Source: a virus. From it: 45,566 nt of DNA. This document shows positions 1 to 45,566 of the stretch, piece by piece. The position numbers were made by a program, and so were the translations under genes. Within the stretch, counting starts at the first letter, position 1. Every line of letters starts with the position of its first letter. The notes beneath the pieces were generated by a model. The model did not search any database. It was not told the DNA's origin and saw only the letters and a list, made by a program, of their open reading frames with translations. The stretch covers positions 1-45,566 of the IMG/VR virus record IMGVR_UViG_3300021440_000040, one strand, 5' to 3'.

Positions 1-2
1 GT

Positions 3-797
3 GTTGTTCCTTCCAAGCAAAAGATCAGCCAGGTTGTCGGCTGGAAAGGTATTGGTAAGCTGGATCGGTCGAGTGAAGTGCGGGAAAAAGAGAATTATCC
101 CGCCGTCAATCCTCCTGAGGAAAAAGAGATTCGGATCAAGAACAAGAAGAACGGTCTGACTCTTGCCCTGACCAAAGAAGCTATCTTCTTTGATCGTACT
201 GGGCAGCTCATGGGCGAAGCCTCGATGGTTGGTGCCGAGTTGGCGCGTTGGCAAGACGAAGTGATCCTGAGCACGTTGGCCGATCTTGACCAGACCGCTT
301 ACGACCTGGGTGAGATGTTCGCGGCTGGCAATTTGAACACTTACACTGGTGCGGCGACGGCGTTGGGGACGACTTCCTTCGAAGCGGCCATGACGTACTT
401 CCGTAAGAAAACGGACGAGCGTGGTCGTAAGATCAACGTGCTTCCTGGCAAGCCTGTGCTCATGCACGCGACTGACCTGGAATTCACTGTCGACAAGTTG
501 TTGAACAACGAGAAGGGCCCCATCGGTACGGCGGCTCAATCGGACGTCAACACTGCTCGTGGGAAGTTCCAACCCGTGCTGAATCCGTACATCACCTCCA
601 CCACTCAGTGGCTCTTGGGTGACTTCAAGAGTTCCGCTCGATGGGAAGAAGTGTGGCCGCTGGAGACCTTCCAACGGATGGGCGGTATGACGGAAGATGG
701 GTTTAACAAAGACGTGGTTGCCGAATACAAAGCCAGCATTTTCGGTGGCTGCGGCTACGACGACACCCGTCGTGTCATTGAGATGGTCGGAGCGTAA
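3..797 (+). CDS. Major capsid protein, C-terminal part (continues from 45140)
   Basis: This is the C-terminal 264 codons of the major capsid protein. The frame is open from base 3 and continuous with the gene starting at 45140 once the circular join is made, giving 363 residues in total. The ATG-less start at the window edge is artificial. Position supports the call: it follows protease-scaffold and a small decoration-like protein and precedes neck genes. The sequence has the length and layout of an HK97-fold shell protein (N-arm, then a helix-rich P-domain around ELARWQDEVILSTLADLDQ). Family assignment to a Mu gpT-like branch is only a guess. No sequence similarity search was possible. Confidence 0.85.
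   Translation, partial: VVPSKQKISQVVGWKGIGKLDRSSEVREKENYPAVNPPEEKEIRIKNKKNGLTLALTKEAIFFDRTGQLMGEASMVGAELARWQDEVILSTLADLDQTAYDLGEMFAAGNLNTYTGAATALGTTSFEAAMTYFRKKTDERGRKINVLPGKPVLMHATDLEFTVDKLLNNEKGPIGTAAQSDVNTARGKFQPVLNPYITSTTQWLLGDFKSSARWEEVWPLETFQRMGGMTEDGFNKDVVAEYKASIFGGCGYDDTRRVIEMVGA
6..131. repeat. Left copy of 126-bp end overlap (circular join)
   Basis: Identical to 45440-45565 over 126 bp. Outside it, base 5 (T) differs from 45439 (G), and base 132 (C) differs from 45566 (A). The repeat lies inside the major capsid gene and keeps its frame, so the two ends join into a circle of about 45,434 bp. Both flanking mismatches would be silent (GTT/GTG Val; CGG/AGG Arg if the codon continues as here), which points to strain variation in the source population rather than a true terminal repeat. 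Confidence 0.95.
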
Positions 798-811
798 AAA
801 CTTCGAGACTG

Positions 812-844
812 TTCCCCTCCTCCAGTTCACGCGGGGGAGGGGAA
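812..844 (+). terminator. Strong hairpin after the capsid gene (terminator-like, no U tract)
   Basis: Bases 812-823 pair with 833-844 over 12 bp, including one G-U pair, around a 9-base loop. It begins 15 bases after the capsid stop. No T-run follows (ACCCAAAGG), so it is more likely an mRNA-stabilising or partial attenuation structure that uncouples capsid expression from the genes downstream than a full intrinsic terminator. Confidence 0.55.
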
Positions 845-864
845 ACCCAAAGGAGGAATGACCG

Positions 865-1497
865 ATGAAATTCTTTAACCGCCTTGCCAAAGGCATGTCC
901 GTTTTGGCGATTCTTGTTTTCTGCTTCGCGATGACGGCCATTATTACTGGCCAGAAAGTTGAAGCTTACACCGCTGCGTTGGCGACCGTTATGCCGGGCG
1001 ACTTGAGTGTCCTTGATCTTAAGCTCCGTGGCAACGACGTTTTGGACTCCAACGGCGTTACGCGTCTCACCGTTGGGACGACCAATACGTTAACGGGCAT
1101 TAATGCTCTCGTAGGTGCGACCACGATTACTGGAGATGCGGTGATCACTGGTTCGCTTACCAATGGGAGTTTTTCTGCTAGGGCGACTCCTGCTGCCGCG
1201 CAAACCCTTGTGGCTGCTGGAACCATTGCAGCGGATTCTTGTGGCACGATCAAACGCATCACCAGTGTTGATCCTATTACAACCAACACGACCAATACGT
1301 TCACTGCGCCTGCGGCTGGAAATACTGGATGCATTATGTGGGTTGTGAATGTTGGGACGAACACCATCACCCTCGACAATAATGCCAACTTTAAATCTGT
1401 TTCGGCTGGCGACGTGGCCCTGGGTGCGGGGAATGTGGTTGGAGTGGCGAGCGACGGAACCTACTGGTATCAGACGACCGCGCAATTGGACAACTGA
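865..1497 (+). CDS. Signal-peptide virion-associated protein, possible head fibre/decoration
   Basis: A 210-residue protein with a good SD (AAAGGAGGAATG) before the ATG. Residues 1-34 look like a Sec signal peptide: basic start MKFFNRLAKG, a hydrophobic stretch through about residue 29, then small residues near QKVEA. The rest is rich in Thr, Ala, Gly, Asn and Val and probably beta-structured, with repeated TITxxAxITGxL-like segments typical of fibre or carbohydrate-facing proteins. It sits directly after the capsid gene, where decoration or head-fibre proteins are often encoded. A signal peptide on such a protein is unusual because phage heads assemble in the cytoplasm. The function is inferred from position only. 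Confidence 0.7.
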   Translation: MKFFNRLAKGMSVLAILVFCFAMTAIITGQKVEAYTAALATVMPGDLSVLDLKLRGNDVLDSNGVTRLTVGTTNTLTGINALVGATTITGDAVITGSLTNGSFSARATPAAAQTLVAAGTIAADSCGTIKRITSVDPITTNTTNTFTAPAAGNTGCIMWVVNVGTNTITLDNNANFKSVSAGDVALGAGNVVGVASDGTYWYQTTAQLDN

Positions 1498-1504
1498 GGT
1501 TTTT

Positions 1505-1888
1505 ATGAAAAAGTTACTGAGTTTTGTTGTATTGCTTTTGGTGCTGGCAGGAAAGTCGTGGTCGTCGGATTCGGCGGTCACCATCTCCGTCAGTAAACTG
1601 ATTGCGGTGTCTACGAGTTCAGTGACAACGGTTCTCTCGGCAGATCCGCAAGCGAAAAAAACGTGCATCATGAATACCTCAGCGGACTATCTCTTGATCG
1701 GAGACGCTGATACTGTGTTTTCTACCAGTGCTACCACGGGAACGTTTCGTCTAGCGGGAACGGTCGCTAATACGAATCCAAACTGGTATTGCTTCGACGG
1801 CCCGACGGCCCCTTACAAAGGTGCCATTCGTGCGCAAGCTCCAGGTGCTTCTGCGGCCGTAGTCATTAGCGTTATTCGGGAGAGATAA
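1505..1888 (+). CDS. Small signal-peptide protein after the head genes
   Basis: 127 residues from ATG 1505, seven bases after the previous stop, with TGAGG as a weak SD. The N-terminus MKKLLSFVVLLLVLAG...WSSDS is a textbook Sec signal peptide (cleavage expected near residue 20). The mature part is about 105 residues, beta-rich, with two cysteines (KKTCIMNTS and NWYCFDG) that could form a disulphide after export. I do not recognise the family. It is paired with the preceding signal-peptide gene and both are followed by neck genes, so a role in the virion or at the cell envelope is possible. Confidence 0.7.
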   Translation: MKKLLSFVVLLLVLAGKSWSSDSAVTISVSKLIAVSTSSVTTVLSADPQAKKTCIMNTSADYLLIGDADTVFSTSATTGTFRLAGTVANTNPNWYCFDGPTAPYKGAIRAQAPGASAAVVISVIRER

Positions 1889-1889
1889 A

Positions 1890-2156
1890 ATGTCTGATAC
1901 CGCAGACCATTACACCTTGGTTCTTGCACAGATCGACGCGAAAATATCCGCGCTGATTGAGAATCCGCAAGTCGACTATCAAGTCGGCGGTGGTAATGGA
2001 ACGGTGAAGATTACAGCTAGCCAGAAAATGGACCAGCTTATTCGCCTTCGTGAAATGATCATGAAGCGTATTACTTCAAAGCCAGAGGAAGTAATTGAGA
2101 CTCTTCAAACGGACATGTCTGTGTTCGGTGAAGATCTCAGTGAATACATTCCATGA
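1890..2156 (+). CDS. gpW-like head-completion protein (probable)
   Basis: 88 residues, with an SD (GGGAGAG) before ATG 1890. The sequence reads as helix, a short beta hairpin (YQVGGGNGTVKITASQ, residues 30-45), then helix. This matches small connector proteins of the lambda gpW type, which plug the portal after packaging. It lies between capsid and neck genes, and its stop overlaps the next start by four bases. The call rests on size, layout and position. Confidence 0.6.
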   Translation: MSDTADHYTLVLAQIDAKISALIENPQVDYQVGGGNGTVKITASQKMDQLIRLREMIMKRITSKPEEVIETLQTDMSVFGEDLSEYIP

Positions 2157-2512
2157 CATGGGACGGGCTTGCACAAGCGAGGCTGGACATTTCTGGGCTG
2201 ATCACTACGTGGGGTGTTGGCTCCCGCATCACGCGCATGAGCGGAAGCCTTAATGCCACGGGACGTTTGTCCGGGACATTCGTTAGTAAAACTTCCGGCG
2301 CGTTTTGGATTCAACCAGACACTGGAAATTATCGTCGTGATCTCCCTGGAAAACTTGAGGAGACAACGCACGTGGCGTTTGCACGGAAGACATTAGATGT
2401 TCGTTCTGGCGATCGAATTCTTCCGTCTGGCGACACTTACGAGTACGACGTTCTTGATCTCCAGGAGAATCCAACGCATAATGTTGTGATGCTCCGTAGG
2501 GTAAAAAGATGA
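2153..2512 (+). CDS. Head-tail connector / head closure protein (probable)
   Basis: 119 residues starting at ATG 2153, overlapping the previous gene (ATGACATG). The fold looks all-beta, ending in a strand-rich segment (YEYDVLDLQENPTHNVVMLRRVKR) like head-closure or adaptor proteins of siphoviruses. It is second in the usual series connector, closure, tail completion, tail terminator. No catalytic motif is seen. The assignment is by gene order. Confidence 0.6.
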   Translation: MTWDGLAQARLDISGLITTWGVGSRITRMSGSLNATGRLSGTFVSKTSGAFWIQPDTGNYRRDLPGKLEETTHVAFARKTLDVRSGDRILPSGDTYEYDVLDLQENPTHNVVMLRRVKR

Positions 2513-2916
2513 ATGATAGTCAAGTTAAAGCGATTGTTTTTGGACGAGATGCGTTAGTACATAATATGTCCAAATTCAAAAAAAGCTTAGTTGATAAACT
2601 TGTTACAGCCGTAGAAATGACACAAGTCAAAGTAGCAGAGCATGCTAAAAAACGTCATGCCTCTAATGCACACAACTACGATCGCTTTGTAACCAGACTT
2701 GGTGGACTAGAACAGAGTATTCAACCTGGCCAAGTCTATATAAGCGATCAAGTATTACGTGGTGTAATTGATGCGCGAATGCCATATGCTAGTTATGTCG
2801 AGAATGGAACCTCACGAACAAAAGCATATCCATTTATGCTTCCTGCTATTGTTGAAAATATGGAATTTTTCAAAAAAAGAGTTTCAGCCGCATTGAAGTC
2901 TGCAACTGGAGGATGA
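2509..2916 (+). CDS. HK97 gp10-like tail-completion protein
   Basis: 135 residues. The C-terminal segment YASYVENGTSRTKAYPFMLP (about residues 88-107) is the hallmark of HK97 gp10-like neck/tail-completion proteins, in which an EfGT motif is followed by PF-L-PA. The N-terminal half is a long amphipathic helix (residues 15-50). The start overlaps the previous stop by four bases. The DNA is clearly more AT-rich than its neighbours, suggesting separate ancestry within a mosaic neck module. Confidence 0.82.
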   Translation: MNDSQVKAIVFGRDALVHNMSKFKKSLVDKLVTAVEMTQVKVAEHAKKRHASNAHNYDRFVTRLGGLEQSIQPGQVYISDQVLRGVIDARMPYASYVENGTSRTKAYPFMLPAIVENMEFFKKRVSAALKSATGG

Positions 2917-2917
2917 C

Positions 2918-3325
2918 ATGACATCCGTTGAAGCTGCCCTGATGACACGCCTCACAGCAGACTCTACTCTCCAGAATTTACTCGGAGCGTCCGGGCGCAT
3001 TCGGCACGCCAACGAGAATCTTGGTGCAGTTGCGGCAGGAGAAGTGACATATTCTTGCGTTTCAATTCTTCCAGGGGATGTTTCTCCTTGTACAGACGTC
3101 GAGCTTTATCAGTTCAATATTTACAGTAACTCTGCGGGTGCTATTCGAGAACGTATTCGTCGGTTGTTGGAAGAATACAGATTTCCTTCGTTGACGGACG
3201 GCGTGATCAATAGCTGCTTACATGAATGGACGGGTGGAGATGAATTCGACACCCCTCTCCAAGTAGAAGTAAAACGAATTCGATTTAAAATCGAAGTGTG
3301 TCGGTCGGCGCAAACGCCGGTCTAA
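2918..3325 (+). CDS. Tail terminator (DUF3168-like)
   Basis: 135 residues, one base after the previous stop, with SD GGAGGATG. The pattern is VEAALMTRLTADSTLQNLLG at the start, a central strand pair, an AIRERIRRLLEE helix around residue 75, and a final strand (LQVEVKRIRFKIEV). This matches DUF3168-type tail terminator proteins that cap the tail tube and bind the head. It is immediately upstream of the tail tube gene, as usual. Confidence 0.72.
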   Translation: MTSVEAALMTRLTADSTLQNLLGASGRIRHANENLGAVAAGEVTYSCVSILPGDVSPCTDVELYQFNIYSNSAGAIRERIRRLLEEYRFPSLTDGVINSCLHEWTGGDEFDTPLQVEVKRIRFKIEVCRSAQTPV

Positions 3326-3339
3326 AGGAGGAAATACTT

Positions 3340-4125
3340 ATGAGCTACGCAGAACCTAAACGGTTGCTTCTTGGACCCGGCGACCTTTACTTCAACGACC
3401 AGTTTGTCGGAAGTGTGAAGGAAGGTATCGAGTTTAAGTACGACCCGAATTATGCTTATCAACGTCCCGGCAATTGTATTGCGGACGTGAAGGGTGAGCG
3501 CATCTCTGAGCAGGTTACTCTCACTGCAAAGCTGTGTGACTTCAAAGTCAGCCAACTCCGTCGGGCTTTCGGAATTTCTGAAGCTGTGACGTCTGGTAGT
3601 TTTCGTCTTCGTAATAAGGAGACGCTGAAACTTTCCGGAACTGGCGCAACGGCTTTTGCGCACAATGCGTGCACGGGAACGTTGAAAGTCAGCAAGCTTG
3701 ACCGTAGCTTGGTAGGAGCGTCTGGTACGTGGGGTTCGGCTGCCTACACCTCGGGCACGGACTATTCTGCGACCGTCGCTGGTGTGTCCCGTGTGGGTGC
3801 TGGCCGAATTGCTGATCAGCAGTACGTCATCGTCGAATACGACTTCCTCGATGCCACGGCTAATGCCGTTCGTGTCGGTGGAGAAAAGACTACGCCTCAA
3901 ACGTTCGAGATGAATTTCGTTCACAAACAGTCGAACGGAAAGCATATTCAAATCACGTTCTACAAAGCGATGGCGATGGCTGACGTCTCTCTGGCGTTCA
4001 ATGAGAAGTCGTCCGGCAACTACACGCTCCATCAAATTGGCTTCAAAGCCTTGGTGGACTTGACCAAACCAGAGGGACGTAACCTCTTCGAAATCATCGA
4101 AGAAAGCCCTCGTACAGTGTCGTAA
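3340..4125 (+). CDS. Major tail tube protein
   Basis: 261 residues from ATG 3340, chosen for its excellent SD (AAAGGAGG, 9 bases upstream); an earlier in-frame start at 3298 would overlap the terminator gene and lacks an SD. The sequence has a beta-rich N-terminus with a tube-protein layout (GPGDLYFNDQFVGSVKEGIEFKY) and a C-terminal segment (MADVSLAFNEKSSGNYTLHQIGFKALVDLTKP) typical of tail tube or baseplate-tube proteins. A central Ser/Thr/Ala-rich insert (about residues 115-150) could be surface-exposed. The gene sits between terminator and chaperones but is separated from the chaperones by three glycosyltransferase-like genes. Confidence 0.78.
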   Translation: MSYAEPKRLLLGPGDLYFNDQFVGSVKEGIEFKYDPNYAYQRPGNCIADVKGERISEQVTLTAKLCDFKVSQLRRAFGISEAVTSGSFRLRNKETLKLSGTGATAFAHNACTGTLKVSKLDRSLVGASGTWGSAAYTSGTDYSATVAGVSRVGAGRIADQQYVIVEYDFLDATANAVRVGGEKTTPQTFEMNFVHKQSNGKHIQITFYKAMAMADVSLAFNEKSSGNYTLHQIGFKALVDLTKPEGRNLFEIIEESPRTVS

Positions 4126-4176
4126 GTTTCTAAAATCGCGCCCGTCAACGGAGCGTAAGAAAGAGGAGATAGAGCC

Positions 4177-5253
4177 ATGGAACAATTGACGCCTACTCTT
4201 ATTGAGCAGCAGCTGAATGACTTGAAAGCTATTGGTGCACCTGTGTCTCAAGGAACTATCACAGCGCATAAACCGGGTGAGCAGGGAGCTAATCGTTTAG
4301 TCCTTGAAAGATGGCTTCCAACGTGGATCCGTAATTCGTACATCAATCATCGTTTATTCGAAAAAGCCAACAGCACAGAATACCTCATGGCGTCTGCTAA
4401 AGGTCTTCCAGCGGTAATCGTTGGAATCGGCCCGAGCCTTGATTCTGATATTGAGAAGCTTATCAACTATCAGAAGAACTGCGTGATCATTTCTACCGAC
4501 GCGGCCCTTCGCCCGTTAACCGTCAAGAATATAAAGCCGCACATCGTTGTCACGGTGGATGCCAGTCAGAAACAATACACACTTTTTACTGGCGTTGACA
4601 CGCAAGATATCGTGCTCGTTGCCCCTACCACAACCGATCCTGCAACGCTTCTCGCTTGGCAAGGTCCAATCCTCCTTTTCAATATGGCACATCCTGGACT
4701 GGAATTTGCAGACATTGTATTACCATCTGCATTTCCGCAACTTCGATCTATTTGTGTCCACGGAACCGTTGGAAATACCGCTACGCTTCTTGCCTATCAG
4801 ATGGGGTGCAAACAAATAATCGCTGTTGGAATGGACTTGTGCTACGGAAAGCGCAACGACGCCTGGCAGTATCGATGTCATGATTATTTCTGGCATGCCT
4901 CGGTATCTCCTGAGGGCGACCCTCAATATCGCTGGCTTCAGAAAGAATGTAAGGAGCTCTACGATAATGACCTGCGCGTGCGCGACGCATACGATGTCGA
5001 GCTGAAAGATAAAAAGTTCATGGTGGATGCCGAATTAGAACTGTATCGAAAGTCACTGTTCGAGCTCGTCGGGTCGTTCACCAATGTGCCGTTCACGAAT
5101 TGTTCCATCGACGGGATCCTCGGTGCAGCTGGATTTTACACCCAGAAATTCGAAGACGCTTTAGCTGAGCACTGTAGCAGACAGCCGTATCCGGGAGAGT
5201 CAGTAGCTTTGCACCTCCCAAAAATCCTCCAAAGGAGAGACAAAAATGACTGA
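4177..5253 (+). CDS. Maf/DUF115-like glycosyltransferase (MptE-like fold)
   Basis: 358 residues, with SD GAGGAG before ATG 4177. Residues 79-135 carry the signature of the DUF115/Maf family: VIVGIGPSLD, then a Lys-rich helix, VIISTDAALRPL, KPHIVVTVDAS. Later comes the second signature HGTVGNTATLLAYQMGCKQIIAVGMDL (about residues 190-215). Cellular Maf proteins add nonulosonic acids to Ser/Thr of flagellins, and related enzymes include MptE-type pyrophosphokinases. Here the gene is fixed directly after the tail tube gene and before two more glycosyltransferase-like genes. I infer modification of tail or head proteins, or of a host surface glycan. An MptE-like pterin role cannot be excluded from sequence alone. 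Confidence 0.78.
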   Translation: MEQLTPTLIEQQLNDLKAIGAPVSQGTITAHKPGEQGANRLVLERWLPTWIRNSYINHRLFEKANSTEYLMASAKGLPAVIVGIGPSLDSDIEKLINYQKNCVIISTDAALRPLTVKNIKPHIVVTVDASQKQYTLFTGVDTQDIVLVAPTTTDPATLLAWQGPILLFNMAHPGLEFADIVLPSAFPQLRSICVHGTVGNTATLLAYQMGCKQIIAVGMDLCYGKRNDAWQYRCHDYFWHASVSPEGDPQYRWLQKECKELYDNDLRVRDAYDVELKDKKFMVDAELELYRKSLFELVGSFTNVPFTNCSIDGILGAAGFYTQKFEDALAEHCSRQPYPGESVALHLPKILQRRDKND

Positions 5254-5416
5254 GCAACTTGAAGAAACAAAGGTGCAAGAATCAAAAGGACATCCGCGAT
5301 TTACTGTGGGAGAATTGTTCCCATTTAAGGGTGTGTGGTTTGTCATAAAAGAGGTGACTAAGCAAGGCCTCGTTTTAGAAGCAAAAGCTTTTACAGCGAA
5401 GGGGGTTGTGCGATGA
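5246..5416 (+). CDS. Small hypothetical protein between glycosyltransferases
   Basis: 56 residues. ATG 5246 has SD AAAGGAGAG and overlaps the previous stop (ATGACTGA); its own stop overlaps the next ATG at 5413. A compact beta-type segment, FTVGELFPFKGVWFVIKEVTKQGLVLEAKAF given here in parts (residues 19-30 and 31-49), resembles small SH3-like phage proteins of unknown function. Tight coupling on both sides argues it is truly translated. Confidence 0.65.
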   Translation: MTEQLEETKVQESKGHPRFTVGELFPFKGVWFVIKEVTKQGLVLEAKAFTAKGVVR

Positions 5417-6426
5417 ACATCCTTCACATAACCTCAACGGATCCGGCGGGTTCTGTTTTCAATTTCGTAAACGCGATGAACACTCACACTCCTCATCGTG
5501 CACGGCTGATCACTACGGTTCCAAACGCTTATGAGTTTCCTACGGACATCGGAACCATTTACGATGGAGGGGATGAAATTGACGCGCTCCTTCGAGAGGC
5601 GGACGTCATCCATCTCCATAAAGTCCATGAGGACTTTGAAATCCCTGTGCACATGGAGAAGCGTGGCGTCCTTCGGAAATTTGTTATCGCCGACGTCCTG
5701 AAAGCATTCCCGTCCAAAAAACTGGTGTGCCATATTCACGGTCATCCGTACGAGCGAAATAATGTAAAGGAAAACGCCGCGCACTACAAAAAACTAGGCG
5801 TGAAAGTCCTTTGCTCTACGCCTGACCTGGAGGCTATGTATCGTCCAGAGTATGACGGGGTTCAGTGGTTCCCAAACTGCGTTCCTGTGAACGACGTTCG
5901 TTATCTCCCTCGCGCAAGCGACCGCCCGATCATGATGGCGAATGGTGAAGAGCGGCTGTGCGTCGTGCATACTCCAACGCATGCACTGCTCAAAAACATT
6001 CAGGAGCTTCAGGCGGTAATGAAACGCATTGGAGCAGAGACGAAAAGCTTCTTGATGAATATTCAAGGAGTTCCACACGATCAGGCTTTGCGCCATAAGC
6101 GCAATGCACACGTCGTATTCGACCATATGCAGGGCTATTATGGGCTTTCAAGCTTAGAGGGGCTGAGCATGGGCAAGCCAACAATTGCCGGACTCACTCC
6201 CTATGCATACCAAGCCATTGAATCATTCTTTGGACTAGTCGCTCCAAGTTCACTGCCGTGGGTTCTTGCCACAGACGAAGCTAAACTAGAAGAGAAATTA
6301 CGTAAGCACCTTACAGACGAGAATCTACGTCGTGAGGTTGGTACAAAGTCTCGCAAATTCATGGAGGAGGTCTGGAGTGATCGAGCTATCGGACAACGGC
6401 TGGCCGCATTCTACAGTTCCCTTTAG
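5413..6426 (+). CDS. GT-B (GT4-like) glycosyltransferase
   Basis: 337 residues, starting in an ATGA overlap. The N-terminus MNILHITSTDPAGSVFNFVN is a Rossmann-type acceptor domain opening. In the C-terminal domain YYGLSSLEGLSMGKPTIAG (about residues 242-260, Glu249) is the canonical nucleotide-sugar binding motif of GT4 enzymes (usually EAMAxGxPVI). HxHG around residue 107-110 may be part of the active cleft. It lies in a three-gene glycosylation cassette inside the tail operon. Target and sugar are unknown. Confidence 0.8.
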   Translation: MNILHITSTDPAGSVFNFVNAMNTHTPHRARLITTVPNAYEFPTDIGTIYDGGDEIDALLREADVIHLHKVHEDFEIPVHMEKRGVLRKFVIADVLKAFPSKKLVCHIHGHPYERNNVKENAAHYKKLGVKVLCSTPDLEAMYRPEYDGVQWFPNCVPVNDVRYLPRASDRPIMMANGEERLCVVHTPTHALLKNIQELQAVMKRIGAETKSFLMNIQGVPHDQALRHKRNAHVVFDHMQGYYGLSSLEGLSMGKPTIAGLTPYAYQAIESFFGLVAPSSLPWVLATDEAKLEEKLRKHLTDENLRREVGTKSRKFMEEVWSDRAIGQRLAAFYSSL

Positions 6427-7132
6427 AACTGACCCTCCTCTCAACACTGTGGGGATTGTCATCCCCATGCGTGACGGGATGAAATTCTTTAAGCTGTGCC
6501 TTTACAGCGTTTTGAATTTCACGTTTCCACCTTACATGCTCACTGTGGTGGATAACCTTTCTGGACTAAGAACGAAAAGGCAGCTCCGGTCTTTATCCCA
6601 GAATCATCCTATCGAAATCCTTCGGTATGATGAGCCGTTTAATTTTTCGGCGCAAGTCAATCTAGGATTACGTCATGTGTTCAGCTTTCCGAATGTGAAG
6701 TACGGATTGATACTGAACGCAGACACTATTGTAGAGCCGGACTGGCTGACACATCTGTTGGTGATCATGAATTCCGACAAGTATGGAGCCGTTGGACCTC
6801 TCAGTAATGTCGCAATACCAGAGCAAGAAGGAAGACGAGAAAATATAGTAGAGCTCACACGCCGCCTGTCTGGGTTGTGTATGCTCATTAGACGTGAGGC
6901 GTTTGAAGAGGTGGGGGGCTTCGATGAGCAGTTTGTAGGTGGTGGATATGAAGATCAGGACTTTACGTTACGTCTTCTTAACACTGGATGGAAACTAGGA
7001 GTAGCTCGTAGAGTTTACATTCATCATTTTCACCGCGCATTTCGTACAGAGGAAAAGCACACCGAGGAAATGGAACTGAATCGGGTGCGATTTAATGAGA
7101 AGCATTTAGCTCTCAAAGGAGAATCAAAATGA
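6377..7132 (+). CDS. GT-A family 2 glycosyltransferase
   Basis: 251 residues from GTG 6377, selected because GGAGGAGG lies 6 bases upstream; it overlaps the end of the GT4-like gene by 50 bases. Family 2 features are clear: VGIVIPMRDGMKFFKLCLYS (residues 25-44), the metal-site region LILNADTIVEPDW (111-123, NAD in place of DxD), and GGFDEQFVGGGYEDQDFTLR (180-199) with the usual catalytic ED pair. The family transfers sugars from nucleotide-sugar donors. Its place between tube and chaperone genes suggests a virion substrate. Confidence 0.83.
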   Translation: MIELSDNGWPHSTVPFRTDPPLNTVGIVIPMRDGMKFFKLCLYSVLNFTFPPYMLTVVDNLSGLRTKRQLRSLSQNHPIEILRYDEPFNFSAQVNLGLRHVFSFPNVKYGLILNADTIVEPDWLTHLLVIMNSDKYGAVGPLSNVAIPEQEGRRENIVELTRRLSGLCMLIRREAFEEVGGFDEQFVGGGYEDQDFTLRLLNTGWKLGVARRVYIHHFHRAFRTEEKHTEEMELNRVRFNEKHLALKGESK

Positions 7133-7527
7133 CCACACAAGCCGCGTTTGAAGATCGATCCATCGAGTATTCTATTGGAGGGAAGACGCTCATCATGTAT
7201 CCTCTCCCTTTCGTGAGGCTCAAAGTTGCATTAAAACTAATTGAAGGGGTAGGGGCAAAACTCGTGCAAGCTGGTGTAAAAGATCCCGTAGACTTCGTGC
7301 GAGAAATCGTGCCGCTCCTTGCTGGAAAGTTCAACGAGCTGGCGCCGATTCTTTTTCCAGACCAAGGGGTCACAGATCAATGGATTGAGCAGAGCATCTC
7401 AATCCCTGTAGCAAAACAAATCTTGTACGATGCCGCTCGAATAAACGACGTGATTGATTTTTTAGTGCATCTCCGGGGGAAAATGGAGACCCCGGCTCCG
7501 CAGACGTCCCACACGGAGAAGGTTTAA
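7129..7527 (+). CDS. Tail assembly chaperone (gpG-like)
   Basis: 132 residues, with SD AAAGGAG and start overlapping the previous stop. It is mostly helical after a short beta N-terminus (IEYSIGGKTLIMYPLPFVRLK), as expected for the chaperone that coats the tape measure. Its 3' end carries candidate slippery sequences that shift ribosomes to the -1 frame (see 7458-7483), giving the longer gpGT-like form. It precedes the tape measure gene as expected. Confidence 0.75.
   Translation: MTTQAAFEDRSIEYSIGGKTLIMYPLPFVRLKVALKLIEGVGAKLVQAGVKDPVDFVREIVPLLAGKFNELAPILFPDQGVTDQWIEQSISIPVAKQILYDAARINDVIDFLVHLRGKMETPAPQTSHTEKV
7458..7483 (+). promoter_or_regulatory. Candidate -1 ribosomal frameshift site
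   Basis: Two slippery candidates lie here in the chaperone frame. T TTT TTA (7458-7464) is a perfect X-XXY-YYZ heptamer. CGG GGG AAA ATG follows at 7474-7485 and resembles the lambda G-T GGGAAAG site. The -1 frame has a stop at 7455-7457, opens exactly at the first heptamer and stays open to 7760. I cannot tell which one is used. Confidence 0.6.
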
Positions 7528-7760
7528 TTTATCACACCTTCGGTACAGCTTATGGCTGGACGGTGGAACAAGTTGATCAACGAACGTGGCCACAGATTAG
7601 AGAACTCCTGAGGATGATTGACATGTTGCCTCCTCCAGGAATACTTGAGGGTCGAAAGTTTTACTACAAGTATATTGCTAAAACAGAAACTGCCAACTTA
7701 AATGACCTTGGTGTACCGATTCGCCAAGGCAAAGTAAAACGGAGGAATGATGGCTCTTGA
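7458..7760 (+). CDS. gpT-like extension of the tail chaperone, made by -1 frameshift
   Basis: The frame -1 to the chaperone gene is open from 7458 to the stop at 7758-7760 and gives about 98 residues: a Gly/Pro-rich linker, then a domain beginning around YHTFGTAYGWTVEQVDQ and continuing TWPQIRELLRMIDML. This type of segment is what follows the shift in siphovirus chaperones. No ATG and no SD precede the domain; a GTG at 7563 would start inside it. The fused product would be about 210 residues. It ends overlapping the tape measure start. Confidence 0.6.
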   Translation, partial: FFSASPGENGDPGSADVPHGEGLIYHTFGTAYGWTVEQVDQRTWPQIRELLRMIDMLPPPGILEGRKFYYKYIAKTETANLNDLGVPIRQGKVKRRNDGS

Positions 7761-9612
7761 TGTTGGCGAATTATTAGTATCAATCAAAGCTGATCTCACC
7801 CAGCTCACTTCTGGATTATCAGACGCTAATTCCAGACTTGACGGCTTCGGGGCTGGCGCGGTCGCGAAGGGTACACTAATTGCTGATTCTGTCAAAAAGT
7901 TTGGCAGTGAAATCCTTCGGTTTTCGTACGACTGCGTGAAAGCTTATGGAGAAAATGAACAAGCGGTGGCACGCCTTGAAACTGCACTTAAGAACCAAGG
8001 ACTAGAGACTAAACTCATCTCAAAAGATCTTCAGGCTTATGCTGGTGAACTACAGAAGACGACACAGTATGCCGACGAGACGTCCATGGAGATGATGGCG
8101 CTTTTAACAACTTTTGGACTAACTGGCGACGAGATGAAGAAGACACTTAAGTCTTCCATGGACTTGTCAACCGGACTTGGCATAGACTTACGAGCAGCCA
8201 CCATGATGCTTGGAAAAGCGGCCATGGGAGAGACCGGAACGCTTGCGCGTTACGGGATCGTCATAGGAGATAACGTACCTAAAGCACAGAGATTTGAAGA
8301 AGTTTTACGTCAAGTCAATGATCGTTTTGGTGGTGCGACTGCTGCTAATATGCAGACTGTCATCGGTAAAATCCAGTCCCTAACAAATAGGATGGACGAC
8401 TTAAAAGAACAAGTTGGTAAGCGCCTCGTTCCTATTTTTGAATTTTGGATGCAACAGCTAGAAAAAAGTGTGTCTTTTGTTGAAAGATTAGCGGGAGCTG
8501 AACAAGAAGGATTAAAAGGCAGAGAACTTACCATTGACTCTCTTGAACGCCAGAAAGCGGCCATCATAGAAGGTCACCGCGCGATGGAACAACAATTGAT
8601 GAAATCCATCGAATGGACAGAGCAAGAAAAACAAAGAATTACGTCGATAGACAAAGCCATTGATTCTGAAAAAAAATTAAGCGCAGCTGAAACAAAAAGT
8701 GCAAAGGATTCTATAGCTACTGGACGTAGTAGAGTTAAAGCTATCAAAGGATTTCTTGATGACGAAGCCGCTGATAAAGCAAAGGCTCTAGCTAAAGAGT
8801 CTGCCGCCACCGACACACAGACGGCTTCTATGATGGCGAAATATACTTCACGTAATCAAATGATGATTGCTTTACAAAAAACTTTTACAGCACAGCAAGC
8901 TTCAGTACTTAATAATTATCTTTCGATTTCTGAGCAGCAAGAGCTCTTAAGTCAGGTGAGAAAGCTTGAGGCGCAGGGTAAATATGAGGACGCAAAAGCA
9001 TTAAAAGAAGCAGCCGTTCGAGATACGACACTGAAACAAGAAGAGGATATTGAAGCGTTTCGAGAATTACAAAACAAAAATAGAATACAGAATTTAGCTT
9101 CAACTTTAAGCTTTATTTCGACCCTTCAGACTGCGAACAACAAGCAACTTGCCGTAATCGGTAAGGCTGCAGCTGTCGCTACGGCTACGATGGACACCTA
9201 TGCAGCGGCGACTGCTGCTTTAAAGATACCTCCACCTTGGGTCGGCATGGCGTTAGCAGGGACGGTGACTGTTGCGGGACTGGCTAATGTCTCGAAAATT
9301 GTTGGGGTAAAACTCGCCAAGGGTGGCGTTGTCATGCCTCAGGACGGCGGTGTACAGGCAACGATCGGTGAGGCAGGAAGTGCTGAGGCTGTCATTCCAC
9401 TTGATGATCCGCGTGCCAAAAAAGCACTTGCTAAGGCCTCCGACGGAAGTAGTACTGGAGATCTCCATATTCACATCAGTGGACAATTCATTGAAGGCAG
9501 CCCGTCAAAAATGCAAGAACTCGTACGTAATACACTAATCCCAGAATTACGTAGGCACACAGACTATAATCCGAAAGGTCTATTTACACGGAGACGTGGG
9601 AGGAATAGTTAG
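7750..9612 (+). CDS. Tail tape measure protein
   Basis: 620 residues from ATG 7750 (a second ATG at 7747 is only one base after GGAGG, so 7750 is preferred). It starts MALDVGELLVSIKADLTQ, typical of tape measures, followed by long Ala/Lys/Glu/Gln-rich helical stretches (residues 230-460). A hydrophobic segment lies around 470-520 (AVATATMDTYAAATAALK...GMALAGTVTVAGL), then the common C-terminal motif with GGxxxPxxGGVQATIGEAGSAEAVIPL. At roughly 0.15 nm per residue this predicts a tail near 90 nm. It follows the chaperone pair. Confidence 0.88.
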   Translation: MALDVGELLVSIKADLTQLTSGLSDANSRLDGFGAGAVAKGTLIADSVKKFGSEILRFSYDCVKAYGENEQAVARLETALKNQGLETKLISKDLQAYAGELQKTTQYADETSMEMMALLTTFGLTGDEMKKTLKSSMDLSTGLGIDLRAATMMLGKAAMGETGTLARYGIVIGDNVPKAQRFEEVLRQVNDRFGGATAANMQTVIGKIQSLTNRMDDLKEQVGKRLVPIFEFWMQQLEKSVSFVERLAGAEQEGLKGRELTIDSLERQKAAIIEGHRAMEQQLMKSIEWTEQEKQRITSIDKAIDSEKKLSAAETKSAKDSIATGRSRVKAIKGFLDDEAADKAKALAKESAATDTQTASMMAKYTSRNQMMIALQKTFTAQQASVLNNYLSISEQQELLSQVRKLEAQGKYEDAKALKEAAVRDTTLKQEEDIEAFRELQNKNRIQNLASTLSFISTLQTANNKQLAVIGKAAAVATATMDTYAAATAALKIPPPWVGMALAGTVTVAGLANVSKIVGVKLAKGGVVMPQDGGVQATIGEAGSAEAVIPLDDPRAKKALAKASDGSSTGDLHIHISGQFIEGSPSKMQELVRNTLIPELRRHTDYNPKGLFTRRRGRNS

Positions 9613-10299
9613 ATGAGCGAAAATCAGGCCATTTTTAACAACACCGCCATAAATTTGTCGTGGAATGCAGTCACAAATGCTGATCTGTATTCCATACAAA
9701 TTAGTTTGTATGCTGATTTCAGCGAAATACTCGTACAACAAAATGATCTCGTTTCTCCGTCTCATTCATTTGCAGATGAAGGGTTGAATGCTGCCAAGCG
9801 TTATTGGAGATGGAAATATTCTACTGACTCTGGCAGTACGTGGTCGGCATGGAGTGAGGTTGGATCGTATTGGCTTGACACTGACTTAACGGTTGACTAC
9901 ACTCCACTTACTGGTGGATGGGCATTCGTGAGCTGTGCGGATGCGACAGATCAATATACACTGTCAGTTGCTCCGCGCCACCTAGTCGTTGAGCGTTCTA
10001 TAAATAGAATAAAAGAGCGTAACAGAGCCGGGGACTTATTAAGTGAGTATCTTACCACCAAAGCCATAATATCTTTAGACTTTCCAGAAGATGGGTACAT
10101 GGGACATGAACAGTTTAGAGAAATTATTAGGTTTAATACGGAAGTAAAAACTTTTTTGTTAGTGTCAAATACCGATAATGGTACAGATCACGTGACACGC
10201 GTCTGGAAAGTACAATTCACAGACGATCCAGAAATCGGGATGTTTACTGCAGGACGAGAAGATTTGCTAACCGGGACACTAGAACTTGAGGAGGTTTAA
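9613..10299 (+). CDS. Distal tail / minor tail protein with FN3-like N-terminus
   Basis: 228 residues, with SD GGGAGGAATAG before the ATG that directly follows the tape measure stop. Residues 10-95 look like a fibronectin type III-type fold (INLSWNAVTNADLYSIQIS, then YWRWKYSTDSGSTWSAWSE). The C-terminal half (about 105-228) is beta-rich and resembles tube-proximal distal-tail proteins. Position after the tape measure fits a distal tail role. Homology is not certain. Confidence 0.6.
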   Translation: MSENQAIFNNTAINLSWNAVTNADLYSIQISLYADFSEILVQQNDLVSPSHSFADEGLNAAKRYWRWKYSTDSGSTWSAWSEVGSYWLDTDLTVDYTPLTGGWAFVSCADATDQYTLSVAPRHLVVERSINRIKERNRAGDLLSEYLTTKAIISLDFPEDGYMGHEQFREIIRFNTEVKTFLLVSNTDNGTDHVTRVWKVQFTDDPEIGMFTAGREDLLTGTLELEEV

Positions 10300-10300
10300 G

Positions 10301-12670
10301 ATGTTAAATCATATAGTGAAATTTGTAGCTGCTCTGTCTATTTGGTACACACCTTTGTGTGCAGCAAATTTTCCGTCTTCAGTATCAACTGACGCTAATT
10401 TATATGTGGCAGTGAATAACTGTTATACATCTTTATCTGCTTCTATATCAGCATCTGCCACGACACTGAATGTCTTAACCACTGCAAATTTTCCGGCGGT
10501 TGGTTTTGTAGTTATTGATAACGAAATTATCAAATATGCAGCAAAAACTGCGACATCATTTACTGGATGTACACGTGCTTCGGACGGAACGACAGCAGCC
10601 ATACACCTAGCTGGAAAAGTTGTTTATCTGTCTATCGTGGCGTCACATCATAATGTGTTGAAAGACGAAGTTATTGCTATCGAGGGTTATTTAAAGAATG
10701 GCCCTGTTTCTCTCGTAGGGAGCATTTCTTCTTCGACTGTGTCTACAAATATCCTCGGGGGTTCTGCTGGTCAAATTCCTTATCAGACCGGAACAAATGC
10801 AACGGGATTTATTTCTACTGGAACAAGCGGACAAGTTTTAATCACAAGCGGAACAACTCCTGTGTGGAAAACCCTGTCGAGCATTGATGTAACAATGCCT
10901 CCATACAACGCTTATGGTGACGGCTCTCATGACGACACATCGGCAATCCAGGCGGCTGTCACTGCGGCGGGAATGGGCGGTGTCATTAAGATGCCACGTG
11001 GAACGTATCGTCTAACCTCAACTATTACGATGCTCTACAACCAGAAATTAATTGGTGACGGCCCGGAGTCAACTGTCATTACACGGACTGGTCTTTATGG
11101 AGATACAATAAAGTTTGGGACTTCAAACGTCGGTTATAACTCCGCCGGGAGTTGTGTCGTCCAAGGTATTTGGTTCCAGCATGGGACACAGTATTCTTCT
11201 GGTGACACCTCATTAAATTATCAAGTGACGGATTCAACGTCTGCTCATGTCCGCATCACGGCTGGACAAACGGTTGAAGTGACGAATTGCCGATTTTGGA
11301 GGATGCCTTATGGGCTTATTTTGGACAGCACAACACTTGCGAAGGTAAGTCGCTGTTGGTTTCAGGGTGTTTGGGATCACGACTATGCCGCCGTTCAAGA
11401 GGGGATTGCCAGTTGCCTTGTAACAAAGACCTACAGCAATTGCGTTACTCTTGTTTTTGAAAAGAATAACTTTTTTGGTGCAACATCTACCGCGCGAACT
11501 GTGACCTGGGGAACGACTACCCTGTCGCAAATAGAGAATGTTGGGTCTCGCTATGGTCTATTACTTGCAGGGTGTGAAGACCTTGTTGCTGAAGGAAATT
11601 ATTTTAGCGGCCATGAAATTTCAAGCGTTAAAGTAAACATGGGCACTGGCGTTTGGGGTCTTGAATATCGATTCAGCGGGAATTTCTTCGATGGGGTTGG
11701 ATATGCCGACCTCTTAAGCGCCGCAGTGGATTTCGGGACTACCGATGCCGACGTTTATGTGCGAAACGTGTCATTTATCGGGAATCAATTCAACGGGCAA
11801 GGGAACTCTTTTAGAGCGTTGGCCGTGTCTAACGTGATGGACTACACAAAGCCGATCATTAGGTCATTGACTATGACCGGGAACACGTTCAACACATACG
11901 TCGGGACGCCTTTGTTTTTGTATAGCGTTGGACAAGCGTCTATATCAGGGAACGTCATCGATGACTGGAATGCACAAAACGGTTCTACTTCCGATCTCGG
12001 ATGGACTTCTGCTGCCTACATCAATTATTCAAGTGATGTTTTATTTATGGGAAATTCATTAGGCGGTGTCGGGGCTCACACACTCTATGGGATTACAATC
12101 GGTACAAATACAACGAACGTCTATCAGTGCGGAAACTCCCAGGCAGCTGGAGTTGTAAACAAATCAACGCAATCCATAGGTGCCTACACTGCTCTCACTG
12201 GTAGCAAGGCTCTTGTGTCGTCTGTGACCGGAGCTATATCTGAATCGGCCGTTTCGACGACAACCCTTTCCTATGTTGATGCGACATCTTCTATCCAGAC
12301 TCAGCTCAATGGAAAATTGGCGACTCCGGCAGCTTGGACAGCTAACAGCCCAACGATCACCTCAGGGACAGGGTCTTTAACAACTGTTAGCGCAGCAGGG
12401 CGATATATTCAGATTGGAAAAATTGTGCATTTCTCCTGCGTCATAACTCTCACTAATAATGGGACAGGTGGTGCATATCTAATTTTACCTCTCCCTGTTA
12501 CCGCTGCTGGGACTGGATATGTTGGGCATGGATCTGACACATCCGTCGATAAAACTTTGAATGTTAAATTTGCAAACTCATCAACAACGGTGATACTCCT
12601 CTACGACGGGACATATCCAGGCGTCACGGGACATTCTTATACTGTGTCGATTACGTATGAAGCCTCTTAA
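10301..12670 (+). CDS. Beta-helix tailspike / receptor-binding protein with signal-like N-terminus
   Basis: 789 residues from ATG 10301, with GAGGAGG 9 bases upstream. Residues 205-260 carry the pectate-lyase-superfamily entry motif of tailspikes (AYGDGSHDDTSAIQAAVTAA, then GGVIKMPRGTYRL), followed by about 330 residues of right-handed beta-helix-like turns with NxF and GN repeats. Residues 1-22 (MLNHIVKFVAALSIWYTPLCA) look like a Sec signal peptide, odd for a cytoplasmically assembled spike. The C-terminal 110 residues form a separate beta domain seen on many receptor tips. It probably binds or cleaves host surface polysaccharide; no catalytic residues can be assigned. Confidence 0.82.
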   Translation: MLNHIVKFVAALSIWYTPLCAANFPSSVSTDANLYVAVNNCYTSLSASISASATTLNVLTTANFPAVGFVVIDNEIIKYAAKTATSFTGCTRASDGTTAAIHLAGKVVYLSIVASHHNVLKDEVIAIEGYLKNGPVSLVGSISSSTVSTNILGGSAGQIPYQTGTNATGFISTGTSGQVLITSGTTPVWKTLSSIDVTMPPYNAYGDGSHDDTSAIQAAVTAAGMGGVIKMPRGTYRLTSTITMLYNQKLIGDGPESTVITRTGLYGDTIKFGTSNVGYNSAGSCVVQGIWFQHGTQYSSGDTSLNYQVTDSTSAHVRITAGQTVEVTNCRFWRMPYGLILDSTTLAKVSRCWFQGVWDHDYAAVQEGIASCLVTKTYSNCVTLVFEKNNFFGATSTARTVTWGTTTLSQIENVGSRYGLLLAGCEDLVAEGNYFSGHEISSVKVNMGTGVWGLEYRFSGNFFDGVGYADLLSAAVDFGTTDADVYVRNVSFIGNQFNGQGNSFRALAVSNVMDYTKPIIRSLTMTGNTFNTYVGTPLFLYSVGQASISGNVIDDWNAQNGSTSDLGWTSAAYINYSSDVLFMGNSLGGVGAHTLYGITIGTNTTNVYQCGNSQAAGVVNKSTQSIGAYTALTGSKALVSSVTGAISESAVSTTTLSYVDATSSIQTQLNGKLATPAAWTANSPTITSGTGSLTTVSAAGRYIQIGKIVHFSCVITLTNNGTGGAYLILPLPVTAAGTGYVGHGSDTSVDKTLNVKFANSSTTVILLYDGTYPGVTGHSYTVSITYEAS

Positions 12671-12718
12671 ATTTATACATGATAGTCACATATGTCAATG
12701 TGAAGGAGTAACTAAAAA

Positions 12719-14428
12719 ATGACAGTCTACGGAACCCCTAGATATGGACCACATTTGTATGGGACGGGTGGAAATTCAGACGTCTTTGGGGACATTACAT
12801 ATGAATTATCCAGAAAACTCGACTCATGCCCTGTATTAAAAATAGAGCATGTGTCATTGGACGGAACCGTTACAGACATAACCAAGTACTATGACACTGG
12901 TGGCAGTATAACGCGCGAAAAAGAAAGAGCTCCAGACGAGATTCAAGCTGGAGATTTCGACCTAACGTTATTTAATCATGACGATAAGTTTTCAGAATTC
13001 AAACCAGCCTCTATGTTCTATGGTACACAATATCATCTTTCACAAATAAAAATAAGCGTTGCGTTTAAGTCTCCTTCCGGGATGACAGAGTATTATCCGA
13101 TTTGCACTGGATACATTGACGAGCTTAACGCTCATAAAGACGAATCAAAAGTGACTCTACGATGTAGAGACATCATGCACAAAGTGATCGACGAGAAATT
13201 ACATCTTCGTAGAACAGAAGAAACTCCAGTAGCAGATGGAGATAATACTGGAGACGGTACGTGTTCTACTATTGAGACTCTGCCATTCTCCGTAAAAACA
13301 GAAACGTGGACACTGACATGCACAACACCCGGTGCAGATTCTGTTGCAGTGTTTTCAGTTGTAGGTAGTGTGTCTGGTGTCGTTGGTAGCGCAACAAGTG
13401 GGGTCGAATACAAGAATACCTCGTGCGGCCTAAAGTTCATGATTAGTGCTGGAGACACACCGTGGGATTCCGGAGATGCATTTACATTTCAGTCATTTCA
13501 ACGACCAGAGTGGACACAGCAAAATCCAGCCAGCATTATATGGTCAGTTCTAACAGGTCATAATTTAGACACTGGTGCGACTGAAGAATGGGCGGACAGC
13601 GTACTGTCCCTAGACGCTACAAGGGATAACTCAAATACGGAGATCGACTACAATGCTTTTGTCACGGCTGCTTCAGAACTAACGGAATTCTCACTAACAG
13701 GATACGTAGACTACGACGAAAGTGCGCAAGAATTTATTCAAGGACTTTTGTTATTATTCCTCGGATCCATTTACACGGACGGGAATGGCCGTATATCAAT
13801 TAAAACGTGGACACCTAAACAGTCTGCAGTGATCAGGACATTTGCAGACACAGCAAAAATTTCAGAGCTTGAATATACGCGTTCTGTAAACGAAATAATT
13901 AATTACGTAAGAATAGCATATAAAAAGTCGAAAACCTGGCAATTTTCAGGGGAAGACGTCTCCTATGACGGCTGGCATACTTCCAAAGATACAACTTCTA
14001 TAGCTAAATATGGGAAGTTGTCAGAGGAATACACTACAAGATGGTTTATGTCTGGAGGGATACACGCCCAATTATTCACTGCCAGACTACTTGCTCGCTA
14101 TAATGTCCCACCACTTGTCGTAAAATTTACAACTGGTGCAGACGGATTACTGAGCGAACTGGGTGACCGGATATACATAACAGACGATAAATACGGGTTC
14201 ACTTCTCTAGCAGCCGAAATATCAATGCTGTCAAAAGATATTTCTTCGCGTCCATTGCACATATCAATTTCTGCAAGGCAAGACAATGGTCTTGGTATCT
14301 TGTATGGATACCTTGGGAGCTTGGTGGACGAAGGGGACGGTGCAAGTCCACAAGCTCTTCTTTTTACTAATGCATCTGACTCAGATAAGTTATTTTGTTA
14401 TCTTGATAATGGATACGAGGTGTACTAG
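12719..14428 (+). CDS. Tail hub / baseplate-like minor tail protein
   Basis: 569 residues with SD GAAGGAG. The start YGTPRYGPHLYGTGG and the section CPVLKIEHVSLDG...DFDLTLFNHDDKF resemble large minor tail proteins of siphoviruses that form the central hub. A Ser/Thr-rich insert lies at about residues 160-255. A later segment (IRTFADTAKISELEYTRSVNEIINYVRI) is typical of hub or Tal-like proteins. Its DNA is AT-rich relative to the head module. No peptidoglycan hydrolase motif is seen. The role is inferred from order and general resemblance. Confidence 0.62.
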   Translation: MTVYGTPRYGPHLYGTGGNSDVFGDITYELSRKLDSCPVLKIEHVSLDGTVTDITKYYDTGGSITREKERAPDEIQAGDFDLTLFNHDDKFSEFKPASMFYGTQYHLSQIKISVAFKSPSGMTEYYPICTGYIDELNAHKDESKVTLRCRDIMHKVIDEKLHLRRTEETPVADGDNTGDGTCSTIETLPFSVKTETWTLTCTTPGADSVAVFSVVGSVSGVVGSATSGVEYKNTSCGLKFMISAGDTPWDSGDAFTFQSFQRPEWTQQNPASIIWSVLTGHNLDTGATEEWADSVLSLDATRDNSNTEIDYNAFVTAASELTEFSLTGYVDYDESAQEFIQGLLLLFLGSIYTDGNGRISIKTWTPKQSAVIRTFADTAKISELEYTRSVNEIINYVRIAYKKSKTWQFSGEDVSYDGWHTSKDTTSIAKYGKLSEEYTTRWFMSGGIHAQLFTARLLARYNVPPLVVKFTTGADGLLSELGDRIYITDDKYGFTSLAAEISMLSKDISSRPLHISISARQDNGLGILYGYLGSLVDEGDGASPQALLFTNASDSDKLFCYLDNGYEVY

Positions 14429-14430
14429 TT

Positions 14431-16173
14431 ATGGCCGATTACACAGATTTATCTACCAGATTTACTTACAAAAGACTCCTTCAGTCGCTCGACCTCAACG
14501 GTCTTGTCCAAAATGATATTTTTCTGAAAGATAATGGATGGGCCGAAGGAACTGCGTTTCTATTCTATCAAGTCGTTGCACCTACAGGATGGACAAGAGC
14601 GGCGGGTTCCGCTATAGACGGCTCATTAGCTCGTGTAGTTAGTGCCGATTCTTTATCGTCTGGAGGCTCACATGACGTGAAATCCTCTATAACACTTGCA
14701 CATGTACATGACATAATAGAAGAAGCAGCACACACGCACTCGGCTACGCACACTCAAGGAAGTGTACTGTCTTCTGTCTCAAATTATAAGCGATATGGGC
14801 AGTATGGATTCTCTGTCCAAAGTGGAACTTTACAATATCAAAGTGGAGGCGGAGGTAGTGTCAGTCCACAATTCAACGAAACCGCAAGTAATAGTGGACT
14901 ACAGACACAAGCTGCAGGAGCTCACGACCATGGAGGAGAAACCGGAGGAGAACTTACTGACATCTCACTGAGCTATTCCAACATGCTTGTTTGTATAAAG
15001 GATGCGGCCACCTCCTCATTTACAGATAATACAACCGCTTTTTATTTTTTATCCGAACTAAAAACATCGGACTTTTTATCGCTCGCAAACAACGACGAGT
15101 ATTTACATGATCAACTTACTCCAGAAAATTCCATTTGTTTATTCTCAAGTATCATCTCCCCTACTGGATGGGTGAAACAAACTACCATTGACGATAGTTG
15201 TGTCCGTCTAGTCACCGGGGATACTGACTCTGGAGGATCGTCTGGAGGATCATCTGGCTTATCCGAAGGAATAACGCTAGCACATACACACTCGATGATT
15301 TCTGAGGAGGCTCATCTCCACGAGCTTGCGAATCACGTGATGACCGCAAACACGGGCCCTAGCACATTACAAGCGAGCGGAGGGTGGGGACTTATTCCAG
15401 ATGGTGGTACTGGACTGTTACAGCTCGGATATTATAATCCTGCCGGAGGGACTCGTGACTGTGTAAAGTCTACTACTAAAAGTGATGGTGTCTCAAACGT
15501 ATCTACAGAGAGTGAACATACACATGAAGTTCAAGCTATGCTGACGGACATTTCGCTTGCTTATGTGGACACTATATTAGCTTCAAAAACATACACAGAA
15601 GAAACATATCAAGATGCAACTGGATTCTTTTCAGCTGCTAACGGATTACTTCCGTGGCAACACCTAGCTGCACTTGCAAACAACGACAAGTTTGTGCACT
15701 ATCATACTATTCCTACAGGGGCTACTTCTTTTTTCTATCAACCACTTGCGCCCTATACCTGGACGAAAAAAGTGATTACTGGTCTTGCCATTCGAATAGT
15801 TTCTGGTTCGTCAGGAGGCTCATCCAGTGCTGGGAGTGATATTGCCAGTAGCATAACCCTTGCACACAACCATACATTGTCGAGTGTCACACATATACAC
15901 ACAATAGCAGAACATGAGCACGAAATGGATACGGTGGGTGTCTCTCAGTCTGGGCTTTCTGGTGAGTATCTGTCTGTATTAAATTCAAAACATTATGACG
16001 CTAGATATGTGGTTGGTAGTGAAACCAATTTACTACTGACAAATAAATATAAGAGTATGGTGTCTGGGGCAACTACGGGAAATAATTCTCACGCACATGG
16101 AGGACAAACATCAGAGGAATTAGCAGATATCCAATTAAAATACGCAGACATAATTTGCTGTGTAAAAAATTAG
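14431..16173 (+). CDS. Fibre-like protein with three tandem HxH domains (194-residue period)
   Basis: 580 residues built from three tandem copies. ITLAH recurs at residues 87, 281 and 475, exactly 194 apart. Each copy has a P-x-x-W entry (APTGWTR 50, SPTGWVK 243, APYTWTK 440), a (V/I)RxVxG-like strand, a Gly/Ser loop, ITLAHxH with further HxH or HxxxH groups, and a closing LxDIxLxYxxxxxxxK strand. HxH motifs in phage fibres such as the T4 long-tail-fibre tip bind metal as trimers, so one chain here could form a pseudo-trimer. A second link repeat, LANND, occurs at 218 and 416. It follows the hub gene, hence probably a tail-tip or adhesion protein. Confidence 0.68.
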   Translation: MADYTDLSTRFTYKRLLQSLDLNGLVQNDIFLKDNGWAEGTAFLFYQVVAPTGWTRAAGSAIDGSLARVVSADSLSSGGSHDVKSSITLAHVHDIIEEAAHTHSATHTQGSVLSSVSNYKRYGQYGFSVQSGTLQYQSGGGGSVSPQFNETASNSGLQTQAAGAHDHGGETGGELTDISLSYSNMLVCIKDAATSSFTDNTTAFYFLSELKTSDFLSLANNDEYLHDQLTPENSICLFSSIISPTGWVKQTTIDDSCVRLVTGDTDSGGSSGGSSGLSEGITLAHTHSMISEEAHLHELANHVMTANTGPSTLQASGGWGLIPDGGTGLLQLGYYNPAGGTRDCVKSTTKSDGVSNVSTESEHTHEVQAMLTDISLAYVDTILASKTYTEETYQDATGFFSAANGLLPWQHLAALANNDKFVHYHTIPTGATSFFYQPLAPYTWTKKVITGLAIRIVSGSSGGSSSAGSDIASSITLAHNHTLSSVTHIHTIAEHEHEMDTVGVSQSGLSGEYLSVLNSKHYDARYVVGSETNLLLTNKYKSMVSGATTGNNSHAHGGQTSEELADIQLKYADIICCVKN

Positions 16174-16195
16174 AGCCCATAGGAGGGTCTATAAA

Positions 16196-16645
16196 ATGAG
16201 CGTCCCACTACACGACCATAAACAAAAGTCAAAAATAGTTTTTTGTCCATTAATGAAAGAAGTTTGTCACGACGGATGGACAAAGAGTATGGGAGCAGCT
16301 GACGAGTCTTCTGGTGTTCGTCCTGTGTGTGTGAGATGGCGCGGGGTATTCGTTAATGACCCTCGCGCGACGCCCGCACTCCAGGAAGTCTTCGACTGCG
16401 TTGATGCTTGGCAAACAGATCTTCTTCAGCAAGTAGCCCAAGAAATATATCAAGGAGCCGCCGCAACAGAACAGGTTCGTAATCATGTAGCCGGACAGGC
16501 GCATACTTTTAAAGCCATGGGACTAGCGTTCCAGGGAATGGCCAGGAAGTCAGGCGTCACCTTGCAGGATATTCAGGAAATTGAAAAAGAACAACAGGCG
16601 CTTTTAGAAGTACGAAACAACACCGAGGGGGGAAAGAAACAATGA
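16196..16645 (+). CDS. Conserved-looking hypothetical protein with Cys cluster
   Basis: 149 residues, with SD AGGAGGG. The N-terminal third has CPLMKEVCHDGW and RPVCVRW, three cysteines plus nearby His that could bind a metal. The rest is helical with a coiled-coil-like C-terminus (DIQEIEKEQQALLEV). It is placed between the last fibre gene and the holin-like gene and overlaps the latter (ATGA). I do not recognise a function; a small chaperone or lysis-regulating role is only a possibility. Confidence 0.6.
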   Translation: MSVPLHDHKQKSKIVFCPLMKEVCHDGWTKSMGAADESSGVRPVCVRWRGVFVNDPRATPALQEVFDCVDAWQTDLLQQVAQEIYQGAAATEQVRNHVAGQAHTFKAMGLAFQGMARKSGVTLQDIQEIEKEQQALLEVRNNTEGGKKQ

Positions 16646-16944
16646 CGAACGAGACGGGACGAAGAAAGCTATTAAATCCAGAACGCATCATTGCATGGAT
16701 TACTACGTGTGGATTAATAGGTGCCGCACTTTTGAATCTTCAAAAAGTGAAAGCTGCACCTGCAAAGCTAGATAACCTAGAGTCTCGTATTGGATCTTTC
16801 GAGAAAGAAACAGTTGATCGTTTTGTCTCTAACGAGAAATATGTAGCAATTCACTGTGCACAACAAGCACAAAAAGAAGTAGACATTGACAAACAACTCG
16901 ATAAAATTGACAAAAAACTTGATCGCCTGATTGAGAGGAGATAG
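16642..16944 (+). CDS. Holin-like or spanin-like membrane protein
   Basis: 100 residues with one predicted membrane span (IIAWITTCGLIGAALLNL, residues 15-32) followed by a charged coiled coil (about 40-100: DNLESRIGSF...VDIDKQLDKIDKKLDRLIERR). One span plus a cytoplasmic or periplasmic coiled coil fits haemolysin XhlA-type holin partners, and less well an i-spanin. It lies immediately upstream of the amidase in a tight series, which supports a lysis role. Confidence 0.6.
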   Translation: MTNETGRRKLLNPERIIAWITTCGLIGAALLNLQKVKAAPAKLDNLESRIGSFEKETVDRFVSNEKYVAIHCAQQAQKEVDIDKQLDKIDKKLDRLIERR

Positions 16945-16946
16945 CC

Positions 16947-17468
16947 ATGAAGAAAACACACATCGTCATTCACCACGCTCTTATGGCAGATGGTAAACTT
17001 GCCGACTGGCCTGGAATACGCAAGTTTCAAATGTCGTGGCGGCGCGGCGATAATGTGATTTCTCCAGAAGAAGGACAGAAAGCGCAGCTGGCTGGAGAAG
17101 CCGTTACTCCTCCTTGGCGTGAAATTGCATATCACTACGGTGTCGAGCTGATAGGAAACTCTTACGAGATTCTCCTTGGCCGATGGCTCGATGAGGATGG
17201 TGCACACTGTAAAGAACTGAAAATGAATCAAGTCGGGATTGGCATTTGTATTGTTGGGAATTTCGACGCCGAGATCCCATCTTCTGGAATATGGAATAAG
17301 GCTGTCGCGTTGGTAAAGCATTTAGTAGTGGAGCAAGACATCCCTGTAGAAAACATCCTGGGCCACGGAGAAGTTCAAAAACTGGCTGGACTTTCTTTCC
17401 AGAAATCGTGTCCAGGGAAGTTGTTTAGTATGGACAAATTCCGCACAGACGTGCGTGCAAGTTTCTAA
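16947..17468 (+). CDS. Endolysin: N-acetylmuramoyl-L-alanine amidase (PGRP / Amidase_2 type)
   Basis: 173 residues, with SD GAGAGGAGA. The zinc ligands of the family can be placed: IVIHH at the start (His9/10), LGHGE (His140) and SCPG (Cys155). The core AYHYGVELIGNSYEILLGR (residues 61-79) and NQVGIGICIVGNF (94-106) are typical of T7 lysozyme/PGRP-type amidases that cut between MurNAc and L-Ala. No signal peptide is present, so release needs a holin, here the preceding gene. Confidence 0.88.
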   Translation: MKKTHIVIHHALMADGKLADWPGIRKFQMSWRRGDNVISPEEGQKAQLAGEAVTPPWREIAYHYGVELIGNSYEILLGRWLDEDGAHCKELKMNQVGIGICIVGNFDAEIPSSGIWNKAVALVKHLVVEQDIPVENILGHGEVQKLAGLSFQKSCPGKLFSMDKFRTDVRASF

Positions 17469-17477
17469 GGAGGATTT

Positions 17478-18074
17478 ATGAAAGAGTGCACACGAGAAGA
17501 GTTTGAAGGTGTATTGCAATGGGGTGATCAAGGACTTGTCCGTGGGAAAAGTCTTTCGATGTCCCTCCAGGATATCCAACGGAAGGCCGATGATGTGGAC
17601 GAGAAAGCGTCTCATGGGATTATTTCAAAAGGCGGGAGTGTTATTTCAGAAGCCGATGGAAAGATGGTGACGGCGAAGAATCCGTTGAGCCGATACTATT
17701 CTGATCATCACAAAATGTGGTTCTTTCGAGCGGCGAATGGTTTTTCTGACGTCCAACGTGCTGCCGGGGAGGGCTATTTGTCTGGGGTTGAAGAACAAGC
17801 ACGTTACGGGGTTGGAGGGATTTGGCAGTTTTGCAAGGAGATTTTTTTCGAGAAGATTCTTCGCAAAAAGTACACGCCGAAGGACAAACCGGGTATTTTT
17901 TGTACTGAGCACTGCTCTCGATTTGCCCTAGCATGCAAACTTCCGTGGCTCTCCGTTCCGCCGGAACAGGTGACCCCTTCTCTCCTTTTAGAATGGATGC
18001 TGGAGGAGGGTGTCCCTCAGAAGAAATGGGTTCTCGTCGCTTCCTACGATTGCGGGAAATACTTCGTATATTAG
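17478..18074 (+). CDS. Permuted papain-fold (YiiX/NlpC-P60-like) cysteine hydrolase, probable
   Basis: 198 residues, with SD AAGGAGG. The order His then Cys is that of circularly permuted NlpC/P60 (YiiX-like) proteins: KASHGIISKGGSVISEADG (residues 44-62, His46 and Glu58), then IFCTEHCSRFA (140-150, Cys142 or Cys146). Related enzymes cut peptidoglycan peptides or amide/ester bonds. It is the last gene of the late operon, directly after the amidase, so a second wall hydrolase or a lysis accessory is plausible. It ends just upstream of the hairpin at 18106. Confidence 0.6.
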   Translation: MKECTREEFEGVLQWGDQGLVRGKSLSMSLQDIQRKADDVDEKASHGIISKGGSVISEADGKMVTAKNPLSRYYSDHHKMWFFRAANGFSDVQRAAGEGYLSGVEEQARYGVGGIWQFCKEIFFEKILRKKYTPKDKPGIFCTEHCSRFALACKLPWLSVPPEQVTPSLLLEWMLEEGVPQKKWVLVASYDCGKYFVY

Positions 18075-18086
18075 CCCAATTGACCG

Positions 18087-18139
18087 CTAAATCATGCGTT
18101 CTAGCGCCCCGCTCCGTCGGAAGAATGGTTGTAAATTCC
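18087..18139 (-). repeat. Repeat element A (minus orientation)
   Basis: Read on the minus strand: GGAATTTACAACC, six variable bases and then CGACGGA within a 27-base block (with one more variable base), 19 variable bases, then GATTTAG followed by CGGTCAATT. The same block lengths are kept in elements B, C and D. Confidence 0.85.
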
Positions 18140-18157
18140 GGCTGGAGCGGGGCTTTT
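18106..18157 (+). terminator. Intrinsic terminator of the late operon, embedded in repeat element A
   Basis: GCCCCGCTCC (18106-18115) pairs perfectly with 18144-18153. Inside it CGGAA (18118-18122) pairs with TTCCG (18136-18140), and TTTT follows. It lies 31 bases after the last late-gene stop. The inner part coincides with repeat element A, so terminator and repeat share sequence. Confidence 0.75.
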
Positions 18158-18176
18158 AAGTACTTAAATTAGCTTA

Positions 18177-18205
18177 AATAAAAAAAATATTAGGTTAAGC
18201 GAATA
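18177..18205 (+). repeat. 29-bp core of boundary locus 1
   Basis: This is the exact reverse complement of 36724-36752: eight A residues followed by TATTAGGTTAAGCGAATA. A perfect 29-base match 18.5 kb away in non-coding DNA is far beyond chance. Confidence 0.95.
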
Positions 18206-18231
18206 TATAGCCCCAAACTCCCCCTATAGTG

Positions 18232-18284
18232 GGAATTTACAACCAATCCTACGACGGAAACAACCCAATTAAACGCTGATTTAG
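18232..18284 (+). repeat. Repeat element B (plus orientation)
   Basis: GGAATTTACAACC at 18232, CGACGGA ending at 18258, 19 variable bases, GATTTAG at 18278-18284, then GGCTCTATATT. Its 27-base block matches element A at 23-24 of 27 positions. It faces the early genes. Confidence 0.85.
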
Positions 18285-18299
18285 GGCTCTATATTCGTT

Positions 18300-18504
18300 A
18301 TTCAGTGAAAGTTTTTTTATTTTTTGCTAATTAAAAAATTCCTCGACGGTAGATTGAACCTCCGTAAAATAGGTTCTTTGAAAACGCATGTAAATCAAGC
18401 CTTTTCACGTGCAAAATTTTTTTGCTTTTTTCAAAAAGAAGAGCCATACTAAGAGTGTAGGACGGGAGGTCGCAAGGCCCCCACGAAACACCGGAGGTGC
18501 GAAA
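18300..18504 (+). promoter_or_regulatory. Leader region of the early operon with attenuator-like hairpin
   Basis: No gene is seen in this AT-rich stretch. It holds a partial extra copy of the element motif (TTCCTCGACGG at 18339-18349) and a short hairpin with T-run (GCAAAA 18411-18416 pairing with TTTTGC 18420-18425, then six T) that could act as a terminator or attenuator before the first early gene. The early promoter is expected between 18285 and 18410, but I find no convincing -35/-10 pair. Confidence 0.4.
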
Positions 18505-18753
18505 ATGAAAAATCTCAAAGACATCAAAGTGACCATGTCCTCTTGTGCCTACTGTGGAGGGTCCTGCTCTGCACACGCCGATGAAAATTCGCATGGCATT
18601 TGTTTGGACTGCCTGGTTAAAATTTCCCCAGACTGTCCTGCCGCCAAACTCCACGTGAAGGCCATGAAGCGCGGATTGAAACGCATGGTTGATGCAGGAC
18701 TTGATAGTCTGGTGCAGTCAGTAAACTACACCCAACAAGTGAACGAGAAATAA
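18505..18753 (+). CDS. Small zinc-finger-like early protein
   Basis: 82 residues from ATG 18505, chosen for the leader CCGGAGGTGCGAAA directly upstream. Two cysteine pairs, CAYCGGSC (residues 14-19) and CLDC (33-36), suggest a zinc ribbon. The rest is helical and basic (KAMKRGLKRMVDAG). As the first early gene it may be a host-takeover or regulatory protein; that is inference from position. Confidence 0.6.
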   Translation: MKNLKDIKVTMSSCAYCGGSCSAHADENSHGICLDCLVKISPDCPAAKLHVKAMKRGLKRMVDAGLDSLVQSVNYTQQVNEK

Positions 18754-18787
18754 TGTCAGTGGTTAATAAAAAACCGGAGGTGCGAAA

Positions 18788-18940
18788 ATGAGGAAAAAAC
18801 ATACATATACTTTTTCACATTGGGAATTTTCATGGTCGGCTGGAATGAAGGTGAGAAAATACGTTCGCGACGATGGGGTGATAGTGACACTTTCAAGGAA
18901 GCGTGTGGAAGAGCTTGAAAATGAAGGACGAATCAAGTGA
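18788..18940 (+). CDS. 50-residue early hypothetical protein
   Basis: It starts at ATG 18788 behind an exact 17-base copy of the leader used by the previous gene (18774-18790). The product is 50 residues, basic and aromatic at the start (MRKKHTYTFSHWEFSW) with a helix at the end (LSRKRVEELENEGRIK). The stop overlaps the next start (GTGA). It has no recognisable family. Confidence 0.55.
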   Translation: MRKKHTYTFSHWEFSWSAGMKVRKYVRDDGVIVTLSRKRVEELENEGRIK

Positions 18941-19239
18941 AACTCCCAACGACAGCCGCACGATTTAAGATCGCGGGAATGCGCGGGACCTTCAGCGTGT
19001 CAAAACACACAATGAAAATGATTTCAGGAGAAGAAAAATACGAGGGCTACTGGGATCGCGGAAACAAACAAAAGCCAGTTTTTGCCTACGGATTCACCAG
19101 AGAAGAAGCTTTGACTCGCGTGCTAGAGACTCCCGTATTAGCTGTGAAAGAAAACAATCTTCCCGAAGCTCGCACCTCCGGGAGAACTACGAGAATGCCG
19201 CCCTCCACTCCCTCCCCAGGGAGTAGGCGGCTTCCGTAG
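18937..19239 (+). CDS. Early hypothetical protein (start GTG)
   Basis: 100 residues from GTG 18937, coupled by GTGA to the upstream gene. The first 70 residues look protein-like (GTFSVSKHTMKMISGEEKYEGYW, FAYGFTREEALTRVLETP). The last 25 are encoded by a strongly structured DNA segment (19170-19231) and are Pro/Ser/Arg-rich, so the true protein may once have ended earlier or the tail may be constrained by RNA structure. Function unknown. Confidence 0.5.
   Translation: MKLPTTAARFKIAGMRGTFSVSKHTMKMISGEEKYEGYWDRGNKQKPVFAYGFTREEALTRVLETPVLAVKENNLPEARTSGRTTRMPPSTPSPGSRRLP
19197..19231 (+). terminator. GC-rich stem-loop at the end of an early gene
   Basis: GCCGCC (19197-19202) pairs with GGCGGC (19226-19231), and ACTCCCT (19207-19213) pairs with AGGGAGT (19218-19224) around a CCCC loop. 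No T-run follows. It may pause or stabilise transcripts. Confidence 0.5.
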
Positions 19240-19319
19240 GTGGGATCATAATTCGCCCCCTCCACGTGGGGATCCTGGGAAGTTTGCAGAGCGCGAATAA
19301 AAAACTTGGAGGTACAAAA

Positions 19320-19454
19320 GTGAAACAGTTTTTCTTGCTACTGCTTTTGTTAGTCCTCCAAGGATGTACTTGGATGAATGAAAATATAAAGTATTGGCCG
19401 ATGCCTTGTCGGTCATGCGAATGCTCGGAGGTGCGTGAATGTCGAAAAAATTAA
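19320..19454 (+). CDS. Small early lipoprotein
   Basis: 44 residues from GTG 19320, with leader TTGGAGGTACAAAA. The N-terminus is a lipoprotein signal: MKQFF, a hydrophobic run, then the lipobox LQGC with Cys16. The mature peptide is under 30 residues with four further cysteines (PCRSCEC, EC). Small early-expressed phage lipoproteins in other systems block superinfection at the envelope; Rz1-type o-spanins are also short but are late genes. A superinfection-exclusion role is therefore a reasonable guess. Confidence 0.55.
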   Translation: MKQFFLLLLLLVLQGCTWMNENIKYWPMPCRSCECSEVRECRKN

Positions 19455-19606
19455 CAGAACTTCAATTGAAAAAGACAAGAGATGTAATGTCTACGATATT
19501 TGGACAAGCTGTATATTTCATAACGGACGAAGCTGTCCAAGCATTCCATGACAATATACAGTCACAAGCAGACAAAGAAGCCAAAAACTCGGAGGTGCGA
19601 AAATAA
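19439..19606 (+). CDS. 55-residue early hypothetical protein
   Basis: ATG 19439 overlaps the end of the lipoprotein gene and uses the leader CTCGGAGGTGCGTGA. The product is a mostly helical 55-residue protein (LTELQLKKTRDVMSTIFGQA, then QAFHDNIQSQADKEAK). Its last residues are encoded by the next gene's leader, and its stop overlaps the next ATG. Function unknown. Confidence 0.5.
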   Translation: MSKKLTELQLKKTRDVMSTIFGQAVYFITDEAVQAFHDNIQSQADKEAKNSEVRK

Positions 19607-19857
19607 TGAACACGTTTATACTTGAGAAACGACAGCTGATGATTCCTCTAAAAAAAGAATTAAAACACGGAATAGTCCTCCAGGTATATGTTTACCCTTC
19701 TGGAGTAATCTATCCTATGTTTTCACCCTCCCCCGAAGAAAAAGAAGCTTATCTCAGCGAAATCCCAGAAGTGCAAGACGGACAGCTCACAACAATTCGA
19801 AAGCTCCAGTCTCGTGGCTGGAAATTATTACCCACTAAAAACTGGCAAGAATGCTAG
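19606..19857 (+). CDS. Early hypothetical protein
   Basis: 83 residues behind the fourth good copy of the conserved leader (CTCGGAGGTGCGAAAATA). It appears as beta strands then a helix (GIVLQVYVYPSGVIYPMF, LTTIRKLQSRGWKLL). No family recognised. It is co-transcribed with the neighbouring small genes. Confidence 0.55.
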   Translation: MNTFILEKRQLMIPLKKELKHGIVLQVYVYPSGVIYPMFSPSPEEKEAYLSEIPEVQDGQLTTIRKLQSRGWKLLPTKNWQEC

Positions 19858-19866
19858 GATTTTAAA

Positions 19867-20439
19867 ATGGCCCTGACGATTAAACGAGACAAACCAAAGG
19901 AGCCATTATTTATTTCTACTCCAGAAACTCGTACAAGGCTTTTGTGTGGGCATGCTGAGAGCTCTTTAACAAAAGAAGGTGTATGCTGGAAGTGCGATGC
20001 AAGAAGGCTACGTAGACTTTGGTATCCTACGAGCTATGAAATTAATCAAAAGGAGAATACAATGGCGTTAACGATGAAGAAACCTGGTGTGGTTGCTGAG
20101 AAAAAAGAAGTGGCTACTCCGGCGAAGAAAGCGGCGGTGACGGAAGTGAAAAAAGTTACCAAGGTTGCTACTCCTAAAGTTCAGGGAAAAACGTTACACC
20201 TGAACGTGTCCGGAACGTGGGCTCATTTGTTCAAGTCCGCTGCGTCCAAGAAAATGACGGACGCCCAAATCACGGAATTCATGATGAAAGAATTCCCGGA
20301 GCGCAAGTCCGAAACGTTCAAGGCCGTCGGCCACTGGCGTCGCATCTACAACCAGGGGAAGATGACGGAGGGTAAAGTGCCCTCGCCTTTGAGCGTGGCT
20401 TATGAACCTACGGCTCCTAAAGCGGCGGCGAAAAAGTAA
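19867..20439 (+). CDS. Zinc-ribbon plus basic-linker protein (long form of a nested pair)
   Basis: 190 residues from ATG 19867. Residues 1-65 include LLCGH (Cys27) and GVCWKC (about 43-46), a possible zinc ribbon. Residues 66-105 are an Ala/Lys/Val-rich basic segment resembling histone H1 tails (KKEVATPAKKAAVTEVKK). Residues 106-170 form a helical domain (TWAHLFKSAASKKMTDAQIT, EFPERKSETFKAVGHWRRIY). The MALTIK start is echoed by MALTMK at the internal start 20062. A DNA- or RNA-binding role is plausible. The upstream SD is weak compared with the internal one. Confidence 0.5.
   Translation: MALTIKRDKPKEPLFISTPETRTRLLCGHAESSLTKEGVCWKCDARRLRRLWYPTSYEINQKENTMALTMKKPGVVAEKKEVATPAKKAAVTEVKKVTKVATPKVQGKTLHLNVSGTWAHLFKSAASKKMTDAQITEFMMKEFPERKSETFKAVGHWRRIYNQGKMTEGKVPSPLSVAYEPTAPKAAAKK
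20062..20439 (+). CDS. Basic nucleic-acid-binding-like protein (short form)
   Basis: 125 residues from ATG 20062, in frame inside the longer reading frame, with a good SD (AAAAGGAGAAT). It lacks the cysteine-rich head and begins MALTMKKPG. It holds the AK-rich basic segment and the helical domain. This is probably the main product; the longer form may be a fusion of a small zinc-ribbon gene to it. Confidence 0.65.
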   Translation: MALTMKKPGVVAEKKEVATPAKKAAVTEVKKVTKVATPKVQGKTLHLNVSGTWAHLFKSAASKKMTDAQITEFMMKEFPERKSETFKAVGHWRRIYNQGKMTEGKVPSPLSVAYEPTAPKAAAKK

Positions 20440-20452
20440 ATGTTCTCGGCTC

Positions 20453-20506
20453 TCTACAGAGAGGCTGATAAATTAATCTTAGAGAAGGCGTCAGCCTCTC
20501 TGTAGA
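20453..20506 (+). other. 16-bp perfect stem-loop before the helicase gene
   Basis: Bases 20453-20468 pair perfectly with 20491-20506 around a 22-base AT-rich loop. There is no T-run, and the helicase SD/ATG follows 14 bases later. It is a candidate RNase III site, protein-binding operator or transcript stabiliser. Confidence 0.6.
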
Positions 20507-20520
20507 ACTGAGGAATAAAA

Positions 20521-21897
20521 ATGAGAGAGTGTTTACCTCATCAATTAAAGGCTCTTGAATATTGCCGAAATGCTCCTGGTGGAAACGTTGCACTTTTTAT
20601 GGAGATGCGTCTTGGCAAAACCAAGGTGATCATTGAGTGGCTACGGAACGTTAAAGGCAAGATCCTGGTGATTGCCCCGCTCTCCGTAGTTCGCTCCTGG
20701 GCCGAAGAGCTGGAGAAGGAGGGGGAAACGCGCCCCGAACTACTTTTAGGGGCTACAAAGGCAAAATTGGAGGCCTTAACCGTTGGTTTAGCGGCTCGTA
20801 GGAAGTGGTATTTGACTAATATTGAGGGGCTTAGCCATTTTGAGAAGGTTCTTTCGGACTATCGGTGGGAAGCCATAATCGTTGACGAGTCTACAAAAAT
20901 AAAAAATCCAAAAGCACAAGTGACAAAGCTCTTGATAAGTCACAGGGGAAATGCGAATCGAAGAGCCATCCTTTCTGGTAATCCTAACCCAGAGGGGCCG
21001 CTTGACTTATGTGAGCAGTTTCGATTTCTGTACGGAAGTTTCATGGGGCTGGACTCCTATTGGAAATTTAGGAACGTCGCCTTTTTCCCAGTAGGTCGCG
21101 GCTACGAATGGATTCTAAAAGCACCCTTCAGGCAGAGGATCAGAGATTACATCCAGAAATATGCGTTTGTTTTGAAGCGTTCCGAAGTTGGGCTTGCCAA
21201 TCAAAAATTCTATGAGACGAGAACTGTGGAAATGGAGCCTGAGCAAAAAAGACTCATGGAACGTCTCGAGAATGAATTCGCACTGGAGCTTCCTTCTGGA
21301 GAAGAAAAACTGACGAGTTGGGTTCCTGTGAAACTAGCGTGGATGGCGCGACTGGCTGGAGGATATCTAGATGGAAAAAAATGGTTTGATAGAAAAGTTG
21401 GTGAGCTTGAAGATATTCTTACGACGGAGTTATGCGGCGAATCTGTCGTTGTATGGTTCCGTTTTAATGCAGAAATTAGACGCGTCGCGGAACGTCTACG
21501 AAAAAACAAGGCATTTACTGGAGCTAGGAAAATTGGTATCATTGACGGAACAGTGGACGAAACAAGCAGAGCCTCGATTAGAAGAGCTTTTCAGAACGGA
21601 GAATTACAAACACTCCTCTGTCAGTCAAAAGTTGGAATGTTTGGGCTGGATCTTTCTCGTGCTAGCACGGCGATCTACTTCTCAAATAACTACTCATCCG
21701 AAATAAGAACACAGTCAGAAGACCGGATCGAGCATCCCCTCAAAAAAGAACCGCTCCTAATTATTGACATGGTAACTTCTGAAACAGTAGACGAGGACGT
21801 TGTAAAGGCTCTTCGGAGAAAAGGAAAAGAAAGTGAGAAATATCTCATGAAAGAACTGACCGAAAAAATCAGAGAGCGCACATTATGTCGAGCCTGA
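20521..21897 (+). CDS. SNF2-like DEAD/H-type helicase
   Basis: 458 residues. Superfamily 2 motifs are visible: Q-like LPHQLKALEY (5-14), Walker A MRLGKTK (29-35), Ia LVIAPLSVVRSW (49-60), DEST box IIVDESTKIKNP (119-130), III-like AILSGNP, and VI RTQSEDRIEH near residue 390. This is the SNF2/RAD54-like branch found in many phages. It would remodel DNA-protein complexes or help recombination-dependent replication. The stop overlaps the resolvase start, so the two are co-expressed. Confidence 0.88.
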   Translation: MRECLPHQLKALEYCRNAPGGNVALFMEMRLGKTKVIIEWLRNVKGKILVIAPLSVVRSWAEELEKEGETRPELLLGATKAKLEALTVGLAARRKWYLTNIEGLSHFEKVLSDYRWEAIIVDESTKIKNPKAQVTKLLISHRGNANRRAILSGNPNPEGPLDLCEQFRFLYGSFMGLDSYWKFRNVAFFPVGRGYEWILKAPFRQRIRDYIQKYAFVLKRSEVGLANQKFYETRTVEMEPEQKRLMERLENEFALELPSGEEKLTSWVPVKLAWMARLAGGYLDGKKWFDRKVGELEDILTTELCGESVVVWFRFNAEIRRVAERLRKNKAFTGARKIGIIDGTVDETSRASIRRAFQNGELQTLLCQSKVGMFGLDLSRASTAIYFSNNYSSEIRTQSEDRIEHPLKKEPLLIIDMVTSETVDEDVVKALRRKGKESEKYLMKELTEKIRERTLCRA

Positions 21898-22409
21898 GAC
21901 CTCCAATGCTGTCTATCGATCCTGGCACACAGTCGATGGGCTGGGCATTTTGGGATACTGGATCCAGGGATCTTGCATGTCGTCCCCCTGATGCAACGGG
22001 GCTAATCATCCCTTGGAGAGATCCACATAACACGGACTGGTGGGACAGGGCAGTGGAACAGGCTAATGGGCTGCTGTATAAAATTCCAATCCCTGCAAAA
22101 CGCCTCGATGTCTACTGCGAGATGCCCGTGTTTTTTGCAGGGACAGTTGGCGGTATGGCAGCGGCGGGAACAGGTTCTCTCCAGAAATTATGCTTTCAGG
22201 TTGGGTGTGTTGCACAGGCTGTTCGTGGTTTGTCTTGTTTTCGTCATTTTTATCCTGTTCTTGTAAATGAATGGAAGGGTCAACTTCCAAAAGAAGTTGT
22301 CATTCAAAGGATTAAAAAATTGCTCGGTGAAAAAGCGTGCAAGGATTACAGAAAAGATATGTGGGATGCTGTAGGAATTGGCCTATGGGCCAGGGGGGTT
22401 TTCAAGTGA
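21885..22409 (+). CDS. RuvC-like Holliday junction resolvase
   Basis: 174 residues with an RNase H fold. Acidic residues are in RuvC order: LSIDPGTQSMGWAFWD (Asp12), VYCEMP (Glu79), and KDMWDAVGIGLWA (Asp158, Asp161). It cuts branched DNA before packaging. ATG 21885 overlaps the helicase stop; a second ATG at 21906 is possible but would leave only four residues before the catalytic Asp. Confidence 0.82.
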   Translation: MSSLRPPMLSIDPGTQSMGWAFWDTGSRDLACRPPDATGLIIPWRDPHNTDWWDRAVEQANGLLYKIPIPAKRLDVYCEMPVFFAGTVGGMAAAGTGSLQKLCFQVGCVAQAVRGLSCFRHFYPVLVNEWKGQLPKEVVIQRIKKLLGEKACKDYRKDMWDAVGIGLWARGVFK

Positions 22410-23389
22410 TTATAAAAAAGAAGAAACATGTACTAGCGGAAACTTCGTTTAATCCGTTAAAAGAAGGAATTACACAGTCGATGCTTTGTTCATATTTGAA
22501 ATGTAGACGAGCTGCTAGTCTTGGACTACAAGGGTGGACACCTCTTAAAACGGCCAGCGTTCTGCAATTTGGAGAAATGGCCCATGGTGTTCTCGAAAAT
22601 ATCTATAAAGAGGGGCGGAAGAAGGCTCCCTCGGAAGAAGAGGTTCTGGAATTTATCAAAGAACAGGTAGAGGCGTGGGAGACATCTCCTCGTGGTCAGC
22701 GTGCCGGGGCCGAAGACCTTGAGCAACTCGAATTGAACACCGCGTTCCTGGAGGCCGTTCTTCCCTCTTACTTTAAATTCTGGGCGAAGGAGGACTTCGG
22801 ACAGCTCCAGTGGGTTGGGCTGGAAAAAGAATTCGACATCGAATTCGCGGGATTCCGTCTCCGAGGGAAGATGGATGGAATTTATCGTAAGGGCGGTCTT
22901 TGGGTTTTCGAGACAAAAACCAAAGGACGAATTGACGAGCAGAATATCTCGGAGCTTTTGTCTTTTGATTTTCAGTCCGACTTCTATTCTCTGGCGACTG
23001 AAAAATTATATAAAGAGCCGCCCGTCGGAATTCGTTACAATATCATTCGTCGTCCAGGACAAAAACTCGGAAAGAAAGAAACAGTGGTGGCTTTTAAAGA
23101 GCGTGTTCGTAAGGAAGTCTTAGCGGACCCGAAACATTATTTTATTCGCTACCGCGTAGACAAGTCGAAAGAAGACATGGAGGTCTTCAAACGAGAGTTG
23201 ACACAAATTCTAAAAGAGTATAAAGAATGGCAACAAGGGAAAATTGCAGACTTCAAAAACCCAACTTCATGTGTAGATAAATACGGAACATGTCGATTCC
23301 TTCGCATTTGTTCATCTAAAAATTACGCGGGATTCTACAAACGAGAGCACATGTTCGCCGAGCTTTCGAATAAAAAGAAAGGAGAATAG
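22406..23389 (+). CDS. Cas4/RecB-like PD-(D/E)XK nuclease with probable Fe-S cluster
   Basis: 327 residues from GTG 22406 (SD AGGGGGG, GTGA overlap); an upstream in-frame start at 22337 lies inside the resolvase gene. Nuclease residues are FGEMAHGVLE (His60), GKMDGIY (Asp157) and WVFETKTKG (Glu169, Lys171). Cysteines 28 or 33, 289, 296 and 302 fit the four-Cys Fe-S pattern of Cas4 and AddB nucleases. No Cas1, Cas2 or CRISPR array is near, so it is a recombination exonuclease acting with the Sak4-like protein downstream. Confidence 0.85.
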   Translation: MIIKKKKHVLAETSFNPLKEGITQSMLCSYLKCRRAASLGLQGWTPLKTASVLQFGEMAHGVLENIYKEGRKKAPSEEEVLEFIKEQVEAWETSPRGQRAGAEDLEQLELNTAFLEAVLPSYFKFWAKEDFGQLQWVGLEKEFDIEFAGFRLRGKMDGIYRKGGLWVFETKTKGRIDEQNISELLSFDFQSDFYSLATEKLYKEPPVGIRYNIIRRPGQKLGKKETVVAFKERVRKEVLADPKHYFIRYRVDKSKEDMEVFKRELTQILKEYKEWQQGKIADFKNPTSCVDKYGTCRFLRICSSKNYAGFYKREHMFAELSNKKKGE

Positions 23390-23391
23390 CT

Positions 23392-24207
23392 ATGAAAATT
23401 GGAGGGTCTTCTGAGAAACGAACAACCTTAGCTTTTCCGGCTAAGAAATCTGCACCCCGTCAAGACCTCGGAGAATTCAGCATCTTGATATTCGGGAGAG
23501 AGAAGATTGGAAAAACGAGCTTCGCCGCAGAATTCGACGACGCGTTATTCCTGATGTGTGAACCAGGAGGACGGGATCTTGAAATCTTCCAGAAGGAAGT
23601 TATGGACTGGAAAGAGTTTAAAGGGTTTGTAGAGCTCCTGGAGAACGACCGTGAACGCTTCAAAACCGTCGTCGTGGATACGGCGGACAGATGCTTCAAG
23701 ATGTGCGAAGAATATATGCTCAAGAAAATGGTGATTCAGCACGCTTCCGACGAAGACTTTGGGAAGGGTTGGTCGATGATTAGTGATGAATTCGCGTCAG
23801 TGATTCTTCGGCTGTTGAAAGTTGGGCGCGGCGTTATTTTCACGAGCCATGCGGCGGAAAAAGAAATCAAGGCGCGGGACGGAAGAAAATACGACCGAGT
23901 CGTTCCGACGATGTCGAAACAAGCGCGTCAAATTCTCGAGCCAATCGTGGACATTTGGGGGTACATGGAGTATGACCCTCAGGAAGGCCGCTCTCTTCGG
24001 CTTAGAGGGGATTCTCAAGTTTCCTGTGGGCATCGTCTCCAGAATCATTTCATCGGGATTGAATCTATCCCTATGGGTAAAACAGCAAAAGTGGCGTACA
24101 ATAATTTCGTGAGAGCCTTTAACAATGACCTCACGGAAGCTACAGCAGCGGTAGAACCTTCCTCTTCTACGGGGAAGAAACCAGCGTTGGTTCTAAGGAG
24201 GAAGTGA
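23392..24207 (+). CDS. Sak4-like RecA-fold ATPase (single-strand annealing/recombinase)
   Basis: 271 residues, with SD AAAGGAG. Walker A is FGREKIGKTSF (34-44), Walker B FKTVVVDTAD (90-99), and GVIFTSHAAEKE may act as a sensor. This is the usual length and motif set of phage Sak4 proteins, short RecA/Rad51-related annealing factors. The next gene is a DUF669-like ssDNA-binding protein, the known partner arrangement. Nuclease, annealase and SSB together form a recombination cassette. Confidence 0.84.
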   Translation: MKIGGSSEKRTTLAFPAKKSAPRQDLGEFSILIFGREKIGKTSFAAEFDDALFLMCEPGGRDLEIFQKEVMDWKEFKGFVELLENDRERFKTVVVDTADRCFKMCEEYMLKKMVIQHASDEDFGKGWSMISDEFASVILRLLKVGRGVIFTSHAAEKEIKARDGRKYDRVVPTMSKQARQILEPIVDIWGYMEYDPQEGRSLRLRGDSQVSCGHRLQNHFIGIESIPMGKTAKVAYNNFVRAFNNDLTEATAAVEPSSSTGKKPALVLRRK

Positions 24208-24208
24208 T

Positions 24209-24955
24209 ATGGCAAAAGAGCAATTCAAGTTGTCCAAGTCGCAGTTGTCAAAGGCGTGGAAAGACGCGCACAGCACCAAGGATGAGTTCCAAGGAGGTCA
24301 GGGATCTGTGTTCGAAGACGGACGCTACAAGGTCGCGTTGACAGATGCGGATCGCGGAGAGAGCAAAGCTTCAGGACGGGATCAGGTGATGTTCGAATTC
24401 ACTTTCCTGGACGGAGACTATGAGGGAAAAACGAAACGAGACTACAATGGTCTTGATCGTGTGGAGAGCGTTCCGTTCTTGATCTCCAAGATCGAGTCCA
24501 TGGGCGGAGAAGCTCCCGAGGACATCACTGACCTCGAAGGATGCCTCAAGTCATTGGTCAAAAAACGCCCGATTCTTCGAATCGTGTTGAAGACCAAAAA
24601 TGACTACCAGAACGTGTACATCGATCGTGTGCTGAAAGGTGAGGGCGACGAAGAAACTCCTGAGGTTCCTGCGGACGTGGAGGAAGCTCCTTCGAGCTCT
24701 CGTAGCAAGGTGTCAAAAGAGGCTCCTGCGGAAGAGCCGACACCGAGTGACGAAGACGTTAGCATTGAAGTCGGGATGCTCGTCCGTTGCATGGAAGAGG
24801 GAGAAGAAGTTTGTCGTGGAGAAATCACCGCAATCGACGAGGAGAATGCGGAAGTGACCGTGAAAAATGAGAAGACTGGTAAAAAACAGATCTTCCCTGC
24901 AGCGGATCTTCTCCTCATCGAAAAAGAAGAGCTGAAACCCGCGAAAAAAGCGTGA
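24209..24955 (+). CDS. ssDNA-binding protein (DUF669-like) with C-terminal SH3-like domain
   Basis: 248 residues. Residues 1-145 match the DUF669 type layout (FEDGRYKVALTDADRGESKA, VMFEFTFLDGDYEGKTKRDY). Next come a Glu/Pro/Ser-rich linker (about 148-185) and a small beta domain (IEVGMLVRCMEEGEEVCRGEITAIDEENAEVTV, given by residues about 186-220) resembling KOW/SH3 folds. It ends basic (KPAKKA) rather than with the acidic tip of bacterial SSB. It partners the upstream Sak4-like gene. Confidence 0.78.
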   Translation: MAKEQFKLSKSQLSKAWKDAHSTKDEFQGGQGSVFEDGRYKVALTDADRGESKASGRDQVMFEFTFLDGDYEGKTKRDYNGLDRVESVPFLISKIESMGGEAPEDITDLEGCLKSLVKKRPILRIVLKTKNDYQNVYIDRVLKGEGDEETPEVPADVEEAPSSSRSKVSKEAPAEEPTPSDEDVSIEVGMLVRCMEEGEEVCRGEITAIDEENAEVTVKNEKTGKKQIFPAADLLLIEKEELKPAKKA

Positions 24956-25019
24956 TGGTTCGTCGCAAGTAATTCACTCGGTGGGATGCGCATACCAGAA
25001 AACGCATAAGGAAGTGTCT

Positions 25020-25334
25020 ATGAAATTTAAAAAAACACTTACAGAAAAAGATATAGTAGCAATCCCTTACGGGGCTTTACCGTGCAGCCTTGTAACGTTT
25101 ACGATTAAAGGAAAAGAGTCTAATGTGTCATATTTTGTAGAAATGGTACGAGATGACTGTCCTCCTCAGTGTAGTGGATATGACTGCCACAATATGCACG
25201 CCGAATCACTAGCACTAGACGTCGTTAGAGAAAGAATTAAGACTATACATAAACTAACTGACGAAGACATATTACTGATACAGCAAAAATTAGAAGACAT
25301 TCTCAGAGTGGGCGACTGCGGATGGTGTGTATAG
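25020..25334 (+). CDS. Cysteine-rich hypothetical protein
   Basis: 104 residues from ATG 25020 (SD AAGGAAG). It contains DDCPPQCSGYDCHNMH (about residues 47-62) and a final GDCGWCV, a possible metal site. The remainder is mixed alpha/beta. No family recognised. Confidence 0.55.
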   Translation: MKFKKTLTEKDIVAIPYGALPCSLVTFTIKGKESNVSYFVEMVRDDCPPQCSGYDCHNMHAESLALDVVRERIKTIHKLTDEDILLIQQKLEDILRVGDCGWCV

Positions 25335-25367
25335 TCTATATATTCTACGGAAATAAATGGAGGAATC

Positions 25368-25877
25368 GTGAATACTATTCAAACAGAAATGACATCACTT
25401 CTTCACCCAGTTTATAAATCTATTTATTTGGCAGGGCCGTTTTTCGACGATCAGCAATTAGAGACCGTAGAACGCGTAGAACAAATTTGTGAAGCTGTCA
25501 AAGTGAAATGCAATTCTCCTCGTAAATTCTTGGTACTAAAGCCAAAGGCTTGTTGGGAAGAACGTCGTTTGGTGTTTCGCGACAACCTTTTAAAATTACA
25601 ATCCAGTGAAATAGTACTGGCGTGTCTCGACGGAATGGATGCCGGGACTCTCTGGGAGATGGGGTATGCTTATGCTATTGGACGTCCCGTTGTTGCGTTC
25701 TCGGCCAACGAGATGCACAAGGTGAACGTGATGCTGGCCCAGGGATGTCGGGGGTTCTTATACGGCTTGCAAGCCGTCGAAGAGTTTCTTTTAGGGGTTC
25801 CGGGAGACGGAATTGTGTCTCCTGGATGGGACTATGACTGGGAGTTAGCAGAAGAATGGAAGGCGGAAATTCAATGA
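25368..25877 (+). CDS. Nucleoside 2-deoxyribosyltransferase
   Basis: 169 residues from GTG 25368 (SD GGAGGAA). Family motifs: SIYLAGPFF (18-26) binds the base and sugar, and LACLDGMDAGTLWEMGYAYAIGRPVV contains the Asp and the catalytic Glu97. The family swaps bases on deoxynucleosides or hydrolyses deoxynucleotides. In phages it usually accompanies nucleotide salvage or base modification, and here it is followed by HD phosphohydrolase and ThyX-like genes. Confidence 0.84.
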   Translation: MNTIQTEMTSLLHPVYKSIYLAGPFFDDQQLETVERVEQICEAVKVKCNSPRKFLVLKPKACWEERRLVFRDNLLKLQSSEIVLACLDGMDAGTLWEMGYAYAIGRPVVAFSANEMHKVNVMLAQGCRGFLYGLQAVEEFLLGVPGDGIVSPGWDYDWELAEEWKAEIQ

Positions 25878-26488
25878 TTGAACATTTGGAACTAAAAAAT
25901 CTTGTATGCGGAGTGGGGAATCAACTTCGCTATGTTGATAGATTTTCGACTTGCCGTCGGAATCGTAATGAAAATGTTGCAGAGCACCAGTATTTTACAG
26001 CATTTTTTACACTGGTTATCTGCCAACACCTAAAAGATGTCGTCATTAATTCGGGAGAAGCTGTAACCCGCGCCCTCCTCCATGATGTCGAAGAGCATTA
26101 CACCGGAGATATCGTACGCCCGGTAAAGCATGGATCCAGGTCTTTAAAAAATGCGATGGAAAAAGCAGGGAAGCAATTCACCCATAAATTCTTCTCCTCA
26201 CTGACGACGTCTGTCCCTGTTCAAGACTGGATGACGAGGCAGTGGGAGCTGGCAAAGGACACAAGCAGGGAGGGCCGCGTCGTTCGATTCGCCGACTACT
26301 TGTCGGTGCTGGCTTATCTTCACCAGGAAGTCGCCTCTGGAAATAAACTGGTCATGGAAAACGTGAGCCAGCTAGAGATATATGCCAAGACGTTCGACGA
26401 CCCGTCGTTTCAATTCATAAGGCCCCTGGTAGTCTTATCTGTCAAAATAATCCAGGAGATTTATCGTGACGCGCGATCTCAAGGTTAG
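25874..26488 (+). CDS. HD-domain deoxynucleotide phosphohydrolase (YfbR/DatZ-like)
   Basis: 204 residues from ATG 25874, in an ATGA overlap with the deoxyribosyltransferase. The metal set is RFSTCRRNRNENVAEH (His38), ALLHDVEEHYTGDIVRPVK (His70-Asp71, Glu74) and VRFADYL (about Asp145). YfbR dephosphorylates dNMPs, and related DatZ enzymes destroy dATP in phages with modified adenine. No PurZ is present here, so a YfbR-like role in reshaping the dNTP pool is the cautious call. Confidence 0.78.
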   Translation: MIEHLELKNLVCGVGNQLRYVDRFSTCRRNRNENVAEHQYFTAFFTLVICQHLKDVVINSGEAVTRALLHDVEEHYTGDIVRPVKHGSRSLKNAMEKAGKQFTHKFFSSLTTSVPVQDWMTRQWELAKDTSREGRVVRFADYLSVLAYLHQEVASGNKLVMENVSQLEIYAKTFDDPSFQFIRPLVVLSVKIIQEIYRDARSQG

Positions 26489-26771
26489 AAAAGAGAGATC
26501 GCGTCGCTATGGAGATCACACTGAGGGATGCACCAACCTGGGGATGATTTGGACAGGGATTCTGCAGCTTTACTACGGGATCAAGCTGGACCATCCAATC
26601 CCAGCAAATATAGTAGAGCTCATGATGTCGGGCAGTAAGCTTGGAAGAGCCGCGCTCGATCCCTCAGGAAAAGATCACTACACTGATGGAAGAGTGTATC
26701 TTTCGTTAGCTGAGGAGTCTGCGGAACGAACAATTAAGGGTGGCGTGAAGCTCAAAAAAGAAGTAGCCTAA
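26466..26771 (+). CDS. DUF6378-like small protein
   Basis: 101 residues from GTG 26466 (SD CAGGAGA). The sequence YGDHTEGCTNLGMIWTGIL, then a helix bundle with GRAALDPSGKDHYTDGRVYLSLA, matches a small all-helical family common in phages (DUF6378-like, related to MazG-type folds). A second domain of this type is fused to a phosphoribosyltransferase at 32339. No enzymatic role is established to my knowledge. Confidence 0.65.
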   Translation: MTRDLKVRKERSRRYGDHTEGCTNLGMIWTGILQLYYGIKLDHPIPANIVELMMSGSKLGRAALDPSGKDHYTDGRVYLSLAEESAERTIKGGVKLKKEVA

Positions 26772-26795
26772 ATTCAAATACAAGGAGATGTAAAA

Positions 26796-27716
26796 ATGAC
26801 ACATGAAAATGGTAGTCCGAAAGTAACCCTCCTCAGCTGGACTCAGTCCCCGGTAGAAACGATCTACAGGATTTGGGAGTCGAGCCGAGGGCAAAGATCC
26901 TTGAACGAGATCGACAAGGACATTTATCTTGGAAACCCTCGTGTCTATGAAATCTTCAAACAGGTGATCGATTCGAAGCTTCCTGTTTCTGAGAATTTGA
27001 GCTTTGTGTTCCTCCTGGAAAATGTGTCGATCAGTTTCCGGGAGCAAATGGTTCGCCACCGCATCGGTGTGAAGGCAGGGCCGCTTTTAGGAATTGACAT
27101 GATTCCTGACCTGGCGGACAGCACCTGGTGGTCACAGACCATGCGCGTTTTGGACATGGGAGCCTTTGCCGACGAGAAGCGCTATCGCGTCCCGGACGGA
27201 CTTACTCCAGAGCAAGAGGATGAATTCCACGTGGCGATGAAAGTGTCTCAAGATGCCTACAATCGTCTGGTGAAAGCAGGGATTCCGAATCAAGAAGCCC
27301 GTGAAGTCATTCCCCTAGGGGCCACCCATCGGATTACGTGGAGCTTGAATTTGTCAGCTCTCCAGCATATCGTTGGTAAGAGGGGCTGTCAAATTGCACA
27401 GCTTGGATTGTGGCGTCCCGTGATTGAGGGGATGGTAGACGAAATGTCCTCCAAAGTCCATGAGTATTTCAGGACGCTTATTTCCCCTCCTTGCATGAAG
27501 GGGGATAAATACACAGGCTGTCTTTTCAAAATTGAAAATGACAGGCGCATCGACGGAACGGATCAGTACCCTCCGTGTACTCTGTGTGTTGGACAAGATC
27601 ATGACAACCGTACAGAGGCCGTCCCGGCGAATCAACGCGTCGCATTCATGGAATCCTTTCACCGCTACAGAGCGTTGTGGCAACGCGACCCGCTGACAGG
27701 AGAAAGACTTAAATGA
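26796..27716 (+). CDS. ThyX-like flavin-dependent thymidylate synthase (divergent)
   Basis: 306 residues, with SD CAAGGAG. The fold signature is FREQMVRHRIGVKAGPLLG (81-99) with the RHR of ThyX, and THRITWSLNLSALQHIV...KRGCQIAQLGLW for the second motif. The usual RHRxxSxNxxSxR is broken: the serines and arginine appear as STWWSQTMR about 20 residues later (109-117). A C-terminal Cys group (CMKGDKYTGC, PPCTLC) is extra. It probably makes dTMP or a related modified dUMP. It is coupled to the polymerase by ATGA. Confidence 0.72.
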   Translation: MTHENGSPKVTLLSWTQSPVETIYRIWESSRGQRSLNEIDKDIYLGNPRVYEIFKQVIDSKLPVSENLSFVFLLENVSISFREQMVRHRIGVKAGPLLGIDMIPDLADSTWWSQTMRVLDMGAFADEKRYRVPDGLTPEQEDEFHVAMKVSQDAYNRLVKAGIPNQEAREVIPLGATHRITWSLNLSALQHIVGKRGCQIAQLGLWRPVIEGMVDEMSSKVHEYFRTLISPPCMKGDKYTGCLFKIENDRRIDGTDQYPPCTLCVGQDHDNRTEAVPANQRVAFMESFHRYRALWQRDPLTGERLK

Positions 27717-29650
27717 TCCCGAAGGGAAAGGTCATAGCTCTCGATACGGAAACGACAGGATTATTTCCTTACGGTGAATTCGGTGCACGTGCATTCGCCG
27801 TGTCGTTCTGCAACGAGGAAGGGGATACCGGACTGATGCAATGGCCCGTCGATCCTTTTACCAGAATGCCGAAACCTCGTGAAGAGGACTTACGGGAGCT
27901 TCGACGTTTCTGCTCGGATAAAAAAATAACGAAGGTGTTCTTTAACGCAAAATTTGACATCCGGATGCTCAAGTTTTGGGGGGCCGAAGTCCTTGGGAGA
28001 GTTGAGGATGTATTCTTCATGGCTAAAATCCTGAGAGCCAATGAACCTTCTCACGGACTGAAGCCCCTGGCTAAAAAATATCTCGGCATGACGGACGAGG
28101 ATCAAAAAGAGCTGCAGCAGTCGGTTTTGAAGGGCCGTCGCCTGGGAAAAAAGAACGGATGGAAAATCGCGGAGAAAGGGGACGACACCAAAAATCCTGC
28201 AGCGGCGGATTACTGGTTGGCGGATCCCGCTCTCTTGAAAAAATACGCGGTGCAGGATGCAGAACGCACCATGCTCTTGTATCGAATCCTGAACGAGGAG
28301 CTGGATACAGCGGAGGCTTATCGCAAGTTCTACGAGCGCGAATTAGTGCTCCTGGGAGTGACGATGCGGATGGAAGATTATGGAGTGCGCATTCGTCCAA
28401 GCGTCGTGCAGGAAGAAATAAAAAAGAACACAGCACTCATGGAAGACAGGCTCAAGAAGATTCAAGAGCTGACGCGTCCTTATTATTGCACAGCGAAAAC
28501 GGAGAAGAAGAAACGAGAACAGGAGCGGGATTTTTATTTCAATCCGAATTCAACGAGTCAAGTGGTCGATTTCGTGTACAAAAAATTAGAATTCCCCATC
28601 ATGAAATACACGGATACGGGAAATCCTGCCGTCGACCTGGAAGCACTGAAAGACATGGAGCATCCTGTCATTCATTATCTCCAAGAATACAAGGCGTCGG
28701 AAAAAGCGATAGCCTCTTTTTTCCAGAAATACGCATCTCTGTCTGTCCCGGACGACGAAGGGCACATGATTCTTCATCCGAGCTTTAATCAAATCGGGCC
28801 GATAACGGGGCGGTATTCGTGTAGTAACCCTAACCTTCAGAACGTAGCCAACGCAACTTCAGTGCGTGCTGTTGCGCCTATACAGGCCAGGACACCGTTC
28901 TGCCCACGCATGGGCAAGGAGTGGTATTGTTTTGACTACGACAGCCAAGAAGCCTGGCTGTTCGCTGCCGGGGCACATGAAGATGTGATGCTTGACTCTC
29001 TTTTGAACGGGAAAGACCTACACACAGAAACGGCTGAATTTATCTGGGGAAAAGAACAGGTGGCGCATGAATTCGCGACCGTTGGAAAAAAGAAGAGTCT
29101 CAGTCGTATCCGTTCCAAAATGCTCCTTTACGGAATTATCTATGGAATGGGGATCAAGAAAACGGCCGCAGTGTTGGGATGCTCTTCTGCTGAAGCGGAG
29201 AGCACGCTGAACAGATACTACACTCGCTTCCCTCGTATCAAAACTTTCATGGATGTGACAAGTACAAAGGCCGCGAGGCTCGGATATGTGGAAACAGCCT
29301 GGGGGCGCAGAATCCAAGTAGAATCGGACTGGGCTTATCGCGCCGTGAATTATTACGTCCAAGGGTCTGCAGCCGACATGCTGAAGGACGCGATGATAAG
29401 TGTGGACAGGTTATTTCAAGGACTCAGAATAGACGCCCATGTACTCATGACTGTGCACGACGAATTAATCGTAGAAATAGCAAAGAAGGACGTGACACAA
29501 AAGCTCCTAAATGACGTAAAAAGTCGCATGGAAAGTCACGGGGGAAACCTTCCCGCGATCCCAAAGATCCCTTGCGGCATGGCGCGTGTTATTAAGTCCT
29601 GGAATTTACAAGAAAAAGTCGACCTTTCGCTACTTCCTAAAGGAGGATAG
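27713..29650 (+). CDS. DNA polymerase I (family A) with 3'-5' exonuclease
   Basis: 645 residues. Exonuclease motifs: ALDTETTGL (Asp11, Glu13), FFNAKFDIRML (about 77-86) and YAVQDAERT (Asp182). Polymerase: motif A FDYDSQEAW (Asp408, Glu413; unlike the usual DYSQIELR), motif B SRIRSKMLLYGIIYG (Arg465, Lys469, Tyr473, Tyr477), motif C TVHDELIVE (His582-Glu584). Tyr473 aligns with E. coli Phe762, a state associated with virulent phages and fast synthesis. There is no 5'-3' exonuclease domain. This is the replicative enzyme, next to the primase-helicase. Confidence 0.93.
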   Translation: MIPKGKVIALDTETTGLFPYGEFGARAFAVSFCNEEGDTGLMQWPVDPFTRMPKPREEDLRELRRFCSDKKITKVFFNAKFDIRMLKFWGAEVLGRVEDVFFMAKILRANEPSHGLKPLAKKYLGMTDEDQKELQQSVLKGRRLGKKNGWKIAEKGDDTKNPAAADYWLADPALLKKYAVQDAERTMLLYRILNEELDTAEAYRKFYERELVLLGVTMRMEDYGVRIRPSVVQEEIKKNTALMEDRLKKIQELTRPYYCTAKTEKKKREQERDFYFNPNSTSQVVDFVYKKLEFPIMKYTDTGNPAVDLEALKDMEHPVIHYLQEYKASEKAIASFFQKYASLSVPDDEGHMILHPSFNQIGPITGRYSCSNPNLQNVANATSVRAVAPIQARTPFCPRMGKEWYCFDYDSQEAWLFAAGAHEDVMLDSLLNGKDLHTETAEFIWGKEQVAHEFATVGKKKSLSRIRSKMLLYGIIYGMGIKKTAAVLGCSSAEAESTLNRYYTRFPRIKTFMDVTSTKAARLGYVETAWGRRIQVESDWAYRAVNYYVQGSAADMLKDAMISVDRLFQGLRIDAHVLMTVHDELIVEIAKKDVTQKLLNDVKSRMESHGGNLPAIPKIPCGMARVIKSWNLQEKVDLSLLPKGG

Positions 29651-29860
29651 ATGGTGCGCAAAGTACATTTGATCCAGAAAATATGCAGCACAGCTCATGT
29701 GGAAAGAGTAAAAAAAGACTATCCGAATTTAACGTTTGAAGAATTAATCGCACTGATGAGCTGGCTGAATTTAATGTCGGATATCAAACAGTGCGTCGAG
29801 TCTACCTTCTCAAGGGAGAATTTCAATAATGAATCGTCCGACAAAAAAAGAGCAAATTGA
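29651..29860 (+). CDS. Small hypothetical protein between polymerase and primase
   Basis: 69 residues with SD AAAGGAGG. All helical (DYPNLTFEELIALMSWLNLMSDIKQC at about residues 24-48). It overlaps the primase gene start by 32 bases. No family recognised; the position suggests a replication accessory role. Confidence 0.55.
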   Translation: MVRKVHLIQKICSTAHVERVKKDYPNLTFEELIALMSWLNLMSDIKQCVESTFSRENFNNESSDKKRAN

Positions 29861-31964
29861 CAACTTGAACGGATTCAGGCAACACGGCGTGAATTTAGAC
29901 AGGGAAGCTTCGGGACAAATGGTAGGAGATTGTCCATTCTGTGCAAAAGAGGGTCATTTTTATGTCAATAAAGAAACAAAGTTATGGGATTGTAAACGCT
30001 GTGGTGAGCGAGGAAATTTTGAAGACTTCTTATCGGCTGTTGCCCAAGGATACAGCGAGGGACTTACTGAAGAACGTTTACGTGCACTGGCCGACGATCG
30101 TGGGCTACCTGTTGGAGCGTTTCGAAATCTTGGAATCGGATGGACAGGAAATCGATATTCGATTCCTGTTCAGAATAACAAGGGGCGAACTTTGGACATC
30201 AGACTTTATCGTCCTGGAGGGAAGCTGCTGTCTACCCCAACTGCGACGACGGGACTGTTTAACCTCCGGGATTTGGTGCTGGAGGAGCGCAAGAAGGAGC
30301 GAGTATACATTTGCGAGGGGGAATGGGACACAATTGCCTGGAGATGGCTTTTGTTGCATCTCGACGAGCCAGGGGTCGTGGTTGGTGTGCCTGGCGCCAA
30401 CACTTTCAAGGGGTTCTGGGTTCCTTTCTTCGAGGGACGGGACGTCGTCATCCTTTACGACAACGATGCCGCAGGTCGTTCAGGAGAACTCATCGTTCGA
30501 GCCAAGCTTTCAGGAACTACAAAAAGCATACGCTACTTACACTGGCCAGCTATCGGACTTGATGAAGGCTATGACATACGAGACCATGTCAAGAAAGTCG
30601 CCCTCCTTGAGAACCATCCACCTCAAGCGTTTGAGCAGATTACTGACTGGCTTAAAAATAGCCCAAGGGAGGGAGCACTTGAAGGAGGAGCTTCTGGGTC
30701 GCGGTCATCTAACGGAGAGGTTATCGGGGAGATCACCGAATCCTACGAACCGATCACGACGAAAGAGCTGATCGCTGATTACAAAAAATGGCTCCACATG
30801 AAGTCCGACGATGCACTGAAAGTCATGTACGGTGCGATCCTTGCGAATAAAATGGGAGGGGATCCGCTATGGCTTTTTCTTGTTGCACCTCCAGGAGGTA
30901 TGAAGTCGGAACTGCTGATGTCGCTTTCGAAGGGAGAAGGCGTTCACGCCCTGTCTTCTTTAACGCCGCACACGCTTATATCTGGAGCCACGTGGAAGGA
31001 AGGTCAGGATCCTTCACTTTTGCCCAAGCTCAACAACAAGATCTTGATCGTAAAGGATTTCACAACCCTTCTAACGCTCCATCACTCGGTGCGTGATGAA
31101 ATCTTTGGAACGCTTCGAGACGTTTACGACGGCAATACGGAGAAAATATTCGGGAACGGAGTGCGTCGTAAGTACGAGAGTAGCTTTGGAATTCTGGCAG
31201 GTGTAACGCCGGCTATTGAGGCCTTCAATACCATCCACGCAGGACTTGGGGAACGCTTCCTGAAATTCAGACTGTGCGGGAATTGGGATCAGGACTCTGA
31301 AGAAGCAAAGATCATGAGGGCCTTAAACAATATCGGACGCGAAGGGCAAATGCGGAATGAACTGACCAAAATCGGATGCCGATGGCTTGCAAACATGAAG
31401 CTCCCTGAAATCTTTCCAGAGCTCACCCACGACCGCAAGCTGATGCTCGTGCATTTGGCGAAATGGGCAGCTCGGTTACGCGGCGTGGTTGAACGCGACC
31501 GCTTTAGTGGAACGGTTATGTACAAGCCTTCCAGTGAAGTCGGGACGCGGCTTGCAAAGCAACTGGCTAAGTTGGGCCAGGGGATTGCCATGTTCCTGGA
31601 GAAGAAGGCTGTGGACGACGAAGTCTATGAGTTGGTTAGGCGTGTGGCCCTGGACACCGTGCCGGACCGCGTAGAAGACATCGTGCACGCGCTATGGGAC
31701 GCTACAGGAGGGGATGAAGGGACATGCTCGACGACAGACATCGTCATCAAGACACGCCTTCCACAAGCCACCGTGTTTCGATGCTTGCAGGACATGAACC
31801 TTTTGAAGCTGGTAGAAAATATGTCAGCTAAAGGAGTGGCGGCATGGAGGTTGTCAGCGAAGCTTACGGAGCACATTAAAATAGGAGGTGTGTATGTCGG
31901 AAAAACCAAAGCCGTCAAAAAAGGATTATCCATTCGATCTGTCAAAAAAACCGCCAATCGTTGA
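29829..31964 (+). CDS. Primase-helicase (zinc finger, Toprim, ATPase, winged helix)
   Basis: 711 residues. Zinc ribbon: CPFC and CKRC (Cys35, 38, 55, 58). Toprim: YICEGEWDT (Glu163) and LYDNDAAG (Asp211, Asp213). ATPase: Walker A APPGGMKSE (353-361) and Walker B KILIVKDF (404-411). C-terminal winged-helix-like segment TTDIVIKTRLPQATVFRCLQ near 640-665. It is preceded by a flexible Gly/Ser linker at 280-300. It would lay primers and unwind DNA for the family A polymerase. The helicase domain is not the T7 DnaB type but resembles archaeo-eukaryotic-plasmid AAA-type modules. Confidence 0.88.
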   Translation: MNRPTKKEQIDNLNGFRQHGVNLDREASGQMVGDCPFCAKEGHFYVNKETKLWDCKRCGERGNFEDFLSAVAQGYSEGLTEERLRALADDRGLPVGAFRNLGIGWTGNRYSIPVQNNKGRTLDIRLYRPGGKLLSTPTATTGLFNLRDLVLEERKKERVYICEGEWDTIAWRWLLLHLDEPGVVVGVPGANTFKGFWVPFFEGRDVVILYDNDAAGRSGELIVRAKLSGTTKSIRYLHWPAIGLDEGYDIRDHVKKVALLENHPPQAFEQITDWLKNSPREGALEGGASGSRSSNGEVIGEITESYEPITTKELIADYKKWLHMKSDDALKVMYGAILANKMGGDPLWLFLVAPPGGMKSELLMSLSKGEGVHALSSLTPHTLISGATWKEGQDPSLLPKLNNKILIVKDFTTLLTLHHSVRDEIFGTLRDVYDGNTEKIFGNGVRRKYESSFGILAGVTPAIEAFNTIHAGLGERFLKFRLCGNWDQDSEEAKIMRALNNIGREGQMRNELTKIGCRWLANMKLPEIFPELTHDRKLMLVHLAKWAARLRGVVERDRFSGTVMYKPSSEVGTRLAKQLAKLGQGIAMFLEKKAVDDEVYELVRRVALDTVPDRVEDIVHALWDATGGDEGTCSTTDIVIKTRLPQATVFRCLQDMNLLKLVENMSAKGVAAWRLSAKLTEHIKIGGVYVGKTKAVKKGLSIRSVKKTANR

Positions 31965-32115
31965 ATGGATCGATAAGAATAATTTGGCGGATTATCATCC
32001 CACTAGCGACCTAAGAATGAACGGGGAAGTCCTGGAACAGAAGTGGGCAGTTTCAAAATTTGAGTATAACGTTCGGTGGATTCCAATTCGTAAAAAACGG
32101 AGGGACGAGAAATGA
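31894..32115 (+). CDS. Small basic hypothetical protein
   Basis: 73 residues from ATG 31894, with a strong SD (TAGGAGGTG); it overlaps the primase gene end by 71 bases. Lys- and Pro-rich start (KPKPSKKDYPFDLSKKPP), aromatic middle, basic end (PIRKKRRDEK). Unknown function. Confidence 0.55.
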   Translation: MSEKPKPSKKDYPFDLSKKPPIVEWIDKNNLADYHPTSDLRMNGEVLEQKWAVSKFEYNVRWIPIRKKRRDEK

Positions 32116-32342
32116 AATTATTCAAAGCGTTGCTGCTGGTGTGTGTTTGTGTCGTGCCTGTTCGGGCTGATCTGATGTCGATGATCGCGGCCAGTGAAGC
32201 CTCGGACGCGTCGAGCGCAGCAAAGAAATCCGAGAAGGTCCAACTCGAAATCAAAAAAGCCTTGGACGAGAACACGAGGCTGTTACAAAAACTCTCGAAA
32301 GATCTCGAGAAATTGATCGCGAAAATGGAGGCAGACAAATGA
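32112..32342 (+). CDS. Signal-peptide coiled-coil protein
   Basis: 76 residues, ATGA overlap. Residues 1-19 (MKLFKALLLVCVCVVPVRA) form a clean Sec signal peptide ending in the cleavage motif VRA. The mature 57 residues are one amphipathic helix (VQLEIKKALDENTRLLQKLS, KDLEKLIAKME), probably a periplasmic coiled coil. An exported early protein suggests an envelope task such as exclusion of other phages. Confidence 0.62.
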   Translation: MKLFKALLLVCVCVVPVRADLMSMIAASEASDASSAAKKSEKVQLEIKKALDENTRLLQKLSKDLEKLIAKMEADK

Positions 32343-33019
32343 GCGGCGAAATCGGAAACATCCTTGAAGAGCGGGGCAAGCGTTACGGCCCTTTTGAAGG
32401 ACACGCCTACATCACCCAGGAGTTGAAGCTGAAGATGGCGGCCAATCCTGGCTGGCTGAAACTCAACCCGTCCATGAAAGAGTCGCTCGAGATGATCGCC
32501 CACAAAATCGGACGAATCCTCAACGGTGACCCGTTCTACGACGACAGCTGGAAGGACATTGCTGGCTACGCGGAACTGGTGGCGAAGCAGCTAATGACGG
32601 AGAAGCTGGACAAGGTGGACACCCGCGCCTTCGGGAAGACAACGATCCGACGAGTCTCCTGGGCTGAAGTCGGGGTTCGGTTGGAAGCCTTGCGGGAGAT
32701 GCTCCCGAACAAACACGACAACCACCCTCTTCAGAAGGTCAAGCTTTACGGGATCCCTAGAGGCGGGGCGATTGTGGTGGGAATCGCCGCCAACAAATGG
32801 CCGGTTTGGTTCGAGGCAACGGAGGATAAAAACAAGGCCGACATCATGGTCGATGACATCCTCGACACCGGTGAAACGAAAGCCCAGACGGTCGGCAGTT
32901 CGTGCTGTCCGTTCTTCGCATTGGTAGACAAGCAAAGAGAGCGGATCCCGGAGGCCGAGTGGATTTTCTTCCCCTGGGAAGATCCGAAAGAACTCCCGGA
33001 GCATCTCCGTGGCGCTTAA
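32339..33019 (+). CDS. DUF6378-like domain fused to a phosphoribosyltransferase-like domain
   Basis: 226 residues, ATGA overlap. Residues 1-90 are a DUF6378-like helical domain (ILEERGKRYGPFEGHA, MKESLEMIAHKIGRILNG, DSWKDIAGYAELV). Residues 130-226 carry a type I phosphoribosyltransferase pattern: KLYGIPRGGAIVVG (135-148) and ADIMVDDILDTGET (167-180), the PRPP-binding loop. Possible roles are base salvage or making a modified nucleotide. The fused domains suggest both act on the same pool. DNA here is more GC-rich than the following genes. Confidence 0.76.
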   Translation: MSGEIGNILEERGKRYGPFEGHAYITQELKLKMAANPGWLKLNPSMKESLEMIAHKIGRILNGDPFYDDSWKDIAGYAELVAKQLMTEKLDKVDTRAFGKTTIRRVSWAEVGVRLEALREMLPNKHDNHPLQKVKLYGIPRGGAIVVGIAANKWPVWFEATEDKNKADIMVDDILDTGETKAQTVGSSCCPFFALVDKQRERIPEAEWIFFPWEDPKELPEHLRGA

Positions 33020-33230
33020 GATTCGGCGGGAGGAGCCGGACACCACGTGGGCACCCGTCGTAGTCCATCATGACATCACTAGGGCACACATACTGAGTAC
33101 AAAGTATAAAGGAATAAGTACCCCGCTGTTCAACGAAAAGCTCGAAATACCTAACGGGGCAAAGTGGGTTCATGTCCAAATTACCGGAGGAACCATTACG
33201 TATACCTTCAGAAAAACGAGGCCGTTTTAG
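33009..33230 (+). CDS. Small beta-rich hypothetical protein
   Basis: 73 residues from GTG 33009, overlapping the previous gene by 11 bases (SD CCGGAG). Mostly beta: WAPVVVHHDITRAHILSTKY, KWVHVQITGGTITYTFRK. No family recognised. Confidence 0.5.
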   Translation: MALKIRREEPDTTWAPVVVHHDITRAHILSTKYKGISTPLFNEKLEIPNGAKWVHVQITGGTITYTFRKTRPF

Positions 33231-33263
33231 TAGAAGTATATCACTGACGTAAAGGGAGACACA

Positions 33264-33485
33264 ATGGTGATGGTTATTGGCAAAAAGAAAAAGGCTTCAA
33301 AAGTCGTGTGCTTGGTTGTGAAAGGGGCTGTTCGGAAGATCATTAAGGATGCTGGCCTTCGGACGGGAGGGGATTTTGTTGAAGCCCTTTCCGAGAAGGT
33401 TCGCAACTTGATTGATGCGGCCGTCCAGTCGACCAAAGAGAACGGGAAGAAAATGACCCTCGGTGCGGAAGACATTCAGCAGTAA
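33264..33485 (+). CDS. Single-histone-fold protein (bacterial/phage histone)
   Basis: 73 residues from ATG 33264 (SD AAAGGGAG). After a basic head (GKKKKASK) the sequence follows the histone fold: helix 1 VVKGAVRKIIKDAG (18-31), loop LRTGGD, long helix 2 FVEALSEKVRNLIDAAVQST (38-57), loop KENGKKMTL, start of helix 3 GAEDIQQ. The loop 2 pattern NGKK(M)TLxxEDI is a strong histone mark (compare single-fold bacterial histones such as Bdellovibrio Bd0055). Helix 3 is short, as in those proteins. It probably binds phage or host DNA. No HU/IHF features are seen. Confidence 0.75.
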   Translation: MVMVIGKKKKASKVVCLVVKGAVRKIIKDAGLRTGGDFVEALSEKVRNLIDAAVQSTKENGKKMTLGAEDIQQ

Positions 33486-33489
33486 ATAA

Positions 33490-33554
33490 AGCTTTCCAGG
33501 GATACTCTCTGTAGCTTGGGAGGGGACACGGGGCTGCAGGGAGTCCCTGGAGCT
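33490..33554 (+). ncRNA. Long RNA hairpin after the histone gene
   Basis: 33495-33515 pairs with 33533-33551 in a 19-bp stem with two G-U pairs and a two-base bulge (33503-33504). The arms can extend past it as AGC (33490-33492) with GCT (33552-33554). The loop is 17 bases (33516-33532). There is no T-run, and it ends about 20 bases before the next ATG. It may be a processing site, a regulator of the gene downstream, or a small structured RNA. Confidence 0.5.
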
Positions 33555-33574
33555 TATTAAAAGGAGACTACAAA

Positions 33575-33763
33575 ATGGATAAGAAATGTGAAATTCTGGC
33601 AACACACAAGTTGATGGGGGCGAACAAGAAGGAGATATTCGCTTGCCCGATTCACAAGGACGAATTTGTTCTGCTGAATAAGCTGAAAGGGCTGAGCTCA
33701 GAATTGACTCCGCTGACAAAGGCGGAGCTGAAGACTGAAGTGGAATGCTCCAAGGTAATTTAA
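33575..33763 (+). CDS. Small hypothetical protein
   Basis: 62 residues with SD AAAGGAGA. It contains CEILATHK and FACPIHKDEF, which could form a small zinc site (Cys/His), and a Lys/Leu-rich end. Unknown function; the long hairpin upstream may control it. Confidence 0.55.
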   Translation: MDKKCEILATHKLMGANKKEIFACPIHKDEFVLLNKLKGLSSELTPLTKAELKTEVECSKVI

Positions 33764-33774
33764 AGGGGTCGATT

Positions 33775-33896
33775 ATGCCAGAAATAATCGTGAGCTAGAA
33801 AAGAAAAGCACTAAGGGAATATGCGAGGGCTGCACTGACTGGACTAATCGCGGGTGGTGGTGGAATGGGAGTGAACGAGAAGTCTATCCGTGCTAA
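33775..33896 (+). pseudogene. Possible frameshifted tiny Cys-containing gene
   Basis: ATG 33775 has a good SD (AAAGGGG) but reaches a stop after 7 codons. Shifted by -1, the frame reads on as NNRELEKKSTKGICEGC and continues TDWTNRGWWWNGSE...VYPC to a stop at 33894-33896, a plausible zinc-binding mini-protein (CEGC...C). A single-base change or assembly error would restore about 40 residues. Confidence 0.35.
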
Positions 33897-33963
33897 GGCC
33901 TTCACAATAGCACTTGAGACGATAGAAGGCGAAATTGCAATATCATTTCCTGAGGAGCACTAG
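33865..33963 (+). CDS. Possible 32-residue peptide
   Basis: ATG 33865 to TAG 33963, overlapping the broken frame above. MGVNEKSIRAKAFTIALE, then an acidic end (FPEEH). The SD is poor (GGTGGTGG). Listed because it ends just before the next start and fills the gap; it may be spurious. Confidence 0.3.
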   Translation: MGVNEKSIRAKAFTIALETIEGEIAISFPEEH

Positions 33964-33965
33964 AC

Positions 33966-34076
33966 ATGAAACGAAAATTGATTAAAGGTCACTGGCGCAT
34001 CAAGAAAAATGGTTTGCGTTTTCGAGTCAAAGGACACTACAGAGGTAATTATCGTATTAAAGGAGCTGTGAAATGA
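33966..34076 (+). CDS. 36-residue basic repeat peptide
   Basis: ATG 33966, SD GAGGAGCA 11 bases before, stop overlapping the next ATG. The peptide has an internal near-repeat, IKGHWRIKKNG and VKGHYRGNYRIKG, and is strongly basic (pI clearly high). Could bind nucleic acid. Too short for family assignment. Confidence 0.5.
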   Translation: MKRKLIKGHWRIKKNGLRFRVKGHYRGNYRIKGAVK

Positions 34077-34255
34077 GAAAGCTTATTGCAACGCTGGAGC
34101 GCATTGGTGGGGAGCTGAAAGTGGTGAGGAAGGAGCTGGAGCAACGGAAGGCAGGGTATCCAGATATGTATAAGGCCATCAATGCCGCCAGAGATACGTG
34201 CTTGGTGGCTTCGAAAGAGCTGGAGAATTCTGTGAAGAAGGTTGGAGTGAAATGA
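34073..34255 (+). CDS. 60-residue helical hypothetical protein
   Basis: It starts in an ATGA overlap with SD AAAGGAG. Coiled-coil-like (LIATLERIGGELKVVRKELE) then a second helix. Unknown function; part of a tightly packed series of tiny genes. Confidence 0.5.
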   Translation: MRKLIATLERIGGELKVVRKELEQRKAGYPDMYKAINAARDTCLVASKELENSVKKVGVK

Positions 34256-34428
34256 AAAAGAAAAAGTGTATATGGATCCTCACACACATTTATAAACTTG
34301 AAAACTGGTGGAAGGAATGGTGGGATACGTCTTGTGGATGCTCAGTCCAGCAAGAGTGGCATCAGTATAAAATCGTTAAAACATATGCCTTCTGTCCATT
34401 TTGCGGGAAGCCTTTGGAGGTAAAATAA
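34252..34428 (+). CDS. 58-residue zinc-ribbon-like protein
   Basis: ATG 34252, ATGA overlap. It has a Trp-rich middle (NWWKEWWDTSCGCS) and a C-terminal CPFCGKPL, giving two Cys pairs (CGC and CPFC), a zinc-ribbon pattern. Unknown target. Confidence 0.55.
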   Translation: MKKKKCIWILTHIYKLENWWKEWWDTSCGCSVQQEWHQYKIVKTYAFCPFCGKPLEVK

Positions 34429-34637
34429 TGAAAAAGAGAAAGATTTCCATTACACCTAAAGGGGTTGGGATTTATTTCCAGTTGGAGAATGGAGTTTTTG
34501 TTGTCCGATCAAACAACGAAGACGATTTTTTCGTCTCAGATTATTTGAAAGACACGATCACGAACGCTTTTAATTTTGGTGTAGAGATAGGGATAAAGAG
34601 GCAGCAAGAAATTATGCGCGATACGATGGGGGATTGA
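34428..34637 (+). CDS. 69-residue hypothetical protein
   Basis: ATG 34428 is preceded by TTTGGAGG. The start is beta-like (RKISITPKGVGIYFQLENGV) and the end helical (AFNFGVEIGIKRQQEIMRD). No family recognised. Confidence 0.5.
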   Translation: MKKRKISITPKGVGIYFQLENGVFVVRSNNEDDFFVSDYLKDTITNAFNFGVEIGIKRQQEIMRDTMGD

Positions 34638-34638
34638 G

Positions 34639-34923
34639 ATGAAAGACGAAAACTGGAGGTCGCGAGCAGTAGAACTCGAAGGCGATAAACGGAAGCTCTT
34701 AGAAAAGATCGCCGCCCTCGAAAAGGAGAAGGCGGAGGCGGTTCTTGCGGAGATGGAGCGGTGTGCGAAGATCGTCGATGAATGGGCTACGAGATATCCG
34801 GTGGACATATTTGGAGATCCTCCTAAAGGTTTTCATGGAGCAACGACGGATGCCTGTTCCGCGAAAGCACTGCGGACGATCCTTCCCAATGTGGCCGCCG
34901 CCATCCGCGAAGGGAGGGATTGA
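34639..34923 (+). CDS. Coiled-coil hypothetical protein
   Basis: 94 residues. A charged coiled coil covers residues 8-45 (GDKRKLLEKIAALEKEKAEA). Then ERCAKIVDEWA and SAKALRTILPNVAAAIREG form a pattern common to many small phage proteins of unknown role. Confidence 0.55.
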   Translation: MKDENWRSRAVELEGDKRKLLEKIAALEKEKAEAVLAEMERCAKIVDEWATRYPVDIFGDPPKGFHGATTDACSAKALRTILPNVAAAIREGRD

Positions 34924-34925
34924 AG

Positions 34926-35231
34926 ATGTGCGAAAAACTAAGGCTGCTTAATTCTGTTTGTAAGTGCGGGCTGACGGTTCGATTCAATGAAAACCGGAAT
35001 ATGTATCAGTCGGTCGATGAGTATATTCAAAATAACGCAAACGTTGGCCTAGAGGTCGATCCTGAAATAGCGAAAAAAATCATCGAGACAGACTCCATCG
35101 TTGAGCTTCATTTTTATCCACAAACGCCAGTCGGATTTTATCACATAACCCATTACAATCTCGACATGGCCATCGACGAGGCAATGGAAATAAATGAGAT
35201 AAAGTTTTTACTGAAAGGAGCCACCAAATGA
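34926..35231 (+). CDS. Hypothetical protein with N-terminal Cys pair
   Basis: 101 residues from ATG 34926 (SD GGGAGGG). CEKLRLLNSVCKCG at the start, a helix (DPEIAKKIIETD), and a beta segment IVELHFYPQTPVGFYHITHY resembling small domains that follow host-takeover proteins. Function unknown; stop overlaps the next ATG. Confidence 0.5.
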   Translation: MCEKLRLLNSVCKCGLTVRFNENRNMYQSVDEYIQNNANVGLEVDPEIAKKIIETDSIVELHFYPQTPVGFYHITHYNLDMAIDEAMEINEIKFLLKGATK

Positions 35232-35641
35232 TCAAGGATGAGACGAAGGAAGGATTTGGGAAGAAATGCCGGAACTGTGGCTCGGAGAATCTAACATGGA
35301 ACTGCATTTCTTTGAACCTTGGTGGTGTTCAAGATGGTCGTATTTGTATGAGGGAGACTTCCGGCGCGCTTGTCCTCGGTTGTGAAGAATGCTCAGAGAC
35401 GTTGAAAATTCTTTATGAGGGTGAGGCCGGAAAATTAGTCAATCGTTCCCTGCGCAAGGAGGCCCTGTGCGAGAGAATGGCGGAGGCGTTGAAAGCTGTC
35501 GAGTGGATCGAGTGGGAATACGACGATAGGTGCGACACAATATGTGCCTGGTGCAATGGTAGCCAAAGTCGTGGTGAAGGACATAAAGCGGGTTGTGTGA
35601 GGCAAAAAGTTCTGGCCGACTACGCCAAGGAGGGCTTATGA
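35228..35641 (+). CDS. Double Cys-pair protein
   Basis: 137 residues, SD AAAGGAGCC. A first zinc ribbon is likely from CRNCGSENL (14-22) with GCEEC (about 51-55). A second Cys group, CDTICAWCNGSQSRGEGHKAGC (near residue 103-124), is typical of small phage proteins with a CxxxCxxC...H...C site. Possibly a nucleic-acid- or protein-binding adaptor. Confidence 0.55.
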   Translation: MIKDETKEGFGKKCRNCGSENLTWNCISLNLGGVQDGRICMRETSGALVLGCEECSETLKILYEGEAGKLVNRSLRKEALCERMAEALKAVEWIEWEYDDRCDTICAWCNGSQSRGEGHKAGCVRQKVLADYAKEGL

Positions 35642-35922
35642 TCAAGCCGTTTGCGAGGATCGAAGAAACGAAAGATGACAAGCGTTGGGGATCGAAAACT
35701 CTCCTAGTGGGCGGTGTGCAATTCGATAATAGATTTTCGTCGGAATCAGACGAATTTCAAGATATGTGCGACGTGTTAAACGCCGCCCACCGCGCCGAGG
35801 TTCGGAAGGAGCTGGAGGCGTTTAAAAAAGAGCTATCTGAAAAATCGGCAAAGTTTTCACTTGGCGGAGGGACAATAAAAGATTGGGCACGTAAACCAAT
35901 GGAAGTTTCTATATATATATAA
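35638..35922 (+). CDS. Hypothetical protein
   Basis: 94 residues from ATG 35638, SD AAGGAGGG, ATGA overlap. Beta start (KTLLVGGVQFDNRFSSES) then a helix with EFQDMCDVLNAAHRAEVRKELEAF (residues about 39-62), a pattern frequent in small phage genes. Function unknown. Confidence 0.5.
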   Translation: MIKPFARIEETKDDKRWGSKTLLVGGVQFDNRFSSESDEFQDMCDVLNAAHRAEVRKELEAFKKELSEKSAKFSLGGGTIKDWARKPMEVSIYI

Positions 35923-35965
35923 AAAATTTCGACATCGACGCATTCATGGAGAGGGAGGAAAAGAA

Positions 35966-36136
35966 ATGAACTGGTTCTCATGGTTGTTTTTGTCTTTGAC
36001 AGTATGTGATGTGATGGTGAGGATTTTAATCGTCGGAAAACAACGAGAACCAATAACTTCCGGTGATGCCGCTTTCAATATTCTTGTGAACGGCCTTCTG
36101 ACATGGGGTGTTTGCTATTTCGGGATGCGGCCATGA
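35966..36136 (+). CDS. Small membrane protein
   Basis: 56 residues from ATG 35966 (SD GGGAGGAA). Two hydrophobic spans, WFSWLFLSLTVCDVMVRILIV (residues 3-23, quoted in part) and ILVNGLLTWGVCYFG (about 38-53), with a short polar link. Unknown function; an early membrane protein could act in exclusion. Confidence 0.5.
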   Translation: MNWFSWLFLSLTVCDVMVRILIVGKQREPITSGDAAFNILVNGLLTWGVCYFGMRP

Positions 36137-36312
36137 CCCCGCCCAAAGGATACAGGCTTGTGAAGAGCGGAACCGTAAAAAAGGGAGACTTGACATCACA
36201 TCTCGGCGTATCCTGGATTCAAGTATTCAGAAGTATAGGGAGTCCGATCTTTAGCTATCCATACTGTCCATATTACGCCCGTAAGATCACGAAGAGGGGG
36301 AAGAGGAAATGA
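36133..36312 (+). CDS. 59-residue hypothetical protein
   Basis: ATG 36133, ATGA overlap. PPKGYRLVKSGTVKKGDLTS resembles the small phage motif PxGYRxlxxGExxxxGD, found in many short proteins of unknown function. The end is basic (RKITKRGKRK). Confidence 0.5.
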   Translation: MTPPKGYRLVKSGTVKKGDLTSHLGVSWIQVFRSIGSPIFSYPYCPYYARKITKRGKRK

Positions 36313-36356
36313 GAATATGGATATCCTGGTTTAATTTATTCAGGAAAGAGATATAA
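36309..36356 (+). CDS. Possible 15-residue leader peptide
   Basis: ATG 36309 overlaps the previous stop and ends right before ATG 36357. MRIWISWFNLFRKEI is a short amphipathic peptide, perhaps only a translational coupler. Confidence 0.3.
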   Translation: MRIWISWFNLFRKEI

Positions 36357-36587
36357 ATGTTACTTCATTTAACTGGCTATAAGGATCAATCTAAGAAAAG
36401 AAATAACGCCGGATATAGGAAGTGTTTGAATGGTTTTTACCAGAATAATGACGCCGTGCTCCGGAAATCGATTGTGTGTTTGGGGTTGGGAAGGGTTCTG
36501 GAGGGGTGTAAATACTACGAAAAATGCTTGGCCAATCGAAAGGCTGAATTAGGTAAAAGGGCTGAGTTGAAAAGTTCAAAAGGCTAA
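36357..36587 (+). CDS. Last early gene, Cys-containing hypothetical protein
   Basis: 76 residues, weak SD (AGGAAAGAG). Basic with four cysteines, YRKCLNGFY, SIVCLGLG, EGCKYYEKC; a zinc or Fe-S site is possible. It is the final gene before boundary locus 2. Confidence 0.5.
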   Translation: MLLHLTGYKDQSKKRNNAGYRKCLNGFYQNNDAVLRKSIVCLGLGRVLEGCKYYEKCLANRKAELGKRAELKSSKG

Positions 36588-36618
36588 ATGACGCGATATA
36601 TGGGGGTGAAATAGACCC

Positions 36619-36671
36619 CTAAATCGTGAGCAGAATGAGGGTGTTCCGTCGAGAGGATCGTTGTTAATTCC
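36619..36671 (-). repeat. Repeat element C (minus orientation)
   Basis: On the minus strand: GGAATTAACAACG, then CGACGGA closing the 27-base block, 19 variable bases, GATTTAG followed by GGGTCTATTT. Same spacing as A, B and D. Confidence 0.85.
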
Positions 36672-36717
36672 CCTCCTTACGGGAGTGAAGGGTGTGGTGT
36701 GTTTTTCTTTTTTTTTT
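36669..36717 (+). terminator. Terminator-like hairpin and T-tract ending the early operon
   Basis: CTCC (36673-36676) pairs with GGAG (36682-36685), with further flanking CCC/GGG pairing. After a GT-rich spacer come T runs at 36702-36706 and 36708-36717. The spacer is longer than usual, so efficiency is uncertain. Confidence 0.4.
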
Positions 36718-36723
36718 ACTATC

Positions 36724-36752
36724 TATTCGCTTAACCTAATATTTTTTTTATT
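36724..36752 (-). repeat. 29-bp core of boundary locus 2
   Basis: This is the exact reverse complement of 18177-18205. It reads TATTCGCTTAACCTAATA followed by T-rich sequence on the plus strand. Confidence 0.95.
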
Positions 36753-36790
36753 AAAGAGAACAAACAGTACCCTTAACACCCCATTAGACG

Positions 36791-36843
36791 GGAATAACCA
36801 ACAACTTTCTCGACGGAAGAGTGCAGAATAAAGCAGGATTTAG
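36791..36843 (+). repeat. Repeat element D (plus orientation)
   Basis: GGAATAACCAACAAC at 36791, CGACGGA ending at 36817, 19 variable bases, GATTTAG at 36837-36843, then CGGTTCATT. The SD of the first late gene begins 18 bases later. Confidence 0.8.
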
Positions 36844-36873
36844 CGGTTCATTTTGGTTTTGGGAGGATATGTG

Positions 36874-37116
36874 ATGAAAAAAAGAAAAGTTATTAGTTCA
36901 AAAAGACAACGCGTGAAAGTGCTTGGAAAAAGATTACTACGTGGGCTGAGGAATAAAGAAGTATGGGCTGAGAAGTATGTGAAGAAAAAAAGAGTGGGCG
37001 AAGAGACTTTGAAAAGATGGGCTGCGGGAAAGTATAGAGTTCCTTCCGAAGCCGCCGCGAAAAAAAGTAGAGAAGAGTTTGGGATGTCGATATGGAAGCG
37101 GAGAGGATTATTATGA
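36874..37116 (+). CDS. Basic helix-turn-helix-like protein, first late gene
   Basis: 80 residues from ATG 36874 (GGGAGG 7 bases upstream). Very basic start (MKKRKVISSKRQRVK), then VGEETLKRWAAGKYRVPSEA and AAKKSREEFGMSIWKRRG, which resembles a Xre/Cro recognition helix and the following helices. As the first gene after locus 2 it could regulate late transcription or act in packaging. Low similarity makes this tentative. Confidence 0.5.
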   Translation: MKKRKVISSKRQRVKVLGKRLLRGLRNKEVWAEKYVKKKRVGEETLKRWAAGKYRVPSEAAAKKSREEFGMSIWKRRGLL

Positions 37117-37466
37117 AAATGGATTATACTAAATTTTTATTTAAGTACAGATCAGTCGCTGGCGCTATTGGTGTACCAGAAATATATCTACGGAGGCGTA
37201 TGAAGTGTTGTGGACTGAAAATGATTATGTACAAAGGGGCCGTATGCCTCCCAAAAGCGCAGGTTACAGATGCGGTTTACCGGCTCGTGCGATCAAAATC
37301 GAGTGTTTTACGCGCAATAACGCTTTTGTTGAGTCATAATGAGTGCAGAACCATAGCCTATTCCCTAGCACCACACGAAAGGAGGGTCGTCCGTCATGCA
37401 AAAGAAACTTCCAGGAAAGCCGTTTGTGAAAGGCGACCCGCGCTGCTGGCGCAAGGGAGTAAGTAA
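37113..37466 (+). CDS. Hypothetical protein upstream of the terminase genes
   Basis: 117 residues from ATG 37113 (ATGA overlap, SD GGAGAGG). FLFKYRSVAGAIGVPEIYLR suggests an HTH-like N-terminus; then MYKGAVCLPKAQVTDAVYRL. Its last 71 bases overlap the next gene, so the C-terminus (about residues 94-117) may be less constrained. Possibly a DNA-recognition protein for packaging or regulation. Confidence 0.5.
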   Translation: MKMDYTKFLFKYRSVAGAIGVPEIYLRRRMKCCGLKMIMYKGAVCLPKAQVTDAVYRLVRSKSSVLRAITLLLSHNECRTIAYSLAPHERRVVRHAKETSRKAVCERRPALLAQGSK

Positions 37467-37902
37467 CCCAGGAATATCTGGTCGCCCCTCGGAGATCCAT
37501 CGTGCCGAGTGTCGAAAACTTTTTGAGAAGGGAAAGTTCAGAGAGTTTTTATCTGGAGCCGCGAAAGGCGAAGCCGTTGATGTGTTTGTCCAGATCAACG
37601 GAAAGACCAAGAAGATCCCCACGAATTTCGGAAACAAACTCAAAGCTATCGCGTGGCTCGGTGAGCAAGGCTACGGACGTGCCCCCGTCGAAGTCAGTCA
37701 TTCTGTTTCGGACGAGGCCCTCGAAAAGTTTGAAAGACTTCTCGTCACTTCTCTCAATACTCATTTCCCGAAGATGTGCCCACACTGCAAGACCGCCTTA
37801 AAAATGCCACCCCAATTCGTACAGGACTTGATGGAGCTGTCCAAAGTCTTCGAACGAGAAGAGGAGGCTGCCGTTGAAACCACAGCCGTCACACAAGAAT
37901 AA
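37396..37902 (+). CDS. Terminase small subunit-like protein
   Basis: 168 residues with SD AAAGGAGGG. GKPFVKGDPRCWRKGVSNPG and ISGRPSE (residues 6-33) match the Gly/Pro/Arg-rich opening of DUF5681-type proteins that precede terminase large subunits. A helical middle and a CPHC motif (about residue 130) follow. It overlaps the large subunit gene by 29 bases. It would recognise phage DNA for packaging. Confidence 0.65.
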   Translation: MQKKLPGKPFVKGDPRCWRKGVSNPGISGRPSEIHRAECRKLFEKGKFREFLSGAAKGEAVDVFVQINGKTKKIPTNFGNKLKAIAWLGEQGYGRAPVEVSHSVSDEALEKFERLLVTSLNTHFPKMCPHCKTALKMPPQFVQDLMELSKVFEREEEAAVETTAVTQE

Positions 37903-39442
37903 ATCCGACGGTCGTCGTGTGGCGGAAGTCATCCGCCGCGTGGCCCAAGGACTTATTCCGAATGAGATGAGCTTGCGCGATTTCGTTTTAAAGTCTTGGC
38001 ACATCATCGAACCTGCGACGCCCCTCGAATTAAATTGGCACCACGAACTGATCATCGAATACCTCGAGCTGGCCTTCAAACGAGACATCAAACGTCTTGT
38101 GTTCAATGTCCCCCCTCGTACACTTAAGTCCATTTTCACTTCTGTCGACTTTCCCGCGTGGGGATGGACACGTGCTCCGTGGAGCCGATGGATCTGTACT
38201 TCATACTCCCAGAATTTGGCGACGGAGTTTAGCGTGAAGCGCCGACGCATCATCCAGGATCCATGGTATCAGGATAAATGGGGCGCGCAAGTCAAGCTGG
38301 CGGGGGATCAGAATTTGAAGACGGAGTTTGAGAATACGCAGACGGGCAAGATGCAAAGTACTTCGACGGGTGGTACGACGACAGGAAAAGGTGGAGACTA
38401 CATCGTCATGGACGATCCACAGGATCCTCGTATGGCGGAGAGCGAAGCGGAACGGAAGAGCACGAATGAGTTCTATTCGAACACGCTCATTTCTCGGTTG
38501 AACAATAAAAAAACAGACGTGATGATCCTCGTTCAACAACGTCTCCATGCGGAGGACACCACGTCCCTCGTTTTGAAGGAGCAAGGATGGACACACGTCG
38601 ATGTCCCGATTCTTGCCAGCAAGCGACGCACGTATTCTTTTCCGCTCTCCAATACGAAGAAGGTTTTTAAAGAAGGCGAATACCTTCAACCCCAGAGGGA
38701 AGGGCCTGAGGAATGTGCGAAGCTGCTAAAGGGGATGGGAAGCCGAACGTTCGACGCTCAGTATCTCCAAGCGCCTACGTCGGAGACGGGTAATATCATC
38801 AAACGCCATTACTGGAACTACTACACGTCCCTCCCTCCTAAATTTGATTTTGTGTTGCAGTCGTGGGACATGACGTTCAAGGATACGAGTGGCTCGTCGT
38901 TCGTGAGTGGACAGGTGTGGGCGATGCTTGGTTCGAAGAAGTATTTACTCGACGAAGTTCACGCCCAACTAAATTATCCTGACTCCAAACGCGCGATGCT
39001 TGGGTTGTGTGCTAAATGGCCGTCCACACAAGCCGTTCTCGTGGAAGATAAAGCCAACGGCCCTGCCATCATTGCGGACTTGCGCGGGACGATTGCTGCG
39101 ATGATTCCTGTCACACCCTTGGGCGACAAGGTCGTGCGTGCGGTAGCCGTTACGCCTACGATTGAAGCTGGTGATTGCTACTTACCCGCTCCTGCCATTG
39201 CGCCGTGGGTTACTGAGTATGTGAATGAGATGTCCGCTTTCCCTGAAGCAAAACTGAAGGATCGTGTGGACGCGATGAGCCAAGCGTTGTCGCGTATGAA
39301 TGACTTGGGGAAGCTTTTGGACGAGGCTCGTGAAGCCCAAGCGTCGAACGACGAAGGTCACGATCCGGTCACTGAAGAGATGGGCATCTCTAGCCTGATG
39401 AATTCAGAAACGGAGGTATTCGCCAGTGCTGGATCTTTTTAA
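37874..39442 (+). CDS. Terminase large subunit
   Basis: 522 residues from TTG 37874, supported by GAGGAGG 6 bases upstream. ATPase: Walker A-like VPPRTLKS (79-86) and Walker B GGDYIVMDDPQD (173-184). Nuclease: LQSWDMTFKDT (Asp332), VLVEDKANGPAI (Glu391, Asp392) and a late Asp in KDRVDAMSQAL. This is the packaging motor and headful or cos nuclease. The small subunit is directly upstream and the portal directly downstream, overlapping by 17 bases. Confidence 0.93.
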   Translation: MKPQPSHKNKSDGRRVAEVIRRVAQGLIPNEMSLRDFVLKSWHIIEPATPLELNWHHELIIEYLELAFKRDIKRLVFNVPPRTLKSIFTSVDFPAWGWTRAPWSRWICTSYSQNLATEFSVKRRRIIQDPWYQDKWGAQVKLAGDQNLKTEFENTQTGKMQSTSTGGTTTGKGGDYIVMDDPQDPRMAESEAERKSTNEFYSNTLISRLNNKKTDVMILVQQRLHAEDTTSLVLKEQGWTHVDVPILASKRRTYSFPLSNTKKVFKEGEYLQPQREGPEECAKLLKGMGSRTFDAQYLQAPTSETGNIIKRHYWNYYTSLPPKFDFVLQSWDMTFKDTSGSSFVSGQVWAMLGSKKYLLDEVHAQLNYPDSKRAMLGLCAKWPSTQAVLVEDKANGPAIIADLRGTIAAMIPVTPLGDKVVRAVAVTPTIEAGDCYLPAPAIAPWVTEYVNEMSAFPEAKLKDRVDAMSQALSRMNDLGKLLDEAREAQASNDEGHDPVTEEMGISSLMNSETEVFASAGSF

Positions 39443-41903
39443 GTCATGGGCACAAGGTGCTCTCGAAGAATCGAAAAACTTTATTGTGCGCAAGCAGACT
39501 GAACGCGCGATGCAAACTTTTAAGTCCTCTCTTATCCAGGAAGCCTCCAACCTTGTGAGCGAGAAGCAAGCAGGTGGTGGATGGGAACGGACGGGAGGAC
39601 AAAAGCCCTACGAGCATACAGCCGCTGACCAAGAGTCCATGCTGAAGCAGTGTAGGAATGCCGCACGCTTCGATGCAAACGCCAAGGCAGCCCTCCAGAC
39701 AGCTGTATTTTACATCGTAGGCGAAGGCGTGAAGGTCATGCCTCAGTCCAAAGACCCTCGTATCCAGAAGTTATGGCGCGAGTTTTGGGAAGCCCCGCGC
39801 AACAAGATGGCATTGCGATTTCCAGAGTTAGTACTGCGCACGTTGCGCGACGGAGAAACCCTGTTACAGTTCTTCAGCAAGGATGACAACGACAAGCCGA
39901 GCTGGAAGACGACCGTCCGCTTTCGTGATGTGCAGCTCCTTACTCAGCCACCCTTAGAATACGGTGGTCCTGGCGACGGAGCGTCACAAGGCATTAAAGT
40001 TGACCCTCTAGATCCAGAGAAAGCGATTTCTTTCTATCTCAAGAAGTCCTACACAGGCAATGAGATCGATACCGTTCCTGCTGAGGACATGCTCCATATT
40101 AAACTCAACGCGGACTCAGAGCAGAAGCGTGGAGAGTCTTTTCTTCAGGCGGCATTGCCTTTGTTCACTTACTACGGCGACTGGTTGAAGTATCGTATCA
40201 TCCTGAATAAAGTACGGACTGCCATTGTGATGATCCGTAAGGTTGAGGGTGGAACGTCTGACGACGTAAAAGCGATTGCGAATAAAATCGCTGCTTCTTC
40301 AACTGCGAAGAATGGCGAAGAGCGTAAACAATTCCCTGGCCCAGGTACAGTGATCAATGCAAGCGCGGGAGTGGACTATCGTTTTGAGAATGCAAATATC
40401 GCTGCGGGAGACGCCTCCGAGGACGGACGAAACATTAAACTCGGAATGGCCGCTGCCACCAATATGCCAGAGTATGTCTTCGGGGATGCCAGTAATGCAA
40501 ATTACGCTTCCACGATGATTGCTGAATCGCCCTTCGTTAAAGGGATTCGGTTCTGGCAGACTTTCTTCGAGGAGCATTTGAAAGAGATCTATAGACACGT
40601 GATCCAGAATGCCGTAAAGGCAGGTGCGCTTCAAGCCCCCGTGGAAGAAGACATTTTTGCAGAGCCAGGAACTACGGACATTGCCGAGGATGCCCAATCA
40701 GCAGATCCCTCCATCCCTGCCAAGACTCCCTCTGAGGACGAAGGCGACGGTTCGGATGCGAACCAATTGGAGAAGGATCCCTCCGCTACTGGCTCTGTAA
40801 TTTCTGAAGCAGAGGCGTTCTACAAATGCGATGTGCAATGGCCGGAGATTGTGCATCGTGACATGAAAGAAACGACGGACGCCGTCATTGCACAAGTGGA
40901 CGCAAAGCTGGTGAGTGAATCGACCGCGTCGCAAATGCTCGGTCATGACTACGACGAGGAAGTGCGGCGTCAAGCGGTTGTGGAAGAGGGGGCGGAGAAC
41001 AATCCCTTCAAGCAAAAGTCCGAGGACCCGTTTGCTGACCCCGCCATGCAATCTGAAGTCGACGCGGCCATGAACGATCTTACTCCAGAAGAAGCGGATG
41101 CTATTCTGAAAAGCGGCGATGCATCGAGTGTGATGCAGATGGTAAAAGCCAAAAAGAGTACAAAAAAGAAAGTAGAAGAAGGAACTTTCATTCAAGATCC
41201 AGAGACAGGGCGTATGATGGGGAGTGAGCCGGGGGGTTCTGGTGGAGATAATAGCGGTGGAGATAATGGTAGAGACTCTTCTGTCCCAAAAGACCATCCA
41301 TCTTTTAGTCATGGACTGACAGATAATGACTACCAGGAATGGGCTTATAATTCGGAAGAAGTAAATGATGCTGTGAGCGGAAAATTAAAAGTTGGAGAAA
41401 TTAGTTCACAAGGGGATAGAATAAGTGAAGACGATATTTCAAGATATAGATCTATTGGAGAAAAACTTCAATCCGCTGCTTCTGACAACGCTGTCACTAA
41501 TGGTACTCGTGGACTCTATAGAGGTGAGTCGTATGATTCACTTGAAGCCGTTAAAGAAAAATATCAATTTAGAAAAGAAGTTGTAACGGACAGACTGACA
41601 TCAACGGCTACTCAACAAGATGTTGCGATTCAATACGCTTCCTCGGACTCTTCAGGTCCAGTTAAGGTTTTGGTCAATTATCAAGCCAGAGGACACGCTG
41701 TTGAAGGTGTTCAAACAGCACCGCTTGGAATTCCGTCTAATGAGGTTGTTCTTCCAAAAGGCTCTAAATATAGAGTCGCTGGCTTTGATGATTATCGAAG
41801 TACTAAAGGTTATATTAAAGTGACACTGTACAATAAAAATAGAACGACAAAACGTACAGTTGATGCCTCACCAGAAGCATATGGAGTTAAATCAAATGCC
41901 TAA
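39426..41903 (+). CDS. Portal protein fused to an ADP-ribosyltransferase-like domain
   Basis: 825 residues from GTG 39426 (SD CGGAGG). Residues 1-590 are a lambda/SPP1-type portal (MLKQCRNAARFDANAKAALQ, FYIVGEGVKV, then the GAGGD-like wing and helical stem). A Gly/Asp/Asn-rich linker lies at 602-615. Residues 630-815 fit an R-S-E class ADP-ribosyltransferase: LYRGES (Arg699), LTSTATQQ (Ser726-Thr727) and SNEVVLPKGSKYRV (Glu773 in the place of the catalytic Glu; Ser771 replaces the usual Glu/Gln). The domain's DNA (about 41260-41860) is more AT-rich than the rest, indicating a later acquisition. Normal portals are 400-600 residues. Confidence 0.85.
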   Translation: MLDLFKSWAQGALEESKNFIVRKQTERAMQTFKSSLIQEASNLVSEKQAGGGWERTGGQKPYEHTAADQESMLKQCRNAARFDANAKAALQTAVFYIVGEGVKVMPQSKDPRIQKLWREFWEAPRNKMALRFPELVLRTLRDGETLLQFFSKDDNDKPSWKTTVRFRDVQLLTQPPLEYGGPGDGASQGIKVDPLDPEKAISFYLKKSYTGNEIDTVPAEDMLHIKLNADSEQKRGESFLQAALPLFTYYGDWLKYRIILNKVRTAIVMIRKVEGGTSDDVKAIANKIAASSTAKNGEERKQFPGPGTVINASAGVDYRFENANIAAGDASEDGRNIKLGMAAATNMPEYVFGDASNANYASTMIAESPFVKGIRFWQTFFEEHLKEIYRHVIQNAVKAGALQAPVEEDIFAEPGTTDIAEDAQSADPSIPAKTPSEDEGDGSDANQLEKDPSATGSVISEAEAFYKCDVQWPEIVHRDMKETTDAVIAQVDAKLVSESTASQMLGHDYDEEVRRQAVVEEGAENNPFKQKSEDPFADPAMQSEVDAAMNDLTPEEADAILKSGDASSVMQMVKAKKSTKKKVEEGTFIQDPETGRMMGSEPGGSGGDNSGGDNGRDSSVPKDHPSFSHGLTDNDYQEWAYNSEEVNDAVSGKLKVGEISSQGDRISEDDISRYRSIGEKLQSAASDNAVTNGTRGLYRGESYDSLEAVKEKYQFRKEVVTDRLTSTATQQDVAIQYASSDSSGPVKVLVNYQARGHAVEGVQTAPLGIPSNEVVLPKGSKYRVAGFDDYRSTKGYIKVTLYNKNRTTKRTVDASPEAYGVKSNA

Positions 41904-43008
41904 ACTCTTGTCGAACATTGAATCGAAAAAGATCTACTCTCGCTACCCTGCGCTTGTGCGCACGCCTACCTGGAGTACTATCACTACGCTTGTTCGCACG
42001 GGAGAAATTGAGAAGGCCTGGGCTCTCGCGGAGAAGGTGTCCAAAGCAGACAAGCAACTGAACGCCCAGAACATTGTCGCGCGGAAAACTCGGATTGAAC
42101 GTGTGAAGTTCTTCGCACTGCGCACAAAAATGCTCCAGGACTTAACGACCCTTATGGAATTGTCGGGCAAGCGCGTCGCGAGGCAGACGTTGGCTGTGAA
42201 AAATACTCCGGCCTCCATTCGTGACGGTAAGAAAATGATCTCCGTGGAGATGGGTGTGCTTCGGCGTGCCCTTATGAAATGGGCGACGGATTATGTTTGG
42301 GAGTCTGTGAAGCTTGGGATCAGGAATACTGAAGCCGCGCTTCTTCCTGTGTTCAAGTATAATGAAGAAAGCCTGAATACAGAGGCGTGGCAAGACATGA
42401 ATTTGATGGAGGAGCGTTTGTCCTTCGGCATGACCTCGACGCTGGCGAATAACGGATCCCCGACGATTGCTAAGGGATCGAAAACTTATAAGGACGTTAC
42501 GGACAAGGCATATCAAGCGATCGTAGCCAAGAACAACAACGGCCTCCAGCTTTCCACCAGAATATGGGAACTGACCAAACGCTCCGAGCTGGAGATGCGT
42601 CGTATTCTGGAACAACAAATTTCTCAGGGTACTTCATCGGCTGACGTGGCTAAAAGCCTAGAAGGTTATCTAGTCGACGAACCGATCAAAGGCCCTGGCG
42701 TCTATCAAAAGCCTCGCGCGAATGCGGAACGCTTAACGCGCACGGAAACGAACCGCGCATATATCAGTGCTCAGGCGCAATGGGCAAAGACACGCGGATG
42801 GGTGAAAAGCATTATGGTCACACTCTCGTCTGCGCACGAGGACACGACTGGATGCGATTGTGAGCTCCATGCGGGAGAAGAAATGGACCCTGATAAGTTC
42901 GCCTCGTCCGTTCCTTTTCATCCGCACTGCATGTGCTACGGGACGATTGTGATCAAGGATGAATACTTGTTGGTGGAAGAAGGGAAACGTCATGCAGCCG
43001 TTCTTTGA
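41896..43008 (+). CDS. SPP1 gp7 / Mu F-like head morphogenesis protein
   Basis: 370 residues from ATG 41896 (GGAG at 41883); it overlaps the portal end by 8 bases. The C-terminal MuF signature is clear: LTRTETNRAYISAQAQWAKT (about 295-314), then SAHEDTTGCDCELHAGEE and VPFHPHCMCYG (His/Cys site near residues 345-355). These proteins bind the portal and help DNA ejection or head assembly. In other phages the MuF protein often carries a C-terminal toxin; here it has none and the ADP-ribosyltransferase domain is on the portal instead. Confidence 0.87.
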   Translation: MPKLLSNIESKKIYSRYPALVRTPTWSTITTLVRTGEIEKAWALAEKVSKADKQLNAQNIVARKTRIERVKFFALRTKMLQDLTTLMELSGKRVARQTLAVKNTPASIRDGKKMISVEMGVLRRALMKWATDYVWESVKLGIRNTEAALLPVFKYNEESLNTEAWQDMNLMEERLSFGMTSTLANNGSPTIAKGSKTYKDVTDKAYQAIVAKNNNGLQLSTRIWELTKRSELEMRRILEQQISQGTSSADVAKSLEGYLVDEPIKGPGVYQKPRANAERLTRTETNRAYISAQAQWAKTRGWVKSIMVTLSSAHEDTTGCDCELHAGEEMDPDKFASSVPFHPHCMCYGTIVIKDEYLLVEEGKRHAAVL

Positions 43009-43714
43009 GATCATTCTTCCAACATGTAATCGTCCTGACTTGTGTCGCCGGGCAGTCAAGTCCGTTCTTTCCCAGACACATCGGAACTTCAGACTGTGGG
43101 TGTTGGATAGTAATTCTTCTGAAGAGAATCGAAAGAAGTTGGCGACGTTCTGGGAGAATGAAGTAGAGAATGATCCGAGGGCATTGTTGCTTTGGCTCGT
43201 TCCGCCTAAGGGTGTCGTGCCTTATTCTTGGATGACCAATTATGTGTACAAAGAATTGAAGCAAGACGCGTGGGTCAGTTACTTGACGGATGACGCATAT
43301 TATCCTCCTGATCGTTTGGAGATTTTCGCAGAACTGATTGGCAGATTACCGAATGCGAAGGTGCTTTATGGAGAACAGATCCGTATCAACTGCGGCTCCG
43401 GTCGTTTCCCTAGTGCTGATGGTGTTTTCAGGTTACATTCTAAATCTGTCCAAGAGCCTGAGCTTTTGGAGCACAACTGGATCGACCATAACGCCGTCGT
43501 GCACAAGGTTGATCTTCTTTTGGGTGAAGAAAAGCCATGGGTGGAAGATTTACAGCACATCAAAGTAGGTGACTGGCGATGTTGGCAGAAACTGATTAAA
43601 AAGGCCCAGTTCTTTTTTACCTCCAGAGTTGTGGCCATTGACGAGTGGTGGCCGAACGGTCTGAGTGAGAATAATGCCTTACAGCTCCAGGAGAAGTTCG
43701 GTGTATCTCAGTAG
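42992..43714 (+). CDS. GT2-like glycosyltransferase within the head module
   Basis: 240 residues from ATG 42992 (SD AAGGGAA), overlapping the MuF gene by 17 bases. GT-A family 2 start FEIILPTCNRPDLCRRAVKS (5-24) with LWVLDSNSSEE, and an acidic metal site WVSYLTDDAYYPPDR (94-108). The usual C-terminal ED motif is not clear (WVEDLQHIKVGDW may replace it). It is an unusual gene between MuF and prohead protease. I infer glycosylation of a capsid protein. Confidence 0.75.
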   Translation: MQPFFEIILPTCNRPDLCRRAVKSVLSQTHRNFRLWVLDSNSSEENRKKLATFWENEVENDPRALLLWLVPPKGVVPYSWMTNYVYKELKQDAWVSYLTDDAYYPPDRLEIFAELIGRLPNAKVLYGEQIRINCGSGRFPSADGVFRLHSKSVQEPELLEHNWIDHNAVVHKVDLLLGEEKPWVEDLQHIKVGDWRCWQKLIKKAQFFFTSRVVAIDEWWPNGLSENNALQLQEKFGVSQ

Positions 43715-43733
43715 AAAATCTTGGGAGGATTCT

Positions 43734-44675
43734 ATGACGAAGAACCTGATGGACTTGTTGGAGAGTATTGACTTATCGGAGAGTTTGGGTGGCGCGTCTA
43801 TCGACGAGGTGAACGGTGTGTTGAAGAATGTTGTTCTCATGACTGGGAATAAAAAGTCGGAGAACAACACCGTGTATTCTTCAAAGGCTGTACAGGAGGG
43901 TCTGTCTCGTTACGAAGGTGCGAAGATGTACCTCGATCATCCGCGCACAGACGAGCTTGCTCAGCGCCGAGGGAATCGTTCGGTGAGGGATTTGGCTGGT
44001 GTGTATCGAGGCCTTCGGATTGAAGAGGGTGCTCAGCCTAAACTTCGTGGAGACTTGCACATCATGGAGTCCATGAAGTCTTTAGTGATTTCGATTGCGA
44101 AGAATCCGCCGAAAGGCACTGGGCTCTCGCTCCGTGACCGAGGACGCTATCGCACGGAAAAAGGACTGACCTTGGTTGAAGGATTCGAGGAAGGGGCCGA
44201 CTTCAGTGTTGACCTCGTTACTCGTGCTTCTCTCAACAAGAGTCTATTCGAATCCAAACAAGAAGGAGGAGGTGAAGAAACCATGGACATCACGAAACTG
44301 ACGTTGCAAGAGCTTGAAGAGGGCCGTAAGGATCTCGTCGAGGCTATCACTCAAAAGGCCGTAGCTGGCTTCACCAAGCAACTTGAAGAGTCGCAGGTGA
44401 AACTGGCTGGTGCGGATAAACTTCTCGCGTTGACCGAGGCGAAATTGCCTACGGAATTCAAAGAAGCCATCCGCCCGGTTATCATGAAGGCCGGGGTTAC
44501 TCTGGAAGAGGCGAAAGCTATCATCTCCTCCCAGGAGACTTTGGCGAAGTCGTTCTCGGTGAAGACCGAGCTGAAAAAGGCTGGTGACCCTAAAGTCAAT
44601 GCGGGTGCTTCTCGTCCGGTTGAAGAGGGCACGGAATCTGTTGACGATGCCGCGATCATTGCGGCGTTTCAGTAA
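43734..44675 (+). CDS. Prohead protease fused to scaffold
   Basis: 313 residues from ATG 43734 (SD GGGAGG). Residues 1-175: VYSSKAVQEGLSRYEGAKMY then LDHP (His about 71) and GTGLSLRDRGRY (Ser about 134), the His and Ser positions of a widespread capsid maturation protease family, then GADFSVDLVTRA. Residues 183-313 form a helical, charged scaffold (LTLQELEEGRKDLVEAITQK). It cleaves itself and head proteins during maturation. An internal start gives scaffold alone (44283). Confidence 0.82.
   Translation: MTKNLMDLLESIDLSESLGGASIDEVNGVLKNVVLMTGNKKSENNTVYSSKAVQEGLSRYEGAKMYLDHPRTDELAQRRGNRSVRDLAGVYRGLRIEEGAQPKLRGDLHIMESMKSLVISIAKNPPKGTGLSLRDRGRYRTEKGLTLVEGFEEGADFSVDLVTRASLNKSLFESKQEGGGEETMDITKLTLQELEEGRKDLVEAITQKAVAGFTKQLEESQVKLAGADKLLALTEAKLPTEFKEAIRPVIMKAGVTLEEAKAIISSQETLAKSFSVKTELKKAGDPKVNAGASRPVEEGTESVDDAAIIAAFQ
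44283..44675 (+). CDS. Scaffold protein from an internal start (nested in protease gene)
   Basis: 130 residues from ATG 44283, in frame within the protease-scaffold gene. Directly upstream is AGGAGGTGA (44267-44275), a full match to the bacterial anti-SD, seven bases from the ATG. The product, MDITKLTLQELEEGRKDLVE and so on, is all helical and charged, as expected for scaffolds. This mirrors lambda C/Nu3, where an internal start makes the scaffold in excess over the protease. Confidence 0.75.
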   Translation: MDITKLTLQELEEGRKDLVEAITQKAVAGFTKQLEESQVKLAGADKLLALTEAKLPTEFKEAIRPVIMKAGVTLEEAKAIISSQETLAKSFSVKTELKKAGDPKVNAGASRPVEEGTESVDDAAIIAAFQ

Positions 44676-44699
44676 AAATCTGACGTAAGGAGGAATGTT

Positions 44700-45128
44700 A
44701 TGAATAAGTTCAATTACCGCTCCGGTTCTAAGGACGTTGTTCGTGTCCCTATCGCTTCCGGCACGGTTGTGGAAATTGGTGAGCTTTTGAAGCTCTCGTC
44801 TGGCCGCGCTGTGAAAATGGCGACGAGCACGGACAACCTCACCTTCATCGGTGTGGCGGAGGAAGCGCATCGTGCGGTGGACCCTTCGGGTTCCATTTCC
44901 GTTTCGCGTCCCAACCTGCAGACGGTGTACGAGTACGACCTTGACGCGGCCACGGACATCACCTATGGTGACGTTCTCCAGTGGAACGCCGACAAGACGC
45001 TGAAGAAGTCCACGACCGATGCGATTGCTATCGCCGTTCGATCTCAACTGGCTGCCACGACTGCACTTTGCATGTTCCGCCCGATTCAAGCGGCGGGCAA
45101 CTTGTGCGATCTTGGCGATCCCAGCTAA
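44700..45128 (+). CDS. Head decoration-like protein (DUF2190-like)
   Basis: 142 residues, SD TAAGGAGG. DVVRVPIASGTVVEIGELLK and then TFIGVAEEAHRAV match the pattern of DUF2190-type beta-barrel decoration proteins that stabilise expanded capsids. It lies just before the capsid gene, which is a usual position for decoration proteins. Confidence 0.74.
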   Translation: MNKFNYRSGSKDVVRVPIASGTVVEIGELLKLSSGRAVKMATSTDNLTFIGVAEEAHRAVDPSGSISVSRPNLQTVYEYDLDAATDITYGDVLQWNADKTLKKSTTDAIAIAVRSQLAATTALCMFRPIQAAGNLCDLGDPS

Positions 45129-45139
45129 GGAGGAATGAC

Positions 45140-45566
45140 ATGAAAGGTTTTAACGTTCGAGATGTGTTCGAGTCGTTCTCCCGTAAGCATTCGGATCCGG
45201 TGATCGCTCATCGTGAATTCGGTGCGAAGGTGCTCGGCTTGATGCAGGGGAAAGATCGGAAAATCGATCCGGCGAAGGTTGACCTGCGGGAATTGTGGGA
45301 AGGTCTAGTCACTTCCCAGGGCATGGAAGAGTCTGCTTCTTCCACCGCGTTCCCGACGATCGCTGGGGAGATTATTTCCTCCGTCATGATCCAGGGATAC
45401 GAAATGTATCCTAAAGTCGGCTTGAGCTTGGTTCGTGTGGTTCCTTCCAAGCAAAAGATCAGCCAGGTTGTCGGCTGGAAAGGTATTGGTAAGCTGGATC
45501 GGTCGAGTGAAGTGCGGGAAAAAGAGAATTATCCCGCCGTCAATCCTCCTGAGGAAAAAGAGATTA
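45140..45566 (+). CDS. Major capsid protein, N-terminal part (continues at base 3)
   Basis: Starts at ATG 45140 with SD TAAGGAGGAATG. MKGFNVRDVFESFSRKHSDP begins an N-arm; PTIAGEIISSVMIQGYEMYP follows. The frame runs through the window end and continues at base 132-797 of the circular map, 363 residues in total. The very strong SD suits a highly expressed structural protein. Confidence 0.85.
   Translation, partial: MKGFNVRDVFESFSRKHSDPVIAHREFGAKVLGLMQGKDRKIDPAKVDLRELWEGLVTSQGMEESASSTAFPTIAGEIISSVMIQGYEMYPKVGLSLVRVVPSKQKISQVVGWKGIGKLDRSSEVREKENYPAVNPPEEKEI
45440..45565. repeat. Right copy of 126-bp end overlap
   Basis: Identical to 6-131. The offset gives a unit length of 45,434 bp. See the entry for the left copy. 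Confidence 0.95.

Follow-up and report, generated by a model that had tools for sequence, protein, structure and literature searches.

Described origins and initiator proteins

In phage P4, a single protein, alpha, combines a zinc ribbon, a TOPRIM-type primase, an SF3 helicase, and a C-terminal winged helix, and two cis sites are needed, ori and crr, the latter of which is not an origin by itself. In the pri-rep-ori module of the PICI/SaPI satellite islands, an AT-rich region lies between two sets of recognition repeats, the primase and the initiator helicase are sometimes fused, and the C-terminal domain of Rep recognizes the origin (PMC6092414, PMC7581432). The 44-kb Bacillus phage SPP1 possesses two origins of similar build, oriL and oriR, which contain an AT-rich unwinding element and direct repeats bound by gp38, a protein working with a DnaB-type helicase; the two origins are about 13 kb apart, and one lies inside gene 38 (PMC6316719). 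MCM-like helicases, in which an MCM-type AAA+ domain occurs with a winged helix, are known from phages and from mobile elements of bacteria (BcMCM, SCCmec Cch); where a primase is linked to an MCM-type ATPase in that study, it is of the archaeo-eukaryotic type (PMC5862659).

The window analyzed here, which is the whole 45,566-base record of a virus, contains two loci (at 18.2 and 36.7 kb) that, by analogy, are best read as putative origins organized like those of the PICI/SaPI satellite islands, but paired. As in PICI/SaPI, the arms (elements A/B and C/D) flank cores that rank as the least and second least stable DNA of the genome, and the candidate initiator, encoded at 29.8-32.0 kb, has a predicted C-terminal winged helix. 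In contrast, each PICI/SaPI repeat set consists of several short direct repeats, whereas an arm in the window is one bipartite element. Furthermore, the PICI/SaPI origin is single and lies directly 3' of rep, whereas the window represents a full phage in which the loci are 1-9 kb or more from the initiator gene and the arms are mutually inverted. The likeness to SPP1 lies in the presence of two similar loci with an AT-rich element, but the helicase here is MCM-like and no gp38-like protein was identified; searches with ten early/late proteins against PHROGs and ten against Pfam, which covered part of the small early proteins, gave no gp38-, gp39-, or gp40-like match. By description, P4 alpha is similar in joining primase, helicase, and C-terminal winged helix in one protein and in the use of two cis sites, and is set apart by its SF3 helicase in place of an MCM-like one. 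Contrary to BcMCM and SCCmec Cch, a DnaG-type zinc ribbon and TOPRIM region is fused here to the MCM-like AAA+ domain, and a limited literature search found no description of a DnaG-type primase/MCM fusion. An origin in which recognition repeats surround an AT-rich core and are read by an initiator helicase is of a kind already known; the novelty lies in the placement of a pair of loci, one at each border of the replication cluster, in letters that turn over while the geometry stays constant, and in a primase-MCM fusion as the likely reader.

Two inverted loci at the borders of the early gene cluster

The record is listed as linear with ends, but a 131-bp direct terminal repeat (1-131 and 45435-45565, 99% identical) indicates that the map is circular and the phage genome complete. 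All substantial genes of the window lie on the plus strand. On the circular map, the late and structural genes run from 36874 through the record end and on to 18074, and the early/replication gene cluster (18505-36587, plus strand) lies between the two loci. Locus 1 marks the border between the late end and the early start, and locus 2 that between the early end and the late start, which bears out the original prediction that the loci sit at the early/late boundaries.

Locus 1 is composed of element A as the left arm (18087-18139, minus strand), an AT-rich core (18140-18231), and element B as the right arm (18232-18284, plus strand), and locus 2 of element C (36619-36671, minus strand), a core (36672-36790), and element D (36791-36843, plus strand). 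Each element comprises a 27-bp block, 19 free bases, and GATTTAG, and the pattern GGAATNNNCAACN8CGACGGA-N19-GATTTAG is common to all four with zero mismatches in the fixed letters. The four 53-bp elements with their 27+19+7 layout, arranged as divergent pairs (A/B and C/D) that point outward, were therefore exactly where they had been predicted. When the whole 45.6 kb was scanned with CAACN8CGACGGA-N19-GATTTAG at up to 3 mismatches, with shuffled sequence as the chance baseline, only A-D were recovered (0.02 matches expected). The prospect that many more copies exist elsewhere, named in advance as evidence against the prediction, did not materialize, as there is no fifth copy in this genome and no other IMG/VR contig with the exact motif. 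In addition, an 18-bp sequence, TATTAGGTTAAGCGAATA, occurs exactly in both cores on opposite strands (18188-18205, plus; 36724-36741, minus), which makes each locus an inverted copy of the other. Compared on opposite strands, they match at 73% over about 130 bp, and the early cluster is faced by the same side of the core at both. A resemblance of GTTGTAA to the E. coli Ter site was too short, and this candidate was dropped.

The claim that no coding explains the elements held, and an Rfam match was also absent at the loci. A function at the level of RNA or packaging, as bidirectional terminators, a hairpin RNA, or a pac/cos site, is highly improbable. The inverted arms could fold in RNA and terminase genes lie close downstream of locus 2, but A-D have sequence in common and not just complementarity, and positions that would need to pair are different in C and D. 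Moreover, intrinsic terminators (a GC-rich stem followed by a T run) numbered 0 at locus 2 against 0.5 expected, with one weak 5-pair stem at locus 1 against 0.9 expected, which is no better than in shuffles.

Architecture of the loci in related phages

The letters of the elements are nearly private to the window phage, whereas the architecture is not. No contig in IMG/VR except this genome contains the exact 27+19+7 motif, a search with a 17-bp core gave one unrelated chance match, and a scan of bacterial genomes gave just two matches, both distant. In the nearest relative, IMGVR_UViG_3300032516_000043 (terminase 74% and primase-helicase 79% identical), loci occur at both equivalent places and are likewise mutually inverted. 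With the 27+19+7 scoring matrix, an element with a spacer of 19 was recognizable there in arm B only (CGTCGGT-N19-AAATTAG), and the other three arms did not score. The exact layout was not kept in related contigs, and the recovery of arm B alone suggests that this layout is peculiar to the window phage, as one form of a more general architecture.

To describe this architecture, phages sharing the primase-helicase (about 31-47% identity) were retrieved as whole contigs, each of which was compared with itself. Related loci were found at both borders of the replication cluster in 13 genomes, including the window and its nearest relative, at a distance of 15-22 kb from each other, and in these 13 genomes the primase-helicase gene lies between them, circularly where needed. 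The loci of the relatives are mostly dyads around an AT-rich core, with letters unlike those of the window. In IMGVR_UViG_3300018080_000197, four bipartite elements consist of AATCCCTA, a spacer, and a 15-bp block (AATCCCTA-N13-15-bp block), and the spacer is exactly 13 bases in 4/4. The original reading of fixed spacing as the mark of a complex contacting both blocks gains independent support from this constant N13. In several relatives, the arms contain 11-bp direct repeats, such as AAAACGCTATA AAAACGCTATA, and self-similarity averaged over 25 loci peaks at a lag of 11 (z 8.4). No such 11-bp signal was found in the arms of the window, which possess one bipartite element each rather than iterons. 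Several genomes of the family gave no clear locus pair by self-comparison, and a dyad search near the primase gene was positive in 13/79 relatives versus 3/74 controls.

The relative orientation of the two loci is inverted in some genomes and direct in others, and the arms form dyads in both cases, as would be expected of a site that works symmetrically. This variation disfavors recombinase sites that invert or exchange the replication cluster. Two related inverted loci around a gene module would be a natural way of swapping modules between phages, but the shared proteins include none identified as a recombinase, and the melting cores would be left unaccounted for; we regard this explanation as barely credible. 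It is also rather improbable that an origin at one locus is combined with a protein-bound barrier to forks at the other, or with a helper site as for ori and crr of P4, from which concatemer synthesis would start. Fork stalling at the initiator-bound oriR has been proposed as the trigger of the switch in SPP1 (PMC6316719), and an origin with a barrier would fit IMGVR_UViG_3300017991_000168, the one genome among the 13 in which one border has a dyad but the other just one element; however, most relatives have a full dyad and core at both loci, equally unstable.

Duplex stability of the cores and promoter sequences

Duplex stability was calculated as nearest-neighbor energy in 60-bp segments and ranked over the whole genome. 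The core of locus 2 is the least stable place of the window and that of locus 1 the second least stable. The cores hold ranks 1 and 2 by instability in 8/12 two-locus genomes (the window and 7/11 others), where the tested positions had been picked from dyads; they are the third and fourth least stable places in one further two-locus genome, and the nearest relative has one locus outside its 40 least stable places. Among the family genomes without a pair by self-comparison, 8/11 show a dyad-like match, some of them weak, at one of the three least stable places. A dyad score of at least 16 at the least stable place was found in 13/24 family genomes versus 2/45 unrelated contigs (Fisher p about 5e-6), these controls being at least 10 kb long and mostly shorter than the family genomes.

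A transcriptional function, in which a phage regulator bound to the elements would switch the early operon at locus 1 and the late operon at locus 2, would have no need for the genome's least stable DNA to lie between dyad arms. The loci do lie upstream of both operons, and only 30 bp separate the end of element D from the start of the first late gene (36874), so that the late promoter must be very close to element D and a promoter role could partly explain this element. Between locus 1 and the first early gene, a weak sigma-70-like promoter (TTGCTT-N17-CATACT; 18422-18450, plus strand), below the scan threshold, was read by eye, and stronger promoters occur at the same place in two relatives (TTGCAA-N17-TATAAT and TTGACA-N17-TATTAT). 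One relative has a good sigma-70 promoter after locus 1 and, overlapping the right arm of its locus 2, the promoter-like sequence TTGACA-N18-TAGACT. On the other hand, elements A and C face back into operons that run in one common direction, at whose 3' ends a promoter would yield antisense RNA only. A sigma-70 scan (-35/-10 hexamers 16-18 bp apart) gave 0 matches at locus 2 and 2 at locus 1 versus 0.9 expected, which does not exceed chance, both of them outside A and B. Overall, a transcription switch appears unlikely, with locus 2 as the place where it could best be accommodated.

Genes that accompany the loci

Only four early proteins of the window were detected in all of the two-border relatives (12/12): a PD-(D/E)XK nuclease, a Sak4-like protein, a family A DNA polymerase, and the primase-helicase. 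The universally shared proteins are thus replication and recombination proteins only, which also counts against a transcription switch. Packaging and structural proteins are common to the window, its nearest relative, and IMGVR_UViG_3300035701_000235; this last contig, a 26.8-kb fragment with a 75% identical terminase, has no replication proteins and no dyad, whereas the layout is kept in relatives with unrelated terminases. These observations argue against a packaging site, and since the layout tracks the replication proteins and not the structural or packaging genes, the loci go with replication.

Two proteins that had been suggested as binders of the elements are poorly distributed. The protein at 18505 is not conserved and is absent even from the nearest relative; the small protein at 36874 has a homolog in the nearest relative only, and was rejected as the binder.

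The primase-helicase as a candidate initiator

The obvious candidate for binding the arms is the protein encoded at 29829-31964 (plus strand), for which a DnaG-type primase, an MCM-like helicase, and a C-terminal winged helix are predicted in one chain. Its primase region is DnaG-like, with a zinc ribbon and TOPRIM. In the predicted structure (mean pLDDT 81), the AAA+ domain matches MCM2-7 with a Foldseek E of about 1e-8, and the VIA comparison aligned 291 residues with a Z of 19.5 and an rmsd of 5.0, the best rows being all MCM. Motifs are readable in the order typical of MCM: PPGGMKS, KDF, AGVTP, and ERFLKF. Among isolated phages, relatives were found for just part of the primase, mostly in Microbacterium phages. 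The primase-helicase frame of IMGVR_UViG_3300033145_000723 (43827-45851) contains one in-frame TGA, to be explained by a sequencing error, by a break in the gene, or by reassignment of that stop codon.

Proposed initiation at two origins

Based on these comparisons, the two loci probably constitute a pair of bidirectional replication origins. The original prediction had left open an origin, a transcription switch, and a recombination site; of these, the origin is favored by the least stable DNA at both cores, the dyad arms, the iteron-like 11-bp repeats in several relatives, and the linkage to replication proteins, while recombination is disfavored by the varying orientation and transcription control keeps some plausibility at locus 2.

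In the proposed mechanism, each origin would consist of an AT-rich unwinding core between two inverted copies of the bipartite recognition element. The primase-helicase may bind the inverted arms through its winged helix, after which the AT-rich core could melt. Two oppositely oriented rings could then be loaded on the melted core and depart in opposite directions, and the attached primase may prime its own forks, which would provide starting strands for the polymerase of the phage. One of the sites may mainly block forks and thereby trigger the formation of concatemers, the role proposed for oriR of SPP1. Binding, melting, ring loading, and the firing of both sites are steps that we infer.

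GC skew, by which an origin had been expected to be mapped, was not decisive. The minimum of third-codon GC skew is at 19.9 kb in the window, near locus 1, and at 59.6 kb in one relative with a locus at 59.1 kb, but well away from the loci in two other relatives. Regulatory regions, too, are commonly AT-rich and contain dyads, which counts against the origin reading. The skew, the poor arms of the nearest relative, the genomes without a pair, and the bipartite rather than iteron-like arms hold the origin reading at probable and leave a minor share to the transcription switch.

A broader proposal can be put forward more tentatively, at somewhat less than even confidence: in a widespread group of uncultivated tailed phages, an all-in-one initiator (DnaG-type primase, MCM-like ring, and winged helix) may load oppositely facing rings at two dyad origins bordering the replication cluster, the letters of which turn over completely while geometry, position, and melting core stay. 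If so, this class of origin could be found from sequence alone in uncultivated phages, as two dyads on the two least stable places at the cluster borders. A bacterial-type primase and an MCM-like ring would be combined in one protein and paired with a small symmetric origin, which would offer a simple system for testing whether MCM-type rings load head to head at a defined sequence. Phages in which the origin letters turn over while the geometry stays fixed also lend themselves to studies of how initiator and origin evolve together.

Other genes of the window

Several further genes were noted. The family A polymerase (27713-29650, plus strand) has an NCBIfam match to the aminoadenine-incorporating DpoZ (3.6e-49) that is weaker than its match to DNA polymerase I. 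Frames resembling an HD phosphohydrolase (25856-26488, plus strand) and a nucleoside deoxyribosyltransferase (25368-25877, plus strand) were seen by eye next to the polymerase gene, and no PurZ was noticed. The 73-aa protein encoded at 33264-33485 (plus strand) matches solved bacterial histones, namely the DUF1931 protein 9qt0 (E 8e-6) and the CBFD_NFYB_HMF proteins 8cmp and 8fvx (E 7e-4), and by these matches is assigned as a phage-encoded histone-fold protein; its counterpart in the nearest relative, with 65% conservation, is encoded just before locus 2. Among the structural genes, four plus-strand frames (4177-5253, 5413-6426, 6332-7132, and 42959-43714) appear by eye to encode glycosyltransferase-type enzymes, which are 60-79% conserved in the nearest relative.

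Follow-up and report, generated by a model that had tools for sequence, protein, structure and literature searches.

The open reading frame (ORF) at positions 33264-33485 of the phage DNA analysed here encodes what, by sequence and predicted fold, is a real single-fold histone, one that belongs with the short, alpha3-truncated histones and whose nearest cellular kin, in sequence comparisons, are the histones of Elusimicrobiota. The gene is likely a captured Elusimicrobiota-type histone, since its top matches, a TLG.ED motif, a longer loop and its placement in a tree all point that way. That a phage should carry a single-fold histone had been proposed in the original prediction and is borne out by the sequence, the predicted fold and conservation among related phages; the affinity to Elusimicrobiota, which we regard as the most informative clue, had been missed. 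The window, by which we mean the whole stretch of 45,566 nucleotides, is an IMG/VR virus record (G000 below) whose gene content includes terminase, portal, DNA polymerase, primase, Sak4-like, SSB-like, ThyX and amidase genes. Positions 6-131 are repeated at 45440-45565, giving 126 identical bp at both ends, and the capsid gene is split across the ends; because of this overlap G000 is probably a complete genome with a circular assembly, though its IMG/VR class is linear. Features of the histone gene and its surroundings are as follows.

29829-31964, plus strand: primase/helicase (phrog_47), upstream of the histone
32339-33019, plus strand: DUF6378-like gene, upstream of the histone also in the related phage G207
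33252-33258, plus strand: Shine-Dalgarno-like AAGGGAG, 5 bases 5' of the start codon, read from the sequence
33264-33485, plus strand: predicted single-fold alpha3-truncated histone gene, 73 aa, ATG to TAA
33264-33311, plus strand: lysine-rich N-terminal tail (KKKKASK), residues 1-16, modelled with low confidence
33321-33350, plus strand: helix alpha1, residues 20-29 (KGAVRKIIKD), AlphaFold2 model
33375-33443, plus strand: helix alpha2, residues 38-60, AlphaFold2 model
33441-33473, plus strand: loop 2, with clamp-like K63-x-T65-xxxx-D70 and Elusimicrobiota-type TLGAED
33465-33476, plus strand: truncated helix alpha3, residues 68-71, AlphaFold2 model
33489-33555, plus strand: strong RNA hairpin directly 3' of the histone stop (-40.6 kcal/mol, z -5.0)
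34073-34255, plus strand: 60-aa gene; in G207 its homologue comes after the histone
37874-39442, plus strand: terminase large subunit, a phage hallmark (phrog_38)

Sequence and predicted fold

As originally described, the 33264-33485 ORF contains the stretches RTGGDFVEALSEKV (residues 33-46), NGKKMTL (60-66) and AEDI (68-71), and the histone-fold layout read from them holds apart from the labelling of RTGGDFVEALSEKV as helix 2, which is slightly off because RTGG falls in loop 1 in the model. When the 73-residue protein was searched as a single sequence against the PDB with phmmer, all matches with E < 0.03 were histones, the best being HLp of Leptospira perolatii (9qt0, E=7.9e-6), followed by HBb of Bdellovibrio (8cmp and 8fvx, E 6e-4 to 7e-4) and archaeal HTkC (9f2c, E=0.023). 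A profile built from 80 cellular histones (the best 80 of 223 relatives) gave the ORF 59.8 bits and reported none of the other 440 window ORFs (441 in total, at least 30 aa each), and the best of 2000 shuffled versions of the protein reached 11.2 bits. The match to Pfam family PF00808 lies below the gathering score (18.0 vs 21.4 bits), and PHROGs and NCBIfam, searched with the same protein, returned no credible match. Reading 33264-33485 on the reverse strand runs into a stop inside the stretch.

The AlphaFold2 model, computed from a 46-row alignment and superseding one from 9 rows with a pLDDT of 69.8, has a mean pLDDT of 77, with the residue blocks between 21 and 60 at 83-91. It shows a helix-loop-helix-loop-short helix arrangement, for which the 'helix-strand-helix' of the original prediction was loose wording. 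A structure search with the predicted fold returned HLp (Z 7.7 and 7.5), HBb (7.3-7.5) and HTkC (6.8), values below 8 that by themselves can reflect a common arrangement but with which the sequence evidence concurs in this case; superpositions on these three gave rmsd values of 1.0-1.2 Å over 56-59 residues, and the next histone folds followed at Z ≤ 5.3. Foldseek gave TM scores of 0.71/0.90 against HLp. In the suggested comparison with Bd0055 (HBb), the predicted single chain superposed with an rmsd of 1.2 Å over 58-59 residues. DUF1931, also suggested, was the wrong comparison family: it is described in the accessible part of PMC12701072 as a double histone fold within one chain, and the phage protein has one fold in its 73 residues, which rules out a DUF1931 pseudodimer; nor was DUF1931 matched in a Pfam search up to E=10. 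The best BFVD matches were two uncharacterised proteins of uncultured Caudovirales, A0A6J5MS37 and A0A6J5QYV5 (E 0.003-0.005).

The assignment to the alpha3-truncated histones follows Schwab et al. (2024), the predicted model having the helix 3 of 3-4 residues, and the sequence the kinship with known members, by which that group is recognised. Within it, a face-to-face (FtF) histone was considered and rejected: HLp residues R49, N53 and R55 correspond to S56, N60 and K63, so that two are replaced and the asparagine is kept. The category published as 'phage histones' (Schwab 2024) was likewise ruled out, the protein ending two residues past helix 3. In the region of the RKTxxxD/RxTxxxD motif it reads K63-M-T65-xxxx-D70, with K replacing R, a substitution common to all nine Elusimicrobia rows of the 46-row alignment. 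The bacterial dimer histone category, defined by CLANS clustering, is characterised by the lack of both R48 and N52 of the FtF profile, positions at which the phage protein has S56 and N60; the phylum Elusimicrobiota, to which its nearest rows belong, is listed under this category in PMC11390915.

Taking the HLp alpha1/alpha2 dimer-core residues, like the FtF tetramer residues above, from the accessible text of PMC12701072, we find all six matching positions aliphatic (V23, I27, L42, V46, L49 and V54). The HBb residues that contact DNA, taken from the accessible text of PMC11317129, fall into two sets, those kept or conservatively replaced (K12 to R24, K16 to K28, T23 to T34 and T53 to T65) and those changed (T8 to K, S9 to G, K10 to A, N22 to R, S24 to G, K52 to M and R57 to E). 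Three of the changes, R33, G35 and E69, are the usual Elusimicrobiota state; in helix alpha1 the phage has KGA where other histones carry A/T-S-K, and loop 2 is one residue longer than in most of them. The tail is modelled with low confidence (pLDDT 49 over residues 1-10) and contributes most of the net charge, which is +6.5 for the whole protein (pI 9.9) and +1.8 from residue 17 on. From sequence and model together, the phage histone is expected to dimerise and to bind DNA through a surface whose contacts are in part remade.

Genomic setting and related phages

The histone gene sits among replication and small genes, outside the structural module. The phage had been called lytic, which it may be: the description is compatible with the absence of tyrosine integrases from G000 and nine other histone-bearing viral records and of integrases or repressors among the window proteins scanned against PHROGs. 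The hairpin after the histone stop suggests that transcription ends here or that the message is stable; in G207, too, a hairpin follows the histone gene at this position, with unrelated sequence. Such structures are not confined to the histone, since strong hairpins directly follow other window ORFs (18076-18165 and 20431-20520), and all three possibly mark transcript ends of the phage.

A terminase search found 17 related loci in 17 records, two of which, G001 and G207, have the histone. The one close relative among the 15 without it is G208 (75% terminase identity, a 26.8-kb fragment); the other histone-free relatives are distant (≤41% identity), and several are short fragments. G207, with 49,249 bases and a 101-bp overlap near its ends, has most structural and replication genes in common with the window. 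The G207 histone matches that of the window at 65% identity over 63 aa; its gene is flanked by homologues of 32339-33019 and 34073-34255, and the protein again has a basic tail, KG in helix 1 and the longer loop. Between the two histones dN is 0.32 and dS 1.64, giving a ratio of about 0.2; dS approaches saturation in this pair and has reached it in the comparison with G001. The G001 record (44,735 bases) shares most structural genes at 41-62% identity, while its replication genes are far more diverged (polymerase 26%, primase 32%, Sak4-like 33%); its histone, on the opposite strand, is 49% identical to that of the window and has thus outlasted the reshuffling of replication genes.

Other parts of the window differ in how they are shared. 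The small genes that fill 33486-36850 have next to no counterparts in G207: of 19 small plus-strand ORFs, one (34073-34255) has a match. The structural block includes an MptE-like protein and two family-2 glycosyltransferases (4177-5253, 6332-7132 and 42959-43714); G207 has counterparts of all three and G001 of the first two. In the replication region, an SNF2-type helicase gene (20521-21897) has a 66% identical counterpart in G207 and none in G001.

Stand-alone histones also occur in at least three further viral groups, on contigs whose viral nature is the IMG/VR assignment: L003 (63.9 kb), the 44-kb pair L004/L005, and L012-L015 (168-190 kb). Close pairs among them have dN/dS values of 0.05 (L004/L005) and 0.04 (L012/L013). 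The histones of L012 (5001-5177), L013, L014 and L015 have 59 aa and consist of the fold only. Four of ten neighbour proteins had PHROG matches (dCMP deaminase, ThyX, ParB-like and thymidylate kinase) and six had none. The phrog_2 terminase profile matched in one of ten records, a result that is uninformative because it also misses the window's own terminase. Scans of viral and genome contigs with the single 73-aa protein gave no relative; they under-count, because G207, later found via its terminase, was missed as well. Viral contigs queried with an Elusimicrobiota histone gave no relative, and INPHARED phages no match to the window histone or to HLp or HTkC fragments.

Affinity to Elusimicrobiota histones

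The cellular panel comprises the best 80 of 223 relatives from genome contigs, 10 from Elusimicrobia and 70 from elsewhere. When these and eight viral histones were compared with the window histone, the top 11 of the 88 matches were the 10 Elusimicrobia and phage L002; the other cellular rows among the best 80 are 29-43% identical. The motif TLG.ED is present in the window, in L002 and in 10/10 Elusimicrobia, and in 0/70 other cellular rows of this panel. A pattern-free search matched 48 of 198 Elusimicrobiota genomes (E up to 0.001), and in the 30 loci extracted, of 51 places listed, T[LIVM]G.ED occurs in 28 and both the longer loop and the SK of helix 1 in all; the best identity to the phage histone among the 30 is 62% over 55 aa. 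Conservation of SKVK in the 80-row panel is partly built in by the search pattern, but the pattern-free loci keep it in 30/30.

A tree of 66 rows and about 60 columns, which included 22 of the 70 non-Elusimicrobiota cellular rows, five of the 10 panel Elusimicrobia and the 30 extracted loci, joined the window histone to that of L002 (81/89, unstarred) and placed the two with Elusimicrobiota (100/76, unstarred), with L012-L015 adjoining this group (97/78, unstarred). The alternative topology in which the window groups with Elusimicrobiota without L002 was not rejected (p 0.29). At two Elusimicrobiota histone loci, L115 and L125, the neighbours looked cellular by eye. At L045, a locus of another kind, the histone closely resembles HBb of Bdellovibrio and the bin bears the title Streptomyces griseus; the contig is probably mis-binned or mislabelled.

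That Elusimicrobiota are also the present host we only infer. The terminase is not diagnostic of the host, since its matches in 20 of 198 Elusimicrobiota genomes (31-37%) are no better than those of unrelated phages, and the protein at 5413-6423 matched in 0/198 in a search that had no positive control. No DNA or spacer link was found between window positions 20001-40000 and the 198 genomes: there were 17 short matches (E 0.001-0.01 per genome), as by chance, and the one examined had no repeat array.

Possible roles and known systems

On balance we judge it probable, from sequence and model, that the gene is a captured Elusimicrobiota-type alpha3-truncated histone, kept by the phage, whose product would dimerise and bind DNA non-specifically as an architectural protein. 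The dimer, the DNA binding, the host, the timing and the in vivo role are what we infer. An ancestor of the phage would have acquired the gene from a histone-bearing bacterium, probably of the host lineage, and kept it since. Two chains would pair in the histone handshake, and the dimer would hold DNA by its backbone, using the beginning of helix 1, both loops and the lysine-rich tail, and would bend or coat it without sequence preference. Most likely it would serve the phage as an architectural protein of its own, acting on DNA that is replicating in the cell; an additional action on the host nucleoid is possible. The functions put forward in the original prediction, DNA compaction, silencing of host genes and protection from nucleases, are likewise candidates. 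Weighing against this reading are the changed HBb contact positions, the sub-threshold PF00808 match, the unstarred key branches of the trees of about 60 columns and the missing DNA or spacer link to Elusimicrobiota in the 20 kb searched.

A different and rather unlikely reading is that a captured copy of the chief chromatin protein of the host lineage lets the phage mimic the host histone: the copy would form mixed dimers with host histones through the conserved core and reprogram or dismantle host chromatin during infection. The changed helix-1 turn and added basic tail would alter the DNA grip of the mixed dimers, and host chromatin would be displaced or poisoned, so that host genes or defences are shut off or phage DNA that had been silenced is opened. 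In favour of this, the dimer core is conserved, the alpha1 turn that contacts DNA has GA (window) or GK (G207) in place of SK, and the protein is close to a bacterial lineage's own histones. H-NS offers parallels: in the available text of PMC7074111, plasmid and island homologues heterodimerise with chromosomal H-NS and can antagonise it, and in that of PMC3097231 a phage H-NS is proposed to repress host defence genes. Against this, the turn has its standard TSK form in G001; in the window the altered turn still carries two positive charges (K20 and R24), so that with the basic tail added DNA binding need not be weakened.

The gene's position outside the structural module speaks against the suggestion, improbable in our judgement, that the histone is packaged with phage DNA and condenses or protects it after entry, and the terminase motors of tailed phages package naked DNA. 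The model for this suggestion is the giant viruses, Marseillevirus histone doublets packaging viral DNA (cited in the accessible part of PMC11390915). Still more improbable is a functionless passenger, a host gene only recently captured; its rarity, with no match in PHROGs or INPHARED phages, would fit, but its presence in the same neighbourhood of G207 and in G001 and the dN/dS of about 0.2 against G207 disfavour this. That the ORF resembles histones by chance or is non-coding, as its shortness and sub-threshold Pfam match might suggest, is hardly credible: chance is ruled out by the profile, shuffle and PDB searches, to which the predicted-fold matches and dN/dS add, and a non-coding ORF is refuted by the G207 homologue, with its reading frame conserved and change mostly synonymous.

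The characterisation of bacterial histones as chromatin proteins is recent, a matter of the last few years, and the Elusimicrobiota kinship of this one suggests that phages can take over host chromatin-shaping proteins. It opens a direct route to asking whether histone chromatin in bacteria is manipulated by phages in the way that H-NS chromatin is by plasmids and phages; host-type histones kept in a phage lineage form a natural variant set for asking which contacts matter, and hint at which phages might have uncultured Elusimicrobiota as hosts. Were the mimic reading true, captures in several phage groups would amount to a contest over chromatin between histone-bearing bacteria and their phages.

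Alpha3 histones as such, their occurrence in Elusimicrobiota and a single phage category have already been published (PMC11390915). In the literature searched, we found no report of a stand-alone Elusimicrobiota-type phage histone, and a term search of the accessible text of PMC9145170 gave no mention of phages; within these bounds, what is new is such a histone conserved in a phage lineage. The histone H1-like proteins of large phages (PMC12619734, as far as accessible) are a different protein.

Elusimicrobiota alpha3 histones share with the phage protein the single fold, the T-L-G-x-E-D loop, the longer loop 2 and K in the clamp position, whereas the phage protein has a lysine-rich tail of 10-15 residues, GA for the SK of helix 1 and M at the position of HBb K52, and is phage-borne. 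HBb (Bd0055 of Bdellovibrio bacteriovorus, a bacterial dimer) has the same fold and likewise S at the HLp R49 position, but is 30-39% identical, with an R-K-T clamp, a T-S-K turn, no tail and a chromosomal gene. HLp (Leptospira perolatii, FtF) is the best PDB match by sequence and fold and differs in its tetramer residues R49 and R55, which are S56 and K63 here. The 'phage histones' of Schwab et al. (2024) also have a histone fold and lie in tailed-phage contigs; they carry a C-terminal helical tetramerisation domain and lack RxTxxxD (PMC11390915), whereas the window histone ends at helix 3 and has K-x-T-xxxx-D, and the range of phage histones is thus broader than the single published category. 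The H-NS of phage EPV1 has a fold unrelated to that of histones and is, like the window protein, a phage chromatin protein that most resembles a bacterial one; by the available portion of PMC3097231 it is closest to its host's own H-NS (47%), and by analogy it may serve as a precedent for a phage chromatin protein resembling that of the host.
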